From Idiomarina baltica OS145 (lineage in GTDB: Bacteria; Pseudomonadota; Gammaproteobacteria; Enterobacterales; Alteromonadaceae), in NCBI RefSeq assembly GCF_000152885.1, contig NZ_AAMX01000001.1:186001-250000 (forward strand): a DNA stretch of 64,000 nt, read 5' to 3'. A program made the translations under genes and the position numbers. The notes below the pieces were generated by a model. That model ran no database searches and had not been told where the DNA came from. It worked only from the letters and a program-made list of their open reading frames with translations. This document shows, in pieces, positions 1-64,000 of the stretch (position 1 is the first letter of the stretch; the number at the start of each line of letters is the position of its first letter).

Positions 1-47
1 AGGAAACGTATCATGACCTGAAAATTTCGGTTTCATTCTCAATACCT

Positions 48-68
48 TTTTGGAGAGTTTCTCCAAAA
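48..68. other. AT-flanked perfect hairpin downstream of defence operon
   Basis: A 9-bp perfect inverted repeat (TTTTGGAGA / TCTCCAAAA, 3-nt loop) lies about 170 bp past the last gene of the leftward operon. It could be a terminator or RNA 3' end, but no clear U-tract follows the stem in the operon's direction. I see no gene in positions 1-240. Confidence 0.3.
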
Positions 69-240
69 TAGCATAGGTAGAGAAAGAGTTTAATAGCAAG
101 GACGCCTAATTAAGCTAAAAAAATGATGTCTATATCGAAGAGGGTTAACCCGCTCGACATATAACCTAAAGTTGTAGACAAGAACTGAATATGCTATTTA
201 AACACTTAATTTTCAAGCGGTTATCTATGAATTAGGCCTC

Positions 241-678
241 TTAGGCTCTTACCGAATTATCTATAACATCTAAAAAGTTCCAAAGAGGCTTTTGGTCTGT
301 GTCACTTAATATTTGTATTAACCGAGGCACTCCTGCATGAGCTCTTTGACATGCGAAATCCCAAACTTTTCGCGGGTTCGCCAGTCCATCGAGAGACTCG
401 CTTTCAGCCAAATAGACGGCCTGTATATACGTAATTCTTTCTGAATTTGACGAGAGAATATGGGCTTGTGTCGCGTTGTAGGTTTTTGAAGGTTTCACCA
501 AGTCTAGACCTTCAACTGTTGCAAGAACAAACGCAAAAAACCAAAAGTCGACTTGACGTTCAAACGGAGCTATTTCGCTCGAGACGTTTTTGCCCCCCGT
601 ACTGCAATAGCTTCTAATTCTCTCGGCATAAGCCTCTGGTAGTTCGACATTGTAACTTGCAAACGGATTACTACTCAT
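241..678 (-). CDS. Orphan protein, last gene of defence-like operon
   Basis: A 145-residue protein of a family I do not recognise. The frame is open 12 codons further upstream, but the start at 678 is preferred: it has a GGAG Shine-Dalgarno 7 nt upstream, begins MSSNPFASY, and lies only 1 nt after the stop of the ATPase gene. The middle is hydrophobic and aromatic (FERQVDFWFFAFVLATVEG, about residues 40-58) and could be a buried helix or a membrane-associated segment. The rest is mixed alpha/beta with no metal or nucleotide motif. The tight spacing makes it the fourth member of the operon; a specificity or accessory subunit of the ATPase-helicase machine is plausible but is inference. Confidence 0.7.
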   Translation of the reverse strand: MSSNPFASYNVELPEAYAERIRSYCSTGGKNVSSEIAPFERQVDFWFFAFVLATVEGLDLVKPSKTYNATQAHILSSNSERITYIQAVYLAESESLDGLANPRKVWDFACQRAHAGVPRLIQILSDTDQKPLWNFLDVIDNSVRA

Positions 679-679
679 T

Positions 680-2806
680 TTAAATCTCCAATAATTTTCG
701 TTCACATATATCACAGAACTCTCGGTGGTTGCATTCGCACCTCATTACGCTAATGGAGTCTTCATGCGGCTCATTTGCCAACATAGTTGGGTAGTGCGCG
801 GGGTTTGTTAATGTAAAAACTTTGCCTGCATATCGATCTATTAACTCCTCAACCCCTTTTATTTCATCATGTGTAAGAAATAAAATAGGCTGAGAACCTT
901 CAATAACAATATTAGACAATACAGATTGCTTTACATATCCGGACATCATTCCTAAAGGGGTGTCAATTATATTAGGCGCCTCAACCTGGCTTACTTTTGT
1001 CAGAGCTAAAATAAACGATAACGTAATAGCTCTTCTAGAGGCTCCGTTCAAGTCTTGGTCTGGATTGAGAAGATGGTCATTCTTTCCATAAACAACGATA
1101 TCAAACTCTTCAGTAAGCTCAGCACGATTGATGAGGGCTCGTTCCTCTGAAACAGCACTTCCGATCATGCCAAGAAATATGCGGTTCATTTCAGAGCTTA
1201 CTTTCTTCAGTTCATCTTTTTTCAAACGCTCAACTATTAATTGAAATACCTCACGAACCTCTTTACTTAAATCCCAGTTAAGAGCTGAATTATTTGTCTT
1301 TCCAAGCTTACTTCGCAACTTATTTAGGGAGTGCTCGGCATCTGCTCGTCGTTGTTGGACATCCTCTATTTTAGTTGCTCTGCTTGAGGCATTTGACAAA
1401 GCAATTCGCAATTCGCTCTCAATCTTTTCTTTGTGCCGTGTTAAGGCTTCTATCTGAGAATCTTCAAGCGTTTGTATCTCAGCCTCAACATCTCTTAGTT
1501 CTGACTCGGTATCCGAAATAGTAATTGAGCAACGGTTAAGTTCATCGAAAAGGTTTGAGTAATTCTCAAGCAACTGTTCGCCGGAATTCTCCGTTTCTAT
1601 ACTTCTAACGGAATAGTAAAGTGACGTAGCAGCCTCTTGAATAGCATCAGATTCTCGACTTTCATCGATTGAACGCTTAATTTCATCCCGTCTCGAAATA
1701 CCCTTTGACGTAACACCATCTAAATCACTTCCACAAAAACAAGTCGTCCGTTCTAAAAGCTCTTCAAGTATCGGTATATTAACCTTTGGGAGCTGCTTCG
1801 ACTTGTTTAATCTATTTAACTTATCTTGTGCCTTTTCTATCTGCCCTTTTAGAAGAGAGCGAGCAGCTAATTCGCCATACCCTAATTGCGATAAGCGCTT
1901 TAATGCCTGCTTCTCTGCCTTTTTCTGTTCTTCTATCCTACGCTCTGCTTTACTTTTCCTTTCAATCAGTACTGATTTATTTCCCAAGCGTATCAAGTCT
2001 TCCCTTTTGGAGTTTATCTGCCTCAATTCGGCTTCGAGTTCTTTTTGTCTTTCGTGAAACTCCGTTAGTTCTTGAGACCACTCCTCAATGTCCTCTTCAT
2101 ACCCGGACATTTTATCATTTAGCTCTTCAATTTCTCGCGCATAGTCCGTATTGTCAATTTCTTGGCTGAATTTATTAACTACCTGCCCTAAGTGCTTGAT
2201 CGTGGCATCTAAAACATTCAACCCCAATAATGACTCTATAGCAGTGGCTACCCGCTTGCGTTTTTGCCCTTGGCTTGCCGCTGCTTCAATGAAAGACATT
2301 GCGCTATCGCCATCGGTGAAATAGACATTTCTCAGACTCTCTGGAAGAGTAGCTTCAATAACATCTTTAACTTCCGAGTCTAGTATCCGCTCTGCCCCGG
2401 TCGAGGTAATCTTCCATAGTTGGACAATTTCATGGTCCCGAAATTGTCCCCCCTTAGACTCCGAATATTCTTCGCACGATCTCTCAATTTTGTATCTATT
2501 CCTGGAAACAGACGACATTCCACGCCTGTTACTTTCAGCTAGCTCAACTTCGAAGTCTATTTCAACAGCAACTTTAACTTTTTTTGAATGATTCTTTTCG
2601 TCGGATGGAAATAAGGAGTAGTGCCCCCTTTGAGGTAAGGCCTTCGAGCCATAAAAGCACCAGAGCAATGCATTTAAGCAAGTAGTTTTACCTGTCTCAT
2701 TAGCAGCTCTAATCACTGTTAGTTTCTTTTCATGGTCTGTAGAAAAGTCTAAAGATAAACTCTTCAGTAAACGAAAGTTTGATATTTTCGCGGATATTAA
2801 TTTCAT
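680..2806 (-). CDS. SMC/Rad50/DndD-like ABC ATPase
   Basis: A 708-residue ATPase with the two-headed SMC layout. The N-terminus has a Walker A variant (ANETGKTT, about residue 35) in an AAA_23-type head. Long charged coiled coils (about 210-330 and 400-500) flank a central CFCGSDL motif (about 355) that resembles a reduced zinc hook. The C-terminal head has a signature-like LNGASRR, Walker B IIDTPLG and H-loop LFLTHDE. It ends with an unusual Cys cluster (CEC-x5-CDIC) that may bind zinc. DndD of phosphorothioation systems and ABC ATPases of three-component conflict systems have this plan. The 4-nt overlap with the upstream 72-residue gene and 1-nt gap to the next indicate translational coupling. 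ATP-driven DNA sensing or loading is the likely role. Confidence 0.85.
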   Translation of the reverse strand: MKLISAKISNFRLLKSLSLDFSTDHEKKLTVIRAANETGKTTCLNALLWCFYGSKALPQRGHYSLFPSDEKNHSKKVKVAVEIDFEVELAESNRRGMSSVSRNRYKIERSCEEYSESKGGQFRDHEIVQLWKITSTGAERILDSEVKDVIEATLPESLRNVYFTDGDSAMSFIEAAASQGQKRKRVATAIESLLGLNVLDATIKHLGQVVNKFSQEIDNTDYAREIEELNDKMSGYEEDIEEWSQELTEFHERQKELEAELRQINSKREDLIRLGNKSVLIERKSKAERRIEEQKKAEKQALKRLSQLGYGELAARSLLKGQIEKAQDKLNRLNKSKQLPKVNIPILEELLERTTCFCGSDLDGVTSKGISRRDEIKRSIDESRESDAIQEAATSLYYSVRSIETENSGEQLLENYSNLFDELNRCSITISDTESELRDVEAEIQTLEDSQIEALTRHKEKIESELRIALSNASSRATKIEDVQQRRADAEHSLNKLRSKLGKTNNSALNWDLSKEVREVFQLIVERLKKDELKKVSSEMNRIFLGMIGSAVSEERALINRAELTEEFDIVVYGKNDHLLNPDQDLNGASRRAITLSFILALTKVSQVEAPNIIDTPLGMMSGYVKQSVLSNIVIEGSQPILFLTHDEIKGVEELIDRYAGKVFTLTNPAHYPTMLANEPHEDSISVMRCECNHREFCDICERKLLEI

Positions 2807-3021
2807 TTCGATTCTTCCTTGAAATCAATTGCTCTACTCATTATCTCTTCTCGCATTTCCGATATTATTTTCGTAGCAGATGTAGATTCGTTTAAACTAG
2901 ACTCGATTAGATAAATTTTCTCGCAGAGGCTATTAAAAGCCTGTTGTTCACGGCCACAAGCGTTTAGGTCACTAACAGCTGTCTTAATCATCTCGTTTAT
3001 TTTTTTATGTGATATACTCAT
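2803..3021 (-). CDS. Small helical protein between helicase and ATPase
   Basis: A 72-residue, almost entirely helical and charged protein. It overlaps the helicase stop by 4 nt and the ATPase start by 4 nt, so all three genes are translationally coupled. No motif is recognised. In ABC three-component conflict systems a short 'middle component' sits next to the ABC ATPase, and this gene has the right size and position. That link is positional inference, not sequence identity. It could equally be a coiled-coil adaptor holding helicase and ATPase together. Confidence 0.7.
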   Translation of the reverse strand: MSISHKKINEMIKTAVSDLNACGREQQAFNSLCEKIYLIESSLNESTSATKIISEMREEIMSRAIDFKEESK

Positions 3022-5159
3022 AAAGCTCCCAATAACTCTAGAATCTTAGTTACGGCTTTTCCTCCACCATCTTTCGCCGTATAGTTAGAACTTAACTCTG
3101 AGAAGTAGCTTACACGCTTTAATTCACCCTTCAACAATGACGATAAATCCCCATCCACATTATCGCTCGATTTTTTAGGTGTGGGTAAAACGATGAAGTC
3201 GTGCAAATGCGCTATCGATTTCTGAGTACGTTCTGATTTCCTTAAAATCCTACCTAACCTCTGAATCCATTGCCTGTAAACAGTATTGCTCGCCAATAAA
3301 AAAGCGGTCTCTATCTGTGGAACATTAAACCCCTCATCAAGCACTCTTTTGGAAGTTAAAACGTCTAAATCACCAGTAGCAAATAACCTCAGAGTGTCTT
3401 TCAAAGTTTGAGAACTAGCTGTCTCCGCTTGAGTAACCTGATGAAACTTCACCCCTGCGTCAAGTAAAATGCTATTCACGGCCTCAAGCTGGTCGGGTTT
3501 CTTATCTGTACAGAATATTAACGCTCTTTTTATAGAGTAGTCCTTAGACTTCAATATTCGATGAAGCTCTGAAACTTTAGCGGAGCAGGACTCAATCAAT
3601 ACACGTCGCTTTCTGCATAGTGCTTCCCATCGTTTTCTATGTACGCTTTCACTGGGCTCCTCCTGAGCAAAAGAGAGTTTGTTTATTTCATAAGTCAACG
3701 CTTCAAACTCATCTTGCTCTTCAGCATTCAAGAATACTATGTGGGGATAATAATTGTAGGGTACTAAACATTTTCCTATTGCATCTTTTAATGAAAACTC
3801 GTAAACCACTTCACCAAAGTAACTAATTAAGAAATCAGTTCCTTCTTCATCAAATTGACGCACGTGAGTTGCAGATAAGCCCATGCGATAGTCAAACTTT
3901 TGTGTCAGTCCTCGTTGACTGGCCTCACTACCTAAATTGTGAACCTCATCAGCTATTATCATTAGAGCAGTTTTCCCACTCACACTATCTATGAGTTGAT
4001 TAAGGTTTCCTTTACCAATTAGATTGTGAGTAACAATTACTACTTCAGTGTCGCTAACATCCAGCCGAAGTCGGCGCAGAGCATTTTTAAAGCCTGACTT
4101 AATCTCTGAAAATGAAATTCCTGAGGTATTAAACGGAGTGATGTTAAAATCTCTAATATCTCGTTCCCACTGACTCATTAGTGTTTTAGTTGGGACTGCT
4201 ACAATAATCATAAGCTTTGAAACTTCAGGACTTTTCTGTAATCGCGAAGCAGCTACGAGAGATGTATAGGTTTTTCCACCACCTGTGGCAATCGAAAGGA
4301 TACCTTTGCTTGAGTTTTTCTGCCAGGCCCGGATAGCTTCTCCTTGGTGTTGGAAGTCGCCTGAATCAACTTTAACAAAGCTTGGAACTTGCAGCTGGGC
4401 GGGAGCCTTTTCGTAAGGTCGAAGTTCTTGTTCTGACATTTCTACAAGTACTGAGTCAATTTCTCTATCAGTAAGAGCTGTAGACTTTTTTCTTACAAAT
4501 TTGGCAATATCGTTAAATGTATCTTCATTTATTGTCAGTGTTTGAATATCCTGTTCGTCGCCCGACCATATACTTTCAAACTTTAAGCGTAGTTCTTGAC
4601 AAATTTCCGCTGACTCACTAGACATCCAACTACGGCTCAAAACCAATTGCTCGAAATTATTGAAAAGGCCGCCTTTAGTAGCGTTGCTTGAGCCGTGAAT
4701 GCATGCATCTTTCCCGTTGACAGAAAATAACCAGCACTTTGTATGAAAAATACCGTTTCGCTTTAATGCAATCTTAATATTGACACGCTGTTGATAAAGT
4801 AGATATGCAAGAGCCTCTTGACTTCTACTCTTTAGGTCTTCCGCGTTGACTTCCAGGTCCGGAAATAAAATATTAAAATAGCTCTGTCCTTTTTCATTCG
4901 CTTCGATTATTTTAGCGACGTCATCGGCCTCTAAATTGGGGCTTACAACAAACCTTAATTTACTTCTATGTTTGTTTTTCAAATACGTAGATATCGTGAC
5001 TGCTAGCTCGGATAGAAAGTTACTCGAAAAGTAACCAACCATACAGTCGATGACTGATGATTCAGCTGCTACAGGAAGGAAAAGTTCAGTATCTACTTTA
5101 ACTTCAGATGGGAAGTAGATTGCTTTTAACTCTGAGATTTCTTCTAATGTGCTATCCAT
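3018..5159 (-). CDS. PLD-family nuclease fused to SF2 helicase
   Basis: A 713-residue two-domain enzyme. Residues 1-220 form a phospholipase-D-type nuclease with one HKD-like half-site (HTKCWLF then GSSNATKGG and NNFE, about 138-170). Residues 260-690 form a superfamily 2 helicase: Walker A ATGGGKT (about 290), DEVH box (ADEVHNLG, about 400), motif III GLSATH, and a C-terminal RecA lobe ending with the QRLGRILR arginine-finger motif. This resembles type III restriction/RadD-like helicases with a PLD module at the front. It is the first gene of the four-gene leftward operon; its promoter should lie in 5160-5390. DNA cleavage coupled to translocation is the likely activity. I am sure of the domains, not of the system name. 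Confidence 0.88.
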   Translation of the reverse strand: MDSTLEEISELKAIYFPSEVKVDTELFLPVAAESSVIDCMVGYFSSNFLSELAVTISTYLKNKHRSKLRFVVSPNLEADDVAKIIEANEKGQSYFNILFPDLEVNAEDLKSRSQEALAYLLYQQRVNIKIALKRNGIFHTKCWLFSVNGKDACIHGSSNATKGGLFNNFEQLVLSRSWMSSESAEICQELRLKFESIWSGDEQDIQTLTINEDTFNDIAKFVRKKSTALTDREIDSVLVEMSEQELRPYEKAPAQLQVPSFVKVDSGDFQHQGEAIRAWQKNSSKGILSIATGGGKTYTSLVAASRLQKSPEVSKLMIIVAVPTKTLMSQWERDIRDFNITPFNTSGISFSEIKSGFKNALRRLRLDVSDTEVVIVTHNLIGKGNLNQLIDSVSGKTALMIIADEVHNLGSEASQRGLTQKFDYRMGLSATHVRQFDEEGTDFLISYFGEVVYEFSLKDAIGKCLVPYNYYPHIVFLNAEEQDEFEALTYEINKLSFAQEEPSESVHRKRWEALCRKRRVLIESCSAKVSELHRILKSKDYSIKRALIFCTDKKPDQLEAVNSILLDAGVKFHQVTQAETASSQTLKDTLRLFATGDLDVLTSKRVLDEGFNVPQIETAFLLASNTVYRQWIQRLGRILRKSERTQKSIAHLHDFIVLPTPKKSSDNVDGDLSSLLKGELKRVSYFSELSSNYTAKDGGGKAVTKILELLGAL

Positions 5160-5394
5160 GTCACCCTACACCATATGTCATTGTCAAAATGACTCGTCAA
5201 AACACAGTAAGAGATCTGAATATATTACGCAAGGTGATAAATAAATACCTAGGCTCAAAGTTGTTAATGCAGTGCTCGTATTTCCATACATCTACTCTGA
5301 TGAGTAAGTAGTATCAAGTAGGTGTCTTAACGGTGAGTCTAAGAAGTAAGCTTGTGGTCATGGTCGCTTCCTAGAAGCAATTGCAACAGCAACC
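5160..5394. promoter_or_regulatory. Upstream region of the defence-like operon
   Basis: About 235 AT-rich bases with no credible gene. The region must hold the leftward promoter for the helicase-ATPase operon. I see no clear operator palindrome, and no regulator gene sits next to the operon. Confidence 0.3.
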
Positions 5395-5573
5395 TGTGGC
5401 ACAAAGTTGTCACAGATTTGTCACAGCCCTGATCCACAACAAAATTAACCACAAGAGCTAACGGTCGCGCCGAAAAAGTATCAAAGAGAGAGCTTAAGAA
5501 TAAATATGAAGAGAAGAAAATCGCTGCAGGCCAGGGAAATGGTCCGCCCGATAGGATTCGAACCTATGACCTC
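5395..5573. repeat. Left copy of tRNA-flank repeat (partner 44957-45133)
   Basis: This stretch aligns with 44957-45133 in the same orientation. Shared blocks include CACAGATTTGTCACAGCC, a GCTAACGGTC segment, and a common run of about 29 bases ending GGCCAGGGAAATGG, followed by a tRNA 3' half. It looks like the downstream spacer of a tandem tRNA-Arg unit. Its presence at both ends of the island suggests duplication of a tRNA-spacer unit during insertion or recombination. Confidence 0.75.
5540..5573 (-). pseudogene. tRNA 3'-half relic (T arm and acceptor)
   Basis: On the minus strand this gives a variable-loop remnant, a complete T arm (GGTTCGAATCC loop) and an acceptor 3' strand CGGGCGG followed by A and CCA. 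No D arm or anticodon arm is found to its right, so it is a truncated tRNA. It aligns with the 3' half of the intact tRNA-Arg at 45102-45178 (29 of 34 bases by eye), embedded in the same downstream repeat. Confidence 0.75.
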
Positions 5574-5647
5574 AGCAATTAAAAGAAGGCAATCTGGTCA
5601 AAGGAGCGATGGGAACATATTGTCGCGCAAAATGCGCGACCTACGAA

Positions 5648-5676
5648 TGGCGCACCCTATACCTTTGCCTCCGGAG
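5648..5676 (-). pseudogene. 3' end of a split tRNA-Arg(CCG), left island end
   Basis: On the minus strand this reads CTCCGGAGGCAAAGGT (anticodon-arm side), then AT, then AGGGTGC-G-CCA, the acceptor 3' strand with CCA. The T arm is missing. The acceptor strand AGGGTGC is exactly complementary to GCACCCT at the 5' end of the tRNA fragment at 45224-45271, so the two pieces look like one ancestral tRNA-Arg(CCG). The 16-bp block shared with 45224-45239 is the probable recombination core. The intervening 5577-5647 includes a small GC hairpin (GTCGCGC/GCGCGAC). Confidence 0.7.
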
Positions 5677-5864
5677 TGCAGACCGACGAAACTGGGCAGT
5701 TTGGGGTTAACCGTCCGAAACTGACTTTACTTGGTATATCAATAGTTTACTGAGTTTCGGCGGCAGACCATTTAGCCAGAGGTAAGAACGTAAAAGAACA
5801 ATACAATGCAAAACTTGCCACAATCCAGCCACCCAAAATGGACCACTAGCCAGAAAGTTTCGAG

Positions 5865-5904
5865 TTTCGAAGCTGACTACGAACACCCGAACTCAGCTTC
5901 GAAA
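5865..5904. repeat. 12-bp perfect inverted repeat near left island end
   Basis: TTTCGAAGCTGA and its reverse complement TCAGCTTCGAAA are separated by 16 bases, and partial copies of the same word (TTTCGAG, CGAAGCTCAG) lie on either side. It falls in the gene-poor 5.7-6.1 kb just inside the split tRNA, where integrase or excisionase binding sites would be expected. Function is inferred from position only. Confidence 0.5.
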
Positions 5905-5949
5905 TTGAACACGAAGCTCAGAACTGGAAATTTTTCACATTCGAGCTAT

Positions 5950-5970
5950 CCTAAGCCCTTCGGGCTTAGG
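5950..5970. terminator. Terminator-like hairpin
   Basis: CCTAAGCCC, a TTC loop and GGGCTTAGG form a 9-bp perfect stem. It lies downstream of the leftward small ORFs at 6103-6738 and could end their transcript, although no strong U-run follows. No gene is supported in 5677-6102. Confidence 0.4.
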
Positions 5971-6102
5971 AGGAAAGCTGCTAGCTCTCGCGATTATTAA
6001 AAAATAATATGATTGGCAGCGAATCGCTTTGGTCTGCCATGCGCGGTAAGCTTGAGGCCGCTGTTGCCGACGGCGCTCTTAAGCAAGCCGAGACTTTGCT
6101 AA

Positions 6103-6291
6103 TTAGAAGGCTATCTTTACCGCCTTCACAGGCTTTTTAACGACCTCAATTAACTCATATGTATCACCATCTCTATTCTTGTCGACAACTTTCACTTCGT
6201 ATTCGTTGCCAGAAATAACGACTTTATCCCCATCTTCATAGACCTTACTGCTATCAAAAAGTGGCTCAGGAAGTAGTAGCTTATGTTGCAT
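6103..6291 (-). CDS. Small hypothetical protein (62 aa)
   Basis: The frame opens at 6318, but the start at 6291 (MQHKLLLPEP) is preferred because AAGG lies about 7 nt upstream. The product is a 62-residue, beta-rich, charged protein (EDGDKVVISGNEYEVKVVD) with no signal peptide and no recognised family. It is the last of three leftward small ORFs between the island end and the recombinase module. The residue pattern looks like real coding sequence; function is unknown. Confidence 0.5.
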   Translation of the reverse strand: MQHKLLLPEPLFDSSKVYEDGDKVVISGNEYEVKVVDKNRDGDTYELIEVVKKPVKAVKIAF

Positions 6292-6342
6292 ATCTGTACC
6301 TTTGGTTAATGAAAACAAATCAATTATAACTGGTCAGACCAG

Positions 6343-6540
6343 TTAGTCAACCTCGATATTTCCTTCCAGCGTTATGTTCGATGTATAGAGTTTTTGATTT
6401 GTGTTTACGTCAAGCTTTTCAGAGATATCAATGCCAAGAAACTTACGCCTGCTTTCATGAACTTTTATACTTCGGTCCAATGTCTGGAGCCTGAGCTTTC
6501 GGTCTTTTTGAGAGAAGTATGGAGCTATCTTCGAATACAT
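6343..6540 (-). CDS. Small hypothetical protein (65 aa)
   Basis: A 65-residue ORF that starts 3 nt after the stop of the ORF at 6544-6738. The N-terminal half is basic (SQKDRKLRLQTLDRSIKVH) and the C-terminal half looks like beta strands. No family is recognised. The end-to-start spacing suggests an operon, or two pieces of one gene split by a frame change. I cannot tell which. Confidence 0.35.
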   Translation of the reverse strand: MYSKIAPYFSQKDRKLRLQTLDRSIKVHESRRKFLGIDISEKLDVNTNQKLYTSNITLEGNIEVD

Positions 6541-6543
6541 ATA

Positions 6544-6738
6544 TTAGAGCTCTAGAGGTCTTTGGCCGATAATCTCGTCAGCAAGTTCGTGGCGATGCTC
6601 GAATGAAAGGTTCCGGAATAACGGGGTAGAAACCCATCCCGCACTCACTACGTTAAACGTAATTACGTTCGATAAACCACTCATTCTAATGTTCATGTTG
6701 TTGGCATTTTTAATCTTTTGCCTTATCAAAGCCTGCAA
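6544..6738 (-). CDS. Small hypothetical protein (64 aa)
   Basis: A 64-residue ORF, directly upstream of 6343-6540 and divergent from the recombinase trio that starts at 6931. An internal Met at residue 15 (MNIRMSGLS) is an alternative start. No motif is recognised; the short length and weak start make this a tentative call. Confidence 0.33.
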   Translation of the reverse strand: MQALIRQKIKNANNMNIRMSGLSNVITFNVVSAGWVSTPLFRNLSFEHRHELADEIIGQRPLEL

Positions 6739-6930
6739 ATCATCGCCTGCTTGAAAAAAGTATCGTTTTTTTCGTCTCAGAAAATCCTTAAAAATATAGA
6801 GAAAATATTCGCTTTTTAACTATTTCCAATTTCCGTAACTTCATCTCCGATTTTTTCGCGTTCCATCAGCTAGCATAAGTCATGTGGCTTTCAAGCCGAT
6901 TTTTCTGAATTGCATTAACGAGGTAATGCT

Positions 6931-7473
6931 ATGGACAACAACAGACGACAAATGATTGACGTACCGCTCACGAGATTAATCATCCATCCGCGTGCACAAC
7001 CGGCTTACGAGTTTGAACTTGATTTGCAACACCAATGCATGCAACAGACTCAAGATTATCCATCAGACCAAGCCCTTCAGTTGGAATACCCCCAAGTCAT
7101 GCCAGACAACAGCAGTTATCAAGTAATCGCTGGTTGGTCTCAACTTCTGACTGCACGCTACGATATGAATAAGCTGCTGACAGTCATTTGCGTCCCAGAC
7201 ATCGAATCACCGGTAGTATCGAATACTGCCTGGCGATATGTTTTATCACGGATGCTAAACCAGGTGCATCATCCAACTTACTGCGCACAACTACGTAGAG
7301 CTCTGGAAAAAAGCAATCTCTCACATTCAGATATCGAAGAGCTAACAGGCGTATCCGCAAAAACAATTGGAGCTATCGCGCGCAAACTCTCTCGGACCAG
7401 TCTCAGCACGTCGAAGCGACAATTACAAAAACTCCAGAGCGAGCGTATCGAAAAAATGGGAGAGCAGTTATGA
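6931..7473 (+). CDS. ParB-like/HTH protein, first gene of recombinase trio
   Basis: A 180-residue protein preceded by GAGGT about 6 nt before the ATG. Residues 10-80 resemble a degenerate ParB/RepB N-terminal fold (VPLTRLIIHPRAQP, then YQVIAGWSQLLTAR). Residues 120-160 form a helix-turn-helix (SHSDIEELTGVSAKTIGAIA). It probably binds DNA at the element's ends or its own promoter. Its stop overlaps the start of the next recombinase gene by 4 nt (ATGA), so the two are translationally coupled. A small partner beside two tyrosine recombinases recalls gamma-mobile-trio islands; whether this is the named third member needs a profile search. Confidence 0.75.
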   Translation: MDNNRRQMIDVPLTRLIIHPRAQPAYEFELDLQHQCMQQTQDYPSDQALQLEYPQVMPDNSSYQVIAGWSQLLTARYDMNKLLTVICVPDIESPVVSNTAWRYVLSRMLNQVHHPTYCAQLRRALEKSNLSHSDIEELTGVSAKTIGAIARKLSRTSLSTSKRQLQKLQSERIEKMGEQL

Positions 7474-8843
7474 GTGGCAGAAAACAAAAGTATCAGGGTA
7501 AGCACCAGAAAAGGAATCAGAAACGTCCTCAGTCCTCCCCTTACCGGCTAACCAGATCAACGTTGTCCGAATTGTCTTCATTTCTTCTCAGTGACCCCGA
7601 CGATTTGACGCGAGGCTTGGCATTAGCCAAGTTAGCCACTGGACGCAATATGAGATCGCTTGTCGATGCGAGCTTGGACTTTGAGATTCTTAGCACAGGC
7701 GTTGGTAAACTATCCAATAGCTGGCGCTATGGAGTAGCTTCTTCACCAATATTTGATGAAGCATCAAAACTTGTGACCAAAGACGATAATTACATCCTAT
7801 TGCCGCCATGTGTCGCGAAACCTACCGCCCAAGCCCGCTCACAATCAATACCAATCGATATACTCGAGAGTAGAGTCGCTCGGCTACTCGCTGGGAAACG
7901 AGGTCCATCAGGACAGCTGATAACGCCCAATGCACTCCAGCGCGTCATTGATTTCGAATTCACTACGGTAAATATGACACGCTTTGAACGTGACTTTATC
8001 GCGGATAGAAAAATGAATGACAACATGCAAAATTTTTATGCAGCATTCTCTGCAAAAACGCTTCATAAACATCACACAGATTTCATGGCTTTATTCTTAC
8101 CAGAGGATGAAATCGAAGCATATAAACAGACGTCAATTCCTGACGACACACTGTTTGGTTCGAAAAAAGCCTTGTCATCTCACGGGGTTGAATATGTGTT
8201 TTCACAGCTTCAATCCGCGCTCAGGAATGCGTTGATTAAAGAGGATCGTATCGCAGCACATAACATTTACACAGCTTATGTTGTTAACTTGCTGCAATTT
8301 GCGACGATGCATCGCCCCGCTCCCGATGTATTTAGAACGATAGGTGCCTTTCTTGATGATTTTAATCAAGTGGAAATCGTCGATAAATCCGATAGCTCTG
8401 CACGACTAGTCCCTGTGTGCCAACGCGCTCGGCAGGTAATTCTTCATTACATCGATTATTTAAAGTGCTATCAAGAGCGTTTTAGATTTACTAACACCAA
8501 CAATTATCAGGCGATCGACGACATGCTATCTGGCCGCTCAAACCTCTTTCGCATCCAAACAGCATCGACTTTTTTACCCAACTTCGATCACTTACGTGGC
8601 TATCTTTCTGATGCGGTTTTCAGATCGATAAACTGGCATCGCCATACAATGGCAAGCCTACTCATCCAGTCAGACGTCGACCGGGATGTCCTTGCGGCCT
8701 TTATGGGTCACCGACAGGCACTGGACTCGCCAACAAAATCGAGCTCAACATTTCGTTACCAGCAATTGCTCGATATTAGTGAACGGGTTGATCACATCAT
8801 GGAAGCGCTGGCTCTACCGAAAAGCTCATTGATGAGCAAATAG
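7470..8843 (+). CDS. Tyrosine recombinase (457 aa), second gene of trio
   Basis: The N-terminus is short and basic. The last 100 residues carry the tyrosine recombinase end-box: a HRHTMASLL segment (the HxxR region), FMGH (GH/W box, about 415-418) and a Tyr in STFRYQQLL (about 430) as the candidate nucleophile. The catalytic domain is diverged and the first Arg box is hard to place, as in recombinases that work in pairs. It is coupled to the upstream ParB-like gene by a 4-nt overlap and followed 10 nt later by the 1056-residue integrase. This matches the composition expected of the GmtY recombinase of gamma-mobile-trio islands, but I did not confirm family membership. Confidence 0.8.
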   Translation: MSGRKQKYQGKHQKRNQKRPQSSPYRLTRSTLSELSSFLLSDPDDLTRGLALAKLATGRNMRSLVDASLDFEILSTGVGKLSNSWRYGVASSPIFDEASKLVTKDDNYILLPPCVAKPTAQARSQSIPIDILESRVARLLAGKRGPSGQLITPNALQRVIDFEFTTVNMTRFERDFIADRKMNDNMQNFYAAFSAKTLHKHHTDFMALFLPEDEIEAYKQTSIPDDTLFGSKKALSSHGVEYVFSQLQSALRNALIKEDRIAAHNIYTAYVVNLLQFATMHRPAPDVFRTIGAFLDDFNQVEIVDKSDSSARLVPVCQRARQVILHYIDYLKCYQERFRFTNTNNYQAIDDMLSGRSNLFRIQTASTFLPNFDHLRGYLSDAVFRSINWHRHTMASLLIQSDVDRDVLAAFMGHRQALDSPTKSSSTFRYQQLLDISERVDHIMEALALPKSSLMSK

Positions 8844-8853
8844 GGAGATAAAA

Positions 8854-11800
8854 ATGGACTTACTTCGAAAAGTTATCACCGAGCATGCGACACCGCAGAA
8901 GAGCAAAATTGAAAAAGCGAGTATCAACTGCGCTGACACGTTAATGCATCTGATATGCCGCGAGCCAATTGATACTCTCAACGATGCGCATAAAGAAATG
9001 GTATTTTCAACAATCTACGACTCCGTGCATGCTAAAAAGTCATTAAGCAGCAAGTTCAGACGTGCACTCATAGATGCAATTAACCAAAAACTTTATGGCC
9101 AACACTACTATTCAACGCCCCGCTTAAACGGCTTTGTTGATCCAAAAATCGTTAAAGCTAAGTCGTTACTCCACGGAGCAATAAATGAGGTTAATCTCCT
9201 AGTCTCGGTGCAAAAGTCGTTTAACAATAGTTATCCACTGTTTCTTGTCCTGTTTCACGCCGCGTTCGAAAGTGGTTTATGTTTCGAGGAAGCACTGGAT
9301 GCACTGCTAACGACAGTTACAACATCAAAAGTCGTGCTCAAAAAAATTGAAGGAAACTGGGTTATTCCTCTTATTTACTCACGTCGAGGTCATGAAACCA
9401 ACACAAAGGCAAATAGAAGGAAAGTCACTCAACGTAACTTTTATCCCGGCCCACTCACCCTGTTTGCAATATCCGGTTTTATAAAAAGTCGGGCAACCGC
9501 CTGCATAAGCGGAGACGCAACAACGCTGCTAAAAAATGAACTGTCTGCAATTGCCTCTCAACAAGCCATCAAAAAGCTTAATAATCGCACGTTCTTGCGT
9601 GCGGTTGCGCAGCTCGTCAGCGAGCAGCCCGGCTCAAATATGCCAAGTTTTCTACGGCATTTTGCAGGCGGAGACTTAAGTAGCGCCTCAACGTCCATCG
9701 AGTGCCTTCAGTGCATTAAAAGCCAAACTTTTCATAATACCATCGCGTCGCCGACCCAACCCAATCCAGTATCTATACCTAGGCAACCTGCTGGTGTGCT
9801 TAAAAAACGTGATCTTCCGGCTTATCATTCAGAGTTCAGCGAAGGTTTGCGAGAGTTATTCAAAGCCAGGAATGATCACCACCGCAGTGCCGCAGAGCGT
9901 AAAGCCTTCATTATTCGAAGGATTGATAGCTTCTATGAGTCGCGTAAGCGCACTATCAGCGACTCTGAGTTCATGCTCATTGATTGGCTGCGATATTGTT
10001 ATCGGGAGGGTAACTTAACCAAGTTTGCAACCGGGGCTCGTTACGTAAGCTCTGTTGCGACCATCTGGCTCGACGTTTGCCAACAAACGAGCGTTTTTGT
10101 GCTCGATGAAGATGAAATGACAGAGCTCTACGAGCAGTTAATGAACAAAAAGAGCCTCTCGGACTCACAATACAGCGAATCAATCATCGAGCTAATGCAC
10201 TTCTTAAATGAAGAGCACGATATTGCGTTGCCCCAACAACTTGAGCCAAGAGATAAACAAAAATCTGTTCATGTCCGCTCAAATATCCCCTCAGAAGTGC
10301 ACATCAAGCAACTGTTTACTGATATCGGCGAGCTTTACGCTAACCAATCATCTCACCTTCGCGAGTCAGTTATTGCGCTACTCATCCTATGCTCCAGGCT
10401 TAACCCTAGACCAAATGAAGTACTCAACCTAGAAATAAAGGATATTGACCTGCTCCTAAAAGGTCATTTGTTCGTAAGAACCAACCGCCACTTTAGAGAA
10501 AAAACATACTCCGCCAAACGACTGATTGAGCTTGATACTTTCTTACCACCTGATGAATCCAAGTTTATCCGCTGGTTTATAAATCGCCGAATGGAGCAAG
10601 CCGGGCGTTACCTAAGTGCAGATGGAAGAGTGAGATTCACGAACCCACACATGCTCATCTTTTCCAGACTGCCGCATAACAATGTCTTTCTCAACATGCG
10701 CGAAATCAGCCAGCATGTAACTCGACTGCTATCATCATATACGGGCGTTCATACCCCAATGTATCAACTGCGCCACTTCGCAATTTCTACCGCGGTATTG
10801 GTCTGTTTTGCGTCGGACGATACCGTACGCGCCTTAACGCCATATTCACCAGAGCAAGTAGCCGTTATCAGAGATTACTTTCAACTAAGCGACTCCCTAA
10901 ACGTGCTCTATAAGATATCAACCTGGGCCGGCCACCTTGAGCCAGGCATGACGTTATCAACCTACACGCACTTCACTGACTTATTGCTTTTCGAGTCCAT
11001 CATGCGTTCGCACACCACAACCAACATGTCTTCGGTAAGGAACCTTTCACGCATGCAGCCGGCGCGTATGAGCAAGCTTCTACCGGAGGGCGCAAACGCT
11101 GAAGCACTCAATAAAACAGAGCTGATGTCACTTGCTGATAGATTACTAAGCAAAGAGCGAGGCGGATGGGTAGTCAAACAGCACAAAGGGATTGAAAAAG
11201 GAGATATCGACATGGATAGTTTATTCACTCAAAAAACAGAGTTCGATGCTGAGCAAGTAAGCCTTGTGTTAGAGGCCTCCGACAAAGGTCGCTCTATTGA
11301 GCAAATTTGTGACCTTTACAACCTGGAACGCAAAATGGTGGAAGCACTCATAGATGCGGCTCGCGATACTAAAGAGCGCTATAAAACGAAGCATAGAAAG
11401 TTCAGACTGTACGCTGCTGAGACATCAAAGCTTCATGTACCGCTACCGAATTCCAATGATGACATCATGGCCGCAAATATAATCATCAATAAACTTATGC
11501 CGGCTGCGATGCACTATCTTGACAACCAGGTTAGAAAAGCAAGTCATATACTTTTAAGCGCTTCGACGCATAGCCACCGTTACGTTTCCTTCAATACAAA
11601 AGAAATAGACGATGCCATCAATCTCATCACAGCTTTAAAACCAGTCGTCCCCGCTTCACGCTTGTATCTTGAGATTCACGTCGACAACTCGATTTGCGGG
11701 ACTCCCGTTGAAAAATACCGGGATGATATTTTGAAAGTTGTAACAGCACATTGGAATGATGTTTTGAATGCTGTTGGTCACTTCGAGATAGTACTTAAAG

Positions 11801-12024
11801 ATGGCGGGAAACGTCAAAATTCTATGGGCGTTGCTCGCCTTTACTTCCTAGGCCATGATATCAACGAAAATAACGCTCAATACTTAAAGAGAAATAGCGA
11901 ACAATATGCCTCGAGCGCACTTCGGTATGCTTTTCACACGCTTGCGATCTATTCGGGGGCTCTGAGAAGGTATTACGACCCGGGATTTACATATGACCCG
12001 AATAATATCTATGAGCTCACTTAG
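8854..12024 (+). CDS. Large tyrosine integrase (1056 aa), third gene of trio
   Basis: GGGAGA lies just upstream of the ATG and the gene is 10 nt from the previous one. The central region has a complete tyrosine recombinase catalytic set: box I Arg in RLNPRPNEVLNLEIKDID (about 520-537), HxxR-type QLRHFAIST (about 640), WAGH (about 692) and Tyr in STYTHFTDLL (about 703). About 500 residues precede the domain and about 330 follow it, including a charged helical segment. Twice the usual integrase length, it fits the large integrase (GmtZ-like) of gamma-mobile-trio islands. It likely performs insertion and excision with the smaller recombinase. The integron cassettes begin directly downstream. Confidence 0.85.
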   Translation: MDLLRKVITEHATPQKSKIEKASINCADTLMHLICREPIDTLNDAHKEMVFSTIYDSVHAKKSLSSKFRRALIDAINQKLYGQHYYSTPRLNGFVDPKIVKAKSLLHGAINEVNLLVSVQKSFNNSYPLFLVLFHAAFESGLCFEEALDALLTTVTTSKVVLKKIEGNWVIPLIYSRRGHETNTKANRRKVTQRNFYPGPLTLFAISGFIKSRATACISGDATTLLKNELSAIASQQAIKKLNNRTFLRAVAQLVSEQPGSNMPSFLRHFAGGDLSSASTSIECLQCIKSQTFHNTIASPTQPNPVSIPRQPAGVLKKRDLPAYHSEFSEGLRELFKARNDHHRSAAERKAFIIRRIDSFYESRKRTISDSEFMLIDWLRYCYREGNLTKFATGARYVSSVATIWLDVCQQTSVFVLDEDEMTELYEQLMNKKSLSDSQYSESIIELMHFLNEEHDIALPQQLEPRDKQKSVHVRSNIPSEVHIKQLFTDIGELYANQSSHLRESVIALLILCSRLNPRPNEVLNLEIKDIDLLLKGHLFVRTNRHFREKTYSAKRLIELDTFLPPDESKFIRWFINRRMEQAGRYLSADGRVRFTNPHMLIFSRLPHNNVFLNMREISQHVTRLLSSYTGVHTPMYQLRHFAISTAVLVCFASDDTVRALTPYSPEQVAVIRDYFQLSDSLNVLYKISTWAGHLEPGMTLSTYTHFTDLLLFESIMRSHTTTNMSSVRNLSRMQPARMSKLLPEGANAEALNKTELMSLADRLLSKERGGWVVKQHKGIEKGDIDMDSLFTQKTEFDAEQVSLVLEASDKGRSIEQICDLYNLERKMVEALIDAARDTKERYKTKHRKFRLYAAETSKLHVPLPNSNDDIMAANIIINKLMPAAMHYLDNQVRKASHILLSASTHSHRYVSFNTKEIDDAINLITALKPVVPASRLYLEIHVDNSICGTPVEKYRDDILKVVTAHWNDVLNAVGHFEIVLKDGGKRQNSMGVARLYFLGHDINENNAQYLKRNSEQYASSALRYAFHTLAIYSGALRRYYDPGFTYDPNNIYELT

Positions 12025-12090
12025 ACCTTTCTTACAGAGGATAATGGTTGTCTCACACCAAACTACGATCTGCTTCTTACCAAGAGCGGA

Positions 12091-12194
12091 CGTTAACGCC
12101 TCAAACACCGGCTTGGTGAAGTTGGCGGCTTTTGTGCGTCTTTTTGCACAAAAGGTGACAGTTTTGCCATGTCCGAGTGCTTTGACTTATTAAG
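12091..12194 (-). other. attC-like site 1 (degenerate outer end)
   Basis: An imperfect palindrome with GTTAACGCC at one end and a TTATTAAG end instead of GTTRRRY at the other. The arms TCAAACACCGG and (reverse complement) TCAAAGCACTCGG pair with bulges, as attC sites do, around a central hairpin CTTTTGTGC/GCACAAAAG (12129-12154). It lies downstream of the first leftward cassette ORF and marks the end of the array next to the recombinase trio. Confidence 0.6.
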
Positions 12195-12267
12195 TGACAC
12201 TGATGTCAGCCTCGATTGTGGACGTTACAAGGACCACTGATGACGGAGGGAGCGGCACGCTAGGTGA

Positions 12268-12519
12268 CTACACCTGGCCCACCAAGATAACGCGCTCATT
12301 TTTATCCCAGGCCGCCACCATGTTGCCTTTGTTGCGGCGCTCTCTCAGTGCATCGCTGTAATAGCTATCGGGAAAAACCAGCATGTATTTCTCAGTTTTC
12401 GAGCCAATCCATAACTCAGAAGACTCGGAGGCACCACACAAGCCTGAGCACAGATGCAGCTCGGTTTCGCGAGATTCTCTGCTAAAACTGGCGATAATAG
12501 ATACTTGAATGGTGCTCAT
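12268..12519 (-). CDS. Integron cassette ORF 1, hypothetical (83 aa)
   Basis: A GTG start at 12528 is possible, but the ATG at 12519 (MSTIQVSII) is the simpler choice. The 83-residue product has two Cys near the middle (LCSGLCG) and a C-terminal stretch with aromatic residues (YMLVFPDSYYSD). No family is recognised. It sits between attC-like sites 1 and 2 with the site after its stop, the normal order of a gene cassette. No promoter or clear Shine-Dalgarno is visible, which is common for cassettes. Confidence 0.55.
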   Translation of the reverse strand: MSTIQVSIIASFSRESRETELHLCSGLCGASESSELWIGSKTEKYMLVFPDSYYSDALRERRNKGNMVAAWDKNERVILVGQV

Positions 12520-12526
12520 TAAATTC

Positions 12527-12610
12527 ACTTAACGCCCGCAGCACGCGCGGCTATGCAGTGAAGGCGAAGTCGCAACGGAAAAGCCGCCGCCGTGCCTGCA
12601 CTTGTTAGGT
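12527..12610 (-). other. attC site 2
   Basis: Ends ACTTAAC and GTTAGGT match the R'' and R' core boxes. The inner arms CGCAGCACG and GTGCCTGCAC pair with the extra-helical interruptions typical of attC, and a GC-rich stem lies between. The minus-strand reading ends GCGGGCGTTAAG, like Vibrio-type cassette sites. It is nearly the same sequence as attC site 5 (14142-14225), the pattern expected in one cassette array. Confidence 0.85.
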
Positions 12611-12613
12611 TGA

Positions 12614-12943
12614 CTATGACGGATAATATTGGCCATTTGATTTTCTTACATAGTTTGCTGGGTAGTATCGTCCGTCTGATTTCCTGACAAAGGCTGAAGG
12701 ATAATAATATCCATCAGATTTTCGCACCCAAGATGGAGGGTAATACTCTCCATCTGATTTTCTCATCCAACTAGGGGGGTAGTATTTTCCATTAGACTTT
12801 CTAACCCAGTCGCCAGGGTAATAGTTCCCATCCGACTTTCTAACAGAACTGCCTGCTAAAAATGGAAAAATCTCTGCCTGAACCTCTGGGAACGTCGCAG
12901 CCAATGATTGTATTTGTTCATTGAAGCCTGTAATCAAATTCAT
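12614..12943 (-). CDS. Cassette ORF 2: tandem RKSDGxYYP repeat protein
   Basis: A 109-residue protein. After a 33-residue N-terminal region come six tandem 13-residue units of the form (V/M)RKS(D/N)GxYYPxxW. The repeats show in the DNA as a 39-nt period (for example 12671, 12710, 12749, 12788, 12827) with synonymous differences, so the unit is kept at protein level. Each unit reads as a short beta hairpin with an aromatic YYP turn, which suggests a small beta-propeller or beta-roll, or a display of repeated binding sites. No signal peptide is seen. It lies between attC site 2 and attC-like site 3. I do not recognise a described family. Confidence 0.75.
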   Translation of the reverse strand: MNLITGFNEQIQSLAATFPEVQAEIFPFLAGSSVRKSDGNYYPGDWVRKSNGKYYPPSWMRKSDGEYYPPSWVRKSDGYYYPSAFVRKSDGRYYPANYVRKSNGQYYPS

Positions 12944-12969
12944 TACACATGCACCTTATTCATTATTAA

Positions 12970-13003
12970 ACCTAACGCCGTCGCTGTGCCTGGCTTGTTT
13001 ATG
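12970..13003 (-). other. attC-like site 3 (very short)
   Basis: ACCTAAC-GCC at one side and GGC-TTGTTTATGC at the other look like the two outer arms of an attC whose central stem has been lost. It lies between cassette ORFs 2 and 3, and the stop of ORF 3 overlaps it. It is called from position and ends only. Confidence 0.5.
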
Positions 13004-13400
13004 CATTTTTGCGTAGCCCTCTGGGCCACACTGTTTTAACTACACCAAAAAACCGACGATCTATCTCTATCGGACCAGAATGAGGAGAGTCCAATATGGC
13101 CAAAAAGATTATCTGACACGGGTAATCGTCATGTTGAAATGGCACGCTCTTCTTGCTCAGAAAGAACTCTATATAGTTCCGATCATTCTCCACTTCAAAC
13201 GGTGAATCGCAACTGGTGGTGAACTCAAAGTCATGCCTACCTATCGGCTCGGCCTCTATGCTCCAGCTTATATCTTTCAAATGACCTATGGGAAAGGGCC
13301 AGCTATCCTCGAACAGCACCACCGGATTAAAGTGCAAATTCATCGACTGGCGCCTATTTTCATGGGACGTCACCGTTGCTGTACTCAAATGGACTCTCAT
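12999..13400 (-). CDS. Integron cassette ORF 3, hypothetical (133 aa)
   Basis: A 133-residue protein rich in beta-type segments and acidic residues (HDFEFTTSCDSPFEVENDR), ending with WPRGLRKNA. Its start at 13400 has no strong ribosome site; Met 20 (MNLHFNPVVLF) is an alternative. No family is recognised. Flanked by attC-like sites 3 and 4, with the stop codon inside site 3. Confidence 0.55.
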   Translation of the reverse strand: MRVHLSTATVTSHENRRQSMNLHFNPVVLFEDSWPFPIGHLKDISWSIEAEPIGRHDFEFTTSCDSPFEVENDRNYIEFFLSKKSVPFQHDDYPCQIIFLAILDSPHSGPIEIDRRFFGVVKTVWPRGLRKNA

Positions 13401-13426
13401 TTGCTACTCATATTCGACCGTATAGT

Positions 13427-13498
13427 GCATAACGCCACACATCAGACGACTGAAAACCGCGCAGCGGTTTTTGGGTCGGCTGAATGTGATTGTTATAC
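13427..13498 (-). other. attC site 4
   Basis: Ends GCATAAC and GTTATAC are good core boxes. Inner arms (CACACATCAG with CTGAATGTG) pair with a bulge, and the middle forms a strong hairpin AAAACCGC/GCGGTTTT. At 72 bp it has normal attC length. The stop codon of cassette ORF 4 lies inside its core box. Confidence 0.85.
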
Positions 13499-14125
13499 CT
13501 TTTCATGACTCAGCTTTGACTTGAGGTATTTTTCAATTTCCTCGATCGCCCTAACAAGATCTTGTTTGTATTCATCGGGCTCCTCGCTCAAATTGTCGTA
13601 CATAATGTCGCGAGCTTTCTTATCTATGTTTCTTATGGCCTCTTTTGACGCTTCATCGGTATCGGGGTTTATGAGTTCAACGTAATGGCGAATTCGCGTA
13701 AATAATTCATGCTCGAGACCGAATACCCCTTTAAACAGTTCTTTAAGATCCGTGCCCCAGATGGCTTCCGCTTCAAGTAGGTCAGCATATAGCGTTGTTC
13801 TTTCAGCTTGAACTTTGTCCCATCTTGCTTGATAAGCCTTCGAAGTGCCGTAGAAACGTATTTGTTCGCGGGACATTGTTTTAGCTTCTTCCTCTGGCGG
13901 AGAAGGCATTTCGTACGCCCACATTGCAGGATGACGAACACCATTAATCGCGTCTCTGTATTTGAATACAGACACCAATATTCGGCGCGAAAGCTCGTAT
14001 TCAGATTGCCCCTTCAATTGGCGCTGCCAAGTACCTAGGCCTTTCACGGCCACAACCGCGCCAGTAATTGCAGCACCAGAAAGCACAAGCTCCTTTAGCA
14101 ATGTGACTATTTCAGTGCAGGTCAC
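13493..14125 (-). CDS. Cassette ORF 4: membrane-anchored helical protein
   Basis: A GTG start at 14125 is supported by AAAGGAG with a 7-nt spacer. The 210-residue product has one hydrophobic N-terminal segment (VLSGAAITGAVVAVKGLG, about 13-30), followed by a long charged helical domain, probably cytosolic. This is a common layout of small, poorly characterised bacterial proteins found in cassettes and defence islands. The strong ribosome site implies the cassette is meant to be translated. No catalytic motif is seen. Confidence 0.7.
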   Translation of the reverse strand: MTCTEIVTLLKELVLSGAAITGAVVAVKGLGTWQRQLKGQSEYELSRRILVSVFKYRDAINGVRHPAMWAYEMPSPPEEEAKTMSREQIRFYGTSKAYQARWDKVQAERTTLYADLLEAEAIWGTDLKELFKGVFGLEHELFTRIRHYVELINPDTDEASKEAIRNIDKKARDIMYDNLSEEPDEYKQDLVRAIEEIEKYLKSKLSHEKV

Positions 14126-14141
14126 CTGATTCTCCTTTTAG

Positions 14142-14225
14142 GTATAACGCCCGCAGCATGCGCGGCTTTGGAATGGAGGCGAAGCCGCAATGGAAAAGAC
14201 GTCGCCGTGCCTGCGATTGTTAGGG
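14142..14225 (-). other. attC site 5
   Basis: Ends GTATAAC and GTTAGGG with paired inner arms CGCAGCATG and CGTGCCTGCG. The sequence is close to attC site 2 through most of its length, including the GCGGC...GCCGC central stems. It follows the stop of cassette ORF 5 directly. Confidence 0.87.
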
Positions 14226-14753
14226 CTACCCACCGCTTTTTGACTTGATTAAGCTGTTCATGGAATTCGCCATACCCAGACCATTCATTAGGTGATAGTA
14301 GGACTTTTTTACTCGCTCATAATGCTCTGGAGTAAAGCTCATAGTAGTCGAAGGCAACCCCTTCTCGGCTACATAATTTCGTTGATTTTCATTCCATTCA
14401 CCATGAACGTATGCATTCCGGATATATTTACAGGCTAAATAATCATCGAAGCATTCCCGATCAGGATTTAACCCGCGAATTTCAAATGCCTTGTAAAGCC
14501 GTTCTAATCGCTCTTCATTGGAGCCGTTTTCGAAATATGACGCTATATCAAACATCATGGGTTCTGGGTTAGCCCATTTTTTTATGATCATCTCGATACT
14601 GCCAACCATCATGACTATCCACAAACGGCAAAAAGACGAGTACTTGATGCTATCGGGAACGTTGCTTTCAACAGGATGGTCATTTACTAACTTCTCGATC
14701 AGTTCCAGATAAATCTGGTCATCGGAGTATGCGTCAATGAACTCGTCTATCAT
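14226..14753 (-). CDS. Cassette ORF 5: helical HEPN-like protein
   Basis: A 175-residue, mostly helical protein. The segment YIRNAYVHGEW (about 123-133) contains R-x4-H (RNAYVH), the active-site spacing of HEPN ribonucleases, next to an acidic face. The rest (SSFCRLWIVMMVGSIEMIIKKW) looks like packed helices of the same fold. HEPN proteins are common toxins or defence effectors, so this may be an RNase. However, no antitoxin partner (for example MNT) is next to it and the motif alone is short. It ends exactly at attC site 5. Confidence 0.6.
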   Translation of the reverse strand: MIDEFIDAYSDDQIYLELIEKLVNDHPVESNVPDSIKYSSFCRLWIVMMVGSIEMIIKKWANPEPMMFDIASYFENGSNEERLERLYKAFEIRGLNPDRECFDDYLACKYIRNAYVHGEWNENQRNYVAEKGLPSTTMSFTPEHYERVKKSYYHLMNGLGMANSMNSLIKSKSGG

Positions 14754-14759
14754 TTGGAC

Positions 14760-15301
14760 TCCTTCGAATATTTTACTGCCCTAACCTTTGTATATTGTGC
14801 GTACACATTTAAAAACTCGTCCAATTGATAGTTTTCGACTCTTAACTTACTGATCAAGCAGGAACTCCTGACTTGAAAGGCTCCGAGTTAGCAAAGGCAA
14901 TGTGAGCATGCTCAGTTACATTCTAATGTGCGCACAATATCTAATTTTAATTTTTCGTTATGTCATTGACAGTAAACGACTTAAATACACAACACAATAA
15001 CAAAACGTACACTATTGCTGAGATAAGTGTGCCGTGTCTGGTTCGCGCCATCCAGACTCATTAATAACAGCGAGGCGAGTTACTCGTTGAATTAGGCAAA
15101 AAATCCGGAGGTCCGCTCCTCGCTCGCTGCGGATCTTTCCTACCCATAAATCGCATATCGTCAAAGGGTGACCTAGTATGCTCAAATAGTTTTTACTTGT
15201 TTGAAGGCCCGCTACAGTGCGACAATATGGAACGATTACGGACTACCACTGTATGAATTGAGGGAAAAAAACGGCGTTTTAGAGTCAATTTGATACGATG
15301 A
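14760..15301. other. Gene-free spacer within the cassette cluster
   Basis: About 540 bases with no credible gene. A weak attC-like pair (CCTAAT... and ...GTTATTAAT on the minus strand, 15058-15100) could be the eroded site of a lost cassette. A minus-strand frame at 15193-15384 only shadows the next gene. An AT-rich stretch at 14940-15010 could hold a promoter for cassette ORF 5. Confidence 0.4.
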
Positions 15302-15658
15302 TTATGTATCATTTTTGCAACCACTGTGATTACAAGTGACTTTTTCTGTGGATGCTGCCCAGGCTTCAGGGTGAGTTTGCACATTCACGCCACACCCAGT
15401 AGTTTTACCGTCTTTCGCAAGTTTGTGTACTATCCCTGTAGGCTTATGAATAACTGTTTTACACATTTCAGCTTCAAAGCCGGCACCCTTAAATTTTGCA
15501 ATCTTATCGATATTAGCGAAAGCCAGACCGATAGATCCAGCGAGAATAGCTAGCCCCATTTCTGCGGCCATGTTCATAAAGCCATATGTAGAGCTAATAC
15601 CTAAAAGCATTAGGTATGAAAATACTTTAAATATATTTTTGATACTAGACTCCTTCAA
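15302..15658 (-). CDS. Cassette ORF 6: two-helix membrane protein, Cys tail
   Basis: Two hydrophobic helices (VFSYLMLLGISSTYGF and GLAILAGSIGLAFANI) lead into FKGAGFEAEM, a linker seen in many small membrane proteins, then a soluble tail with a TGCG...W...VTCNHSGCKN Cys pattern. The open frame starts at a GTG (15682) inside attC-like site 6. A TTG at 15658 is usable, but the only Shine-Dalgarno (AAGGAG) sits 7 nt before an ATC codon at 15643, which suggests a mutated or non-standard start. The tail matches the separate 52-residue protein at 15860-16018. Confidence 0.6.
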   Translation of the reverse strand: MKESSIKNIFKVFSYLMLLGISSTYGFMNMAAEMGLAILAGSIGLAFANIDKIAKFKGAGFEAEMCKTVIHKPTGIVHKLAKDGKTTGCGVNVQTHPEAWAASTEKVTCNHSGCKNDT

Positions 15659-15659
15659 T

Positions 15660-15701
15660 GTATAACGCTTTGGAAAAAACACGCTTCCCGGCTTGTCAGG
15701 C
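15660..15701 (-). other. attC-like site 6 (degenerate)
   Basis: Ends GTATAAC-GC and GGC-TTGTCAGGC. The second is one base away from the usual GTTAGGC. It is only about 42 bp, so the central stem is short or lost. It marks the last recognisable cassette boundary. Just beyond, GAGTTTAGTCTACG (15704) recurs as GAGTTTTAGTCTACG at 15799, a short direct repeat. Confidence 0.45.
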
Positions 15702-15859
15702 CTGAGTTTAGTCTACGTACTTGTGGAACTCAATTCGTTCTGGATAGTCTCCGTTTTTGACAATTTGCAGACCTATTCCTTCCTTTAAAACTGGCGTCAC
15801 GTGAGTTTTAGTCTACGCTTTAATCAGCCAATATCGGCACACACGAAAAGGAACATTCT

Positions 15860-16018
15860 ATGGCTGTTAGACATACCCCCGAATCAGGAGAGAGCGTTGT
15901 TCACCAAGGCCAAAAAGGTGGGAAAACTGGATGCGGCGAAGACACTAACGTTAAACCATCGCATTGGACAAACACGACCGCACCGGTAACCTGCAAAAGA
16001 AATGGCTGCAAAAATTGA
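15860..16018 (+). CDS. Small Cys-motif protein (52 aa)
   Basis: Too short for many gene finders but convincing. AAAAGGA precedes the ATG by 7 nt, and the product ends GKTGCGEDTNVKPSHW...VTCKRNGCKN. The same pattern (TGCG, about 14 residues with a conserved P and W, then VTC-x3-GCKN) is the tail of the membrane protein at 15302-15658, and VTCKRNGCKN followed by a stop is repeated at 31297-31329. Three Cys and a conserved Trp suggest metal binding or a disulphide knot. The function is unknown. It converges with a pseudogene across a shared hairpin terminator. Confidence 0.65.
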   Translation: MAVRHTPESGESVVHQGQKGGKTGCGEDTNVKPSHWTNTTAPVTCKRNGCKN

Positions 16019-16029
16019 AGTGAATATTA

Positions 16030-16053
16030 AGGGCTAGTATAAACGCTAGCCCT
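16030..16053. terminator. Bidirectional hairpin, copy A
   Basis: AGGGCTAG/CTAGCCCT, an 8-bp stem, lies between the small Cys-motif gene and the convergent pseudogene. The same hairpin with a different loop is found in copy B at 31333-31355. Confidence 0.6.
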
Positions 16054-16091
16054 GTTATTGATAGTTTCGCTTAATGGGATTGATAGAGGTT

Positions 16092-16270
16092 TCAACTGTC
16101 CAGTGTCATACTTTCCGAAAACTCCTGATCTTTATCATCGTGCTTCGACAGATATTGAAAGTGCCAGATAATGTCCGTTGAGATTGTTCGAGATCCCGCA
16201 TACTTTCGGATGAAGTCCTCAGACTTTAACGGCCATTCATCTATGTTTGGCAAATATCGTCAGCAATAAG
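16092..16270 (-). pseudogene. Truncated copy of the gene at 31395-31925
   Basis: From its stop codon inward this is near-identical to the 3' end of the intact gene at 31395-31925. It then jumps from GATGAAGTC straight to CTCAGACTTT, a 132-bp (44-codon) deletion between two AAGTC words, and loses homology soon after. The front half of the gene is missing. It is a decayed paralogue left at the left end of the 16-31 kb block. Confidence 0.8.
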
Positions 16271-16610
16271 TCACGTGACAACTTCGTAGATCAAATCTAC
16301 GAGCATCACTTTCCCGATGACTTGGACAAATTACGCCGCGAGCAACTTCGCCGAGCGAGCCGATAAATACGCTGGCCCATATGGCGCGCGCCAGTGCGGT
16401 GAAGTAGGGAAAGATCTGTTCCGCCACTTCGATGGTGATGAACGAATTCTCTTCACTAGCCGTTCTAGCGACGGCATCGACACTTTCTACTTTGAGTAGT
16501 ATGCCGCTTATGGCATTGCAGCGCACTTCTGCGTTCGAAGGCACTTTCTTCAAAACCGTGCTGCCGGGGTTGTAAGGGCTTTTTTATGCGCCAATTATTA
16601 GCGGCACGGC
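16271..16610. other. Degenerate stretch without a supported gene
   Basis: Several short open frames overlap here on both strands (for example 16260-16553 minus and 16317-16499 plus), but none has a start signal or a recognisable product. A plus-strand run NFVDQIYEHHFPDDLDKLR, from about 16278, looks like a coding remnant. I read this as gene debris at an insertion junction. Confidence 0.4.
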
Positions 16611-17279
16611 TTAGAGCTTTCCGTTTCGTTCTCTACCATCAAATACGTTGCCAATGTCTTTTAAGTAGCGATTGACCATTGTCTGATATTGAGTCAACTC
16701 CAGATCATTGAAAAACGAATACTCTTCACTGGTAAAGTCAATATAAACGGACTTTAGCGGTTTGACATCTATAGTCACATTCAGCTGGGAAAGCTCCTTC
16801 CGTAACCCGCTAACAAAGCCACGGATTGCGCCATTTATAGCCAGAGGCAGCGATGACAATGCGCTGAATTCGTACGATTCTTCATAGAGGAATTGAGTGA
16901 TATGACACGATTTGTGCGACCTCAGCTTGTCCGCCAGTATTCTGTATATCTCAATGACAGAAGTTATTTGTCTGGAGACCTGTTCATTAATGGTGCGGGA
17001 TGGAATTGCTTCAATTGCACCAAACTTGAGAGCCCCCGGAAATAAGATGACGTCGTCAAAATAGCCGAACTCCAAAAAGGCTCTCTCAAGTTCATAATTC
17101 AGGCGCCAGTCATCTTCAGGATCACAGACACTCAGGTGTGGAGCTTCATTATTTCTTTCTTCAGTCACACTTGCCTCTGCGAAATGTAATTCCCAAACGG
17201 CGTCGTCCGAAGGTCGAATTGTTTTCACAAACTGCTTAGCTAACAAAGTGTCACTGTTGATCAGCAAATAGGTAGACAT
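16611..17279 (-). CDS. SDR-like protein without catalytic motifs
   Basis: A 222-residue protein with the layout of a short-chain dehydrogenase: a first strand STYLLINSDTLLAKQF, a middle strand FDDVILFPG, and a late helix ALSSLPLAINGAIRGFVSGLRKEL followed by NVTIDVKPL, which matches the end of the SDR fold. The TGxxxGxG cofactor loop and the YxxxK catalytic pair are absent, so it is probably not an ordinary oxidoreductase. It may be a binding or scaffold derivative. It lies downstream of the RND efflux operon on the same strand but 130 bp away, so it may be transcribed separately. Confidence 0.65.
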   Translation of the reverse strand: MSTYLLINSDTLLAKQFVKTIRPSDDAVWELHFAEASVTEERNNEAPHLSVCDPEDDWRLNYELERAFLEFGYFDDVILFPGALKFGAIEAIPSRTINEQVSRQITSVIEIYRILADKLRSHKSCHITQFLYEESYEFSALSSLPLAINGAIRGFVSGLRKELSQLNVTIDVKPLKSVYIDFTSEEYSFFNDLELTQYQTMVNRYLKDIGNVFDGRERNGKL

Positions 17280-17413
17280 AGTTGTTCACCAACATACTTG
17301 TTGTTTTCATTTAAAAAATGGGGTGAGCATCCATAAAACACTTTTACTGTCGAATCGCCTTCCTATGGATACTCCCCCATCTGCTTACTGCTAACCATAA
17401 GTTCAAATACGAA

Positions 17414-18796
17414 TTACCTTAACTGGATGCCGCCACCAAAGTTCCGGTAGATATCGACTAAGCGGACAAAGCTCTGTTCTTGCAGTTGAGCCAACTGGTC
17501 GCGACTGCGCAGCAGTTCACGTTCGGCATCGAGCAAATCCAGGAACTCGTTGCTACCCGCTTCATATCGCTGACGGGCAATTTCTACGGCCTTTTTACTG
17601 GCCTGCCACTGTTGCTCTGTATTAAGTTGCTGCTCGCGGCTCAGGTTGTAACTGTTAAGCGATAACTGCATTTCGTTAATGGCGTCAAATACCTGTTGCT
17701 CAAACTGAGCCAGCGCCATTTGCGCACTGGCTTCGGCCTGCCGAATGCGCGCTTTTACCGAACTTAAATCAGCAGCCTGCCAACTTAAACTTGGTGCCAC
17801 TGACCAGCTTTGAGTTTCACTACCCAGCGTTAATCCAGGCCCGGATAAAAATCCCAGAAAACCGCGTACCGACAAGTTCGGATATAAATCCGCTGTAGCC
17901 ACGCCGATATTTGCTGTACGGGCCGCTAATAATCGCTCGCTACTTGCCACGTCCGCCCGGTGGCGCAGATAGTTCTCACCCTCGACTACAGCCACCGGCC
18001 GCTTCAGCCCAGGCAGTTCCGGTTCAGCACTCAACTCCAACTGACCCGGCTCTAATGCCAGCAATGCCGACAAAGTCGCATCAACGGTTAGCAGTGCCTC
18101 TCGGTAAGCAGGCACTGACGCTTTCACCCGGTGCAATTGCACGTCAATTTGCGCTAACTCCAGTTCTGAGGCCATACCGACCTCTAATCTGGCCAGCACT
18201 ATGGCACGACTTTGCTGCAGGTTATCCAGGTTTTCTTCGGCAACCTTCAGGCGCAACTGTGCTCCACGGTATTCGCCGTAACTGGTTGCCACCTGACTGA
18301 TCAGCTGCACTTGCGCGTCGCGCCATAAAATGTCGGCTTGCTGCGCCTGCGCCTCTGCGGCCTCACTGGCACGACGTAACTTACCGAACAAATCCAGATC
18401 CCAGCTTAAGTTGGCACCGCTGCTGTACCCGCGGGTAATAACGTCATCATCGTCTGCCGACAGAGTATTGTTTTCACTCGCCTGATAACCTGTTTCCAGC
18501 GTCCCTTTCGGCCATGAATCGTTGTCGGCATCACGAAATACCGCATAAGCCCGATCGACATTCGCCCTGGCTTGCGCCAGGGTACGGTTCTCCTCCAGAG
18601 CACGTTCAACCAACTGGTTAAGCTCGGCGTCATCAAACGCCTGCCACCAGCTCAAAGCCTGCTCGGCCTGCTGATAGGGCTGGCTTAGGTTAATGCTTTC
18701 TACCTTCTCCGGCTTTTGGTAATCCGGTCCGGCAGAGCAGGCACTTAGCGACGCCACGAGCAGGGCCAGGGTTGATATCTTCGCTGTATTACGCAT
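17414..18796 (-). CDS. RND outer-membrane efflux lipoprotein (NodT/OprM)
   Basis: A 460-residue outer-membrane factor. It has a lipoprotein signal peptide with lipobox LSAC (Cys at about residue 20), then two repeated OEP halves of long helices and beta segments, as in OprM/CmeC. It forms the trimeric TolC-like channel of a drug efflux pump. Its start overlaps the end of the permease gene by 8 nt, so adaptor, permease and channel form one leftward operon. Length is normal and no damage is seen. Confidence 0.93.
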   Translation of the reverse strand: MRNTAKISTLALLVASLSACSAGPDYQKPEKVESINLSQPYQQAEQALSWWQAFDDAELNQLVERALEENRTLAQARANVDRAYAVFRDADNDSWPKGTLETGYQASENNTLSADDDDVITRGYSSGANLSWDLDLFGKLRRASEAAEAQAQQADILWRDAQVQLISQVATSYGEYRGAQLRLKVAEENLDNLQQSRAIVLARLEVGMASELELAQIDVQLHRVKASVPAYREALLTVDATLSALLALEPGQLELSAEPELPGLKRPVAVVEGENYLRHRADVASSERLLAARTANIGVATADLYPNLSVRGFLGFLSGPGLTLGSETQSWSVAPSLSWQAADLSSVKARIRQAEASAQMALAQFEQQVFDAINEMQLSLNSYNLSREQQLNTEQQWQASKKAVEIARQRYEAGSNEFLDLLDAERELLRSRDQLAQLQEQSFVRLVDIYRNFGGGIQLR

Positions 18797-21700
18797 GATT
18801 AGTTTCCTCCGAAGAGCTTTCTGTCGGCTCTGATAGCGCCTTTTTCTCGCCGCGTTTAGCCAGCATATAGTAGAACAGCGGGGTTAAAATCAGACCGAAA
18901 ATGGTGACGCCTATCATGCCGGAGAATACGGCCACTCCCATGGCCTGACGCATTTCAGCACCGGCGCCGCTTGAGAACACCATAGGCACTACGCCCATAA
19001 TAAAAGCAATAGACGTCATCAGTATGGGTCGTAAACGCAGGCGACCCGCTTCCAGAATAGCGTCCATAGTGGTCATGCCGTGATCCTGCAGCTCTTTGGC
19101 GAATTCGACTATTAGAATGGCGTTCTTCGTTGCCAGCCCCACCAGCACAATTAAACCTATCTGGGTAAGAATGTTGTTATCGCCACCATAGATAAGTACA
19201 CCGCTTAGCGCCGATAACAGCGTCATCGGAATAATCAGGATAATAGCCAATGGCAAGGTTAAGCTTTCGTACTGCGCCGCCAGCACCATAAACACCAGCA
19301 GGATAACCAGCGGATAAATGAACATGCCCGCATTGCCGGCCAGAATTTGCTGGTAGGTCAGTTCTGTCCACTCGTAGGTCATGCCGTTCGGCAAGGTTTC
19401 AGCCAAGATTTTTTCAATGGCGGCCTGCGCTTCCCCAGTGCTGTAACCCGGCGCAGGACCACCGTTAATTTCAGCGGTGGTAAAGCCATTATAGTGCATT
19501 ACCCTATCCGGCCCTGCCGTGTTGGTAATGTTCATAAAAGACCCCACTGGAACCATTTCGCCACTGCCGTTACGCACTTTCAGCTGACTGATCTGTTCAG
19601 GCGTCTGACGAAACTGCTCATCTGCCTGCATATTCACCTGATAGGTACGCCCGAAGCGGTTAAAGTCATTCACATACACTGAGCCCATATAAGCCTGCAA
19701 AGTCTGGAATACCTCATCCAGGCTCACATCTTGTTGCTTAGCTTTCGTACGGTCGACATCGATATCAAGCTGCGGCACATTCACCTGATAACTGGAAAAT
19801 ACGCCGGTCAGTTCAGGCGTCGCCCGGGCCTTTTGCATCACCTCCATATTGACCTTATACAGCTCTTCGTAACCATAGTTAGCACGGTCTTGTATTTGCA
19901 GACGGAAACCACCAATAGTCCCTAACCCTTGCACTGGCGGGGGCGGGAATATGGCACTGTAAGCTTCATCAATAGCCGCGAACTTCTGGTTCAATGCACC
20001 CGCTATTGCATTAGCCGACATTGAAGAATCCGTTCGCTCATCAAAGTCAGTTAGCGACACAAACACAATTCCGGAATTCGGACTGTTAGTTAAACCGTTA
20101 ATACTCAGACCCGGAAAGGCAATTAAGTTCGCCACACCCGGATGATCCAAGGCAATACTCGACATTTCTTTAATGACCGCAGCGGTGCGATCCAGCGAAG
20201 CGGCATCCGGCAATTGTGCAAAAGCCACCAGGTATTGCTTGTCCTGACTGGGCACATAACCAGTAGGAGTCGTCGCAAACTGCAGACCGGTTAACCCTAA
20301 TAAAGCCACATACAGAACGCCTACAATGACGCCATAGCGGATCACTTTTTTAACCAGCCAGCCGTAACCTTTAGACAAACGGGCAAAAAAGCGGTTAAAG
20401 GGTTCAAATAACCAACGGCCTAACAGCTTATCCATACCGCGGGTCAGTATGTCTTTTTTCTCGCCATGACCTTTTAACAGAAGCGCCGCCAATGCAGGGC
20501 TCAGCGTTAGTGAATTGATGGCTGAGATAAAGGTAGAAATGGTAATGGTTAACGCAAACTGCTTATAAAACTGACCGGTTAAGCCCGACATAAAGGCGGT
20601 TGGAATAAATACCGCTGCCAGCACCAGTGTCGTCGCGACAATAGGACCAGTCACCTCTTTCATGGCTTTTTGTGTAGCAGCAATGGGGGACAAACCTTCG
20701 CTAATATTCCGCTCTACGTTTTCCACCACCACAATGGCGTCATCCACGACGATACCAATAGCCAGCACCAGCCCAAACAGCGACAAGGCGTTTAACGAAA
20801 AGCCCAGCAAGTGCATGAAGGCAAAGGTTCCAACCAGCGACACCGGTACCGCGACCAAAGGAATAATTGAGGCGCGCCAGGTTTGCAAAAACAGCACCAC
20901 AACCAGTACCACCAACAATACAGCTTCGAGCAGAGTTTTCACTACCGCATCAATAGAGCCGCGCACAAAAACGGTTGTGTCGTACACAATGTCGTACGTT
21001 AAACCGTCAGGAAAACCTTTCGACAATTCCGCCATTTTGGAGCGAACATCGTCAGAAATTTGAATGGCATTGGAGCCAGACGCCTGGAAAATAGGAAGCG
21101 CTACCGCGTCTTTATTGTTCAGTAACGAGCGCAGCGCATAAGTTGAAGCGCCAAGCTCAACACGGGCGACATCTTTTAAGCGACTGATCTCGCCGTTCTC
21201 GCCCACCTTGATAATAATGTCTTCAAACTCTTCGACGTCTGTCAGACGGCCTTTCACATTGATAAGCAACTGAAAATCAGCGTCACCGCTTGGCTGAGAA
21301 CCCAAACTGCCAGCTGCCGCCTGTTGGTTTTGCTCACGAATTGCCTCGGTAATTTGCGCCGGGGACAAACCCAGTGCGGACACCTTATTAGGATCCAGCC
21401 AGACCCGCATGCTGTATTCGCCAGCGCCAAATAACCTGACCGCCCCAACGCCTTCTATACGCGCCAGTTCGTCTTTGATATTTAAGTTCGCATAATTCGA
21501 CAGGTACAGCATGTCGTAGCGATCATCCGGTGAGGTTAGATTCACCACCATGATTTCATTTGGAGACGACTTCTCAGTCACTACCCCCAAGCGCTGCACC
21601 ACCTGTGGCAGGCGCGGTTTGGCTCGCTCTACCCGGCTTTGCACCTGAGTTTGCGCTAAATTGACGTCGGTACCGATAGCAAAGGTAACGGTCAGTGTCA

Positions 21701-21965
21701 TACGACCATCCGAGGTGGCCTGAGAGGACATATACAACATATCCTCCACACCATTAATTTCCTGCTCCAGTGGCGAGGCCACAGTTTCCGCTATGACTTT
21801 GGGGTTAGCACCCGGGTAGTTAGCCGTTACTACAACCGTTGGTGGCGCCACCTCCGGGTATTCGGTAATAGGCAGTTGCCATACCGCTATCGCACCGGTA
21901 ATAAAGAACAACAGCGAGATAACCGCGGCGAAAATCGGCCGTCGGATGAAAAATTGAGAAAACAT
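18789..21965 (-). CDS. RND multidrug efflux permease (HAE1, AcrB/MexB type)
   Basis: A 1058-residue inner-membrane transporter. It has FFIRRPIFA at the N-terminus, twelve predicted membrane helices in the two-half RND layout, and the motif GIVVDDAIVVVENVER (about 405) in TM4 with the two Asp residues of the proton relay. The C-terminal half has GLATKNAILIVEFAKE. It exports drugs, dyes or solvents by proton exchange in complex with the adjacent adaptor and channel. It starts 10 bp after the adaptor stop. The family is certain; the substrate is not readable. Confidence 0.96.
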   Translation of the reverse strand: MFSQFFIRRPIFAAVISLLFFITGAIAVWQLPITEYPEVAPPTVVVTANYPGANPKVIAETVASPLEQEINGVEDMLYMSSQATSDGRMTLTVTFAIGTDVNLAQTQVQSRVERAKPRLPQVVQRLGVVTEKSSPNEIMVVNLTSPDDRYDMLYLSNYANLNIKDELARIEGVGAVRLFGAGEYSMRVWLDPNKVSALGLSPAQITEAIREQNQQAAAGSLGSQPSGDADFQLLINVKGRLTDVEEFEDIIIKVGENGEISRLKDVARVELGASTYALRSLLNNKDAVALPIFQASGSNAIQISDDVRSKMAELSKGFPDGLTYDIVYDTTVFVRGSIDAVVKTLLEAVLLVVLVVVLFLQTWRASIIPLVAVPVSLVGTFAFMHLLGFSLNALSLFGLVLAIGIVVDDAIVVVENVERNISEGLSPIAATQKAMKEVTGPIVATTLVLAAVFIPTAFMSGLTGQFYKQFALTITISTFISAINSLTLSPALAALLLKGHGEKKDILTRGMDKLLGRWLFEPFNRFFARLSKGYGWLVKKVIRYGVIVGVLYVALLGLTGLQFATTPTGYVPSQDKQYLVAFAQLPDAASLDRTAAVIKEMSSIALDHPGVANLIAFPGLSINGLTNSPNSGIVFVSLTDFDERTDSSMSANAIAGALNQKFAAIDEAYSAIFPPPPVQGLGTIGGFRLQIQDRANYGYEELYKVNMEVMQKARATPELTGVFSSYQVNVPQLDIDVDRTKAKQQDVSLDEVFQTLQAYMGSVYVNDFNRFGRTYQVNMQADEQFRQTPEQISQLKVRNGSGEMVPVGSFMNITNTAGPDRVMHYNGFTTAEINGGPAPGYSTGEAQAAIEKILAETLPNGMTYEWTELTYQQILAGNAGMFIYPLVILLVFMVLAAQYESLTLPLAIILIIPMTLLSALSGVLIYGGDNNILTQIGLIVLVGLATKNAILIVEFAKELQDHGMTTMDAILEAGRLRLRPILMTSIAFIMGVVPMVFSSGAGAEMRQAMGVAVFSGMIGVTIFGLILTPLFYYMLAKRGEKKALSEPTESSSEETNHA

Positions 21966-21975
21966 TCAGTACCCC

Positions 21976-23217
21976 TTAACCGTGGTTATCTGCTGTAGAT
22001 GTTTGCGCCGTCAGCTCATTGCTGGCTTCGTCCAGCAGCTGTTGCGCCTTACGTAACCTGACCAATTGCTCACTGCTTGCCATTGGCACCAGTTGAGGAT
22101 CAACTTGCATATTGGCTCTAACTCGCTGCAAACCGTTCACTACAATTTTGTCCGTTGGCGTTAAACCTTCTGTCACTATGCGCAGGCCATTAACTTTTTC
22201 ACCCAGCTCAATCGCCCGATACTCCAGCTCATTATTACTATTAACCACCAATACAAACTTGTTATTCAGGTCGGTTCCAACAGCCTTTTCGTCAATCAAA
22301 ATGCCTTCATAAGAGTCGCTGCCCACCAAACGAATACGGGCAAATAGACCAGGTAACAAGTCGTTGTCATCGTTAGGGAAACTGGCTCGTACACGAATAG
22401 TGCCGGTTTGCGCATCAATGCGGTTATCGACAAAATCGACCCGGCCTACGTGCTGATAATTGCTGTCGTTAGCCAGTGCCATATAAACGGGGTTCGAGGT
22501 CGAGTCGCGGGTATCAGCTCGTTTCCCTGTTTCAGCCAGACGTGCGTACTTGAGGTAGCTCTGCTCGTCTACATCGAAATACGCATACATTTTCTCGGTT
22601 GAAACCAGGCTGGTAATTTGACTTTGTCCCGCGCTCACAAAGTTACCGGCGGTAACCTGAGCATAAGATACCCGGCCGCTAATAGGCGCGGTAATGCGGG
22701 TGTAGCTTAAGTCGAGTTCAGCGCGTTCAAGTGCCGCTTCAACCGAAGCTACTGTTGCCGCTGTTTGCTGTTTACGAGCTAAACGACTGTCCAGTAGTTC
22801 AGCAGAAATTGCCCGCTGGCTACTGAGTTTTTCAGCCCGCCGGTATTCCTTTTCCGCCTGAACCGCAGCGCTTTGCGCACTTTGCAGCTCAGCTTTTAAG
22901 CGAGCAACTTCGGTAGCGAAAGGACGAGGGTCAATTTGCACCAGCAAGTCCCCTTTATCCACTAAAGCACCTTCACTGAAGTGCACCTGCTCAATATAAC
23001 CAGAAACTCGCGGTATCAACTGAACCGTTTCTGGCGCTTGCAGACGACCGGTAAATTCATCCCATTCGGTGATTCGCTCGTGAACCACCTGCGCCACACT
23101 AACTTGCGGTGGAGCTGGCGCCTCAGCTTCGTCTGCCGCTTCCGGATTACTGCACGCGGCTAATACCAGCGCAGCAATACCTCCTAAAAGAACTTTTACA
23201 GTGTTTGTCGTACTCAT
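21976..23217 (-). CDS. RND periplasmic adaptor (membrane fusion protein)
   Basis: Start placed at 23217 (MSTTNTVK) because GGAG lies 9 nt upstream; the frame extends 5 codons further. The 413-residue lipoprotein has lipobox LAAC, a lipoyl/biotinyl-like half motif (RVSGYIEQVHFSEGALVDKGDLLVQID), a coiled-coil hairpin (about 95-160) and a second lipoyl half (APISGRVSYAQVTAGNFV). It bridges permease and outer-membrane channel. As first gene of the operon it is preceded by two operator-like palindromes and a divergent TetR gene. Confidence 0.94.
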   Translation of the reverse strand: MSTTNTVKVLLGGIAALVLAACSNPEAADEAEAPAPPQVSVAQVVHERITEWDEFTGRLQAPETVQLIPRVSGYIEQVHFSEGALVDKGDLLVQIDPRPFATEVARLKAELQSAQSAAVQAEKEYRRAEKLSSQRAISAELLDSRLARKQQTAATVASVEAALERAELDLSYTRITAPISGRVSYAQVTAGNFVSAGQSQITSLVSTEKMYAYFDVDEQSYLKYARLAETGKRADTRDSTSNPVYMALANDSNYQHVGRVDFVDNRIDAQTGTIRVRASFPNDDNDLLPGLFARIRLVGSDSYEGILIDEKAVGTDLNNKFVLVVNSNNELEYRAIELGEKVNGLRIVTEGLTPTDKIVVNGLQRVRANMQVDPQLVPMASSEQLVRLRKAQQLLDEASNELTAQTSTADNHG

Positions 23218-23283
23218 GGCCTTGCTCTCCAAACTATTGCCAGATACTGCGAAATGAGCATCAAATAAAACTAGCTATTTATG

Positions 23284-23345
23284 TACCGTTCGGTAAGAAT
23301 ATAGAAATCGGAGTTGCTGTCAAATGAATTTTGTACTGATCGGTA
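23284..23345. promoter_or_regulatory. Two TetR-type operators upstream of efflux operon
   Basis: TACCG-TT-CGGTA at 23284-23295 and TACTG-AT-CGGTA at 23334-23345 are related 5-2-5 palindromes, with starts 50 bp apart, just upstream of the adaptor gene in the divergent region. They are the likely binding sites of the TetR regulator at 23650. The dyads are seen in the sequence; the regulator assignment is inference. Confidence 0.6.
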
Positions 23346-23649
23346 AAATTGATGGTTATTTTGAACTAAATACTGAAAAACAACGTAAGAACAACTGAAG
23401 CAACCAAAAAAACAGGCCGCCTTTAATACGAGGTAAAGTATAGTTAGTGCAGGTAGAAATTAGCGTGCCGAAAACTGCTGACGACTTGCCTATTTCTATA
23501 GAGTGGATACGAACCCCTGTTTTCAATTGATGCCAGCGGTGTTGTGCCGCAGCAGAATCAGACGGAGTATCGCTGGACAGTATTCGCCCGCCTGTTTACT
23601 ATGTGAGCGTGTCAGCAAGGGCACTAAAGTGTCGATGAGGAGTATAGCT

Positions 23650-24261
23650 ATGACAACGAAAACTCAAACGGTTTGTCGCGGACGACCTTGTGCTTTTAAT
23701 AAAGAAGAAGCACTGGGCAAAGCGTTAGAACTGTTTTGGCGTAATGGCTACGAAGGCACCTCATTGAGCGACCTTACAAAAGTGATGGGTATTAATAAAC
23801 CCAGTCTCTACTCGGCCTTTGGTAATAAAGAACAGCTGTTTTTACAGGCTATCGACCTTTACGAAAAGCGCCCTGGCGCCTTCTTTTATTCAGCGATGGA
23901 TCAGAAAACGGCTTATTTGGTCGTACAGTCAATGCTACGCGGAGCAGCCGACAGCATGGCAAATGGCGAACATCCGCAAGGCTGTGTTGTGGTTCAGGGG
24001 GCTCTGTCCTGTAGCGAAGCTTCAGCAACGGTTAAAGAAGCATTAATTAAACGCCGCCTTGAAGAGCAACAAGAACTGCAGAAACGTTTTGAACAGGCGC
24101 AACAAGATGGCGACCTGCCACAGCATATTGATGCGGCTAATCTAGCTTCTTATATTGGTACCGTGTTACAAGGTATGTGCGTACAGGCTAATAATGGCGC
24201 CTCTACCGCCGAGTTATATGCGGTTGCTGATATGGTTCTGGAAAACTTTCCTAAGGCCTGA
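23650..24261 (+). CDS. TetR-family regulator of the RND pump
   Basis: Start chosen at 23650 (MTTKTQTVCRGRP) because AGGAG lies 7 nt upstream; the frame opens at 23503 without support. The 203-residue protein has an N-terminal HTH (EGTSLSDLTKVMGINKPSLYSAFGNKEQLF) and a ligand domain with GCVVVQGALSCSE, like the second TetR at 28487. It is divergent from the efflux operon, with two matching palindromes between them, so it most likely represses the pump until a ligand binds. Confidence 0.88.
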   Translation: MTTKTQTVCRGRPCAFNKEEALGKALELFWRNGYEGTSLSDLTKVMGINKPSLYSAFGNKEQLFLQAIDLYEKRPGAFFYSAMDQKTAYLVVQSMLRGAADSMANGEHPQGCVVVQGALSCSEASATVKEALIKRRLEEQQELQKRFEQAQQDGDLPQHIDAANLASYIGTVLQGMCVQANNGASTAELYAVADMVLENFPKA

Positions 24262-24420
24262 CTGTTCGGGGTTAAACAAGCGCAACATGTAAGATCCTCC
24301 GCAATACTTGCCTAATACTACAACTCTTGAGCCATTCGCTAGTCGAAACGTAATACCCGCATCTATACTGATTAATCTGATTTAAAGGGTGAATCTAGCC
24401 ACAGCTCGAGGATTACAATT

Positions 24421-25350
24421 ATGTCTGATCAGTACCTTACCCGGCGAATGGCAGACCTGACACAGCGGCTGCTTCCGTTACTTACAAAAGAAAGTCTTAC
24501 GCAAACAGCCATTGATGACATTTCACTGATGCATCTCAGTAACCCGTCACAGGTTCGCCCAATTATTTATCGCCCCGCGGTTTGCTTTATGCTGCAAGGA
24601 GCAAAAGAGCTGCTGGTGGGCAATACCAAAGTCACTTACGAGCAAATGAATTATCTTTTGATTCCGGTCGTGTTTCCGGTTTCTGGTCGAGTATCACAAG
24701 CATCCCCGGATAACCCCTACGTCGGTTTAAGTTTTAATTTTGACACTGCCGAATTGCGTGAATTAATTCTGTTATTGGGCGACCGCATTCCTGCAACGGT
24801 AAAATCACAAAGTAGCCTGTGTGTTGGAAAGGTCGACAGCGAAATGATGCAGTTACTGGAGCGCGCAACTGAATTGCTGGAAAAACCCGATGACGCGAAA
24901 GTACTGTTTCCGTTAATTAGACGCGAATTGATGTATCGTTTGTTACTCGGAGAGCTGGGAGGTCTATTGCGAGATTTTAACCTTATAGACACCCAGGCAA
25001 GTCGTATTGCTCAAGCCATCGATATTATCAAACGCCGGCTACACGAGCCGCTGCGCGTTAAAGATTTAGCTAGTGCGGTACATTTAAGTGAATCTGCCTT
25101 TTATCAGGCATTTAAAAGTGTAACTGCCATGTCGCCCATTCAATTTCAGAAAAAGCTGCGACTAGATGAGGCACGGAGGATTATGTTGTTTGAAGGAAGC
25201 GATGTCAGCACCGCCTGCTATCAGGTGGGTTATGAAAGTCCATCTCAGTTTAGCCGCGAGTATAGCCGTTTGTTTGGACAGTCACCGAAAGCCGATATTA
25301 ACGACTTTCGTATTAGTTCCGGAAGCGGCTATCCTCAATTAGCCGGTTAG
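24421..25350 (+). CDS. AraC-family regulator with AraC_N domain
   Basis: A 309-residue protein preceded by GAGGAT. Residues 30-190 match the AraC_N-type cupin-like domain (RPAVCFMLQGAKELLVGN), and residues 205-300 have the two AraC HTH units (VKDLASAVHLSESAFYQAF, then QVGYESPSQFSREYSRLFG). It resembles regulators that control neighbouring short-chain dehydrogenase or aldehyde-handling genes. The oxidoreductase operon at 25821-28289 could be a target, but no operator is recognisable. Confidence 0.9.
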   Translation: MSDQYLTRRMADLTQRLLPLLTKESLTQTAIDDISLMHLSNPSQVRPIIYRPAVCFMLQGAKELLVGNTKVTYEQMNYLLIPVVFPVSGRVSQASPDNPYVGLSFNFDTAELRELILLLGDRIPATVKSQSSLCVGKVDSEMMQLLERATELLEKPDDAKVLFPLIRRELMYRLLLGELGGLLRDFNLIDTQASRIAQAIDIIKRRLHEPLRVKDLASAVHLSESAFYQAFKSVTAMSPIQFQKKLRLDEARRIMLFEGSDVSTACYQVGYESPSQFSREYSRLFGQSPKADINDFRISSGSGYPQLAG

Positions 25351-25820
25351 CTCTTTGAGCATCAATAAGACGTATGCTTTTACGGCTTCTTCCTAAGTGT
25401 GTTCTTCTAGATGGAGAGCTTCCCAGTCACCTACAAGGTTCTACTCCATGTATGAGCGAACATCCCGGACCATGGTTCAGGCATTCAATATCAGCTACGT
25501 CATCAGGTTGAAGAACATAGACAATCAACTACCACGAATATGTTTCCCTTCCAGATGGCTACCTCCCACTCCTGCTTCAAAGGTAGCTATCCTCCCCCTT
25601 CTATAATTACCACATTAATGCTGGATCGACACTAAACAAAAGGAGGATAACGGATCTATATATTCGACTTTGCCAACTATCATCGTCTCCTACTGTCTGA
25701 ATCCCCGGGCGATCCTCAGCTTTCTGGAAGAGTTGGCTATATATAACTCATCCGCCACTGATAGCGGCATTAATATTGAAATACCTATCGAAACCAATAT
25801 TTTTAATACTCTGTTTCCCC
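25351..25820. other. 470-bp region with no supported gene
   Basis: Short open frames occur here (for example 25397-25606 plus) but lack start signals and recognisable products. A purine-rich AAAAGGAGGATAACGG (25637) resembles a ribosome site without an open frame after it. This is probably decayed sequence between the AraC gene and the 3' end of the oxidoreductase operon. Confidence 0.4.
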
Positions 25821-26468
25821 CTAAATGATTACACGCTGCGCTCGAGCAAGGTCTGCAATTAGCTCAGATCTAGTCTGTCGCTCATTTTTCCATGCCGGAT
25901 GACCCGGAGCGGTGCGCCAAGACTCACGAAGGGGGCTATTGTCAACGGTGTCAAAACCGAACTGATCGTACAACTTTGTCACGAACTCAACGGCTTCGGG
26001 AAAGTTACTTGAAGTCGTCAATGCTAAACGCCTTGGGTCATCTTTTGGTTTTGCCCAGCGAATAATTCGGGGAGCCTGAATGTGAGTAAATGCCTGAGCT
26101 ACTTTTGACGTGGGAAGATGCTCTTGGCGTAGCTCTAAAACAGTCTTTTCACCCGAGTCAATAGCTGGAATGTTACCGTCACGCCAGATCATGTAGTTGT
26201 TTGTATCAAGCACAACTTTGCCCGCGAGTTCTTCCACTGGCATATCATTAACAACTTTAAGAGGAACCGCTATGACGACAAAGTCACCCGCTGCTGCGGC
26301 GCCAGCAGCAGTTTCAGCACGCGCCGATGGGCCAAGTTCGTCAATGAGCTCTATTAACGTTTCCGGTTCTCTAGAATTTGCGATGACAACATTATAGCCG
26401 CTCGCTATCGCGGCTCGCGCAACATGACTACCAACTTCACCAGCGCCTATGATTCCAAGTGTTAACAT
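25821..26468 (-). CDS. NADPH-dependent F420-reductase-family oxidoreductase
   Basis: A 215-residue Rossmann protein with an N-terminal cofactor loop GIIGAGEVGSHVARAA, the usual ANSREPETL second strand, and the central KVAQAFTHIQAPRI stretch of the F420-dependent NADP reductase family. Members outside archaea are NADPH-binding reductases of unknown substrate. AAGGGG precedes the start. It is the last gene of a leftward operon of three oxidoreductases under the TetR at 28487. Confidence 0.85.
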   Translation of the reverse strand: MLTLGIIGAGEVGSHVARAAIASGYNVVIANSREPETLIELIDELGPSARAETAAGAAAAGDFVVIAVPLKVVNDMPVEELAGKVVLDTNNYMIWRDGNIPAIDSGEKTVLELRQEHLPTSKVAQAFTHIQAPRIIRWAKPKDDPRRLALTTSSNFPEAVEFVTKLYDQFGFDTVDNSPLRESWRTAPGHPAWKNERQTRSELIADLARAQRVII

Positions 26469-26501
26469 TAGTGACCCCTTCTTAAAATTTTACTGTTTAC
26501 C

Positions 26502-27473
26502 TCAATTGCACGCTGCAGCAAGAAGCTCATCACTTACGGTCCAGAGCTCCTTAGCTTTTTTAGCATCTAGCGCGTATGACCGAACACCATCAACAAAAGG
26601 GTTAGGTGTGTCGTCGACGGCTGCAATCGTACAGTCTTCTAAGTAACGTCCACCGATTTCGTCTTTGTCAGCTACTGCCGCACCCCAAACCGATGTAGCA
26701 GCGGCCTGTGCGACGTCTTTCAGTTCTGACGGCGGCAAACCGGCCTCTGCGCGAGCGTTCCCGACAAACTCGAAAAGCCCTTGTAAGTCTTCTTGAGAGA
26801 AGTGACGTGCAAGATCGGTAAGGCTATTTCCCGGCATAACAGAGGCAGCGCGGATTCCGCGATGACGATGACGCTTATCAAACTCTACCGCAAACAGAGC
26901 ATTTGCCGTTTTTGACCGCCCATAGGCGACAAAAGGATCGTATTCTTGTTGCTCAAAATTCGGATCACTCAGGTCAACGTCTGCAGCTCGATGAGCCTGG
27001 GACGATAGCACCACTAAACGTCCGTTATCTGCTATCAGTTGCTCGATTCGATTTATTAGCGCGAAATGACCTAGGTGATTAGTTCCGAACTGGATCTCGA
27101 CCCCCTCAACGGTTCTACCGAAAGGTGTTGCCATGACACCAGCATTAGCAATGATTGCGTCAAACAACTGACCATTACCCAATAAGTTGTCCGCGCAAGC
27201 ATGAACACTTTGTAACGATGCTAGGTCGAGCTGAACCAATTCGAAATTACCATTGCCTTGCGATGCGGCCTCCCGAATTGGTGCGCTGGTCAATTCACCT
27301 TTTTGTAACTCCCGGACAGTACCTACCACGCTAGCACCATGAGCGGCCAATGAACGAGCTGTCTCGAGTCCAATCCCCGACGACACACCGGTAATAAGAA
27401 ACCGTTTCCCTCTGAGATCGACACCGGAAAGTACCTCGTCAGCTGTCGATTTTGCGTTAAATTTCTTAAACAT
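26502..27473 (-). CDS. Short-chain dehydrogenase (retinol-DH-like)
   Basis: A 323-residue SDR with cofactor loop TGVSSGIG (about 29-36), NAG (about 112), a catalytic Ser in VLSSQAH and the Tyr-Lys pair in YGRSK. Its length and C-terminal extension resemble the WW-oxidoreductase/retinol dehydrogenase-like group. GAGAGGAA precedes the start. It is the second gene of the leftward operon, 54 bp after the first SDR and 33 bp before the F420-type reductase. NAD(P)-dependent carbonyl reduction is likely; the substrate is unknown. Confidence 0.9.
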   Translation of the reverse strand: MFKKFNAKSTADEVLSGVDLRGKRFLITGVSSGIGLETARSLAAHGASVVGTVRELQKGELTSAPIREAASQGNGNFELVQLDLASLQSVHACADNLLGNGQLFDAIIANAGVMATPFGRTVEGVEIQFGTNHLGHFALINRIEQLIADNGRLVVLSSQAHRAADVDLSDPNFEQQEYDPFVAYGRSKTANALFAVEFDKRHRHRGIRAASVMPGNSLTDLARHFSQEDLQGLFEFVGNARAEAGLPPSELKDVAQAAATSVWGAAVADKDEIGGRYLEDCTIAAVDDTPNPFVDGVRSYALDAKKAKELWTVSDELLAAACN

Positions 27474-27527
27474 TTACATTTCCTCTCGTTAATTTTCAAA
27501 GTAATTAGGTTAATAAACCTACCCCTA

Positions 27528-28289
27528 TTAGATTCCCGCTCCACCGGCCATATTGATAGTTTCGCCGGTGATATAGCTAGCACTAGGGCCAGATAGGAAG
27601 CCAACAGCTTCCGCTACTTCCTCAAGAGTCGCAAAACGACGTATGGGGTGAAGATCTAGAAAACTATCAAGATCTGGATTTTCGCCTAGGACTTCTTTGT
27701 TCATGTCCGTCGGCAGAGCGCCTGGCTGTAAAACATTCACAGTGATATTGCGAGGACCAAGATCACGTGCGATTCCTTTCGCATACCCAACAAGTGCGGA
27801 TTTTGTTCCGGCGTAGTCGGCAACACCTCTGAAGGGTACATACTGACCTAGCAGTGAACCGATGAAGATAATTCGCCCACCATCTGTTAGCTTCGATGCC
27901 GCTGCGCGAGTAATAGCTATTGCACCCATAACATTTACTTGCCACTGGCTATTATATTTATCTTCATCAAGTTCAGGATCATCTACCATTTGGCCTTGTG
28001 CGGTAATTCCAGCATTGTTGACAAGGATGTCGAGTTTACCGAATCCAGCTATTACTGAATCAATTAGAGGTTTAGCGGAACTAAGATCTGCTTGATCACT
28101 CTTGATTGAATTGGCTTTTACGCCTTCTTTTCTTATTTCCTCCACTACATATGTCGCTTTGTCATCCGAGGACACATAACTAATTACGACATCAGCGCCC
28201 AGTTTAGCTAGCTTTACTGCTATCGCCGCTCCAAGCCCCCTTGAACCGCCAGTAACCAATGCAACTTTACCTTTCAAAATTTTACCCAT
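27528..28289 (-). CDS. Short-chain dehydrogenase (FabG-like)
   Basis: A 253-residue classical SDR: VTGGSRGLG cofactor loop, NNAG, catalytic Ser in FIGSLLG, YAGTK as the Tyr-Lys pair, and the SYITGETINMAGGAGI ending common in 3-oxoacyl-reductase-like enzymes. AAGGAAAGAG precedes the ATG. It is the first gene of the oxidoreductase operon, divergent from the TetR gene, with four operator-like sites in the 200-bp gap. It is more likely a stress-type carbonyl reductase than a fatty acid enzyme, given the context. Confidence 0.9.
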   Translation of the reverse strand: MGKILKGKVALVTGGSRGLGAAIAVKLAKLGADVVISYVSSDDKATYVVEEIRKEGVKANSIKSDQADLSSAKPLIDSVIAGFGKLDILVNNAGITAQGQMVDDPELDEDKYNSQWQVNVMGAIAITRAAASKLTDGGRIIFIGSLLGQYVPFRGVADYAGTKSALVGYAKGIARDLGPRNITVNVLQPGALPTDMNKEVLGENPDLDSFLDLHPIRRFATLEEVAEAVGFLSGPSASYITGETINMAGGAGI

Positions 28290-28336
28290 GCTCTTTCCTT
28301 ACCGTGTTACATGTTTTAATGAAGCTTAAAATTAAA

Positions 28337-28466
28337 TAACGATCATTACTATAATGGTCATTATTAAAAATACAAAACTACATTTCAAGCTTTTTTTGTA
28401 ATGACCATTAATAAATTTCAGTTATCCAACTTGCAGGCTTTTCTAAGAGTTTTATAATGGTCGTTA
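28337..28466. promoter_or_regulatory. Four TetR-type operator copies
   Basis: TAACGATCATTA (28337), TAATGGTCATTA (28352), TAATGACCATTA (28399) and TAATGGTCGTTA (28455) are 5-2-5 dyads of one motif, TAAtG-NN-CaTTA. They fill the gap between the SDR operon and the TetR gene; the last lies just before the TetR ribosome site. This arrangement suggests auto-repression plus repression of the SDR operon by the protein at 28487. Confidence 0.7.
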
Positions 28467-28486
28467 TTAATATGAGGAGGGATTTA

Positions 28487-29089
28487 ATGGGACGTCATCG
28501 TCAATTCGATGTGGAGCAAGCTCTCGATGCGGCACTTTGCGTGTTTTGGCGCAAGGGTTACGAAGGCGCATCGTACACTGATCTAACACAGGCTACGGGT
28601 GTGGAAAGACCTGCGCTCTACTCCGTGTTTGGCAACAAAGAAGCACTGTTCCGTCGAGCACTCGAACGCTATTACGAGCACTACCTGGATTTCTTCCCCG
28701 CAGCGTTGGAGCAGCCCACTTCACGTGAAGTGGTCTCACATATTCTTCACAAGGCAGCCGAGTTACACACCCGTTATCCTGATCGTACCGGCTGCCTTGG
28801 AATTCAAGGGGCTTTAGCTGGCTCTGACGATGCAGAGCCTATTCGACGCGCTCTAGTCGATGCCCGGGCAGAAGGAGAGGAATCGCTACGTATTCGACTA
28901 GAACAAGCCATACGTGATGGCGATTTACCTAAGACAGCGGATTGTTCATCACTCGCCGCCTTCGTCTGCGCTGTGCTCCACGGCATGGCTGTGCAAGCTA
29001 AGGCTGGCGTCAGTCGTGATGTTCTGGAGGCTGTTGCTGAACAAGCCTTGGCGACTTGGCCGTCAAAACCTAAACATTCAGCAGCCTAA
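28487..29089 (+). CDS. TetR-family regulator of the SDR operon
   Basis: Start at 28487 (MGRHRQFDVEQ) follows GAGGAGG by 6 nt; an upstream in-frame ATG at 28457 lies inside an operator and is unlikely. The 200-residue protein has an HTH (YTDLTQATGVERPALYSVFGNKEALF) and a ligand domain with GCLGIQGAL and RDGDLP, the same landmarks as the efflux TetR at 23650, so the two are paralogues of one subfamily. It likely senses a reactive or electrophilic compound handled by the adjacent reductases; that is inference. Confidence 0.88.
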   Translation: MGRHRQFDVEQALDAALCVFWRKGYEGASYTDLTQATGVERPALYSVFGNKEALFRRALERYYEHYLDFFPAALEQPTSREVVSHILHKAAELHTRYPDRTGCLGIQGALAGSDDAEPIRRALVDARAEGEESLRIRLEQAIRDGDLPKTADCSSLAAFVCAVLHGMAVQAKAGVSRDVLEAVAEQALATWPSKPKHSAA

Positions 29090-29107
29090 CCGTGACGCAA
29101 CGATCCC

Positions 29108-29827
29108 CTACCATGGAATCGTCCCGCCGGTTGTACGAAATAAGCCGGTTTGACTATCGTTGCCTTCAAGCGCGCATTCTACGGCAATCGCTGCACCTTC
29201 TTCTGGTGTCCCCGGTGCCTGCTCTCCTCCAAGATCCGTTGCTATCCACCCAGGACTTACAGAGTTTACTCTGAAACCCTCAGCGCGGAGCTCTTTGGCA
29301 AGTAAAACGGTAAACATGTTTAAAGCTGCCTTTGACGAGTTGTAAGCCAATGGGTTGGTACCATGAAAAGGCCAGGATGGGTCACCGTGCATAGCCATTG
29401 AGCCAAGGCCTGTCGAAACATTAACGATGACCTTACGCTCCCCGGCTCTCAAAAGAGAAAGCATATTTTGTGTCACCATTACGGTGCCAAAATAATTCGT
29501 CTCGAATGTTTCCCTCAGAGATTCAAGGCTCACACTGGAGGCCAGATCAAAATCATTAATCATTCCGGCGTTATTGATAAGCCCATCGAGAAGACCACTT
29601 TTTGATTTTATATGATCGGCAGCTTCTTTCTGTGAATTTACGTCGGTCAAATCAATGTAAACAAAACGTACGTCAAGGCCAGATGCTTCGAATGCTTCGG
29701 CTATATTGCGACCCTCTTCCACGTTACGGGCACCCAGGTAGACTGTATGACCATGCAAGCCCAACTGTTTAACGATCTCTTTGCCGATGCCTTTATTTCC
29801 GCCTGTTACAAGAAACACTTTACTCAT
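29108..29827 (-). CDS. Short-chain dehydrogenase (carbonyl reductase-like)
   Basis: Start at 29827 (MSKVFLVTGGNKGIG), with GAGAGGTG upstream; the frame opens 17 codons earlier without a ribosome site. The 239-residue protein has TGGNKGIG, NNAG, Ser in VNVSTGLG, and YNSSK as the Tyr-Lys pair, followed by NSVSPGWIATDLGG. It is an NADPH-type carbonyl reductase of unknown substrate. It is divergent from the LysR gene at 29947, which probably controls it. Confidence 0.9.
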   Translation of the reverse strand: MSKVFLVTGGNKGIGKEIVKQLGLHGHTVYLGARNVEEGRNIAEAFEASGLDVRFVYIDLTDVNSQKEAADHIKSKSGLLDGLINNAGMINDFDLASSVSLESLRETFETNYFGTVMVTQNMLSLLRAGERKVIVNVSTGLGSMAMHGDPSWPFHGTNPLAYNSSKAALNMFTVLLAKELRAEGFRVNSVSPGWIATDLGGEQAPGTPEEGAAIAVECALEGNDSQTGLFRTTGGTIPW

Positions 29828-29946
29828 AATCACCTCTCGTTTAATCCAGTTTGCTATTCGATGATTGTTTTTAGTCAAAGTGTAGAACTAAATTATTATG
29901 AGTAATATAGAGATAATATGAATGAACTATACAACAGGAGCCATGA

Positions 29947-30834
29947 ATGTCGCTGCCACCAATGAATGAGTTACTCGCGTTTCAAAAAACCGCGAGCCGC
30001 TTGAGTTTTAAAAAAGCATCTGATGAGCTGAACTTAACGCCTTCAACGGTAAGTCACCTTGTTAGGTCATTAGAAGAACGCTTAAAAACACGTTTACTGA
30101 ATCGGACTACGCGCAGTGTGTCCCTAACAGAACCTGGCCAAAAGCTGTTTGGCCAACTTAATTCAATCCTTAATAATCTTACCCAAGCAGTAGATGAATT
30201 AGATACGGATGACAAGCAGCCCAACGGCACCATCCGTATCAGCGTGAACGAAATTGCCGCACCAATTTTGCTTGATAAGTTAGGTAAGGAGTTCCGGGAG
30301 ACATTTCCCAACGTCCACGTTGAGTTGATTGTCGATAATCGATTAATCGACACTGTCGCCGAGGGCTTTGACGCCGGAATTCGACTAAGAGACACCGTCC
30401 CTCAAGATATGGTTGCGGTACCAGTTATTAAAGATTTTCGCTTTGTCGTGGCTGCGGCAACCACTTACATTGAGAAGCATGGTTTGCCTACCCAACCCTC
30501 CGATCTTTTAGAACACAACTGTATTGGGTTTCGCTTTCAAAGCGGCAGACTGTATGAGTGGGAATTCAAACGGAAAGATAAACGAATGGTTATTGATGTT
30601 AAGGGAACAATGACTACAAATAATCCTGGTTTAATTATGAAGGCGGTTAAAAACGGAGTTGGTATTGGTCATATAGCTGAGCCTCTTATTAAAAAAGAGG
30701 TCGAGTCAAAGGAGCTCACAGTCCTCTTAGATGACTGGAACCCCGGATGGCCTGGCCTTTATCTGTATTTTCCAAGAAATCGCCATATGCCTTCAGGTTT
30801 GCGAGCCGTTATAGATACTCTTCGGGACAATTAA
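29947..30834 (+). CDS. LysR-family regulator
   Basis: A 295-residue protein with the N-terminal winged HTH (ELLAFQKTASRLSFKKASDE, then TPSTVSHLVRSLEE) and a C-terminal periplasmic-binding-like effector domain (GTIRISVNEIAAPIL). CAGGAG lies 6 nt before the ATG. The 119-bp divergent gap to the SDR gene at 29827 is the usual site for LysR control. Confidence 0.92.
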   Translation: MSLPPMNELLAFQKTASRLSFKKASDELNLTPSTVSHLVRSLEERLKTRLLNRTTRSVSLTEPGQKLFGQLNSILNNLTQAVDELDTDDKQPNGTIRISVNEIAAPILLDKLGKEFRETFPNVHVELIVDNRLIDTVAEGFDAGIRLRDTVPQDMVAVPVIKDFRFVVAAATTYIEKHGLPTQPSDLLEHNCIGFRFQSGRLYEWEFKRKDKRMVIDVKGTMTTNNPGLIMKAVKNGVGIGHIAEPLIKKEVESKELTVLLDDWNPGWPGLYLYFPRNRHMPSGLRAVIDTLRDN

Positions 30835-31296
30835 ACTACTAACGTATCGATCCAACTGGGCTGGTCGCGTTCGGAAGACAACTAAGTTTTTTCTAGTAGC
30901 CAGCCTTAGGTTCTAGACAGAGTCTCGTAGCAAACCTGATGCTAATAACTGGAAGGCTTCAACGGCTTTAGGCGTCACTTGGCTAGCTGGTTTTGATTTT
31001 GAAATAAAAGTTATTGCCCGTATTCCATAATAGTGACAAATGACTGCAAAATCAGCTACCGGTAAATAAGCATGGCGCAAAAGACAACACTATGGACACT
31101 CGCGCCATCATCAACTACGTATTACTTACGTCGGTCATTGCAACCGGCACCGGCATTGACGTCGGAAGCAGGTCATCACACAGCCTGACTCTGCCCGAAG
31201 CTAATAAGCTGGTGGCCTCGCTCCTGCATTGTGTCGAAATACACCTTATGCGTACAAAACTAGAGTAATATAGGGCTGTGCTGCACTAGTCACATG
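30835..31296. other. Spacer with one weak small ORF
   Basis: No solid gene. A 58-codon frame at 31092-31268 (MDTRAIINYVLL...) lacks a ribosome site and is probably a remnant. The right end joins the truncated Cys-motif gene at 31297. Confidence 0.35.
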
Positions 31297-31329
31297 CAAA
31301 CGAAATGGCTGCAAGAATTAAAACATGAA
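31297..31329 (+). pseudogene. 3' remnant of the small Cys-motif gene (copy B)
   Basis: The sequence encodes VTCKRNGCKN and a stop, identical in protein to the end of the 52-residue gene at 15860-16018. Nothing upstream continues the frame, so only the tail survives. It is followed by the same hairpin and the same convergent neighbour gene as copy A. Confidence 0.75.
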
Positions 31330-31332
31330 TTG

Positions 31333-31355
31333 AGGGCTAGAATCATCCTAGCCCT
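31333..31355. terminator. Bidirectional hairpin, copy B
   Basis: AGGGCTAG/CTAGCCCT, an 8-bp stem shared with copy A at 16030-16053, lies between the convergent Cys-motif remnant and the 176-residue gene. It probably ends both transcripts. Confidence 0.6.
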
Positions 31356-31394
31356 ATCTTTGGTAGATAGCGGTTGATTCGAGTTGTGATTTTT

Positions 31395-31925
31395 TCAACT
31401 GTCTAGTGTCATATTCTCCGAAAACTCCTGATCTTTATCATCGTGCTTCGACAGATATTGAAAGTGCCAGATAATGTCCGTTGAGATCGTTCGAGATCCC
31501 GCATACTTTCGGATGAAGTCGTTCATCATGTACCGGTAGCGCGCAAACTCAGAGCTGTATTCAAATGCCTCAAACAGATTCGACACGCGCTCATCATATT
31601 CAAGGTTGACTCGTGCTTCCGCCGCACTAAAAGCATAATAATAGGCCAAGTCCTCGGACTTTAAAGGCCACTCATCCACGTTGTTTGGCAGCAATGAATA
31701 GGCAAGCCGATATTCAGAGCAAACACAACCAATGGATGCGAAGTACTGCAATAATCCCTGCACCTCTGCGGATGGCCTTAGTAAGTTGTAGCCCTTAAAC
31801 TTAGGCTTACGGTATAAAAACAGCTCGCCATCGGTATGATGAAGCTGACTTTGTATTTCTATCTCGGCTGCTTCTAACAGTTTCTCAGGCGCTAAGCCAA
31901 CAAAACTTATGGTTTTAAGTGCCAT
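31395..31925 (-). CDS. Hypothetical protein of the integrative element (176 aa)
   Basis: AGAGAGG precedes the ATG. The 176-residue protein is soluble, helical and rich in Tyr (EDLAYYYAFSAAEARVNLEYDERV). No family is recognised. It is the last of a leftward set (excisionase, integrase, HD protein, KfrA-like, this gene) and is therefore probably an accessory gene of that element. A truncated paralogue lies at 16092-16270, which shows the gene-plus-neighbour unit has been duplicated within the island. Confidence 0.75.
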   Translation of the reverse strand: MALKTISFVGLAPEKLLEAAEIEIQSQLHHTDGELFLYRKPKFKGYNLLRPSAEVQGLLQYFASIGCVCSEYRLAYSLLPNNVDEWPLKSEDLAYYYAFSAAEARVNLEYDERVSNLFEAFEYSSEFARYRYMMNDFIRKYAGSRTISTDIIWHFQYLSKHDDKDQEFSENMTLDS

Positions 31926-31956
31926 ATGTGCCTCTCTTTAAATTCTGTGGTTTAAA

Positions 31957-32484
31957 CTATTCTTTGGACGCATAGAGCTTTCCGCGAAGCTCCGCGTTCT
32001 CAATCATTAGCTTGGCATTTTGCTCCGCCAGCGAGTCCCGCTCGTTCTGTATCTCATCGAGGTCGTCTTCGAGCTTTTCAACGCAGTCAACGGCTGATTG
32101 TTCGCTCTCCTGGTAGTGAGTGATAGATGCCGCATGGTTTGCTTCGAGACTCTTGAGGCGACGCTCAAATAGGCTTTGTGCATCACCGTAGGCGGCTACT
32201 GCCATATTCTTCATCGCCTGCGACACCTTATCTATGAGCAGCTCCGCCTCGTCCGCATATGCGCTGGGTAATGCGTCAAACGACAGGTCGCTGCGGGCAG
32301 ACGGATACAACGGCTCATCGCGGTTATTCTGGTAGCTTTCCCAAATCGATTTGATGCGAGCTAAACCGCCCCTATCGCCAAGCTGAACACGAATAGCGCC
32401 CGCATTCGGGCGCTTTCCTCGCTTCTCCAGAGCTAAACCGGCATCAATGATTTGCTGTTCGCTGACTTCCGGGTGGCGTGCCAT
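31957..32484 (-). CDS. KfrA-like DNA-binding coiled-coil protein
   Basis: A 175-residue protein. Residues 1-60 resemble the KfrA N-terminal DNA-binding domain of plasmids (SEQQIIDAGLALEKRGKRP, then RVQLGDRGGLARIKSIW), and residues 100-170 form a coiled coil (CVEKLEDDLDEIQNERDSL). AGAGGAAT precedes the start. KfrA proteins bind DNA and act in plasmid stability or as autoregulators; here it likely serves maintenance or regulation of the integrative element. Confidence 0.82.
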   Translation of the reverse strand: MARHPEVSEQQIIDAGLALEKRGKRPNAGAIRVQLGDRGGLARIKSIWESYQNNRDEPLYPSARSDLSFDALPSAYADEAELLIDKVSQAMKNMAVAAYGDAQSLFERRLKSLEANHAASITHYQESEQSAVDCVEKLEDDLDEIQNERDSLAEQNAKLMIENAELRGKLYASKE

Positions 32485-32524
32485 AAATCATTCCTCTTTA
32501 AAGAAATTAATTAAATTAAAGAAA

Positions 32525-33457
32525 TTAATGATCGGCCGAAATGGGCACGCCCATTTCGGCATCGGCCAGAAACGCCATGGACTGCTCGCCCTCAATACTG
32601 AAGTGCTTTGAGCGCTCTAACACATCAATCAATAGCGGCTTTCTGTCGGTACTTAGTGCGATACCCGGGATGAGTGCAACCCATGCCTCCCGGAGCCGTT
32701 CGGCCATCAGCGGCGCTCGTGCATCGAGCTTCTTCAATGCGCCAGCACAGAGCTCCAGGGTCAAATGCGGCGAATCAACACGACATCCCAGCCGGCTCGG
32801 CATCTGTTGGTTGGTCAGCGTTTGTGTTTTTCCAATATCATGTAAAAGCGCAGCAACAATGGCGGTGTCCCTCTCAATGCTCTTAAAAGTCTGTACCCCC
32901 AGAATATTCCAGGCGACATCAATGGAATGTTCAAGCAGCCCCGCCCCGTAACTGTGGTGACCGTTAAGGGTTGCGGGGCACTCAAGGTAGGCGATAGCCA
33001 CGTGTTTCTGTAACAGCACGTCACAGAGGAATTCTTTCATGACCTCGGACTGGATACGGCTCTCCATCACAAGCAGCGCTTTAAAAATATCAGTGCGTGG
33101 GCACTTAGCAATTGGAAGCGCCGCAAGCGACATACCGATGGTCTCGCAGTCATCGGCGCAGGCCAGTACCTTACAAACCCGTACACTTTGTTCACCAATA
33201 AATGACTTCGCGACTTCCACGTGAACCATAGCGTCCACTAAGATAGCTTCATCGCGCAGTTGCTCATATCGGGCATAAACCTCAATAGTGCCGGAGCTGT
33301 CAGATAACGTTAATTTGCAACGCTCCTGCGCCGATGTTGTATTCACATACTCCACTTCACACAAGTAGTAACGTCCGGTAAAGCGCATGTAGTCTTTCGC
33401 GTCGACGAGCAGCGGCTGAATGGTGTCTTTGATCGTGTTGGTTGTAATGGTGTTCAT
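32525..33457 (-). CDS. OB-fold plus HD-domain protein (YhaM-like)
   Basis: A 310-residue protein. The N-terminal part (about 20-105) looks like an OB-fold nucleic-acid-binding domain (GRYYLCEVEYVN...CKLTLSDSSGTIEVYAR). The middle carries an HD phosphohydrolase domain with GAGLLEHSIDVA and AALLHDIGKTQTL. This order resembles the 3'-5' exonuclease YhaM and HD proteins of integrative elements. GGAG precedes the start. It probably hydrolyses nucleic acid or a nucleotide in a metal-dependent way, and belongs to the integrase-containing gene set. Confidence 0.8.
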   Translation of the reverse strand: MNTITTNTIKDTIQPLLVDAKDYMRFTGRYYLCEVEYVNTTSAQERCKLTLSDSSGTIEVYARYEQLRDEAILVDAMVHVEVAKSFIGEQSVRVCKVLACADDCETIGMSLAALPIAKCPRTDIFKALLVMESRIQSEVMKEFLCDVLLQKHVAIAYLECPATLNGHHSYGAGLLEHSIDVAWNILGVQTFKSIERDTAIVAALLHDIGKTQTLTNQQMPSRLGCRVDSPHLTLELCAGALKKLDARAPLMAERLREAWVALIPGIALSTDRKPLLIDVLERSKHFSIEGEQSMAFLADAEMGVPISADH

Positions 33458-33508
33458 AATAATTCTCCAGGGTAATTAAATCGGTAGCGCGACGGAGTGA
33501 GCTCTTAA

Positions 33509-34687
33509 TCACTCTGCGTCGGGTTTGAAATCGTTGAAGTTGGATTTGAGCAATCGCTCGAACGCGGAGCCGTCCTGGCGGGTCAGGTTCGGTACAAAGC
33601 GTGAATAGACCCGGAACAGCATTTCGGTTGTCGAGTGACCCATCTGCCGGGCAATCCACTCAGGGCTCTCCCCCGCTGCCAGCCAGAGCGTGGCAGCCGT
33701 ATGGCGCGTTTGGTAAGGGCGTCGTTTACGCAACCCCAGATGCCGTAAAAGTGGATACCAGACACGTTTGGTCACGTTGTTATGCGACAACGGCGAGCCG
33801 CTGCGGGTACAAAACACGTACTGCTGGTCACCGGTTGCTTCGTACTGATGTTTCAATGCATCGAAGACCAGCTCGCTCATGTCAATTGCGCGAAACGACC
33901 CATCGTTTTTGGTGCTTTGGATTTCGCCGTTAACGATGGTGCTGCGTACCATGATTTGCCGGCGGTCAAAATCCACCGCATCCCATTGGAGCCCATCGAT
34001 TTCCGCTGTCCGCATGCCGGTAAAGAACCGCACGGTGTAGTAGTCCCGAAAATCAGGACGGACCTTTTCGATGATGAGCCGAACCTCATCTATCGTGAAT
34101 GGCTCTACATCCGTGCGCGGCACCTTAAGCGATTTAATTCCCTGGTAAGGTGAGCTAAAATTGTAGCGGTTGGCTGCTTCATTCAAAATCATGCGCAAAG
34201 GCGTCATGATGTGGTTTATCCGCGACGGAGATAGCGACTTGTTGCTTCGGGGCGTAACTTTGGCGAGTGAGGCCCGAAACTCAAGTACTTCCGCTTTGGT
34301 GATGCGGCCAACTTCCCTTTCCCCAAAGGCTGGGACTAAATACTTATCCAATGTAATTCGCACCGTATCAGCATGCGATGTTCGCCACTGAATACTCATT
34401 TCAGCAAACCACGTGTTCGCAAAGTCACTGAACAGGGGCGTATCAAGATGCTGACTGCGCACCTGCATTTCCCTGAATTGCTGCGCCTTGGCGCTTCCTG
34501 GGAAATGCTTACCATAATCAAAGGTGCCTAACGTAATCTCCGCTTCAATCCGGTCGAGCAGCTTCTGCACCCTCTTACGATTTTCTCGCGTGTCTTCAAG
34601 AGAAGTTTGTTCGCGACATCTTTTGCCGCGGTAACTGAAGTCAATAACCAAACGGTTATTTTCCTTCCGTGCGTACATTCTAGCCAT
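33509..34687 (-). CDS. Tyrosine integrase with arm-binding domain
   Basis: Start at 34687 (MARMYARKENN) is supported by GAGGAGGT upstream; a TTG two codons earlier is less likely. The 392-residue integrase has an N-terminal DUF3596-type arm-DNA-binding domain, a SAM-like core-binding domain (about 95-180) and the catalytic domain: Arg in FFTGMRTAEIDGL, TRHTAATLWL (here YQTR rather than HxxR), MGH and Tyr in FRVYSRF. It overlaps the excisionase gene by 8 nt. It is distinct from the recombinases at 7-12 kb and may use the tRNA-Arg site. Confidence 0.92.
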   Translation of the reverse strand: MARMYARKENNRLVIDFSYRGKRCREQTSLEDTRENRKRVQKLLDRIEAEITLGTFDYGKHFPGSAKAQQFREMQVRSQHLDTPLFSDFANTWFAEMSIQWRTSHADTVRITLDKYLVPAFGEREVGRITKAEVLEFRASLAKVTPRSNKSLSPSRINHIMTPLRMILNEAANRYNFSSPYQGIKSLKVPRTDVEPFTIDEVRLIIEKVRPDFRDYYTVRFFTGMRTAEIDGLQWDAVDFDRRQIMVRSTIVNGEIQSTKNDGSFRAIDMSELVFDALKHQYEATGDQQYVFCTRSGSPLSHNNVTKRVWYPLLRHLGLRKRRPYQTRHTAATLWLAAGESPEWIARQMGHSTTEMLFRVYSRFVPNLTRQDGSAFERLLKSNFNDFKPDAE

Positions 34688-34913
34688 GAGCAAGACCTCC
34701 TCTCGCCATTGGGATAGCCAATGAGTTTGAGGAAGCCCCCATCATGTCCCGCTGAATAGCCTCCCAAATAAAGAGGAGTTTTCGGCCTCCGAAAGGACGA
34801 ACGTAATGAATGCCCTCCAACAAAACAGAGTCTTTCAACTGCTCTCTGATCGTTCTGGGATCGTATTTAATACGCTCAGATAATTCTTCAGTGGTCAGGT
34901 ATGTTTCGTTCAT
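34680..34913 (-). CDS. Excisionase/AlpA-like HTH protein
   Basis: A 77-residue protein with an N-terminal winged HTH of the excisionase/AlpA type (YLTTEELSERIKYDPRTIREQLK, then a GGRKLLF wing and IWEAIQRDM). Directly upstream of and overlapping the integrase gene, it likely controls the direction of recombination or integrase expression. It is divergent from the XRE repressor at 35030. Confidence 0.82.
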   Translation of the reverse strand: MNETYLTTEELSERIKYDPRTIREQLKDSVLLEGIHYVRPFGGRKLLFIWEAIQRDMMGASSNSLAIPMARGGLAHG

Positions 34914-34950
34914 GCTATTCTCCTAGTATCTTAAGAGAGCAATAATGATG

Positions 34951-35010
34951 CTCTAGAGATACATTATACACCTATTGATAACTTGTCAATGCTTTTTGTT
35001 TCTCTAGAGA
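34951..35010. promoter_or_regulatory. Paired CTCTAGAG operators in divergent region
   Basis: GCTCTAGAGAT (core 34951-34958) and the 10-bp palindrome TCTCTAGAGA (35001-35010) lie 51 bp apart in the AT-rich gap between excisionase and XRE genes. The spacing is near five helical turns, suitable for one repressor binding both promoters. They are likely XRE repressor sites. Confidence 0.5.
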
Positions 35011-35029
35011 ATTAAAATAGGTCGCTAAA

Positions 35030-35233
35030 ATGATAAAATGCAACTTTGCAGAGTTACTAGGCGCGCGAAAACTGAAGGTCGCAGACGTCGTCAGGGATAC
35101 CGGAATTAACCGCAGTACCTTGACTCGCCTGTATCACGAAACAACGTCACGAATTGACTTCGAGACGCTGGAAACACTTTGTCGATATTTGGAGTGTGAT
35201 GTTGGTGAGCTACTTGAAGTAGTTGATGATTAA
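35030..35233 (+). CDS. Small XRE-family HTH repressor
   Basis: A 67-residue protein made up almost entirely of one Cro/CI-type HTH (VADVVRDTGINRSTLTRLYHE, then FETLETLCRYLECDVGELLEVV), similar to small YozG/phage-type repressors. It is divergent from the excisionase-integrase operon with two palindromes between them, so it probably keeps excision off. Confidence 0.85.
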   Translation: MIKCNFAELLGARKLKVADVVRDTGINRSTLTRLYHETTSRIDFETLETLCRYLECDVGELLEVVDD

Positions 35234-35783
35234 GTTAGGGAAGAAATTAATATCTGTTTGTTCGTTTTGAAAACGGAAGACTGAAATATGAAACTTAGTC
35301 AAATATCAAGCTCCAAAGACGCAATGTATCCTGAGGATTGACGCCACGGCAAGACCATATTCGTGAGTCTGATTTACAAAACGATGTCGTAGATGGATTC
35401 TAGGAGCTTATTAATAGGCGTGCCAGTGAAACCGTTATAGACCGATATTTAAGCTTGCATTCGGAACCACTTACCGCAGTCTTGAACATCAACAATACTA
35501 GCCACCATGCTGCGCGGGTAATACCCGAAAAATCAATTCGTGCAAAGGTATCGAACGCTCAATCAGGCTTAATTCCAGATTTTTAATTGGCGGTAAAAAT
35601 TCATTCGGAACAACTGGGCATGTCGTTGAATTAAAGGGAGTCGCACGTACTTTTTTTCAGAAACAAATAATAAAATTCAGTTGAGTCATATGCGTTTACT
35701 CAAATAACTCACAGGTGCTAACCTACGTCGACATGCTTTTTTGTTCAGATACCTCACAGGTCTTACGTCATGCTTTTAAGTAG
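35234..35783. pseudogene. Decayed gene remnants
   Basis: A frame starting at 35288 (MKLSQISSSKDAMYPED) stops after 17 codons. The following DNA keeps coding-like runs interrupted by stops (RASETVIDRYLSLHSEPL, then HHAARVIPEKSIRAKV). This looks like one gene broken by nonsense and frameshift changes, next to the IS21 insertion. The original function is not recognisable. Confidence 0.45.
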
Positions 35784-35853
35784 TGTCAACGGCAGTTTAA
35801 ATTTGACCCCCTTTGGGGTTAATTCGGCAATCTAATTTTGACCCCCCTTGGGG

Positions 35854-37648
<1,795 letters not shown>

Positions 37649-37826
37649 CGAAAGCGGCCTCTTGAGAAAAACCGCTAGTTTACTTCAGGGGGTCAATTTT
37701 CAATTGCCGTTAGGGGGTCATTTTTACACTGCCGGTAACAGTAGTAACAGCCTGCCGTAACTCTAATCGTTTTACTTCGAATTAAACGATATACGTCTAC
37801 TAAGATTAACAACTGCTCCAAAACGA

Positions 37827-37852
37827 GAAAAGCCACCCGAGGGTGGCTTTTC
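37827..37852. terminator. Strong bidirectional terminator
   Basis: GAAAAGCCACCC, GA and GGGTGGCTTTTC form a near-continuous GC-rich stem with A and T tails on both sides, a textbook intrinsic terminator. It shields the defence cluster that begins at 37966 from the IS21 side. Confidence 0.8.
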
Positions 37853-37965
37853 CGTAGAACTTTTTCGCATGAGACCTCGATTTTTCCGAGGCTACTCCGC
37901 CTTTATGTAAAACAGTCTAGACATGTTATTATCCGAAGTCAACAACTTAATAGCAGGGAAAGCAA

Positions 37966-38982
37966 TTGAAGTACATATCATCAAGTCGGTTGTCGATTTA
38001 TGAGCACCATCTTAAAGTTAAGCACGATGAAGTGCTAGCAGCTTATCATTGGAATAAAGCTCTCTGTGGTGCGCTCTTCCCTGTTATCCAATGCTTAGAA
38101 GTTACACTACGAAACGCTATTGACTGCGCAATTCGAGAAAACCCTCCCAAAGCTGCTAAAGGTCAATACAGTACTGGAACAGATTGGATCTTTTCCTTCA
38201 CTGAGTACATGGGAAATAGAAAGCTTTCTAACCACACCAGATACACAAAAAGCGCGCGTTCCAGACAACCCGTGGACAAACAAGGTTATGTGCTTACTCC
38301 CAGTAAGAAACGACTGATTATTAAATATCTGTGGGAAGAAAAGAAAGTCGTAGATGCGAGTAAAAAGCTAAAAAAAGCTGGGAAGGCTGTCACACCAAAC
38401 AATGTGATCTCTGTCATGGATTTTGGCTTCTGGACGAATTTTCTCTCGCCGGCATATGAAGATAACAGTTCGCACATGCTACTTTGGCCTAACCAACTGA
38501 AAACAGTATTCCCTAACGCTCCGGCCGGAATTACTAGAGCTAATATAGAAAAAAAATTTCTATCTATCAGAGAGTTGAGGAATAGACTAACGCATCACGA
38601 GGCTATCTGGAAGTTCTTCTATAACTCCCCTGTTAATGGCAAACCTGATTACTCGAAGCCTGTCTACGGTGCGAAAGCCAGTTGCTCACTATTATTAAAG
38701 CATTACGAGGATATTCTAGAGGCCATTCGATGGATGAGTAAAGAGAGATTAGCTACATTTCTTGAACACCACGGCGATGCAAGATTCAGAGTCTTATGTA
38801 GTCTGGATGGGCTTCATAGTTTCATCTCTCCAGAGAAAATCACTTGTACTCACCCTATTAATAAGGGAGGCTGGGGAGTTAAGAAGCTTCTGACTAAGCT
38901 AGAAGACGGCGGCCCAGTGAGGATCACTCATAACGGGAAAACTATTTATACATTAGCACAAGATTTTCACAGAGCATTCTGA
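37966..38982 (+). CDS. Abi-like protein (AbiD/F family)
   Basis: Start is TTG at 37966 with CAGGGAA about 6 nt upstream. The 338-residue helical protein has the Abi_2-type N-terminus (RLSIYEHHLKVKHDEVLAAYHWN, then QCLEVTLRNAI) and a later RELRNRLTHHEAIW segment with R-x4-H (RNRLTHH), the HEPN-like RNase motif of abortive-infection proteins. It lies 40 bp before the SIR2 gene on the same strand, so it may be co-transcribed. RNA cleavage on phage infection is the likely role by family. Confidence 0.82.
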   Translation: MKYISSSRLSIYEHHLKVKHDEVLAAYHWNKALCGALFPVIQCLEVTLRNAIDCAIRENPPKAAKGQYSTGTDWIFSFTEYMGNRKLSNHTRYTKSARSRQPVDKQGYVLTPSKKRLIIKYLWEEKKVVDASKKLKKAGKAVTPNNVISVMDFGFWTNFLSPAYEDNSSHMLLWPNQLKTVFPNAPAGITRANIEKKFLSIRELRNRLTHHEAIWKFFYNSPVNGKPDYSKPVYGAKASCSLLLKHYEDILEAIRWMSKERLATFLEHHGDARFRVLCSLDGLHSFISPEKITCTHPINKGGWGVKKLLTKLEDGGPVRITHNGKTIYTLAQDFHRAF

Positions 38983-39022
38983 AAGAAAGAGGCTTAAAAG
39001 TGTATTAGAGGGAATTGATAAT

Positions 39023-40297
39023 ATGAGTGAAGATAAAAAACTCGCGAAGGACTGTCTAATATTCAAACAGGGGCAGGATAGTCTGCTTGGTGATAATGAG
39101 AGTGTTGAAGATGGTATCGAGAAGATCAGAAGTAAGTTATCAGATCTAACAAATATTAAAAATCTTCACTTTTTACTGGGCGCAGGAGTTAGCTCAGATG
39201 CTATCCCAGCTATGGCCGAGCTTATCGAAATAGTGGACAAAAAAGTAAAGGATGAAACAACTGCGACTGACTTAGCATCTCAGACTAACAATCTAAAGCA
39301 CGATGATGTGAAAGCACTATTCAACTCTGTTCGGGACGGCTCTCCAGACAATTTAGAAGACATACTAGGTACACTCTATTCAAAGCGAGAATATTCAAAA
39401 GGTGTTAACGAAAAAGATAGTCTGAACGATTTCCTTATCAACTTGATTGAGTCCCAAATTTACTCATCTATCAATATTGACTGCACAGATGCTAAGGCTG
39501 AAGAATCCCTGAATTTGTATAAAAAGCTCTATCAGAAATTAGCATTACGAAATAAGGATCTAGCGAGAGTCAACGTATTCACTACTAACAACGACTTACT
39601 TAGCGAAACTGCATTAGGCTATCTGAATATTAACTACAACAACGGCTTCAGTAGTGGCCTGTCTCGTACATTTAATCCAGCGCGTTTTTCCTACACATTC
39701 TCACGAAAGGTTGATCCAAGCGTCGAAAAGTATGAGCCTCTGGAAAACATGGTTTATCTTTACAAGCTTCATGGATCGGTTAGTTGGATCGAGTCAGATG
39801 ACAACTCATTTTTCAACATTAAAGAGGTTGATGTAGTTCCTAATGAGCCACCCAAAGACAAGAACGTACTGATCTATCCCACGCCGCTAAAACAAAATAA
39901 GAGCTTAGGCTCCCCGTATGCTGATCTAATTAGGGAGTTTCAAAACAAGCTCTTACTGCAACATGGGGTGTTAATAATTATTGGCTATAGTTTTAGTGAT
40001 GAACATATAAACAATGCCATTTATTCTGCTCTGGCATCAAATTCAAGCCTTAGCGTTGTTATTTTTGGTAACTATCATCCTTCTGAAAACCTCACAAAAC
40101 TGACGGACAGACGGATTTATCAGATATCAGGAGAGGTTGATAGTTCTGATGGAACCGGTGCAGCACACTCAAAGGAAAAGGTTCATTATTTCAACTTTAT
40201 TGTAAATAACTTTATTCCTGATTTAGATCGCAGCAAAGATATCGAAATTCTTGAAGAATTTATCAAATCTTTGAAGTCAATCAAGGGTGCAAAATGA
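39023..40297 (+). CDS. SIR2-domain defence NADase
   Basis: A 424-residue protein with the SIR2 NAD-binding fold: HFLLGAGVSSDAIPAM (GAGxS, about 52-58), VFTTNNDLLSE (TxNxD-type motif), LYKLHGSVSW (catalytic His region) and IIGYSFSDEHINNAIY. Such SIR2-like enzymes deplete NAD+ in infected cells. The following gene is HerA, overlapping by 4 nt (ATGA), which matches the described two-gene SIR2-HerA defence system in which the SIR2 and HerA subunits form one large assembly. Confidence 0.92.
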   Translation: MSEDKKLAKDCLIFKQGQDSLLGDNESVEDGIEKIRSKLSDLTNIKNLHFLLGAGVSSDAIPAMAELIEIVDKKVKDETTATDLASQTNNLKHDDVKALFNSVRDGSPDNLEDILGTLYSKREYSKGVNEKDSLNDFLINLIESQIYSSINIDCTDAKAEESLNLYKKLYQKLALRNKDLARVNVFTTNNDLLSETALGYLNINYNNGFSSGLSRTFNPARFSYTFSRKVDPSVEKYEPLENMVYLYKLHGSVSWIESDDNSFFNIKEVDVVPNEPPKDKNVLIYPTPLKQNKSLGSPYADLIREFQNKLLLQHGVLIIIGYSFSDEHINNAIYSALASNSSLSVVIFGNYHPSENLTKLTDRRIYQISGEVDSSDGTGAAHSKEKVHYFNFIVNNFIPDLDRSKDIEILEEFIKSLKSIKGAK

Positions 40298-42255
40298 AGA
40301 TTGGAAAAATTGTTTCGGTAAATTTCAATCAATTCCGAGTAAAGATCTCGTCAGAGATAAGAGGTAACTCCGTTAACCTTGCTGGCACTGTGTATTATTT
40401 TGGTAATATCGGAAGCTACTTAAAGACAACCAACTCGGTGGGTGAGCAGTTAATCTGCGAAGTTATGTCAATTTTTGATAGCGATACCAAACTAGATTCA
40501 GCCGCTTATGATTTTGATAGTAATCGTGAACTACTCTTGAAGCCTATAGGTACAATCACAAGAGATGACCGGTTTAATCTTGGGGTCGGGATCTTCCCCG
40601 GAATATATAGTGAAGTAAACGTCGTTACATTCGAGGATATGGAACTAATCCTTCAAACAGGTAAAGATAAAGAGCTAAGCAAAGCAATTCATCAGAGCTT
40701 TTTTCTCGGAGAGAGTAAAAACCTGATTAACTACCCGATAGACATCTCGATCAATTCATTTTTCAATATTCACTCCGCTGTACTCGGTAACTCTGGTAGC
40801 GGCAAGTCAAATACAATAGCTCACATAATCCAAGAAATTCATAAGAAGAAAAATAACTCTGCTATTGGTTCGCGAATACTAATTTTTGACGTCAACGGCG
40901 AGTATAAAAATGCTTTTACAGGACACGAAATCAGCCCATATATAAAGGTTAGGTTATTAAAGCCAAACATTGAAGCTACTGAAGACGGCGTCGAACCTTT
41001 TTACCTTCCTCACTTCTTGATGAATATTGACGAATGGAGTTCGTTCCTAATGGCTACGGATGCCACCCAACGCCCCTTCTGGGACAAGGTACTTCAGGAA
41101 AGTTATAAGTTTTATATGATCGCGACCCACGAAGGGGATGATAGGCAAAAGCTCATCAACTACCTCAGATTTAAGATCTGTAATCTAATCCATATACTAC
41201 AAGCTCAAGGTGACAGTGATACAGCAATTATTACTACCGCACAAGGCATACTTTATGGAATTTTAACACTTATAGAGATGGATGATGATCTCCAACGCGC
41301 ATGTCAGCAGGAAGGTGTGTTACAGGATTTACATGACTTGAATGCAAGTTGCACCATCGATTGGGGTAGAAACGATGGCAAGTTAATGAGGGCAGTAGAG
41401 TTAGTTGAAAACAGAATTAATAAAGATACTCTACGAGAAGTTATGGACTATAGAGCGTCTGGCGAAGAGTATTTCAACTACGAGTTTTTGAAACAGGCAG
41501 CGAATCTTACATTATTAGAAGAAGATGCTAGAGGTAATGGCCGAGTAAGGGAATACACGTCTACGATGATGACACGATTGGATTTTTTCTTGGACAACCC
41601 TGATTGCGCTTTCATGCGAAAGTCACCCGTAGGAGCAACAAATATTGATCAATACCTTGATTGGTTGTGGCAGTCTGATAAAACAGTACCAGAAAAGACT
41701 AACATGGTGATTATCGACACCAGCGAGCTATCAAAGGATGCACTAGAAACATTAACCTCTGTAACCTCAAGGCTTCATTTCACGTCACGGAAAAAACTGA
41801 AAGGCTCCGCTAGAAGGGAGAAGCCTATACATCTGGTGCTAGATGAGGCTCATCGCTACATCAAGAAAGATTCTAAGTATCTGCTTCGTGAAAATATATT
41901 CGAACAGATTGCGCGAGAGGGTAGAAAATACGCATTGTATTTATTGGTGTCATCACAACGCCCCTCAGAGTTGTCTGAAACTGTTTTATCCCAATGCTCA
42001 AACTTCATAATCCACCGCATACAAAACGAGATAGATATGAAGTACGTATACGCCATACTTCCTTACTTTTCAGATGATTTTGCTAACAAGATTAAGCAAT
42101 CGGTTCCCGGAGAGGCTCTAATATTTGGTAACTGTGTTTCAATGCCACTTCACGTGCGAGTGAAACAAGCCTACCCAGAACCTAATAGTGAGAATTGCAA
42201 AGTTCATGAAGAGTGGTTTAAGCCATTTCCATCTCCACCACCACAACTGCAATAG
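40294..42255 (+). CDS. herA: HerA-like translocase ATPase of the SIR2 system
   Basis: A 653-residue HerA/FtsK-type ATPase with an N-terminal HAS-barrel-like region (about 1-150), Walker A VLGNSGSGKSNT (about 166-177), Walker B HLVLDEAHRYI (about 513), and LVSSQRPSELSETVLSQCSN as the sensor/arginine region. It partners the SIR2 NADase; the 4-nt overlap ensures balanced translation. HerA hexamers activate or organise the SIR2 effector and may act on DNA. Confidence 0.92.
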   Translation: MKIGKIVSVNFNQFRVKISSEIRGNSVNLAGTVYYFGNIGSYLKTTNSVGEQLICEVMSIFDSDTKLDSAAYDFDSNRELLLKPIGTITRDDRFNLGVGIFPGIYSEVNVVTFEDMELILQTGKDKELSKAIHQSFFLGESKNLINYPIDISINSFFNIHSAVLGNSGSGKSNTIAHIIQEIHKKKNNSAIGSRILIFDVNGEYKNAFTGHEISPYIKVRLLKPNIEATEDGVEPFYLPHFLMNIDEWSSFLMATDATQRPFWDKVLQESYKFYMIATHEGDDRQKLINYLRFKICNLIHILQAQGDSDTAIITTAQGILYGILTLIEMDDDLQRACQQEGVLQDLHDLNASCTIDWGRNDGKLMRAVELVENRINKDTLREVMDYRASGEEYFNYEFLKQAANLTLLEEDARGNGRVREYTSTMMTRLDFFLDNPDCAFMRKSPVGATNIDQYLDWLWQSDKTVPEKTNMVIIDTSELSKDALETLTSVTSRLHFTSRKKLKGSARREKPIHLVLDEAHRYIKKDSKYLLRENIFEQIAREGRKYALYLLVSSQRPSELSETVLSQCSNFIIHRIQNEIDMKYVYAILPYFSDDFANKIKQSVPGEALIFGNCVSMPLHVRVKQAYPEPNSENCKVHEEWFKPFPSPPPQLQ

Positions 42256-42523
42256 ACTGTAGTGATTTGCGCATAGAAAACTCTTTTGTTTTAGTTTAGA
42301 TGAATTTTCTACTAAAACTGCTCCGATTTTCCGAGAGGGTTACAACTCCAAACAGTAAGCTAAAGGTCATTTTTTGCGTTCACCGATCAAAGGCAGTAAG
42401 CGTCACATAAACCACACAACCGGCCAAGATAATTGTCGCTGAGATGATTTCGGTGCCACCCGATCACGCGTTTCGGTTTAATCCGATCATTGATTTCGGT
42501 CTATCCGAACAGTCTTTGGCGGG

Positions 42524-44092
42524 TCAGTTTGATTGACCGTTTTTGTCGGCGTTGATGTGCCAGGGCAGCAGTTGGTCGAGGTCATCACCGTCGTTGAGTA
42601 GCGGCAGTTGCTCGAACAACATCATGAGATAGTCGACCGGCATCAGGCCGTTGGCCTTGGCGGTTTCGACCATGCTGTACAGGATAGCGCTGGCCTGCGC
42701 GCCGCCTCGTGAGTTTGAGAACAGCCAGGCTTTGCGACCGATAACGAACGGTTTTATTGCGCGCTCGGCACGGTTGTTATCGATATTAACGTGGCCGTCA
42801 TGCAGGTAAACCTGCAGTTTGTCCCATTGTTTAAGCGTGTAATGGATGGCTTTGCCGAGCAGTGACTGCGGGTTGACCTGCAGCGCCGACTTATCCAACC
42901 AGGTTTTTAGCTTGTCCATCACAGGTTGTGCTAAGGCGGTGCGTTTTTCCTGCTTTTGCACCGGGCAGGCGTCTTTGATTTTCTGCTCAACGCCGTACAG
43001 TTTCTGGATAAAGCTCAGCGCCTGGTCGGCTTTGCCGCTTTTGCCTTTACCTTGTACGGTTTTGGCTTCAATAAACTTACGACGGGCATGCGCCCAGCAA
43101 CCGGCCAGCCGGGCGCCGGTTTGCTCATAGCCCTGATAGCCGTCCACCTGCAGTGGACCGCAATAGTCAGCTAAAAACGCAGCGGGGTGGGCGCCACCGC
43201 GCCCGTCCTGGTAATCATACAGCACGATATTCGGTGATTTATCCGGCCTCGGCTTATCGGTGCCACAGCCGTAAACCCACATGTAGCATTTGGATTTATC
43301 CACATCGAGCACGTTTAAGGTCGTCTCGTCAGCCCAGAGAGCCGGTTGTTTTAGCAGGATGTCGTGCATGCGCTGATAAAGCGGCCGCAGTTTGTCGCTG
43401 ACGGTCAACATCCAGCGACTCATGGTCTGGCGACTCAGCTCGATGCCGTATTGTTTGAACATCGCTTCCTGACGATACAGCGGCAACCCGAACTGGAACT
43501 TGGCGCTGATGATTTGTGCCAGCAAGCTCGGCGTTGCGATGCTCTTGGGCAGTAGGCTCGGTTTAACCAGTGCGATTTTGACAGCGGTTTGTGTGCCGTG
43601 CTTTTCGCAGGCGCGGCAGCTGTATTTCGGGCGTACATGGCGCACCACCCGGCTGGTGGCCGGGATAAATTCCAGCTCTTCGCTGGTTTCCTCGCCCATA
43701 CGGTGCAAGTCATGGCCACAACAGTCACAGACTTTGTCTTCGTCTGCGATATCGTGCAACACCTCTTCGCGCGGCAATGATTCATCAATACGCGGGCGGC
43801 GCGGTTTTTTACGGGTGTAGGTAACGGTTTGCTCTGCGGCTACTTCTTCCGCTGTCGGCTCAAGAGCCTCTTCAAGCTCGTTAAACAATTCACCCTGACC
43901 GGGCAGCCCTTCGCTACTGGCACCGAAGCGTTTTTGCACCAACAGTTGCCACTGCTCTCTCAGGTAATCGAGTTGATGTTGCAAACGCGACTTCTCAGCC
44001 TGCTCTGTTTGCAGCTGAGATTGCATGTCGAGAACCATCTTTTTCAGGCTCTCAACATCATCCGGGAGTGTGTTTGCATCGCTCGTTTTCAT
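42524..44092 (-). CDS. tnpC: IS66 transposase TnpC
   Basis: A 522-residue DDE transposase: N-terminal leucine-rich coiled coil, a zinc-binding segment (VCDCCGHDL and YSCRACEKH), then catalytic Asp in LWADETTLN, Asp in LQVDGYQGY and Glu in NNRAERAIKPF, with the GRKAWLFSNSRGG ending of the family. Full length and apparently functional. Confidence 0.97.
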   Translation of the reverse strand: MKTSDANTLPDDVESLKKMVLDMQSQLQTEQAEKSRLQHQLDYLREQWQLLVQKRFGASSEGLPGQGELFNELEEALEPTAEEVAAEQTVTYTRKKPRRPRIDESLPREEVLHDIADEDKVCDCCGHDLHRMGEETSEELEFIPATSRVVRHVRPKYSCRACEKHGTQTAVKIALVKPSLLPKSIATPSLLAQIISAKFQFGLPLYRQEAMFKQYGIELSRQTMSRWMLTVSDKLRPLYQRMHDILLKQPALWADETTLNVLDVDKSKCYMWVYGCGTDKPRPDKSPNIVLYDYQDGRGGAHPAAFLADYCGPLQVDGYQGYEQTGARLAGCWAHARRKFIEAKTVQGKGKSGKADQALSFIQKLYGVEQKIKDACPVQKQEKRTALAQPVMDKLKTWLDKSALQVNPQSLLGKAIHYTLKQWDKLQVYLHDGHVNIDNNRAERAIKPFVIGRKAWLFSNSRGGAQASAILYSMVETAKANGLMPVDYLMMLFEQLPLLNDGDDLDQLLPWHINADKNGQSN

Positions 44093-44206
44093 GGGGGCTA
44101 TTATACCCCAAAAATACCGTCGAAGCCGTTGTTTTAGCGGGTTTACTTAGACCAATTCGTGATCGTAAAACGGTTTTTATGCAGGATCTTTATAAGCCGT
44201 TTTCGA

Positions 44207-44563
44207 TCAGATGGTGGCACTAAAATGCAATGGCTGATGGCCTTTCATCAGGGTAATATCGAGGCCCTCGAGCAACCACTGCCATTGCTGTGCGCTTAAA
44301 TTAAGGACATCGCCTTTTACCTTGCGCGGCCATTTAAACTTATTCTTTTCCAACCGCTTATACCAAAGACAAAAACCGGTTTTGTCCCAGTAAAGCGCCC
44401 GGACTTTATCGCGCCGGCGGTTGCAGAACACAAACACGGCACCGCTGAACGGCGAGCGGTCCATCTCGGCTTCGACAATAGCACTGAGGCCATTGATGCT
44501 CTTGCGAAAATCGACCGGCTGCTTATACAAATAAATCGCCGGCGGCTCGACGAACATCTTCAT
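44207..44563 (-). CDS. tnpB: IS66 accessory protein TnpB
   Basis: A 118-residue protein with the family's IYLYKQPVDFRKSINGLSAIV start and FVFCNRRRDKVRALYWDKTG centre. It is required for IS66 transposition, though its mechanism is not well known. It overlaps tnpA by 4 nt. Confidence 0.96.
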   Translation of the reverse strand: MKMFVEPPAIYLYKQPVDFRKSINGLSAIVEAEMDRSPFSGAVFVFCNRRRDKVRALYWDKTGFCLWYKRLEKNKFKWPRKVKGDVLNLSAQQWQWLLEGLDITLMKGHQPLHFSATI

Positions 44564-44859
44564 ACGCTGAGGGCTTTGACCAGCTCAGCCACCCAGCGGG
44601 GCGATACCGACATCGGCAATACTAACTGCGCATCGCCGACGCGAACCTGCATGGCCGCTGTGGATGCCGGCGACGACTCAGTCGCCACCCGTGCAAAACC
44701 GGTACTCTCGGTTTCCTGCTGCAACTGACGGCGGCGCTGACTAAAATAGTCCGGATTAATCCCCCGGGCTTCACAAAACGCCTTGCGGCTTAGCCCGCTT
44801 TGCTCGAATTCATCAATTAGCGCCTGCCACTGCGCTTTAGAGCGGTATGCTCGACTCAT
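44560..44859 (-). CDS. tnpA: IS66 accessory protein TnpA
   Basis: A 99-residue HTH protein (WQALIDEFEQSGLSRKAFCE, then INPDYFSQRRRQL) of the TnpA type. It is the first gene of the element; its stop overlaps tnpB by 4 nt, so translation is coupled. Confidence 0.94.
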   Translation of the reverse strand: MSRAYRSKAQWQALIDEFEQSGLSRKAFCEARGINPDYFSQRRRQLQQETESTGFARVATESSPASTAAMQVRVGDAQLVLPMSVSPRWVAELVKALSV

Positions 44860-44956
44860 AAATCACCTCGTTGGTTAGAACGTGGCGATAAATTAGGCTA
44901 TCTGCAAATTGGTGACTAGGCGTGGTTTGTGCGACGCTTACCAAAGGCAAACTTTA

Positions 44957-45133
44957 TGTGGCACAAATCTGTCACAGATTTGTCACAGCCCTGATCCACC
45001 GAAAAGTCAGTCACAACAGCTAACGGTCACGCCGAAAAAACAGCAAAGAGAAGAATTTAGAGTAGATACGAAAGGAAGAAAATCGCTGCAGGCCAGGGAA
45101 ATGGCGCGCCCGACAGGAGTCGAACCTGTGACC
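44957..45133. repeat. Right copy of tRNA-flank repeat (partner 5395-5573)
   Basis: Same order of blocks as at 5395-5573: the TCACAGATTTGTCACAGCC stretch, GCTAACGGTC, and the shared run ending GGCCAGGGAAATGG that leads into a tRNA 3' end. Here the tRNA is intact. The spacer is therefore the normal downstream region of this tRNA-Arg gene, duplicated at the far end of the island. Confidence 0.75.
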
Positions 45134-45178
45134 TCCGCCTCCGGAGGGCGGCGCTCTATCCAGCTGAGCTACGGGCGC
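45102..45178 (-). tRNA. tRNA-Arg (anticodon CCG)
   Basis: An intact 77-nt gene with encoded CCA. Acceptor GCGCCCG pairs with CGGGCGC; the D arm is AGCTCAGCTGGATAGAGC; the anticodon stem CCGCC/GGCGG encloses the loop CTCCGGA with anticodon CCG; the T arm is CAGGTTCGACTCCTG. It lies inside the span bounded by the two halves of the split tRNA-Arg and probably supplies the function lost from that gene. Confidence 0.95.
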
Positions 45179-45223
45179 ATTTCCAAATTTTGACTTCTAA
45201 CCACTGTGCCTAATTTCCGAATG

Positions 45224-45271
45224 ACCTTTGCCTCCGGAGGGCAACGCTCTATCCAGCTGAGCTAAGGGTGC
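45224..45271 (-). pseudogene. 5' half of split tRNA-Arg(CCG), right island end
   Basis: On the minus strand this gives acceptor 5' strand GCACCCT, an intact D arm and an anticodon arm TTGCC-CTCCGGA-GGCAA, then AGGT, after which tRNA identity ends. The T arm and acceptor 3' strand are absent here. The matching acceptor 3' strand AGGGTGC-G-CCA is found at 5648-5658, and the 16-bp block at 45224-45239 recurs at 5661-5676. This is the right junction of the island. Confidence 0.75.
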
Positions 45272-45487
45272 GCATGCGATAGAAAAGCGAGGGCATTATA
45301 TGGATTTGGCCGCACGCTGTCCAGCGTTGACCTTTGGTTCAAGTTCTCAATTTTTTGTTTATAGTTATTTTAGACCCTCTTAAACACGTCGCCTTTTTTA
45401 GATGATTGGTCTTATACAGGTTGTTGGTAGGGTTGGTCGAGATATAGTGCAGGTAGAACACTCTGTCTTTTAATAAAAGGAACCACT

Positions 45488-47023
45488 ATGTCTCTACAAA
45501 GAGCGATATCAACGCTTGCTATCTCAGCGGCGTTGGCTTTGCCGGCGGCGGCAAGCGACTATTTATCCACCAACGTGCGTTTTACAAGTGATAACGCGTC
45601 GGCTTCAACGCGGGTTGTTTTTGTGCCTGAAGATCAATCGATTGCTGTCGAGGGCTGGACTGCCGAGCAGAATCAGGCGGTTGCGCGCGCAGCCCGCATT
45701 GAGGCGTTCACCGGTGCGGCATCCCAGCACGTCACTTTGATTGCACCAGAAGGTACCCAAGCGGACCACCTGATGCTGGCGGGCGTGGGGAATCCTGCTG
45801 AATTATCACGGTTTAATGCTGAAAAGTTAGGCGCGGCGATTGCGGCAGCGTTAAAACCTGAACTAACGGATGTTGTTTTTGATACTCGGTTAATTGCTAA
45901 CCCGGGTGTCGCAGCTGAAATCAGTGCACAAGTGGCGCATGGTATCGACTTGCGCAACTATCGTTTTGATCGTTACCAGTCTGAGCCCAAAGCGCGCCCG
46001 CAGACCACTTATCACTGGGTGACACATTCACCGCAGGTGGCTGAACGACACTATGAAGATTATCGTGCTATCGCCGAGGGCGTGTTTGTGGCGCGTGATA
46101 TTACGGCATTACCAGGCAGCGATGGCTATCCTGAAGCGATCGTTGAGCTTGCTAAGCAAGCCATGAGCGATTTAGATATTGAGCTCACCATTATCACGCC
46201 TGAGCAAGTCAAAGAAATGGGAATGGGCTTGCTTGAGAGTGTGAGTGCGGGCAGCCAACATGGTTCGTACCTATTAGCAGCGCATTACAAAGGCAGTGAT
46301 GAGGCGCCGATTGCACTGGTGGGCAAAGGTAACACCTTTGATACCGGCGGCTACAACCTTAAAACCAACTCATCGTCGATTCTTCGCATGCAAACCGACA
46401 AAGCCGGCGCAGGTGCTGTCATTGGCGCGGTCATGGCACTTGCCAAGCAGCAAGCGCCTGTTAACGTGGTCGCGATTGCCCCTCTTTCGCACAACCTGAT
46501 TTCGGGTTCAGCAACATTACCGGGGGATGTGGTTAAAGCCGGTGACGGTACGCTGGTTGAGATCGCCAATACTGATGCGGAAGGTCGTTTAATTTTAGGT
46601 GATGCGAACTGGTACGCGAACGATGTGTTCAAACCGCGCGCTATCGCTAATATTGCGACATTAACAGGCTCTAAAGTCGGTGCGCTGGGTACCGGTTATG
46701 CGGCGATGTTTGCTTCAGCGGATGATCTTCGTGCCGCTATTATTGAGGCCGGTAAGGTCACGGATGAAAAGGTATGGGAACTCCCATTAGACGGTTATCC
46801 CGGTATTATCGACAGCCCGTTAGCCGATATCCGTAATATTGGTTCGCCAGGTACCCAAGCCGGTGCAGCGTTCTTAAAACACTTTGCGGGCGATACGCCG
46901 TGGATCCATATTGATATGGCCGCTGATGCAATGGTCAGTAGCCCAACGGGTATTCACCCGGCAGGTCCGACAGGTTTTGGTGTTCGCTTGCTAACAGAGT
47001 GGGTACACCAACTGAATAAATAA
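45488..47023 (+). CDS. Secreted M17 leucyl aminopeptidase-family peptidase
   Basis: A 511-residue protein with an N-terminal signal peptide (AISAALALPAAA, cleavage near residue 22) followed by the M17 catalytic domain: LVGKGNTFDTGGYNLK (metal ligands Lys and Asp) and the NTDAEGRLIL family motif with the second metal-binding acidic pair. Most M17 enzymes are cytosolic; a signal peptide places this one in the periplasm. It removes N-terminal residues from peptides, which fits a protein-consuming marine bacterium. AAAAGGA precedes the start. Confidence 0.92.
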   Translation: MSLQRAISTLAISAALALPAAASDYLSTNVRFTSDNASASTRVVFVPEDQSIAVEGWTAEQNQAVARAARIEAFTGAASQHVTLIAPEGTQADHLMLAGVGNPAELSRFNAEKLGAAIAAALKPELTDVVFDTRLIANPGVAAEISAQVAHGIDLRNYRFDRYQSEPKARPQTTYHWVTHSPQVAERHYEDYRAIAEGVFVARDITALPGSDGYPEAIVELAKQAMSDLDIELTIITPEQVKEMGMGLLESVSAGSQHGSYLLAAHYKGSDEAPIALVGKGNTFDTGGYNLKTNSSSILRMQTDKAGAGAVIGAVMALAKQQAPVNVVAIAPLSHNLISGSATLPGDVVKAGDGTLVEIANTDAEGRLILGDANWYANDVFKPRAIANIATLTGSKVGALGTGYAAMFASADDLRAAIIEAGKVTDEKVWELPLDGYPGIIDSPLADIRNIGSPGTQAGAAFLKHFAGDTPWIHIDMAADAMVSSPTGIHPAGPTGFGVRLLTEWVHQLNK

Positions 47024-47030
47024 TACACAT

Positions 47031-47062
47031 AAAAAAGCACGGCCTCAGTGCCGTGCTTTTTT
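47031..47062. terminator. Bidirectional intrinsic terminator
   Basis: AAAAAAGCACGGC and GCCGTGCTTTTTT form a 13-bp stem with a 6-nt loop between the convergent M17 peptidase and beta-lactamase-like genes, serving both directions. Confidence 0.92.
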
Positions 47063-47081
47063 TCACCTACTGCCTGTCACA

Positions 47082-48671
47082 CTACTGACGCACCAGCGTC
47101 AGGTTATGAAAATCAAAGCTAAAGTCGGTGAATGGCGCAACCGCTTTCATGGTCGCCTGTTTTATTGAGTCATCCTCGTTCAATTCAAAACGCACATAGG
47201 CATCCGCTTCCAGCAAGGGTTCATCCCAATGTACGATAAACGTATCACCGTTGTAATGTTCTAAGGTGCCTTTGAGCATCGGGGTATGAGTAAAGTCCAA
47301 GCGTAACTCATCGCCTTGCATACGTACCTCGACATCGCCATACCACGCATCGGTATAAGTGCCCACGTATGCTTGTTGAGCTAACGTGGCGTCTTCTTCA
47401 GTGTCGGGTTTGGGTATTTTAAAGTCCGTTTTGCGTTGCATAAATTGACGATAATTTTCTGACTGCTCTGCAACCCAATCTTGGTCGGGTAGATTAAGTA
47501 CTTGCTCAAGTGCTTCTTGCGTAATCGCTGTCAGACCGCCAAAGGCTTGTTGGTTGCTCACCACGGTAATACCGAAATTTTCTTCTGGGATGAGTGTGGT
47601 TAATGACAACATGCCCAAGATACCGCCACTATGATAAACCTGTTTAACGCCGTGATAGTCTTTTACGAACCAACCTAAGCCATAGCCTTGGAAGAACGTG
47701 CCCTGCTCAGCGGCTTTATCCGAAACGCCAATGGGGGTGGTTAATTGCCACATTTGATGCTGTGACTCGGGCGAAAAGACCTGCTCGCCCGATGGGCTTT
47801 TGCCATGCTGTAACTGTGTAATTAACCAGTTGCCCATGTCATCAACACTTGCGGCCGTTGCGCCCGCGCCGCCAAAGTCTTCAAGAAAATCGAGTGGAAA
47901 GCGATGTAATTCGCCGTCCTTCTCGATAGTACCGACCGCGACATTGTCGTTCGATGCTGGGATGTTAGAAAAGCCAACGACGCTCTCGTCCATGTTGAGC
48001 GGCTCGAAGAACGTCTGCTCAATGTAGTCGGAGTAAGGTACACCGGTGACCTGATGAATAAGTTCGCCTGCTGTTAAAAACATTAAGTTATTGTAGGCAA
48101 ATTGCGTTCTAAACCCGTGATCCATCGGCACGTTAGCGAGGCCTGCTATAATCTCATCGACCGATTTATCGGTATTAGGCCAGATCATTAAGTCGCCGGC
48201 GCCTAAACCCAAGCCAGAACGGTGGCTGAGTAAATCACGAATGGTCAGGCGATGGGTCAACTCCGGATCGGATAACTTAAAGTCCGGCAGATAATCAGTG
48301 ACTTTATCATCCCAATGCAGTTTACCTTGGTCGACAAGGTGAGCAATCGCGGCAGCCGTAAACGCCTTAGTATGCGAGGCTATACCAAACAAGGTATTTT
48401 TGGTGACCGGTTCTTGGCTTTCGATATCGCGAACGCCGAAGCCTTCGGCTAAAATCACTTTGCCATCTTTTACTGCGACAACGGCAAGCCCAGGGATATT
48501 AAACGCCTTAAGCGTTTGCTGCGCCGTAGTGCGGATCTTTTCATCCAGTGCAACAGTCTGCTGTTGGCTTTGGCTTGTCGCTTCTTTTTTTGTCGTTGTT
48601 TGTGGTTCTGAGCAACCTGCAAGCAGCGCCACACTAATGACGGCACTTAACAAACTGATGCGTGTTTTCAT
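47082..48671 (-). CDS. Class C beta-lactamase-like serine hydrolase
   Basis: Start at 48671 (MKTRISLLSAV); the frame opens 18 codons earlier. The 529-residue lipoprotein (lipobox LLAGC) has a beta-lactamase/PBP4-like domain with SxxK in IASHTKAF, YxN in FAYNNLM, and HSGGILG as the third-box equivalent. This is followed by a C-terminal DUF3471-type beta domain (about 400-525). It is more probably a peptidase or esterase of the periplasm than a true drug-resistance enzyme. Confidence 0.88.
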   Translation of the reverse strand: MKTRISLLSAVISVALLAGCSEPQTTTKKEATSQSQQQTVALDEKIRTTAQQTLKAFNIPGLAVVAVKDGKVILAEGFGVRDIESQEPVTKNTLFGIASHTKAFTAAAIAHLVDQGKLHWDDKVTDYLPDFKLSDPELTHRLTIRDLLSHRSGLGLGAGDLMIWPNTDKSVDEIIAGLANVPMDHGFRTQFAYNNLMFLTAGELIHQVTGVPYSDYIEQTFFEPLNMDESVVGFSNIPASNDNVAVGTIEKDGELHRFPLDFLEDFGGAGATAASVDDMGNWLITQLQHGKSPSGEQVFSPESQHQMWQLTTPIGVSDKAAEQGTFFQGYGLGWFVKDYHGVKQVYHSGGILGMLSLTTLIPEENFGITVVSNQQAFGGLTAITQEALEQVLNLPDQDWVAEQSENYRQFMQRKTDFKIPKPDTEEDATLAQQAYVGTYTDAWYGDVEVRMQGDELRLDFTHTPMLKGTLEHYNGDTFIVHWDEPLLEADAYVRFELNEDDSIKQATMKAVAPFTDFSFDFHNLTLVRQ

Positions 48672-48834
48672 ATCTCGTTTCTCTCTCGGCTCGACGTTAA
48701 TGTAAAGAACTCTATTAAGTACCATAATGCCGAGAAAACTTCTATTTCAGCCCTGTATGCCTGCCGTACAACAAATTGAACGATAGCCGATACGTTTTTC
48801 TTAAAAGAAAATTAAAATAAGTAGTTGACTATGT

Positions 48835-48885
48835 AATGAGAACAATTATCATCTGCGCCACTTATAGAAAATGATAAGGATTCTC
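48835..48885 (+). promoter_or_regulatory. Two Fur-box-like sites before the TonB receptor
   Basis: Compared with the 19-bp Fur consensus, 48867-48885 (GAAAATGATAAGGATTCTC) matches at about 14 positions and 48835-48853 at about 12, counted by eye. The downstream box covers the ribosome site, which would give tight iron repression of receptor and PepSY genes. Confidence 0.6.
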
Positions 48886-50988
48886 ATGTCCAAGAAGCTG
48901 CTTTCTCTTTTAATTGCATCCATTGTATCGGGTCAGGCGTTGGCCCAAGACGAAGTTAACCGTACAGGTGTCGATGAGACCATCGAAATTACTGCAACAC
49001 GGACTAAAATCCCTCAAAGCGCGATTCCGGCTACGGTGACCGTCATTGATGGAGAGCAGTTGCGCCAGCAAATGATGGTTGCAGAGTCGCTTTCTGATGT
49101 CCTCGGCAAGTTGATTCCTGCATTTTCTCCCTCGCGTCAAAAGTTAACCTCATCGGGCGAAACATTACGCGGCCGCCAACCACTATACTTAATTGATGGC
49201 GTGCCTCAGTCCAACCCATTACGGGACGGTTCGCGCGCGGCGTATACCATTGATCCGTTCATGATTGAGCGTGTAGAAGTCATCCATGGCGCCAGCGCTA
49301 TTCAAGGTTTAGGCGCGAGCGGCGGTATTATTAATATCGTCACTAAACAAGCGCAAGAAGGCACCACGCAAGAAGTAAATGCCGGTTTCACAGCGCCCGA
49401 TAGCGAAATCTCAGAAGGGCTCAGCTACGAAGCGGGTTATTTAGTGCGTCACGCCGAAGGCGATTGGAAGTTTGTTGCCGGCGCACAATACCGCGATACC
49501 GGTATGTACGTTGATGGTAAGGGCCAGTTAATTGGTGTCGATACCACCCAAGGCGACACCATGGACTCGAAGAGCTATGACGTGTTTTTCAAAGGCGAAT
49601 ACCGCATTGATAGCACCCAGTCACTGGCGTTAATGATCAATCACTTTGATATGGCGGGTAATGGTGATTACTTTGCTACTGTAGGTAACCGCGAACTGGG
49701 CGTTCCTGCCCTGTCGGTCGAAGGTGAATATCCAGGCGATGCACCAGAAAACGAAGTCACCACCAGTAGTTTGACGTATAAAAACACCGACATTTTAGGT
49801 GCTGACCTCAATTGGCAGCTATTCTTACAAGACTTCTCCGCGCTTTATGGTGGCGGCAACTATGCCACTTTCCAAGATCCGCAGTACGGCGATGATATCT
49901 TTGACCAGTCTCGCAATGACTCGCGTAAGTATGGTTCTCGCATTACCATGAACTGGGCAAAAGTTGCTGACCTGCCTGTTGATGTAACAGCAGGTGTCGA
50001 CTTCATGAACGATAAGACGTTCCAAGAGCTCGCACAAACCGGCCGTAAGTGGGTACCTGAGACTGAGTTTGAAAACTGGGCGCCATACGCACAGTTGAGC
50101 TATCAAGCCAACGGACTCACGCTGAGTGGTGGTTTACGTTACGAATACGGCAAGCTCAAAGCCGACAGCTTTACCACCCTCGCCTCTTACGGCAGTGTGT
50201 TCGTTGAAGGTGGCGAGCCAAGCTTCAATGAGTTGCTTACCAACCTCGGCGCAGTTTATGCGTTGAACGATAACTGGCGTGTGTTCGCTAGTTACTCTGA
50301 AGGCTTTAGCATGCCTGACGTAGGGCGCGTTTTACGCGGTATCTCAACACCTGATTTGAGTGTCAGTAGCTTCTTAGACTTACAGCCAGTACTTGCTGAT
50401 AACGAGGAAATCGGCGTCGAGTTCAACAACAACGCATGGCGCGCGTCAATCAGCTATTACCGTTCTGAATCGGATTTAGGCGCTCGTCTACAAGCGGATG
50501 CTGATGGCATTTACTCGGTTAAACGTGAACGCACTGAAATCGACGGCATCGAGGCTAGCGCAGAATATGCGTTCTCGAACGATACGGCATTTGGTTTGAA
50601 CTACGCTGATACTGACGGTGAGTTTGACAGTGATGGCGATAACCAAGTCGATACGCAGCTTGGTGGTCGTAATATCGCCCCGAAACGCGCGAATCTGTAC
50701 TGGTCACAACAATGGACTGGACAAGTTTCGAGCCGGGTACAGTGGAACAAGTTCTTTGACCGCGACATTTACTCAGGTGCCGAGGCGGTAAATAACTTCG
50801 ATGGTTATAACACCGTCGATGCATCGGTCTTGCTTGAAACCCGCGACTATGGTCAATTTGCACTCGGTATCGAGAACTTATTCGATGAGTACTACTTCAC
50901 CTACTATGCACAAACAGTCGGTGGTGATAACCGTAACTTTACCGGTCGCGGACGTACCGTTAGCTTAAACTGGAACTACGCTTGGTAA
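48886..50988 (+). CDS. TonB-dependent siderophore receptor
   Basis: Start at 48886 (MSKKLLSLLIASIV), with AAGGA 5 nt upstream. The 700-residue outer-membrane protein has a signal peptide ending in ALA, a TonB-box-like segment (DETIEITATRTK), a plug domain (TVTVIDGEQL, then IERVEVIHGASAIQGLGASGG) and a 22-strand barrel ending in SLNWNYAW with a terminal aromatic. The plug resembles the IutA/hydroxamate-receptor group. Fur-like boxes upstream and the PepSY gene 8 bp downstream support iron-siderophore import. Confidence 0.93.
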   Translation: MSKKLLSLLIASIVSGQALAQDEVNRTGVDETIEITATRTKIPQSAIPATVTVIDGEQLRQQMMVAESLSDVLGKLIPAFSPSRQKLTSSGETLRGRQPLYLIDGVPQSNPLRDGSRAAYTIDPFMIERVEVIHGASAIQGLGASGGIINIVTKQAQEGTTQEVNAGFTAPDSEISEGLSYEAGYLVRHAEGDWKFVAGAQYRDTGMYVDGKGQLIGVDTTQGDTMDSKSYDVFFKGEYRIDSTQSLALMINHFDMAGNGDYFATVGNRELGVPALSVEGEYPGDAPENEVTTSSLTYKNTDILGADLNWQLFLQDFSALYGGGNYATFQDPQYGDDIFDQSRNDSRKYGSRITMNWAKVADLPVDVTAGVDFMNDKTFQELAQTGRKWVPETEFENWAPYAQLSYQANGLTLSGGLRYEYGKLKADSFTTLASYGSVFVEGGEPSFNELLTNLGAVYALNDNWRVFASYSEGFSMPDVGRVLRGISTPDLSVSSFLDLQPVLADNEEIGVEFNNNAWRASISYYRSESDLGARLQADADGIYSVKRERTEIDGIEASAEYAFSNDTAFGLNYADTDGEFDSDGDNQVDTQLGGRNIAPKRANLYWSQQWTGQVSSRVQWNKFFDRDIYSGAEAVNNFDGYNTVDASVLLETRDYGQFALGIENLFDEYYFTYYAQTVGGDNRNFTGRGRTVSLNWNYAW

Positions 50989-50995
50989 GTCATAC

Positions 50996-52030
50996 GTGAA
51001 GCGCATTAAGCTACCGTCACTGACACAGTGGCATCGCTGGCTTGGCCTTGTGCTGAGCGGCTGGGTACTGCTCATGGCAGTGACGGGCTCAATGCTGTTA
51101 TTCAAAAATCAGTGGCTGATGTGGCAATACCCCAGTCTGCGACTCGACAATCCCGTGTCGCAAGCTACATCAGCAACTATTGCCGATCGTTATACGGCAG
51201 GGTACGCGTATCTTCCTACTGATGGCCGCCCCTGGTTTGAGCTGGTTGATGGTGAAGGTAATCATCATTATTTTGGCCCTCAAGGTGAGCAACTGCTTAC
51301 TCGTGCACCCTACGCTGATACGGTGAGTTGGTTTGTCGAACTACACCACCACCTTGCACTTGATGAGTTCGGTAAGGACATCCTCGGTGTATTGTCGCTA
51401 TTTGCCTTGGTATTGATTACCACCGGCTTAGTGCGCTGGTGGCCTAAGCGACAATGGCGTTGGAAAAACCTCGCCGTACGCTTTTATAACCCGTTCTCGG
51501 CTAAAGGCATGCAAACCTTATGGCAATTGCACCGCAGCACCGGTGCTATCGTCTTTATCCCGGTGGCATTACTGATGCTTACTGGTAGCGCGATTATGTA
51601 CGCAGGCACTGTTAAGAACGGCTTAGCCGCCGTGTTGCCAATGACCCCTTCGCAGATACACCATTCGTTGCCCAAACGCTCCGCCACACACTGGCAGGAA
51701 CGATTTGCAATTGCTCATACGGTCTTACCCGATGCTGATATACGTTTAATTTATTTAGACTCAGGCCGCATGCGCTTAAAATGGCCTGATGAATGGCATC
51801 CCAATGGTCGTAATTACATTGCGTTTGATGAAACCGGGACACTTTCCAACATTACGGATGTGCGGACACGCCCCTTAGGTGAGCAAGTGTCCCATATGAT
51901 CTATCCGCTGCATGTCGCGGCGATTGGCGGCACCACCATGACCTTGATTATTTTAGCCGGTGGTCTTGCGCTATTGCTGCTACCTGTCACGGGCGTTTGG
52001 TTTTACCTAAAACGTCGCACCAAACGTTAG
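50996..52030 (+). CDS. PepSY-associated membrane protein (siderophore reduction)
   Basis: A GTG start 8 bp after the receptor stop. The 344-residue inner-membrane protein has four hydrophobic segments (LGLVLSGWVLLMAVTG, VLSLFALVLITTGLV, GAIVFIPVALLMLTG, LIILAGGLALLLLP) with conserved His residues near the helices (HRWLG, LHHHLALDEFG, LHRSTG). These are the PepSY-TM family features; such proteins are thought to bind heme and reduce imported ferric siderophores. It forms a Fur-type operon with the receptor. Confidence 0.9.
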   Translation: MKRIKLPSLTQWHRWLGLVLSGWVLLMAVTGSMLLFKNQWLMWQYPSLRLDNPVSQATSATIADRYTAGYAYLPTDGRPWFELVDGEGNHHYFGPQGEQLLTRAPYADTVSWFVELHHHLALDEFGKDILGVLSLFALVLITTGLVRWWPKRQWRWKNLAVRFYNPFSAKGMQTLWQLHRSTGAIVFIPVALLMLTGSAIMYAGTVKNGLAAVLPMTPSQIHHSLPKRSATHWQERFAIAHTVLPDADIRLIYLDSGRMRLKWPDEWHPNGRNYIAFDETGTLSNITDVRTRPLGEQVSHMIYPLHVAAIGGTTMTLIILAGGLALLLLPVTGVWFYLKRRTKR

Positions 52031-53139
52031 TCTTCATAAACGCGCGGTACGCGACGTGTCACTTGAGCAAATAGCTCGTAAGTGATTGTCCTCGCTTGAT
52101 CGGCAATCACTTGTATCGGTAGCTGTTCACCCCAGAGCTCAACGTTATCGCCGAGCTCAATACCCTCAATATCGGTCACATCGACAGTAATCATATCCAT
52201 CGAAATACGCCCAACTAAACAGCCTACTTGACCATTAATAATCATCGGTGTGCCATCGGGTAAGCTACGCGGGTAGCCATCGGCATAACCTATTGCCACC
52301 GTCGCGATACGGCTCTCTCGTTGTGCGCGCCAACGGCTCCCATAACCCACGGTTTCACCTGGCTGAATAATACGCAATGCGATGACAGGGGCCTCTAATG
52401 CCATCGTGGGTTTTAGCTCCACGTTATCGGTCAAGTCCGCTTGCGATGGGTTCTGCCCGTATAATGCAATGCCGGCGCGAAACCATTTAGTCAGACCCAT
52501 CGCGTCCAGTACATCGTCACCCAACATAAAGGCACTGTTTGCCACGCTAACGCCATCTATTTTATCGCGCACCGCATGGAGTACCGCATAAAAGCGTTCT
52601 AACTGTATCGCGGTCAGTGGGCTCTCAGGATTATCCGCCTCAGCAAAGTGAGTCATCAGCACAATTTGGTTGATCAGCGCATGCGCACGAAGCTGCCCTA
52701 CCGCCCCTTCGACGTCATCGGCAAAAAAGCCTAATCGATGCATACCTGAGTCTTGCTTCAGCCAAACGTTAACGCGGTTGGCTTCCGAAGTGATTTCGCT
52801 CAGACAATCAATTTGCTGCGCGTTATGTATTACGGGTTCAAACTGCTGCTCAGCGCATAGCAACCAGTCTTCTGTGCTGTATACCCCCTGCAAAATGACG
52901 ATGGGTTTGTCGATACCTGAGCCGCGTAACGCAATCGCTTCATCAATAAAAGCAACGGCGTATTTTTCTACGTAATCCGTGATTGCATGCGCCACTTCTG
53001 TCGCGCCATGACCGTATCCGTCCGCTTTTATAACGCCTAGCATCGGCTGCTGGTCGATATACGACTTTAATTGTTTGGCATTGTCCCGTAAATTTGTCAG
53101 TAAGATACGAGCGCGGGTTTGTCGATGCGGCTGAGACAT
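52027..53139 (-). CDS. alr: Alanine racemase
   Basis: Start at 53139 (MSQPHRQTRARILL); the frame opens 14 codons earlier without support. The 370-residue PLP enzyme has the Lys in MLGVIKADGYGHGATEVA (about 37) and the catalytic Tyr in VGYGSRWRA (about 265). The C-terminal beta domain carries VGRISMDMITVDV. It converts L- to D-alanine for cell wall synthesis. Its 3' end overlaps the PepSY gene tail to tail by 4 bp. Confidence 0.95.
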   Translation of the reverse strand: MSQPHRQTRARILLTNLRDNAKQLKSYIDQQPMLGVIKADGYGHGATEVAHAITDYVEKYAVAFIDEAIALRGSGIDKPIVILQGVYSTEDWLLCAEQQFEPVIHNAQQIDCLSEITSEANRVNVWLKQDSGMHRLGFFADDVEGAVGQLRAHALINQIVLMTHFAEADNPESPLTAIQLERFYAVLHAVRDKIDGVSVANSAFMLGDDVLDAMGLTKWFRAGIALYGQNPSQADLTDNVELKPTMALEAPVIALRIIQPGETVGYGSRWRAQRESRIATVAIGYADGYPRSLPDGTPMIINGQVGCLVGRISMDMITVDVTDIEGIELGDNVELWGEQLPIQVIADQARTITYELFAQVTRRVPRVYED

Positions 53140-53286
53140 GCAGGCGATCCAAAGCTCAAATAGGTAAATGATAGCGAACATTTAATCATGTTCGTGACTT
53201 GGCTTCGAGCGTTTTAGCGCGGTTTCAATGATGATTTTTCGAAGCGTTTACAGAACACCCGTTAGAATAAAAATTAAGGACGCATT

Positions 53287-55326
53287 ATGTGGTTAAAAAC
53301 ATCCGCCCTGGTTATTGGGCTTGCAACATTGTCACCGTCTATTAACGCGCAAACCAATGACTATTTTGCTATCGACGATATCTTTCAGCTTGAGTATGCC
53401 AACGATGTAAGCATCTCGCCTGATGGGCGCTATATCGCCTACATTCGTAATCGCTTTAACGATATGAAGGACAACACCGAGCGCTCGGTCTGGATCCTTG
53501 ATACGGCATCAAATCAACACTATCCGCTCTTTGATGAGGGCGACGCCTACGGCAACTTAACTTGGTCACCTGACAGTCAACGGCTGGCATTAACATCTAA
53601 TCGCAAGGACAGTTATCAGGTTCATGTGTATTGGCTCAACCAAGATAAGCACGCAGAGATTACCCATGTGCATGAATCGCCAAGTCAATTGGCTTGGTCA
53701 CCTGATGGTGAGTCGATCGCGTTCTTAATGGATGTGCCGGCAGAAAAAACGGCCTTTGAAAAGAAAGTAAAACGTCCCACTAAACCGGAGGGCGCCGACT
53801 GGGGTGGGCAACCGATTGTTGTGCAAGAAGCTTACTATCAAAGCGATGGTCAAGGTGTGCTAAAACCTGCACATGCACAACTTTTTACTGTTCCAGCAAC
53901 CGGTGGCAGTGTACAGCAATTAACCACGGGCGCATTCAGCCATTCTGGGCCACTGACTTGGAGTCACGATGGCGAGTCGATCGTGTTTTCCGCTAACCGC
54001 GACAAAGACTGGGCCTACGAGGTTAATGACAGTGATCTTTATGCCGTTAATGTGAAGACTCAGCAGCTCACGCGCATCACTCAGGCGGCGGGTCAGGAAT
54101 ACGCACCACAGTTTTCACCCGATGGTGAGCGTTTGGTTTATTTACACAGCAGTGATGAGCCGGTTCCTTATCACAAAGGTGAACTGTGGGTCATGGACTG
54201 GTCCTCGAAACAAAAGCGCGAGCTGCAAAGTGAATTGGATCGCTCGTTTGCCAACCCACAGTGGAATGCCGCAGACACGATTGCGGTGCAATTTGCAGAC
54301 CGCGGTAAAACCGTGATCGCCAACGTCAGTCTAGACGATGAATTAACCCGCCGCGCTGATGATGTGTCAGGTACCTATGTCAGTCGCCCATATACGATGG
54401 GCAGTTTCAGTGCCTCGAATAATGGCGCTATCGCTTATACGCAAGGTACTCCTTACCGTCCCGCCGATGTAGGTTATCAAGCGTCTGGGGATGAAACACA
54501 AACGTTGACTCAGCTTAACGAAGACTTGTTGGGCAACAAAAAGCTCGGCAAGGTACACGAAATCACATACAACTCGAGCTACGATGATCAACCGATTCAG
54601 GGTTGGTATATCACACCCCCCGACTTTGACGAAGATAAAGAGTATCCACTGATCGTTGAAATTCATGGCGGTCCGCATCTGTCTTACGGCCCTCATTTTG
54701 CGGCCGAGCACCAGCGCTACGCAGCTGAAGGCTACGTCGTTCTATACGTAAACTACCGTGGTAGCACCTCTTACGGAAAAGACTTCGCGATGCTACTCGA
54801 TGGTAACTACGCCTCAGAGTATGACTTTGCCGATCATATAAGCGGTGTTGATGCGATGATTGATAAGGGCTTTATTGATGCAGACAACCTGTTTATTGCC
54901 GGCGGTTCGGCAGGCGGCATCGCCACAGCCTATGCGGTAGGCTTAACCGACCGATTTAATGCAGCAGCGGCCACTAACCCTGTGATTAACTGGGTCAGTA
55001 AAGTACTCACAGCAGATAGCTCAATTGGGCAGATCACCAATCAGTTTCCGGCGATGCCATGGGAGGATTTAGACCATTATTGGAAACGTTCGCCATTGTC
55101 TCTGGTGGGTAATATCTCGACGCCTGTATTGCTATTTACTGGCGAAAATGACCGCCGCACACCTATTTCGGAAACCGAGCAGTTCTACCAAGCGCTGAAG
55201 TTGCGCCACGTCGACACCGCCATGGTACGAGTGCCGGGCGCATCTCACGGTGTAACCCACCGTCCTTCACATATGATTGCCAAGATCGAACACGCGTTAG
55301 CCTGGTTCGAACACTATAAGAAGTAA
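53287..55326 (+). CDS. S9 prolyl oligopeptidase-family peptidase
   Basis: A 679-residue protein with a signal peptide (ALVIGLATLSPSINA), a beta-propeller of WD40-like/PD40 repeats (WSPDSQRLALTS, AWSPDGESIAFLM, QFSPDGERLVYLH) and a C-terminal alpha/beta hydrolase domain. The catalytic Ser is in IAGGSAGGIAT, Asp in GENDRRTP and His in PGASHGVT. It is an acylaminoacyl/dipeptidyl-type peptidase exported to the periplasm. AAGGA precedes the start. It is followed 7 bp later by the prephenate dehydratase gene. Confidence 0.94.
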   Translation: MWLKTSALVIGLATLSPSINAQTNDYFAIDDIFQLEYANDVSISPDGRYIAYIRNRFNDMKDNTERSVWILDTASNQHYPLFDEGDAYGNLTWSPDSQRLALTSNRKDSYQVHVYWLNQDKHAEITHVHESPSQLAWSPDGESIAFLMDVPAEKTAFEKKVKRPTKPEGADWGGQPIVVQEAYYQSDGQGVLKPAHAQLFTVPATGGSVQQLTTGAFSHSGPLTWSHDGESIVFSANRDKDWAYEVNDSDLYAVNVKTQQLTRITQAAGQEYAPQFSPDGERLVYLHSSDEPVPYHKGELWVMDWSSKQKRELQSELDRSFANPQWNAADTIAVQFADRGKTVIANVSLDDELTRRADDVSGTYVSRPYTMGSFSASNNGAIAYTQGTPYRPADVGYQASGDETQTLTQLNEDLLGNKKLGKVHEITYNSSYDDQPIQGWYITPPDFDEDKEYPLIVEIHGGPHLSYGPHFAAEHQRYAAEGYVVLYVNYRGSTSYGKDFAMLLDGNYASEYDFADHISGVDAMIDKGFIDADNLFIAGGSAGGIATAYAVGLTDRFNAAAATNPVINWVSKVLTADSSIGQITNQFPAMPWEDLDHYWKRSPLSLVGNISTPVLLFTGENDRRTPISETEQFYQALKLRHVDTAMVRVPGASHGVTHRPSHMIAKIEHALAWFEHYKK

Positions 55327-55333
55327 AGGTTTT

Positions 55334-56152
55334 ATGATTGAACAGTTAGTGACACTCGGTCCTGCCGGCACGTTCTCGGAGCGTGCCGCGCAGCACTTTC
55401 AGCAGCAGTTAGGAGATTCAGTGCCGATCGTGTTTAAAAGCACGTTGGCAGATGTCCTGCACAGTGTAAATGACACACAACTTGCGGTCGTTCCTATCGA
55501 AAACCTAATTGATGGTTTCGTTTCGCCCGTTGTCGACTATTTCGCGCACCATCCACTGTATATTCACGCAGAATACCGACTACCGATTCAGTATCATTTG
55601 CTCGCCAATAGCGAGAAACCCGAACAGGTGTGGGCGCAGTTTGTCGCGGCTGGCCAATGTCATCACGCATTAAATACTCTGTCATTACCGATAGTTCATA
55701 CCGCAAGCAACACCGCTTCGTTGAATGAGTTAATCGCCGCCGATAAACCGTCGGCCGCCATTGTACCGAGCCATATACCCTGCCCAGAACAGTTGCATTG
55801 CATTCAGCGTACTATCGCCGATAGCCACAAAAATCAAACGCGCTTTGTGTTACTATCCGCGCACGCGGAGCCCTTGCTGGCACTGCAAGATAGACGTTGG
55901 AAAAGTAGCGTGATGCTGATCGACGATAATGACCACCCGGGCTTACTCGTCGATAGTTTGAAAGCATTTGCCGAGCAAGGCATTAACTTAACATCGATTG
56001 TTTCACGTCCTACCGGGGATGGTTTTGGCCAGTATCACTTTTTCATCGATTTTGATGGTCATGAACAGGACCCTTCGGTACAAAAGGCGCTCAAAAAGCT
56101 CGCTGAGTTGAATCAAATTCGCTGGTTGGGTTCGTATCCAGCCTTTAATTAG
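55334..56152 (+). CDS. Prephenate dehydratase
   Basis: A 272-residue protein with an N-terminal PDT domain (TLGPAGTFSERAA, then VVPIENLIDGFV, then TRFVLLSAHAEP) and a C-terminal ACT regulatory domain (SLKAFAEQGINLTSIVSRP, where SRP corresponds to the Phe-binding ESRP motif). It converts prephenate to phenylpyruvate, the last dedicated step before phenylalanine, and is likely inhibited by Phe. It has no chorismate mutase domain, unlike enterobacterial PheA. It sits in a run of three close genes with the S9 peptidase and the carboxylesterase. Confidence 0.93.
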   Translation: MIEQLVTLGPAGTFSERAAQHFQQQLGDSVPIVFKSTLADVLHSVNDTQLAVVPIENLIDGFVSPVVDYFAHHPLYIHAEYRLPIQYHLLANSEKPEQVWAQFVAAGQCHHALNTLSLPIVHTASNTASLNELIAADKPSAAIVPSHIPCPEQLHCIQRTIADSHKNQTRFVLLSAHAEPLLALQDRRWKSSVMLIDDNDHPGLLVDSLKAFAEQGINLTSIVSRPTGDGFGQYHFFIDFDGHEQDPSVQKALKKLAELNQIRWLGSYPAFN

Positions 56153-56160
56153 GAGATTTT

Positions 56161-56811
56161 ATGCAGTTAGAAGTAATCAAACACGATCCAAGCGAACCCG
56201 CCGATGCGGTCATTATCTGGTTGCACGGACTAGGCGCCTCGGGAAACGACTTCGTCCCCATGGTTGAACACTTAAATTTGGCCCCGGCCCGCGTACGTTT
56301 CTTATTCCCTCACGCGCCACGTCTTCCGGTCACCATTAATCAAGGTATGGTGATGCCCGCTTGGTATGACATCACAGCGATGACCATCGATCGTGAGATT
56401 GATGCGACCCAATTACGCGCTTCTGCTGCCGCGATTCATCAAATGATCGATGAGCAAATAGAGCAAGGCATTGATAGCAAACGCATTATTATTGCTGGCT
56501 TTTCACAAGGCGGTGCGGTCGGCTATGAGGCCGCGTTAACCTACCCCAAACCCTTGGGTGGTTTGATGGCACACTCGACTTATTTCGCAACGCAAGGTGA
56601 CATAAAACCTGCCGAGGCTAATCGTTCACTGCCGATTTTAGTACAACACGGTACGCAAGACCCCGTTGTTCCTGAAACGCTCGGTCAACGGGCTGTGGCG
56701 CATTTAAAAGAGATGGGTTACGAAGTGACTTATCAAACCTACCCCATGCCGCATTCACTGTGCATGGAGCAGGTTGAGGATATGCAGAAGTGGTTAATCG
56801 AGCGCCTTTAA
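56161..56811 (+). CDS. Carboxylesterase/phospholipase-type hydrolase
   Basis: A 216-residue alpha/beta hydrolase of the PF02230 family: WLHGLGASGNDFVP at the oxyanion loop, nucleophile Ser in AGFSQGGAV (about 114), Asp in HGTQDPVVP and His in MPHSLCMEQ. AGGAG precedes the start. It cleaves short-chain esters or lysophospholipids in the cytosol. It converges with purK, overlapping its 3' end by 4 bp. Confidence 0.94.
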   Translation: MQLEVIKHDPSEPADAVIIWLHGLGASGNDFVPMVEHLNLAPARVRFLFPHAPRLPVTINQGMVMPAWYDITAMTIDREIDATQLRASAAAIHQMIDEQIEQGIDSKRIIIAGFSQGGAVGYEAALTYPKPLGGLMAHSTYFATQGDIKPAEANRSLPILVQHGTQDPVVPETLGQRAVAHLKEMGYEVTYQTYPMPHSLCMEQVEDMQKWLIERL

Positions 56812-57899
56812 GCGTCTTTTAACACTTGTAGCTCGTCGCACCATTGGTCGGCGAGCTTATGAGCGCGCTCAGCACTGTCGACCATTAGGTTCACGTGGCC
56901 CACTTTACGACCGGGGCGCGCGTCTTTGCCGTACCAGTGACAATCAGCGGCACCGGCTTCCCACAACACTTCTGGAAACCCATCAATGCCAATCGCATTT
57001 AGCATGAGCGTTGGCGCAACCAATAAATCCGGCGTCGGCAGTCCAGTGATAGCCCGCATGTGTAAGTTAAACTGGTCACAATTTGAACCACTCATCGTCC
57101 AGTGACCCGAGTTATGAACACGCGGCGCAATTTCGTTGACCAATAATTGTTGGTCGTCACCCTCGCCCACCACAAAAAACTCGATAGCTAACACACCAAT
57201 ATAATCGAGTTCATCGGTCAGTTTTTGGTGATACGCCTGCGCCTGACGTTCCAGTGCTTCGGAAAAACTCTGTGCACCGGCAATGCTATAAGCCAGAATG
57301 CCTTTGCGATGGACATTCAACGTCAATGGATATCCGCGCTGTTCACCATGATGATCGCGTGCTGCGACAACTGAGACTTCATCGCTAAAGTCGATCATAT
57401 CCTCGACGATACCCGGACGTTGTCCCGCCTCGGCGATAATGTCATCTTTTGCCTGACCGGGCTTCCAGCGCCACTGACCTTTACCATCATAGCCGCCCTT
57501 CGCTGATTTAATGACAACCGCGCGGTCACAGTCAGCCAAAATGCTCTCGAGCTCAGCAGCGTCATTAAAAGGTTGCCATTCAGACGTTGGAATCTCTAGC
57601 GTGTCACAAAGCGCTTTTTGCGTGCGACGGTCGGTTAGTTGACGGAATAGACTGGCTTTTAATAACCACTTATCTGCCGTCGCATCAATCAGATCATCGG
57701 CAAGGTGTTCATGTTCCCAAGTGACAACGTCAGCCCACTCTTTTGCTTCTTCCAAGGTTAAAGCCAGTGCTTGCTGGCTACCCAGTGCCTTCACTTGATG
57801 GTCGCGGTCGCTGTACAAAATACATTCATGGCCTTGCTGGATAGCCGCTTTACCCAGCATCTGCCCCAACTGTCCGTTACCTAAAATCAGTACTTTCAT
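56808..57899 (-). CDS. purK: N5-carboxyaminoimidazole ribonucleotide synthase
   Basis: A 363-residue ATP-grasp enzyme with an N-terminal [15 protein letters not shown] fold, the ATP-grasp core [16 protein letters not shown] and the late [14 protein letters not shown] motif. It carboxylates AIR with bicarbonate and ATP in purine synthesis. It overlaps purE by 4 nt (ATGA), so the two are co-translated. Confidence 0.97.
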
Positions 57900-58387
57900 T
57901 CTGGTAACTCCAAGTCTGCATTCGCCATTACTTTATCGCGCTGTTGGTTGCGAAACTCGGTCACACGCTGACGCACGGTCGCGTCGAATGAGCCGACAAT
58001 TTGTGCTGCGAGTAAGCCGGCATTAGCCGCACCTGCGTCACCGATCGCCAAAGTACCTACCGCTACGCCTTTGGGCATTTGCACGATAGAAAGCAAACTA
58101 TCAAGTCCTTTAAGCTGCTTGCTCGATACCGGTACACCCAGCACAGGAATCGACGTGTGTGCGGCAAGCATGCCGGGTAGGTGAGCGGCACCACCCGCAC
58201 CTGCGATGACTACCTTTACGTCATCCTTTTCTGCTTGCTCCATAGACGATTTGAGCAAATCAGGCGTACGGTGTGCTGAAACCACTTTTGCTTCCCAGCT
58301 TACGCCCAAGTCTTTGAGCATATAGGCTGCTTTCTGCATGGTTGGCCAGTCAGATTGCGAACCCATTAAGATCAGTACGGTAGCCAT
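57896..58387 (-). CDS. purE: N5-CAIR mutase
   Basis: A 163-residue PurE with [36 protein letters not shown] and [14 protein letters not shown], all class I landmarks. It moves the carboxylate to make CAIR, the product used by PurC. It is the first gene of purEK. The gap to the divergent gene at 58570 may hold a purine-type promoter; I could not identify a clear PurR site. Confidence 0.97.
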
Positions 58388-58569
58388 GTATCACCTTTTT
58401 GAAAGAGAGGGGGCTGAAAAGGCCGAAATTGTAGCGATCAGGGGACAAAACTGCAAATATTCTGCGGTTTTTTTGACCGTTAGCGAACCCCGTTGCGACC
58501 AAAGCACTATGTACATCACACACCTTTTCGGTAGTATGAGTTCAAACATTGAGAATTAAGGTCAGTCGT

Positions 58570-59115
58570 ATGCTGTTAAAACGTGATGATTCAATTATTT
58601 TGGTTGTCGATGCTCAGGAACGCATTACACCAGCGATTCACCAACGCGATATTGTGACTTCTAGAATGCGTTGGCTGGGAGAGATCGGTTTGCAACTTGA
58701 CGTTCCCGTACTAATTACCGAGCAATATCCAAAGGGATTAGGCTATACGGTCTCTGCATTGGCAGAAATTATCGAAGTCGCACGCGTTGTCGAGAAGACA
58801 CATTTTAGCGCCTGGCGTGAATCAACGTTTCAAGATGTGGTTAAAGAATACGACAAAAAGCAAATTGTAATCATGGGTATGGAAACCCATGTGTGTGTCA
58901 TGCAAACGGCGCTGGACCTTGTTGCACAAGGCTATCAAGTGTTCTTGCCCACAGATACAGTCGGTTCTCGCCGTCCTAATGATAAAGACACCGCGATTGC
59001 GCGGATGCGTGAAGCAGGCGTACAGATCGTGACTTCAGAAATGGTTGCCTTTGAGTGGTTAGAAAAGTCAGGGACCGACACGTTCCGACACATCAGCAAA
59101 AACTGGCTAAAATAA
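58570..59115 (+). CDS. Isochorismatase-family hydrolase
   Basis: Start at 58570 (MLLKRDDSIILVVD), with AAGG 8 nt upstream; the frame opens 7 codons earlier. The 181-residue cysteine hydrolase has catalytic Asp in LVVDAQERI (about 16), Lys in VVEKTHFSAW and Cys in METHVCVMQTALDL (about 115). This subgroup resembles the YcaC-like cytosolic hydrolases of unknown amide substrate. No siderophore genes adjoin it, so a true isochorismatase is unlikely. Confidence 0.9.
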   Translation: MLLKRDDSIILVVDAQERITPAIHQRDIVTSRMRWLGEIGLQLDVPVLITEQYPKGLGYTVSALAEIIEVARVVEKTHFSAWRESTFQDVVKEYDKKQIVIMGMETHVCVMQTALDLVAQGYQVFLPTDTVGSRRPNDKDTAIARMREAGVQIVTSEMVAFEWLEKSGTDTFRHISKNWLK

Positions 59116-59292
59116 GCCCGAGTTTAATTGACAGACCTAAACAAGGGTATATACTGATGATCGCTGATGAAATTCGGCTATTGTTTTGAGATTTGTGTAC
59201 GAAGTCCTTCTTTGCTGTACCTCGTTTTGTAAGTCCAAGTAATACCAATTTCTGAGCATTTTTAATTCACATGCATTACGAGGAAGATCAGC
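59116..59292 (+). promoter_or_regulatory. Long cspA leader/promoter region
   Basis: About 175 bases between the previous stop and the cold-shock gene, ending with GAGGAAGATCAGC before the ATG. Cold-shock genes commonly have long structured 5' UTRs that act as RNA thermosensors, and this gap has room for one. The structure was not computed; the minus-strand frame at 59137-59400 is a shadow. Confidence 0.45.
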
Positions 59293-59499
59293 ATGTCTAC
59301 TACTACTGGTAAAGTTAAGTTTTTCAACGAAGCTAAAGGCTTTGGTTTCATCGAACAAGAAAACGGCGCAGACGTTTTCGTTCACTTCAGTGCAATCCAA
59401 GCTGACGGTTTCAAAACTTTAGCTGAAGGCCAACAAGTTTCTTTCACTGTTGCTCAAGGTCCTAAAGGTCCTCAAGCAGAAAACGTAGTTCCTATGTAA
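59293..59499 (+). CDS. Cold-shock protein (CspA family)
   Basis: A 68-residue CSD protein with RNP1 KGFGFIEQ and RNP2 VFVHFSAI. It binds single-stranded RNA/DNA and melts secondary structure. GAGGAAG precedes the start and an intrinsic terminator follows, so it is a single-gene unit. Confidence 0.97.
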
Positions 59500-59520
59500 T
59501 CTACGTTTAAAAAGAATTCT

Positions 59521-59544
59521 AAACGCCGCTTTTTAGCGGCGTTT
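59521..59544 (+). terminator. Intrinsic terminator of the cold-shock gene
   Basis: AAACGCCGCT, a TTTT loop and AGCGGCGTTT form a 10-bp stem that runs into a T-tract, about 20 bp after the stop. Confidence 0.93.
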
Positions 59545-59643
59545 TTTATTTCCAGCCCCAAAACCTTTCACGCTTCCTAAAGATTTTTTTTATTTTTCCG
59601 ATAATCGTATATCCTTGATGTATATCAAGTTAAAAGGGATATT

Positions 59644-61215
59644 ATGAAAGATAACGGACCCATCACTCAAAAAGAACGACATATTCCGGATGAGTATCGC
59701 CTCATCTCATCGACCGATCGCAAGGGTGTCATTACCCATTGCAATGACGATTTTGTAGAAGTCAGCGGCTATACCCGAGCAGAATTAATTGGTTCGCCGC
59801 ATAACATTTTACGTCATCCCGATATGCCCGCTATTGTCTTTGAAAATATGTGGCGAACCATTAAGAAAGGCCAGCCATGGATGGGACTGGTTAAAAATCG
59901 ATGTAAAAATGGCGACCACTATTGGGTAAGCGCGTATGTAACACCCATTATTCATGACGGAAAACCCGCTGGCTTTGAGTCGGTGCGGGTAAAAACCTCC
60001 GATGAGCGTAAAATACGCGCAATGACTATTTACCAGCGCATAAATCAAGGCAAACGCCCGGTGCCTCTAGCGACAAGCACGTTTTACGCACTACGCGACT
60101 TGCTACCGGTTATCGTACCGGGTATTGCTGCAACTATCGCGGCTTCGCTGTTTGGATCTTGGCAGGCCGGCGCAACAACTTTTGCTGCAATGGCAGTAAG
60201 TGGGTTGTGGTATGCGCGCTACGTATCTTCTATCATGCAACGTATGTTGGATATCCGACCCGAGGCGTTTCATGATGAGCTAGTCGGTAGCACTTACTTT
60301 AACGCTCAAGGTCGAGAAGCTCAGTTATCACTGATGTTACTCAGTGAAGGCGCGCGCAACCGAACAGCATTAGCACGAATAAAAGATGCTGTTGGGCGTT
60401 TACTTCGGGTTGCTGATGATACAAGTCAACAAGCCAAGACGTCGAACGAGCACGTGCAACGTCAAACTCAAGCCACCGACCAAACAGCGGCTGCGATGAA
60501 CGAGATGTCGACGACCATTCAACAGGTGGCGGCAACCGTTGAGCAAAACGCAGAACAAGCGGATAGCGCGAAGCAGAATACCGATGAAAGTGTAAATCTT
60601 GCGCGTCAAGCGAGTGCGGTCATTGTCGAACTGCATGAAGCGGTTAAGCAGATAGCACAAACCGTGGAAGCGCTTGATGCCTCGACCGCTGAAATTGGCG
60701 AAGCCGCCGATCTGATTTCATCGATTGCCGAACAAACCAATCTGTTGGCATTGAATGCGGCGATTGAAGCTGCGCGTGCGGGCGAACATGGGCGAGGCTT
60801 TTCCGTGGTCGCGGACGAAGTTCGTAACCTCGCTCGCCGAACCTCAGAGTCGACCGATAGTATTCACAACGTTATCAACCAATTACGCGGCCGCGCTAAA
60901 GAGGCGGTCACGGTATCCCAGCAAGGCGAAAAATCGGCGGCAGAAGGTGTCGATAAAGTGAAGCGCGCAGATAACGCGTTGTCGCAGATATCATCCTCTA
61001 TTGAGCAAATTGCAGATATGTCTACGCAAATGGCCTCAGCCGTGGAACAACAATCAGGCGTTGCAGAACACATCAACCAACAGCTCTCAGAAATTGCCGA
61101 AATTGCTCGTCAAACCGAGCAAACATCAGAAAGTACTCAAAAATCCAGTGATGACTTGAAGCGCACATCGTATGAATTATACGAGCTTATTGAGCGCTTC
61201 AATCTGAAAAATTAG
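59644..61215 (+). CDS. Aer-like chemoreceptor (PAS + MCP)
   Basis: A 523-residue receptor. The N-terminal PAS domain ([20 protein letters not shown], then [20 protein letters not shown], then [11 protein letters not shown]) has the Aer-type sequence that binds FAD. A hydrophobic segment (about 155-190) anchors it without a periplasmic domain. The C-terminal MCP signalling domain has the hairpin tip [21 protein letters not shown]. It senses redox/energy state and feeds CheA. No methylation-enzyme docking pentapeptide is seen at the C-terminus. Confidence 0.94.
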
Positions 61216-62027
61216 TCTGCTTCGTGCTTACTTTCGTGCTGCGCTTCGCGCTGTTGTGCAGCACGTTGTTTTTCTTCCAGAAACGCCACGTCATCCATCT
61301 CGACTTCAGGCAATTCACCACAGACGTCACCGCCTAACCGGTTGACTGCTTGACACAAATCCGAGACCTTTTGATCCAATACGTGTACATGATCGAGCAT
61401 TCGACCAATGGCTGTTGCCACTGGATCGGGGTTATCAGCTGCGATAGCGTAAGCATCAAAGCCATAAGCTTTTGCCATCTTCGCTCTTCGCTCGTTTGTT
61501 TCTTTGTCTTGACCTGACTTAGCAACGCGCGCAGGAATACCAACCATGGTGGCACCTTCAGGTACATCACGGACCACTACAGCATTTGAACCGATTCGAG
61601 CTTCAGTTCCAACCGTTAACGGACCTAATACCTTTGCACCCGCCCCGATGACTACGCCATTTTTTAACGTCGGATGCCGTTTACCTTTGTTCCAAGACGT
61701 TCCGCCTAGAGTCACGCCATGATACAAAGTCACGTCATCGCCTATCTCCGCCGTTTCACCGATGACTACACCCATACCATGATCGATAAAGAATCGCCGT
61801 CCAATTTTGGCGCCTGGATGAATCTCAACCCCAGTAAACCAGCGCCCAAGATTAGAAATAAAACGAGCCAACCAATAGAGTTTTAACATCCACAAGCGAT
61901 GGCTGAATCGATGCAGCCAAATCGCGTGTAATCCAGGATAATTAAAGAGTATTTCAAAGGCGTTGCGGGCCGCTGGATCGCGACTATAGACGCTTTTTAT
62001 ATCTTCTCGAATGCCTTTAAATAACAT
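61212..62027 (-). CDS. cysE: Serine O-acetyltransferase
   Basis: A 271-residue enzyme with an N-terminal helical domain and a left-handed beta helix of hexapeptide repeats: [41 protein letters not shown] and [20 protein letters not shown]. His in IDHG and YHG are the usual catalytic residues. It makes O-acetylserine for cysteine synthesis and may bind CysK. The short N-terminus and long charged C-terminal tail (about 215-271) differ from the E. coli form. It is the last gene of the yihI-DUF2489-cysE row, convergent with the chemoreceptor gene (4-bp overlap). Confidence 0.94.
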
Positions 62028-62039
62028 CGGCGCTTCCTT

Positions 62040-62498
62040 TTACCGAGTGGGAAACTCGCGTAACAATTTCTCGACGTCAGCTAAAATAACGTCTTTCAAC
62101 TCAACCTCATAACCCTCACGCTCTTTATCAAGTTCCTTAATCTTTTGCTTAGGAAACTTTTTACGGTTTTCGTGCGTCGGCATATGTTTGATTCGCTCGT
62201 ACATATCATGCATTGCAGGATAATCTTTCGAGTAGTCATACTCCGTCGATTCAGGACGATGATCCAGCAGCACAACAATACGCAAACATCCCTCCGACAG
62301 TGGACATTGATCTTGCTGCATGCCCTTGGCAATTGTGATAATGCTCTCATCAATACGATCGACACGCTTCTTAACAGCCTGTTGGCGAAGCTGGTTTTGA
62401 TAGCGTAAACGCTTCAGCAAGGTCACCGCATAGACAGCTAACCCCACGATAACAATGACACCTAGTATGTATAAAATGATCGCTAATGTAGACATCAA
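62040..62498 (-). CDS. DUF2489-family membrane protein
   Basis: A 152-residue protein with one N-terminal transmembrane helix (AIILYILGVIVIVGLAVYAV) and a cytosolic helical domain with the paired Cys of DUF2489 (QDQCPLSEGCLRIVVLLDH) and a YDYSKDYPAMHDMYERI segment. Function is unknown. It overlaps yihI by 4 nt and lies 12 bp before cysE, so the three are likely co-transcribed. Confidence 0.85.
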   Translation of the reverse strand: MMSTLAIILYILGVIVIVGLAVYAVTLLKRLRYQNQLRQQAVKKRVDRIDESIITIAKGMQQDQCPLSEGCLRIVVLLDHRPESTEYDYSKDYPAMHDMYERIKHMPTHENRKKFPKQKIKELDKEREGYEVELKDVILADVEKLLREFPTR

Positions 62499-62950
62499 TA
62501 CTCCTCGTCATCCCACTCATCGTCATCATCGTCAAGATCGAGACCTAGCTGACTTGCTAGCTTTTCGTAGCGTTCAGACTGCTCGTCGAGATAACGTTGA
62601 TCGTCATTTGATAGCACTTCGCCTTGCTCAAAACGCTCAACCAACTCCTGCAATCGTAAATCACTTTGCAATTGTTCAAGCTCTTGTTGAGGCGATAGCG
62701 CCGTTTCAGCCGTTGCCGAAGCAACAGGCACCAATTCGATCTTACGTTTACTTCCCTTTCGCGGATCCGTTTGCAGTTCGTTGTGTTGACCGGACTGTTG
62801 CTCCCGCTTAGGTTCACTATGACGTTTGCCCGCAGGCTGTCCTTTACCCTTTTTCTTACCGCGAGATAGGTTTTCAACTTGGCGCTTTTCTTTGGGCGCT
62901 TTCGACGGCGCCAGAGGACCGGTTTTGCGTGTTTTCTTCTTACGAGTCAT
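62495..62950 (-). CDS. yihI: YihI-like Der GTPase activator
   Basis: A 151-residue protein with the YihI layout: a very basic N-terminus (MTRKKKTRKTGPLAPSKAP, then GKKKGKGQPAGKRH), a short helical core (PQQELEQLQSDLRLQELVERFEQG in two parts) and an acidic tail (DLDDDDDEWDDEEY). YihI stimulates the GTPase Der and acts as a checkpoint in 50S ribosome assembly. It is first of the yihI-DUF2489-cysE row. Confidence 0.88.
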   Translation of the reverse strand: MTRKKKTRKTGPLAPSKAPKEKRQVENLSRGKKKGKGQPAGKRHSEPKREQQSGQHNELQTDPRKGSKRKIELVPVASATAETALSPQQELEQLQSDLRLQELVERFEQGEVLSNDDQRYLDEQSERYEKLASQLGLDLDDDDDEWDDEEY

Positions 62951-63006
62951 AGCCGACTCCTTATTTCATAAAGTTGTGCCTATTGTAACGCATAGCACGC
63001 TTGTAA

Positions 63007-63654
63007 TCAGCAGGATTTAATGCAACGAAAGAAGGTTACTTCATTTGTGATTCGCTCGACTCGAAATCCGAACTGCTCAGCGATATACCGATATGTCTCG
63101 TCATTAAAGAACGACACATGGGTGAGGTCATTTTTGTAATGCCAGTTGGGAAACCGTTCCGCGGACACATAGGGCTTTGTCATCGTCGCTAGCGTACCGC
63201 CCGGTTTAACTAAACGACGTAACTGTGCAAATTCTCGTTGTGGGTAGAAAAAGTGCTCGATAACCTCGGTGCATGTAACCACATCATAGCTATGACTCAA
63301 CAGTATTTCATCGGGTGAATAGATAGGATCGTAATGACGTGCATTAAGACCCGACTCTTCCATCATTAGATGTAAAGTTGGGCCTGGACCGGAACCAAAA
63401 TCAAGTGCTGTTCGATAGCCGGAATCTCTACACACTTTTTGCAGTGGCTGCCACAGTTGATTTAAAAAAGCCCTATAACGAGGGTCAAGCGGATCGTTCT
63501 CATGTGTTTCATATAACCGCTTTTCTTCTTCTCGATCGACATGAGTTGCTGGATCAGCAAATACGAGTCTACACTGCCTACACTGATGAAAGTCTCGTCT
63601 TTTATCGCGTGCATAGAATGAACTAGAAGCGTGACATAGTGGGCATAACAACAT
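63007..63654 (-). CDS. Class I SAM methyltransferase with zinc-ribbon start
   Basis: Start at 63654 (MLLCPLCHASSSF), with AAAGAG upstream; the earlier in-frame ATG lies inside a terminator-like hairpin. The 215-residue protein begins with a CPLC...CRQC zinc ribbon, followed by a Methyltransf_11/23-type domain: motif I LDFGSGPGPTLH, then VVTCTEVIEHFFYP and the KPGGTLATMTKP strand. The substrate is unknown; this group includes RNA and small-molecule methylases. Confidence 0.88.
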   Translation of the reverse strand: MLLCPLCHASSSFYARDKRRDFHQCRQCRLVFADPATHVDREEEKRLYETHENDPLDPRYRAFLNQLWQPLQKVCRDSGYRTALDFGSGPGPTLHLMMEESGLNARHYDPIYSPDEILLSHSYDVVTCTEVIEHFFYPQREFAQLRRLVKPGGTLATMTKPYVSAERFPNWHYKNDLTHVSFFNDETYRYIAEQFGFRVERITNEVTFFRCIKSC

Positions 63655-63676
63655 AATAGGCTCTTTAGAAAAGAAA

Positions 63677-63700
63677 AAAGGCGATGTTTCCATCGCCTTT
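63677..63700 (-). terminator. Hairpin just before the methyltransferase gene
   Basis: AAAGGCGATG/CATCGCCTTT, a 10-bp stem with a 4-nt loop, runs into a T-tract on the minus strand (CATCGCCTTTTTTC). It would end a transcript coming from beyond 64000, or act as an attenuator for the methyltransferase gene 23 bp downstream. Confidence 0.75.
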
Positions 63701-64000
63701 ATTTCTCATATTTGGCAGCGCACTGCAACTATGAGAATGGTTGTCACTGCTTCCGAGTTGTTGTCTCGGTCTTCCGTAACCTAGTTTTCTAGTTGTTGTT
63801 ATTATTGAAAGGAGCAACCAATACTACGTTTTACTCCCTGGATTTCTATTCAATTATTATTGTTTTTGCGAAACGAAATCCAGAATCGATTTATTGTTAT
63901 TTTTGTGTATCGATTTTTATCGCTGTTTTAAAACAGTCTTCTTATTATTTTTGTCTGGGAAGACAGTATCTCCCTCGGACGCTTTACAGACTACGTATTT
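63701..64000. other. Gene-free end of window
   Basis: No open frame of note. It is AT-rich with repeated TTATTATT-type words; a GAAAGGAGCAACC (63808) resembles a ribosome site with no good frame after it. Given the terminator on its left, this may be the 3' UTR or a non-coding transcript of a gene beyond the window. Confidence 0.35.

Follow-up and report, generated by a model that had tools for sequence, protein, structure and literature searches.

Which enzyme assembles gene cassettes into an array that has no integron integrase (IntI) beside it? The question is raised by a 64,000-nucleotide stretch of the Idiomarina baltica OS145 genome (contig NZ_AAMX01000001.1, positions 186,001 to 250,000), which we call the window. 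Here the original prediction described six leftward open reading frames (ORFs), each followed by an attC-like site, within a mobile island and beside a trio of recombinase genes, and named either these island recombinases or a helper integron as the source of the cassettes.

attC Sites and Cassettes in the Window

We searched for attC sites with a covariance model (R1) made from 19 attC sites of arrays in other genomes, with no window site included. RNAalifold gave no structure on the MAFFT alignment of the sites, so we paired the R and L boxes manually. In 104 kb of sequence (the window and the loci L006 and L007), R1 finds four attC sites at E ≤ 1.3e-4, all on the minus strand and packed in 2.2 kb (12091-14225); the next-best match has an E-value of 0.017, and a rebuilt model (R2) returns the same four. 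They are site 1, the last of the array (12091-12195; 29.6 bits with R1), site 2 (12527-12610; 37.4 bits), site 4 (13427-13498; 35.2 bits) and site 5 (14142-14225; 27.0 bits with R1, 33.6 bits with R2), the last being of a type also present in arrays of Pseudoalteromonas, Salinivibrio and Providencia. The two other sites originally proposed, site 3 (12970-13004; 8.7 bits, E-value 1.7) and site 6 (15660-15701; 10.5 bits, E-value 0.67), stay below significance with filters off over 11000-17500. The minus-strand cluster is real, and four of the six ORFs, those ending at 14226, 13493, 12614 and 12268, each have a supported attC directly 3' of them. Sites 2, 4 and 5 had been singled out as good, and 2 and 5 as near-identical; R1 recovers all three, and sites 2 and 5 share 86% identity over 80 nt. 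The suggested folding of the bottom strands, which we carried out as single-stranded DNA against shuffles, bears out sites 1 and 4 (z-scores of -3.80 and -5.81) but not sites 2 and 5, which are no better than shuffles (0.28 and -0.84).

The site cores delimit four minus-strand cassettes. Cassette 1 (14148-14784) extends from attI to the R' core of site 5 and carries a 175 amino acid ORF (14226-14753) with no Pfam, PADLOC or PHROG match. Cassette 2 (13433-14147), between the cores of sites 5 and 4, has an ORF of 210 amino acids (13493-14125). Cassette 3 (12533-13432), between the cores of sites 4 and 2, holds two ORFs, 12999-13400 (133 amino acids) and 12614-12943 (109 amino acids, with a repeated RKSDGxYYP-like unit). 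It is possible that the former has its attC in common with the latter, or that its own has decayed; the 8.7-bit match at 12970-13004, between the two ORFs, may be such a decayed site. Cassette 4 (12097-12532), between the cores of sites 2 and 1, encodes 86 amino acids (12268-12528). A further, orphan cassette remnant (15302-15668, minus strand; ORF 15302-15682) begins with an R'-like core and has lost its attC. It is 82% identical in DNA to a Vibrio alginolyticus plasmid cassette with attC on both flanks; the ORF has no attC, whereas its Vibrio relative has one 3' of it. With at least two clustered attC sites and no integron integrase nearby, the cluster is a CALIN.

A Leader with an attI-Type End

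Between this remnant and cassette 1 lies a non-coding leader of approximately 350 nt without intI (14785-15138, minus strand; 5' end approximate), which starts with a hairpin-like motif and ends at G|TT (G = 14785). The original prediction had reported no attI, yet the leader falls inside the very span it described. Copies of the leader break off at ACAAATG|TTA, beyond which the cassettes differ, as at an attI junction; judged by sequence alone, the window would thus have the attI of a complete integron, while it has no intI. The leader may also drive transcription of the cassettes; a promoter search gave one promoter-like match where 1.4 are expected by chance, i.e., no more than chance expectation.

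As a dispersed repeat, the leader has full or partial matches in all 19 Idiomarina genomes (two best candidates scored per genome; several copies are partial, e.g., 115 nt in G003) and in 44 of 395 genomes of the family. No match was found among plasmid and phage records, and a 27-mer of the leader had 0 matches in IMG/VR. Four IMG/VR matches to the 19-mer attI end, without attC or further leader similarity, were taken as chance. With a copy in G004 the window leader shares 93.4% identity, against 77.9% with the copy on contig C7 of its own genome.

We aligned 33 copies anchored at the junction (GTT was fixed by the search pattern, and four visibly mis-anchored copies were kept). To the left of the anchored G, pairwise identity averages 0.63-0.88 across nine bases; to its right, from the fifth base onward, the averages are 0.24-0.41. 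We also scored attC sites (at least 20 bits) within 2.5 kb on either side of 30 leader copies. Sites lie 3' of the leader on the same strand in 23 copies (46 sites) and on the opposite strand in none; 5' of it they occur in two copies on the same strand and one on the opposite strand. Might the leader still be an ordinary regulatory element, an RNA or a short repeat that precedes cassettes by chance? In favor of this, the leader is non-coding and dispersed with a hairpin-like 5' end, and copies without nearby attC do occur (7 of 30 within 2.5 kb). However, where unrelated sequence follows a copy, conservation ends at G|TT, the core is the same as that of native attI, and an Rfam scan of the window lists cspA and tRNA only; we regard this explanation as very unlikely.

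A Conserved Array End

The array closes with a conserved motif, GTTAACGTCCGCTCTTGGTAA, at 12077-12097 (minus strand). We searched for such an end, allowing up to four mismatches, in 7 kb around each of 38 leader copies. The conserved end GTTAACGTCCGCTnTTGGCAC lies downstream on the leader's strand in 25 of these, as it does in the window. Matches elsewhere are fewer: none downstream on the opposite strand, 8 of 38 upstream on the same strand and 7 of 38 upstream on the opposite one. In a control of 222 kb that includes the window, the window's own copy is the single match. The sequence AGCGGACGTTAAC, which adjoins the recombinase trio in the window and in its relative G011, was first read as an att site of the trio; it proved to be the general array end read in reverse.

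Integron Integrases in Idiomarina and Related Genera

The claim that IntI is absent holds for the whole genome, in which (at 98.89% completeness) nothing reaches the TIGR02249 cut-off; the best sub-cut-off matches look by eye like XerD, XerC and a third integrase. The original prediction had suggested looking in the same genome for a chromosomal integron. None that carries intI accounts for the array; what the genome does have is a second leader-headed array without IntI on contig C7 (L177). Only one of the 19 Idiomarina genomes has an IntI above the cut-off, apparently of class 1. Of the 26 leader genomes tested, nine (G015 included) have an IntI above the cut-off.

Eight native intI loci in seven genomes of related genera have the core TA(T/C)ACAAATG|TTA. 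It lies at a distance of approximately 300-355 nt from the first IntI codon that was matched, or approximately 475 nt at L207, where only the C-terminal part of IntI is matched; G703 is covered without its second IntI, G680 without either of its two, and G601 as far as its contig reaches. The native integrons (G044, G681, G538, G685, G716, G507, G589) thus have the attI core ACAAATG|TTA and attC arrays, like the arrays behind solo leaders. They differ in that intI, intact or damaged, lies a few hundred nucleotides from attI, while the solo leader has no intI and is otherwise dissimilar. Outside approximately 20 nt at attI, no similarity between the leader and native intI-attI regions was detectable, so a shared origin of the two attI would be conjecture.

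Cassettes Compared between Genomes

Comparisons between species, made at the solo attI of genomes other than that of the window, support at the sequence level an exchange of cassettes at attI: identity is 80% up to G|TT of a solo attI and leaps to 99-100% exactly there. The leader of G681 is identical at 270 of 338 positions to those of G721, G716 and G653. Its first cassette (456 nt, right after G|TT) matches that of G653 at 452 of 456 positions, and the next 1047 nt match the first 1047 nt after attI of G721 and G716 at 1047 of 1047; further down, the arrays of G681, G721 and G716 diverge again. Conversely, G653 and G716 have leaders identical at 334 of 340 positions and different first cassettes. 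A one-cassette gain on a single platform was considered for G681, G721 and G716 and ruled out, because the G681 leader is only 80% alike; the same cassettes therefore stand behind different leaders. G681 has an open native intI approximately 0.9 kb from its solo leader, so the exchange there may have occurred in cis.

These comparisons bear on whether the window array is a relic, that is, a dead CALIN, the decayed tail of a former integron that has lost its intI, carried as a passenger of the island. IntI is indeed absent, sites 3 and 6 are below significance, the neighboring cassette (ORF 15302-15682) has lost its attC, and the homologous array of G011 is degenerate with a truncated leader. 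Against mere decay stand the same cassettes behind leaders only 80% alike, with the switch at G|TT, the leaders of the window and G004, which are 93.4% alike and head arrays without any common match over 150 nt, and the units at one orthologous site, which measure 945 nt from leader to end in G087 and 4881 nt in G716. No empty site of a leader-headed unit was found among the loci examined. We consider the relic unlikely as an account of the cluster; the family comparisons speak for past exchange, and the window array itself could be inert now.

The Island and Its Recombinase Trio

That the array sits in a mobile island is confirmed. Repeats of 84% identity at 5395-5573 and 44957-45135, the latter taking in the 3' end of tRNA-Arg(CCG) (45102-45178) at the right boundary (44957-45178), bracket approximately 39.5 kb. 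Between them lies a phage-type tyrosine recombinase of 394 amino acids (33509-34693, minus strand; Pfam Phage_integrase, E-value 9.2e-18), which is 90% identical in G011. With tRNA-end direct repeats and an integrase, this is a tRNA-integrated island, and it probably brought the window array in. The relatives G014 and G009 have the flanking tRNA-Arg region and a 511 amino acid gene.

The trio next to the array (6931-12024, plus strand) consists of ORFs 6931-7473, 7470-8843, with a weak Phage_integrase match, and 8854-12024 (1056 amino acids). Did it capture, or does it move, the cassettes? In both the window and G011 the array adjoins the end of the trio, and in the distant relative G234 the trio locus adjoins four attC matches, with no IntI found in the 36 kb covered. 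Arrays thus border 3 of 17 trio or trio-relative loci, two of them by shared ancestry; in the remaining 14, the stretches scanned, some of them short, gave nothing for attC at E ≤ 1. A search of genome contigs for the large recombinase returned three loci, those that the query alignment contained besides the window's; whole-genome searches matched 19 of 394 genomes of the order, our own included, and no relative turned up in viral contigs. Thirteen of the 18 other genomes were scanned for attC, with matches in G234 only, where the middle trio gene is apparently split (ORFs of 334 and 113 amino acids). The trio proteins do not match TIGR02249 and match the XerA family only weakly, below the cut-off, and the 457 amino acid recombinase occurs in 2 of 19 Idiomarina genomes versus 19 of 19 for the leader. 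Involvement of the trio in the cassettes is weakly supported, and we find it highly improbable that it captured or moves them.

Discussion

As far as sequence comparison reaches, the identity of the attC sites, the attI-type junction, the linkage of leader and array, the conserved end, the rarity of IntI and the identity jump at G|TT are established. The best reading is that the window cluster belongs to a family of leader-headed arrays dispersed over Idiomarina and related genera, whose genomes mostly lack IntI. We judge it probable that the cluster is an integrase-less integron, a CALIN with its own attI, in which a leader heads four cassettes that have supported attC sites, and a conserved end closes the array. 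Since the leader heads many arrays, most of them without an integron enzyme, an enzyme from elsewhere seems to exchange the cassettes. By recombining attC with attI, an integron integrase would insert the cassettes at G|TT of the solo site; it would be supplied in trans or have been active in earlier hosts, a proposal suggested by related genera, in which native IntI occurs together with this attI core. Of the agents first named, a helper integron is thus the best supported.

It is tempting to go further and to propose that Idiomarina and related genera harbor mobile integrase-less integrons, each with a solo attI leader, cassettes that can be exchanged and a conserved end. These would spread as units across loci and species and rely on the IntI of other integrons in the same cell, as a non-autonomous counterpart of the integron. 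Leader-headed units may well move between loci, and we offer this broader picture as a tentative and rather doubtful one. If a conserved attI does head IntI-less arrays, some CALIN would be maintained docking platforms, and the action of IntI in trans on attI would be directly testable. Leader and end together provide a sequence handle for tracing the movement of arrays.

How do these arrays compare with known systems? In one large survey CALIN and complete integrons occur in similar numbers (2961 versus 2760), and in the part of that paper available to us they are proposed to be decay products (PMC9024848). By the same account, IntegronFinder 2.0 does not detect attI of other classes than class 1 and would overlook platforms of this kind. 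We found no paper on orphan attI among open papers, and the portion consulted of a study of SGI1-related islands, some in Idiomarina, contains neither attI nor CALIN (PMC9035990). A gamma-mobile-trio beside an integron on the Providencia plasmid NZ_CP096319 likewise places a recombinase gene set next to cassettes of the same attC type; that integron carries its own IntI, unlike the window array, and the window trio differs in gene sizes and order, with no such name among the window's NCBIfam matches (compared by model names). The secondary-locus CALINs of Xanthomonas are also IntI-less arrays away from the native integron, and according to that paper a functional IntI can mobilize CALIN in trans; a common attI-type leader, as in the arrays described here, is not mentioned in the sections seen (PMC12444791). 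The window shares with CALIN, as IntegronFinder 2.0 defines them in the text accessible to us (PMC9024848), at least two attC sites with cassettes and no IntI nearby. That definition needs neither a leader nor an end, whereas in arrays of the window type both a leader of attI type and an end are conserved and recur from genome to genome.

Cassettes and attC Sites

We trained a covariance model on 19 attC sites from intI-adjacent arrays of other genomes; run over 23 intI-linked loci, it returns 210 hits with E ≤ 0.5. Over the window and 40 kb leftward of it, four attC sites score at E ≤ 1.3e-4, all on the minus strand (12091-12195, 12527-12610, 13427-13498, and 14142-14225), and the next-best match has an E-value of 0.017. 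A second model, rebuilt from 150 matches of the first, recovered the identical four. The original prediction had placed an attC-like site behind each of six leftward ORFs; four of these stand, while sites 3 and 6 remain weak when filtering is disabled (8.7 and 10.5 bits), and the proposed check by bottom-strand folding gives a striking DNA fold at sites 1 and 4 only. Among 17 plasmid records matching the region, the match in 15 is to the type of attC found at sites 2 and 5; these come from Pseudoalteromonas, Salinivibrio, Halomonas, Providencia, and others, and the matching stretch scores as attC in all three records checked. One Providencia plasmid (NZ_CP096319; L088/L100) has an integron with intI and this same attC type that adjoins a gamma-mobile-trio.

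The attC cores delimit four cassettes (14784-14148; 14147-13433; 13432-12533, with two ORFs; 12532-12097), whose proteins have no PADLOC or PHROG match. The 109 amino acid cassette ORF (12614-12943) is built largely from an imperfectly repeated RKSDGxYYP-like unit; its Pfam scores for Tudor_2 and DUF2865 we take for a repeat artefact. A 210 amino acid ORF has a single weak Pfam match below the cut-off. The sixth ORF (15302-15682), previously counted in the cluster, is outside this array. A Vibrio alginolyticus plasmid cassette matches it at 82% identity, from the R' core GCGTTATAC as far as the stop codon; at that point the attC of the Vibrio cassette starts. The ORF's own attC is gone.

An attI-Type Leader

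The array had been thought to have no attI. Pairwise comparison with a related genome classed in the same genus (G011) identifies a common non-coding segment upstream of cassette 1 (14785-15138, minus strand), which we call the leader. It is found in 22 of 147 relatives searched, including all 19 genomes of the genus. A search with another copy, in which the top two candidates of each genome were scored, matched 44 of 395 family genomes; some of these copies are partial, and one of the 44 (G680, another genus) is a weak match. In the portion read of an alignment of 28 copies, the leader is approximately 345 nt long and terminates in ...GCACAATATACAAATG|TTA, where conservation ends. In 33 anchored copies, including four visibly mis-anchored ones that were retained (L165 minus, L169 first, L172 at 13320, and L182), mean pairwise identity is 0.63-0.88 in the nine positions preceding the anchored G and 0.24-0.41 from the fifth position after it onward; the GTT of the junction is imposed by the anchoring pattern. 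By its sequence, the pattern is the one expected of an attI holding different cassettes in different copies. Independent support comes from native intI genes: TA(T/C)ACAAATG|TTA lies a few hundred nt from intI in eight of the ten intI loci read out (seven genomes). The other two (G015 and G703) have a sequence that we take to be attI1 of class 1 integrons. In these two loci (L039 and L201), intI and the apparent class 1 attI are followed by different first cassettes, by eye an MFS-like transporter in G015 and a dihydrofolate reductase in G703.

Are leaders associated with arrays? Thirty-eight leader copies are 180 nt or longer, and for 30 of these the fetched DNA extends 2.5 kb to both sides. 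At 20 bits or more, attC sites lie downstream on the same strand for 23 of the 30 (46 sites), against none downstream on the opposite strand, two upstream on the same strand, and one upstream on the opposite strand; six matches below 20 bits were excluded (L167 18802, L175 8943, L176 742, L172 10827, L212 6559, L213 8665). No attC match was found in five leader-less stretches of 18-20 kb (L161-L164 and L166).

Many arrays are closed, behind the last attC, by GTTAACGTCCGCTnTTGGCAC (12077-12097, minus strand, in the window). Allowing up to four mismatches, a search of the 7 kb downstream finds this end on the leader's own strand for 25 of the 38 leaders and on the other strand for none; some of the 25 do not immediately follow a scored attC. 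The upstream counts are eight (same strand) and seven (opposite). In a 222-kb control including the window, the single match is the window's own array end. In five loci (L168, L170, L181, L203, L211) the end lies 40-57 nt upstream of the next leader, as if leader-headed units stood head to tail. The genome itself has a second leader-headed array with such an end, on another contig (C7).

Probable Cassette Exchange between Leaders

Here we compare four relatives. The leader of G681 is identical to those of G721, G716, and G653 at 270 of 338 positions. Its first cassette (456 nt), directly after G|TT and ending in an attC-like stretch, is identical to the first cassette of G653 at 452 of 456 positions, and the next 1047 nt match the sequence directly after attI in G721 and G716 at 1047 of 1047. 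G653 and G716 have leaders identical at 334 of 340 positions and different first cassettes. Thus, leaders that differ can head the same cassettes, and leaders that are alike can head different ones; the changeover lies at G|TT. At an orthologous site whose two flanks are 92% and 99.7% identical, G087 and G716 have leader-to-end units of 945 and 4881 nt. At 93.4% identity, the leader of the window is closer to a G004 copy than to the C7 copy of its own genome (77.9%); no match over 150 nt links the window array with that of G004. On these alignments, the simplest reading would be integron-type exchange at solo attI sites. As to the enzyme, IntI may have acted in trans here or in earlier hosts that carried it; G681 itself has an open intI 0.9 kb from its solo leader.

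Candidate Recombinases

The lack of IntI noted earlier holds in the window: tblastn with five IntI proteins against 35 fetched loci (562 kb) recovers the native gene of G681 and gives no match in the window. An IntI above the TIGR02249 cut-off is present in 1 of 19 genus genomes. Of the 26 leader genomes tested, which are G015 and 25 from other genera, 9 have one; 35 of the 44 leader genomes therefore have none above it. The same tblastn gives distant recombinase matches (24-30% identity) in two loci. This distant tyrosine recombinase match (L169 11237-11728; L215 366-857) lies 1.5-2.1 kb past the array end, at an insertion site common to two genomes, and marks a candidate mover of the leader-headed unit.

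The recombinase trio beside the array (6931-12024, plus strand) had been suggested as one possible agent of capture. Its 457 amino acid recombinase is matched in 4 of 147 relatives, two of them in the genus. Seventeen loci contain either the trio or a protein related to its large recombinase (the window, G011, G071, G032, and 13 more), and attC arrays adjoin three of them (the window, G011, and G234), which keeps a role for the trio alive, at low weight. The adjacency in the window and G011 reflects shared ancestry. In G234 (L225), an apparently broken trio-family set adjoins four attC matches; no IntI turned up in the 36 kb fetched.

The Surrounding Island

The window (C15:186001-250000) comes from a 2.77-Mb genome that is 98.89% complete. 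Approximately 39.5 kb are bracketed by repeats (5395-5573 and 44957-45135; 84% identical), the second containing the 3' end of tRNA-Arg (45102-45178). In two relatives (G014 and G009), the left-flank peptidase gene is followed by different cargo and then by the tRNA-Arg region with a counterpart of the 511 amino acid gene (45488-47023). A stretch of 48-49 nt at 5613-5661 recurs unchanged close to tRNA-Arg ends in both G014 (two copies) and G009, which suggests elements stacked at tRNA-Arg.

The island encodes an integrase (33509-34693), and its cargo includes a KfrA-like gene, an HD-domain gene, and SIR2-HerA genes. The SIR2-HerA pair is accompanied by a PD-T4-5/AbiD-like gene, and the left neighbour element has genes of Ssp/Dnd type (SspC, PAPS reductase, aminotransferase-V, DndD-like ATPase, and helicase); the stretches concerned are 37966-42255 and 241-5159 in the window and 11208-19922 in L006.

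G011 has the same backbone, with a trio 58-61% identical and an integrase 90% identical to the window's. At the corresponding place is a degenerate array with attC matches of 26.5 bits (E 0.001) and 17.2 bits (E 0.12), where a group II intron reverse transcriptase sits between cassettes, beside an attC-like stretch (L037/L038; L038 1045-2376). Group IIC-attC introns are reported to sit next to attC. A 176 amino acid gene occurs in the window as a remnant (16074-16247) and a full copy (31395-31925), and the approximately 15 kb between them hold RND efflux and SDR-like genes. This block looks inserted into the island, because its flanks are joined directly in G011, where the block is absent.

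By definition, the window cluster is a CALIN, a cluster of attC sites without a nearby integron integrase, and its family extends across a genus where no IntI over the cut-off is present in 18 of 19 genomes. In anatomy it would be an integron minus its integrase, made up of an attI-type leader, a set of cassettes, and a conserved closing sequence.
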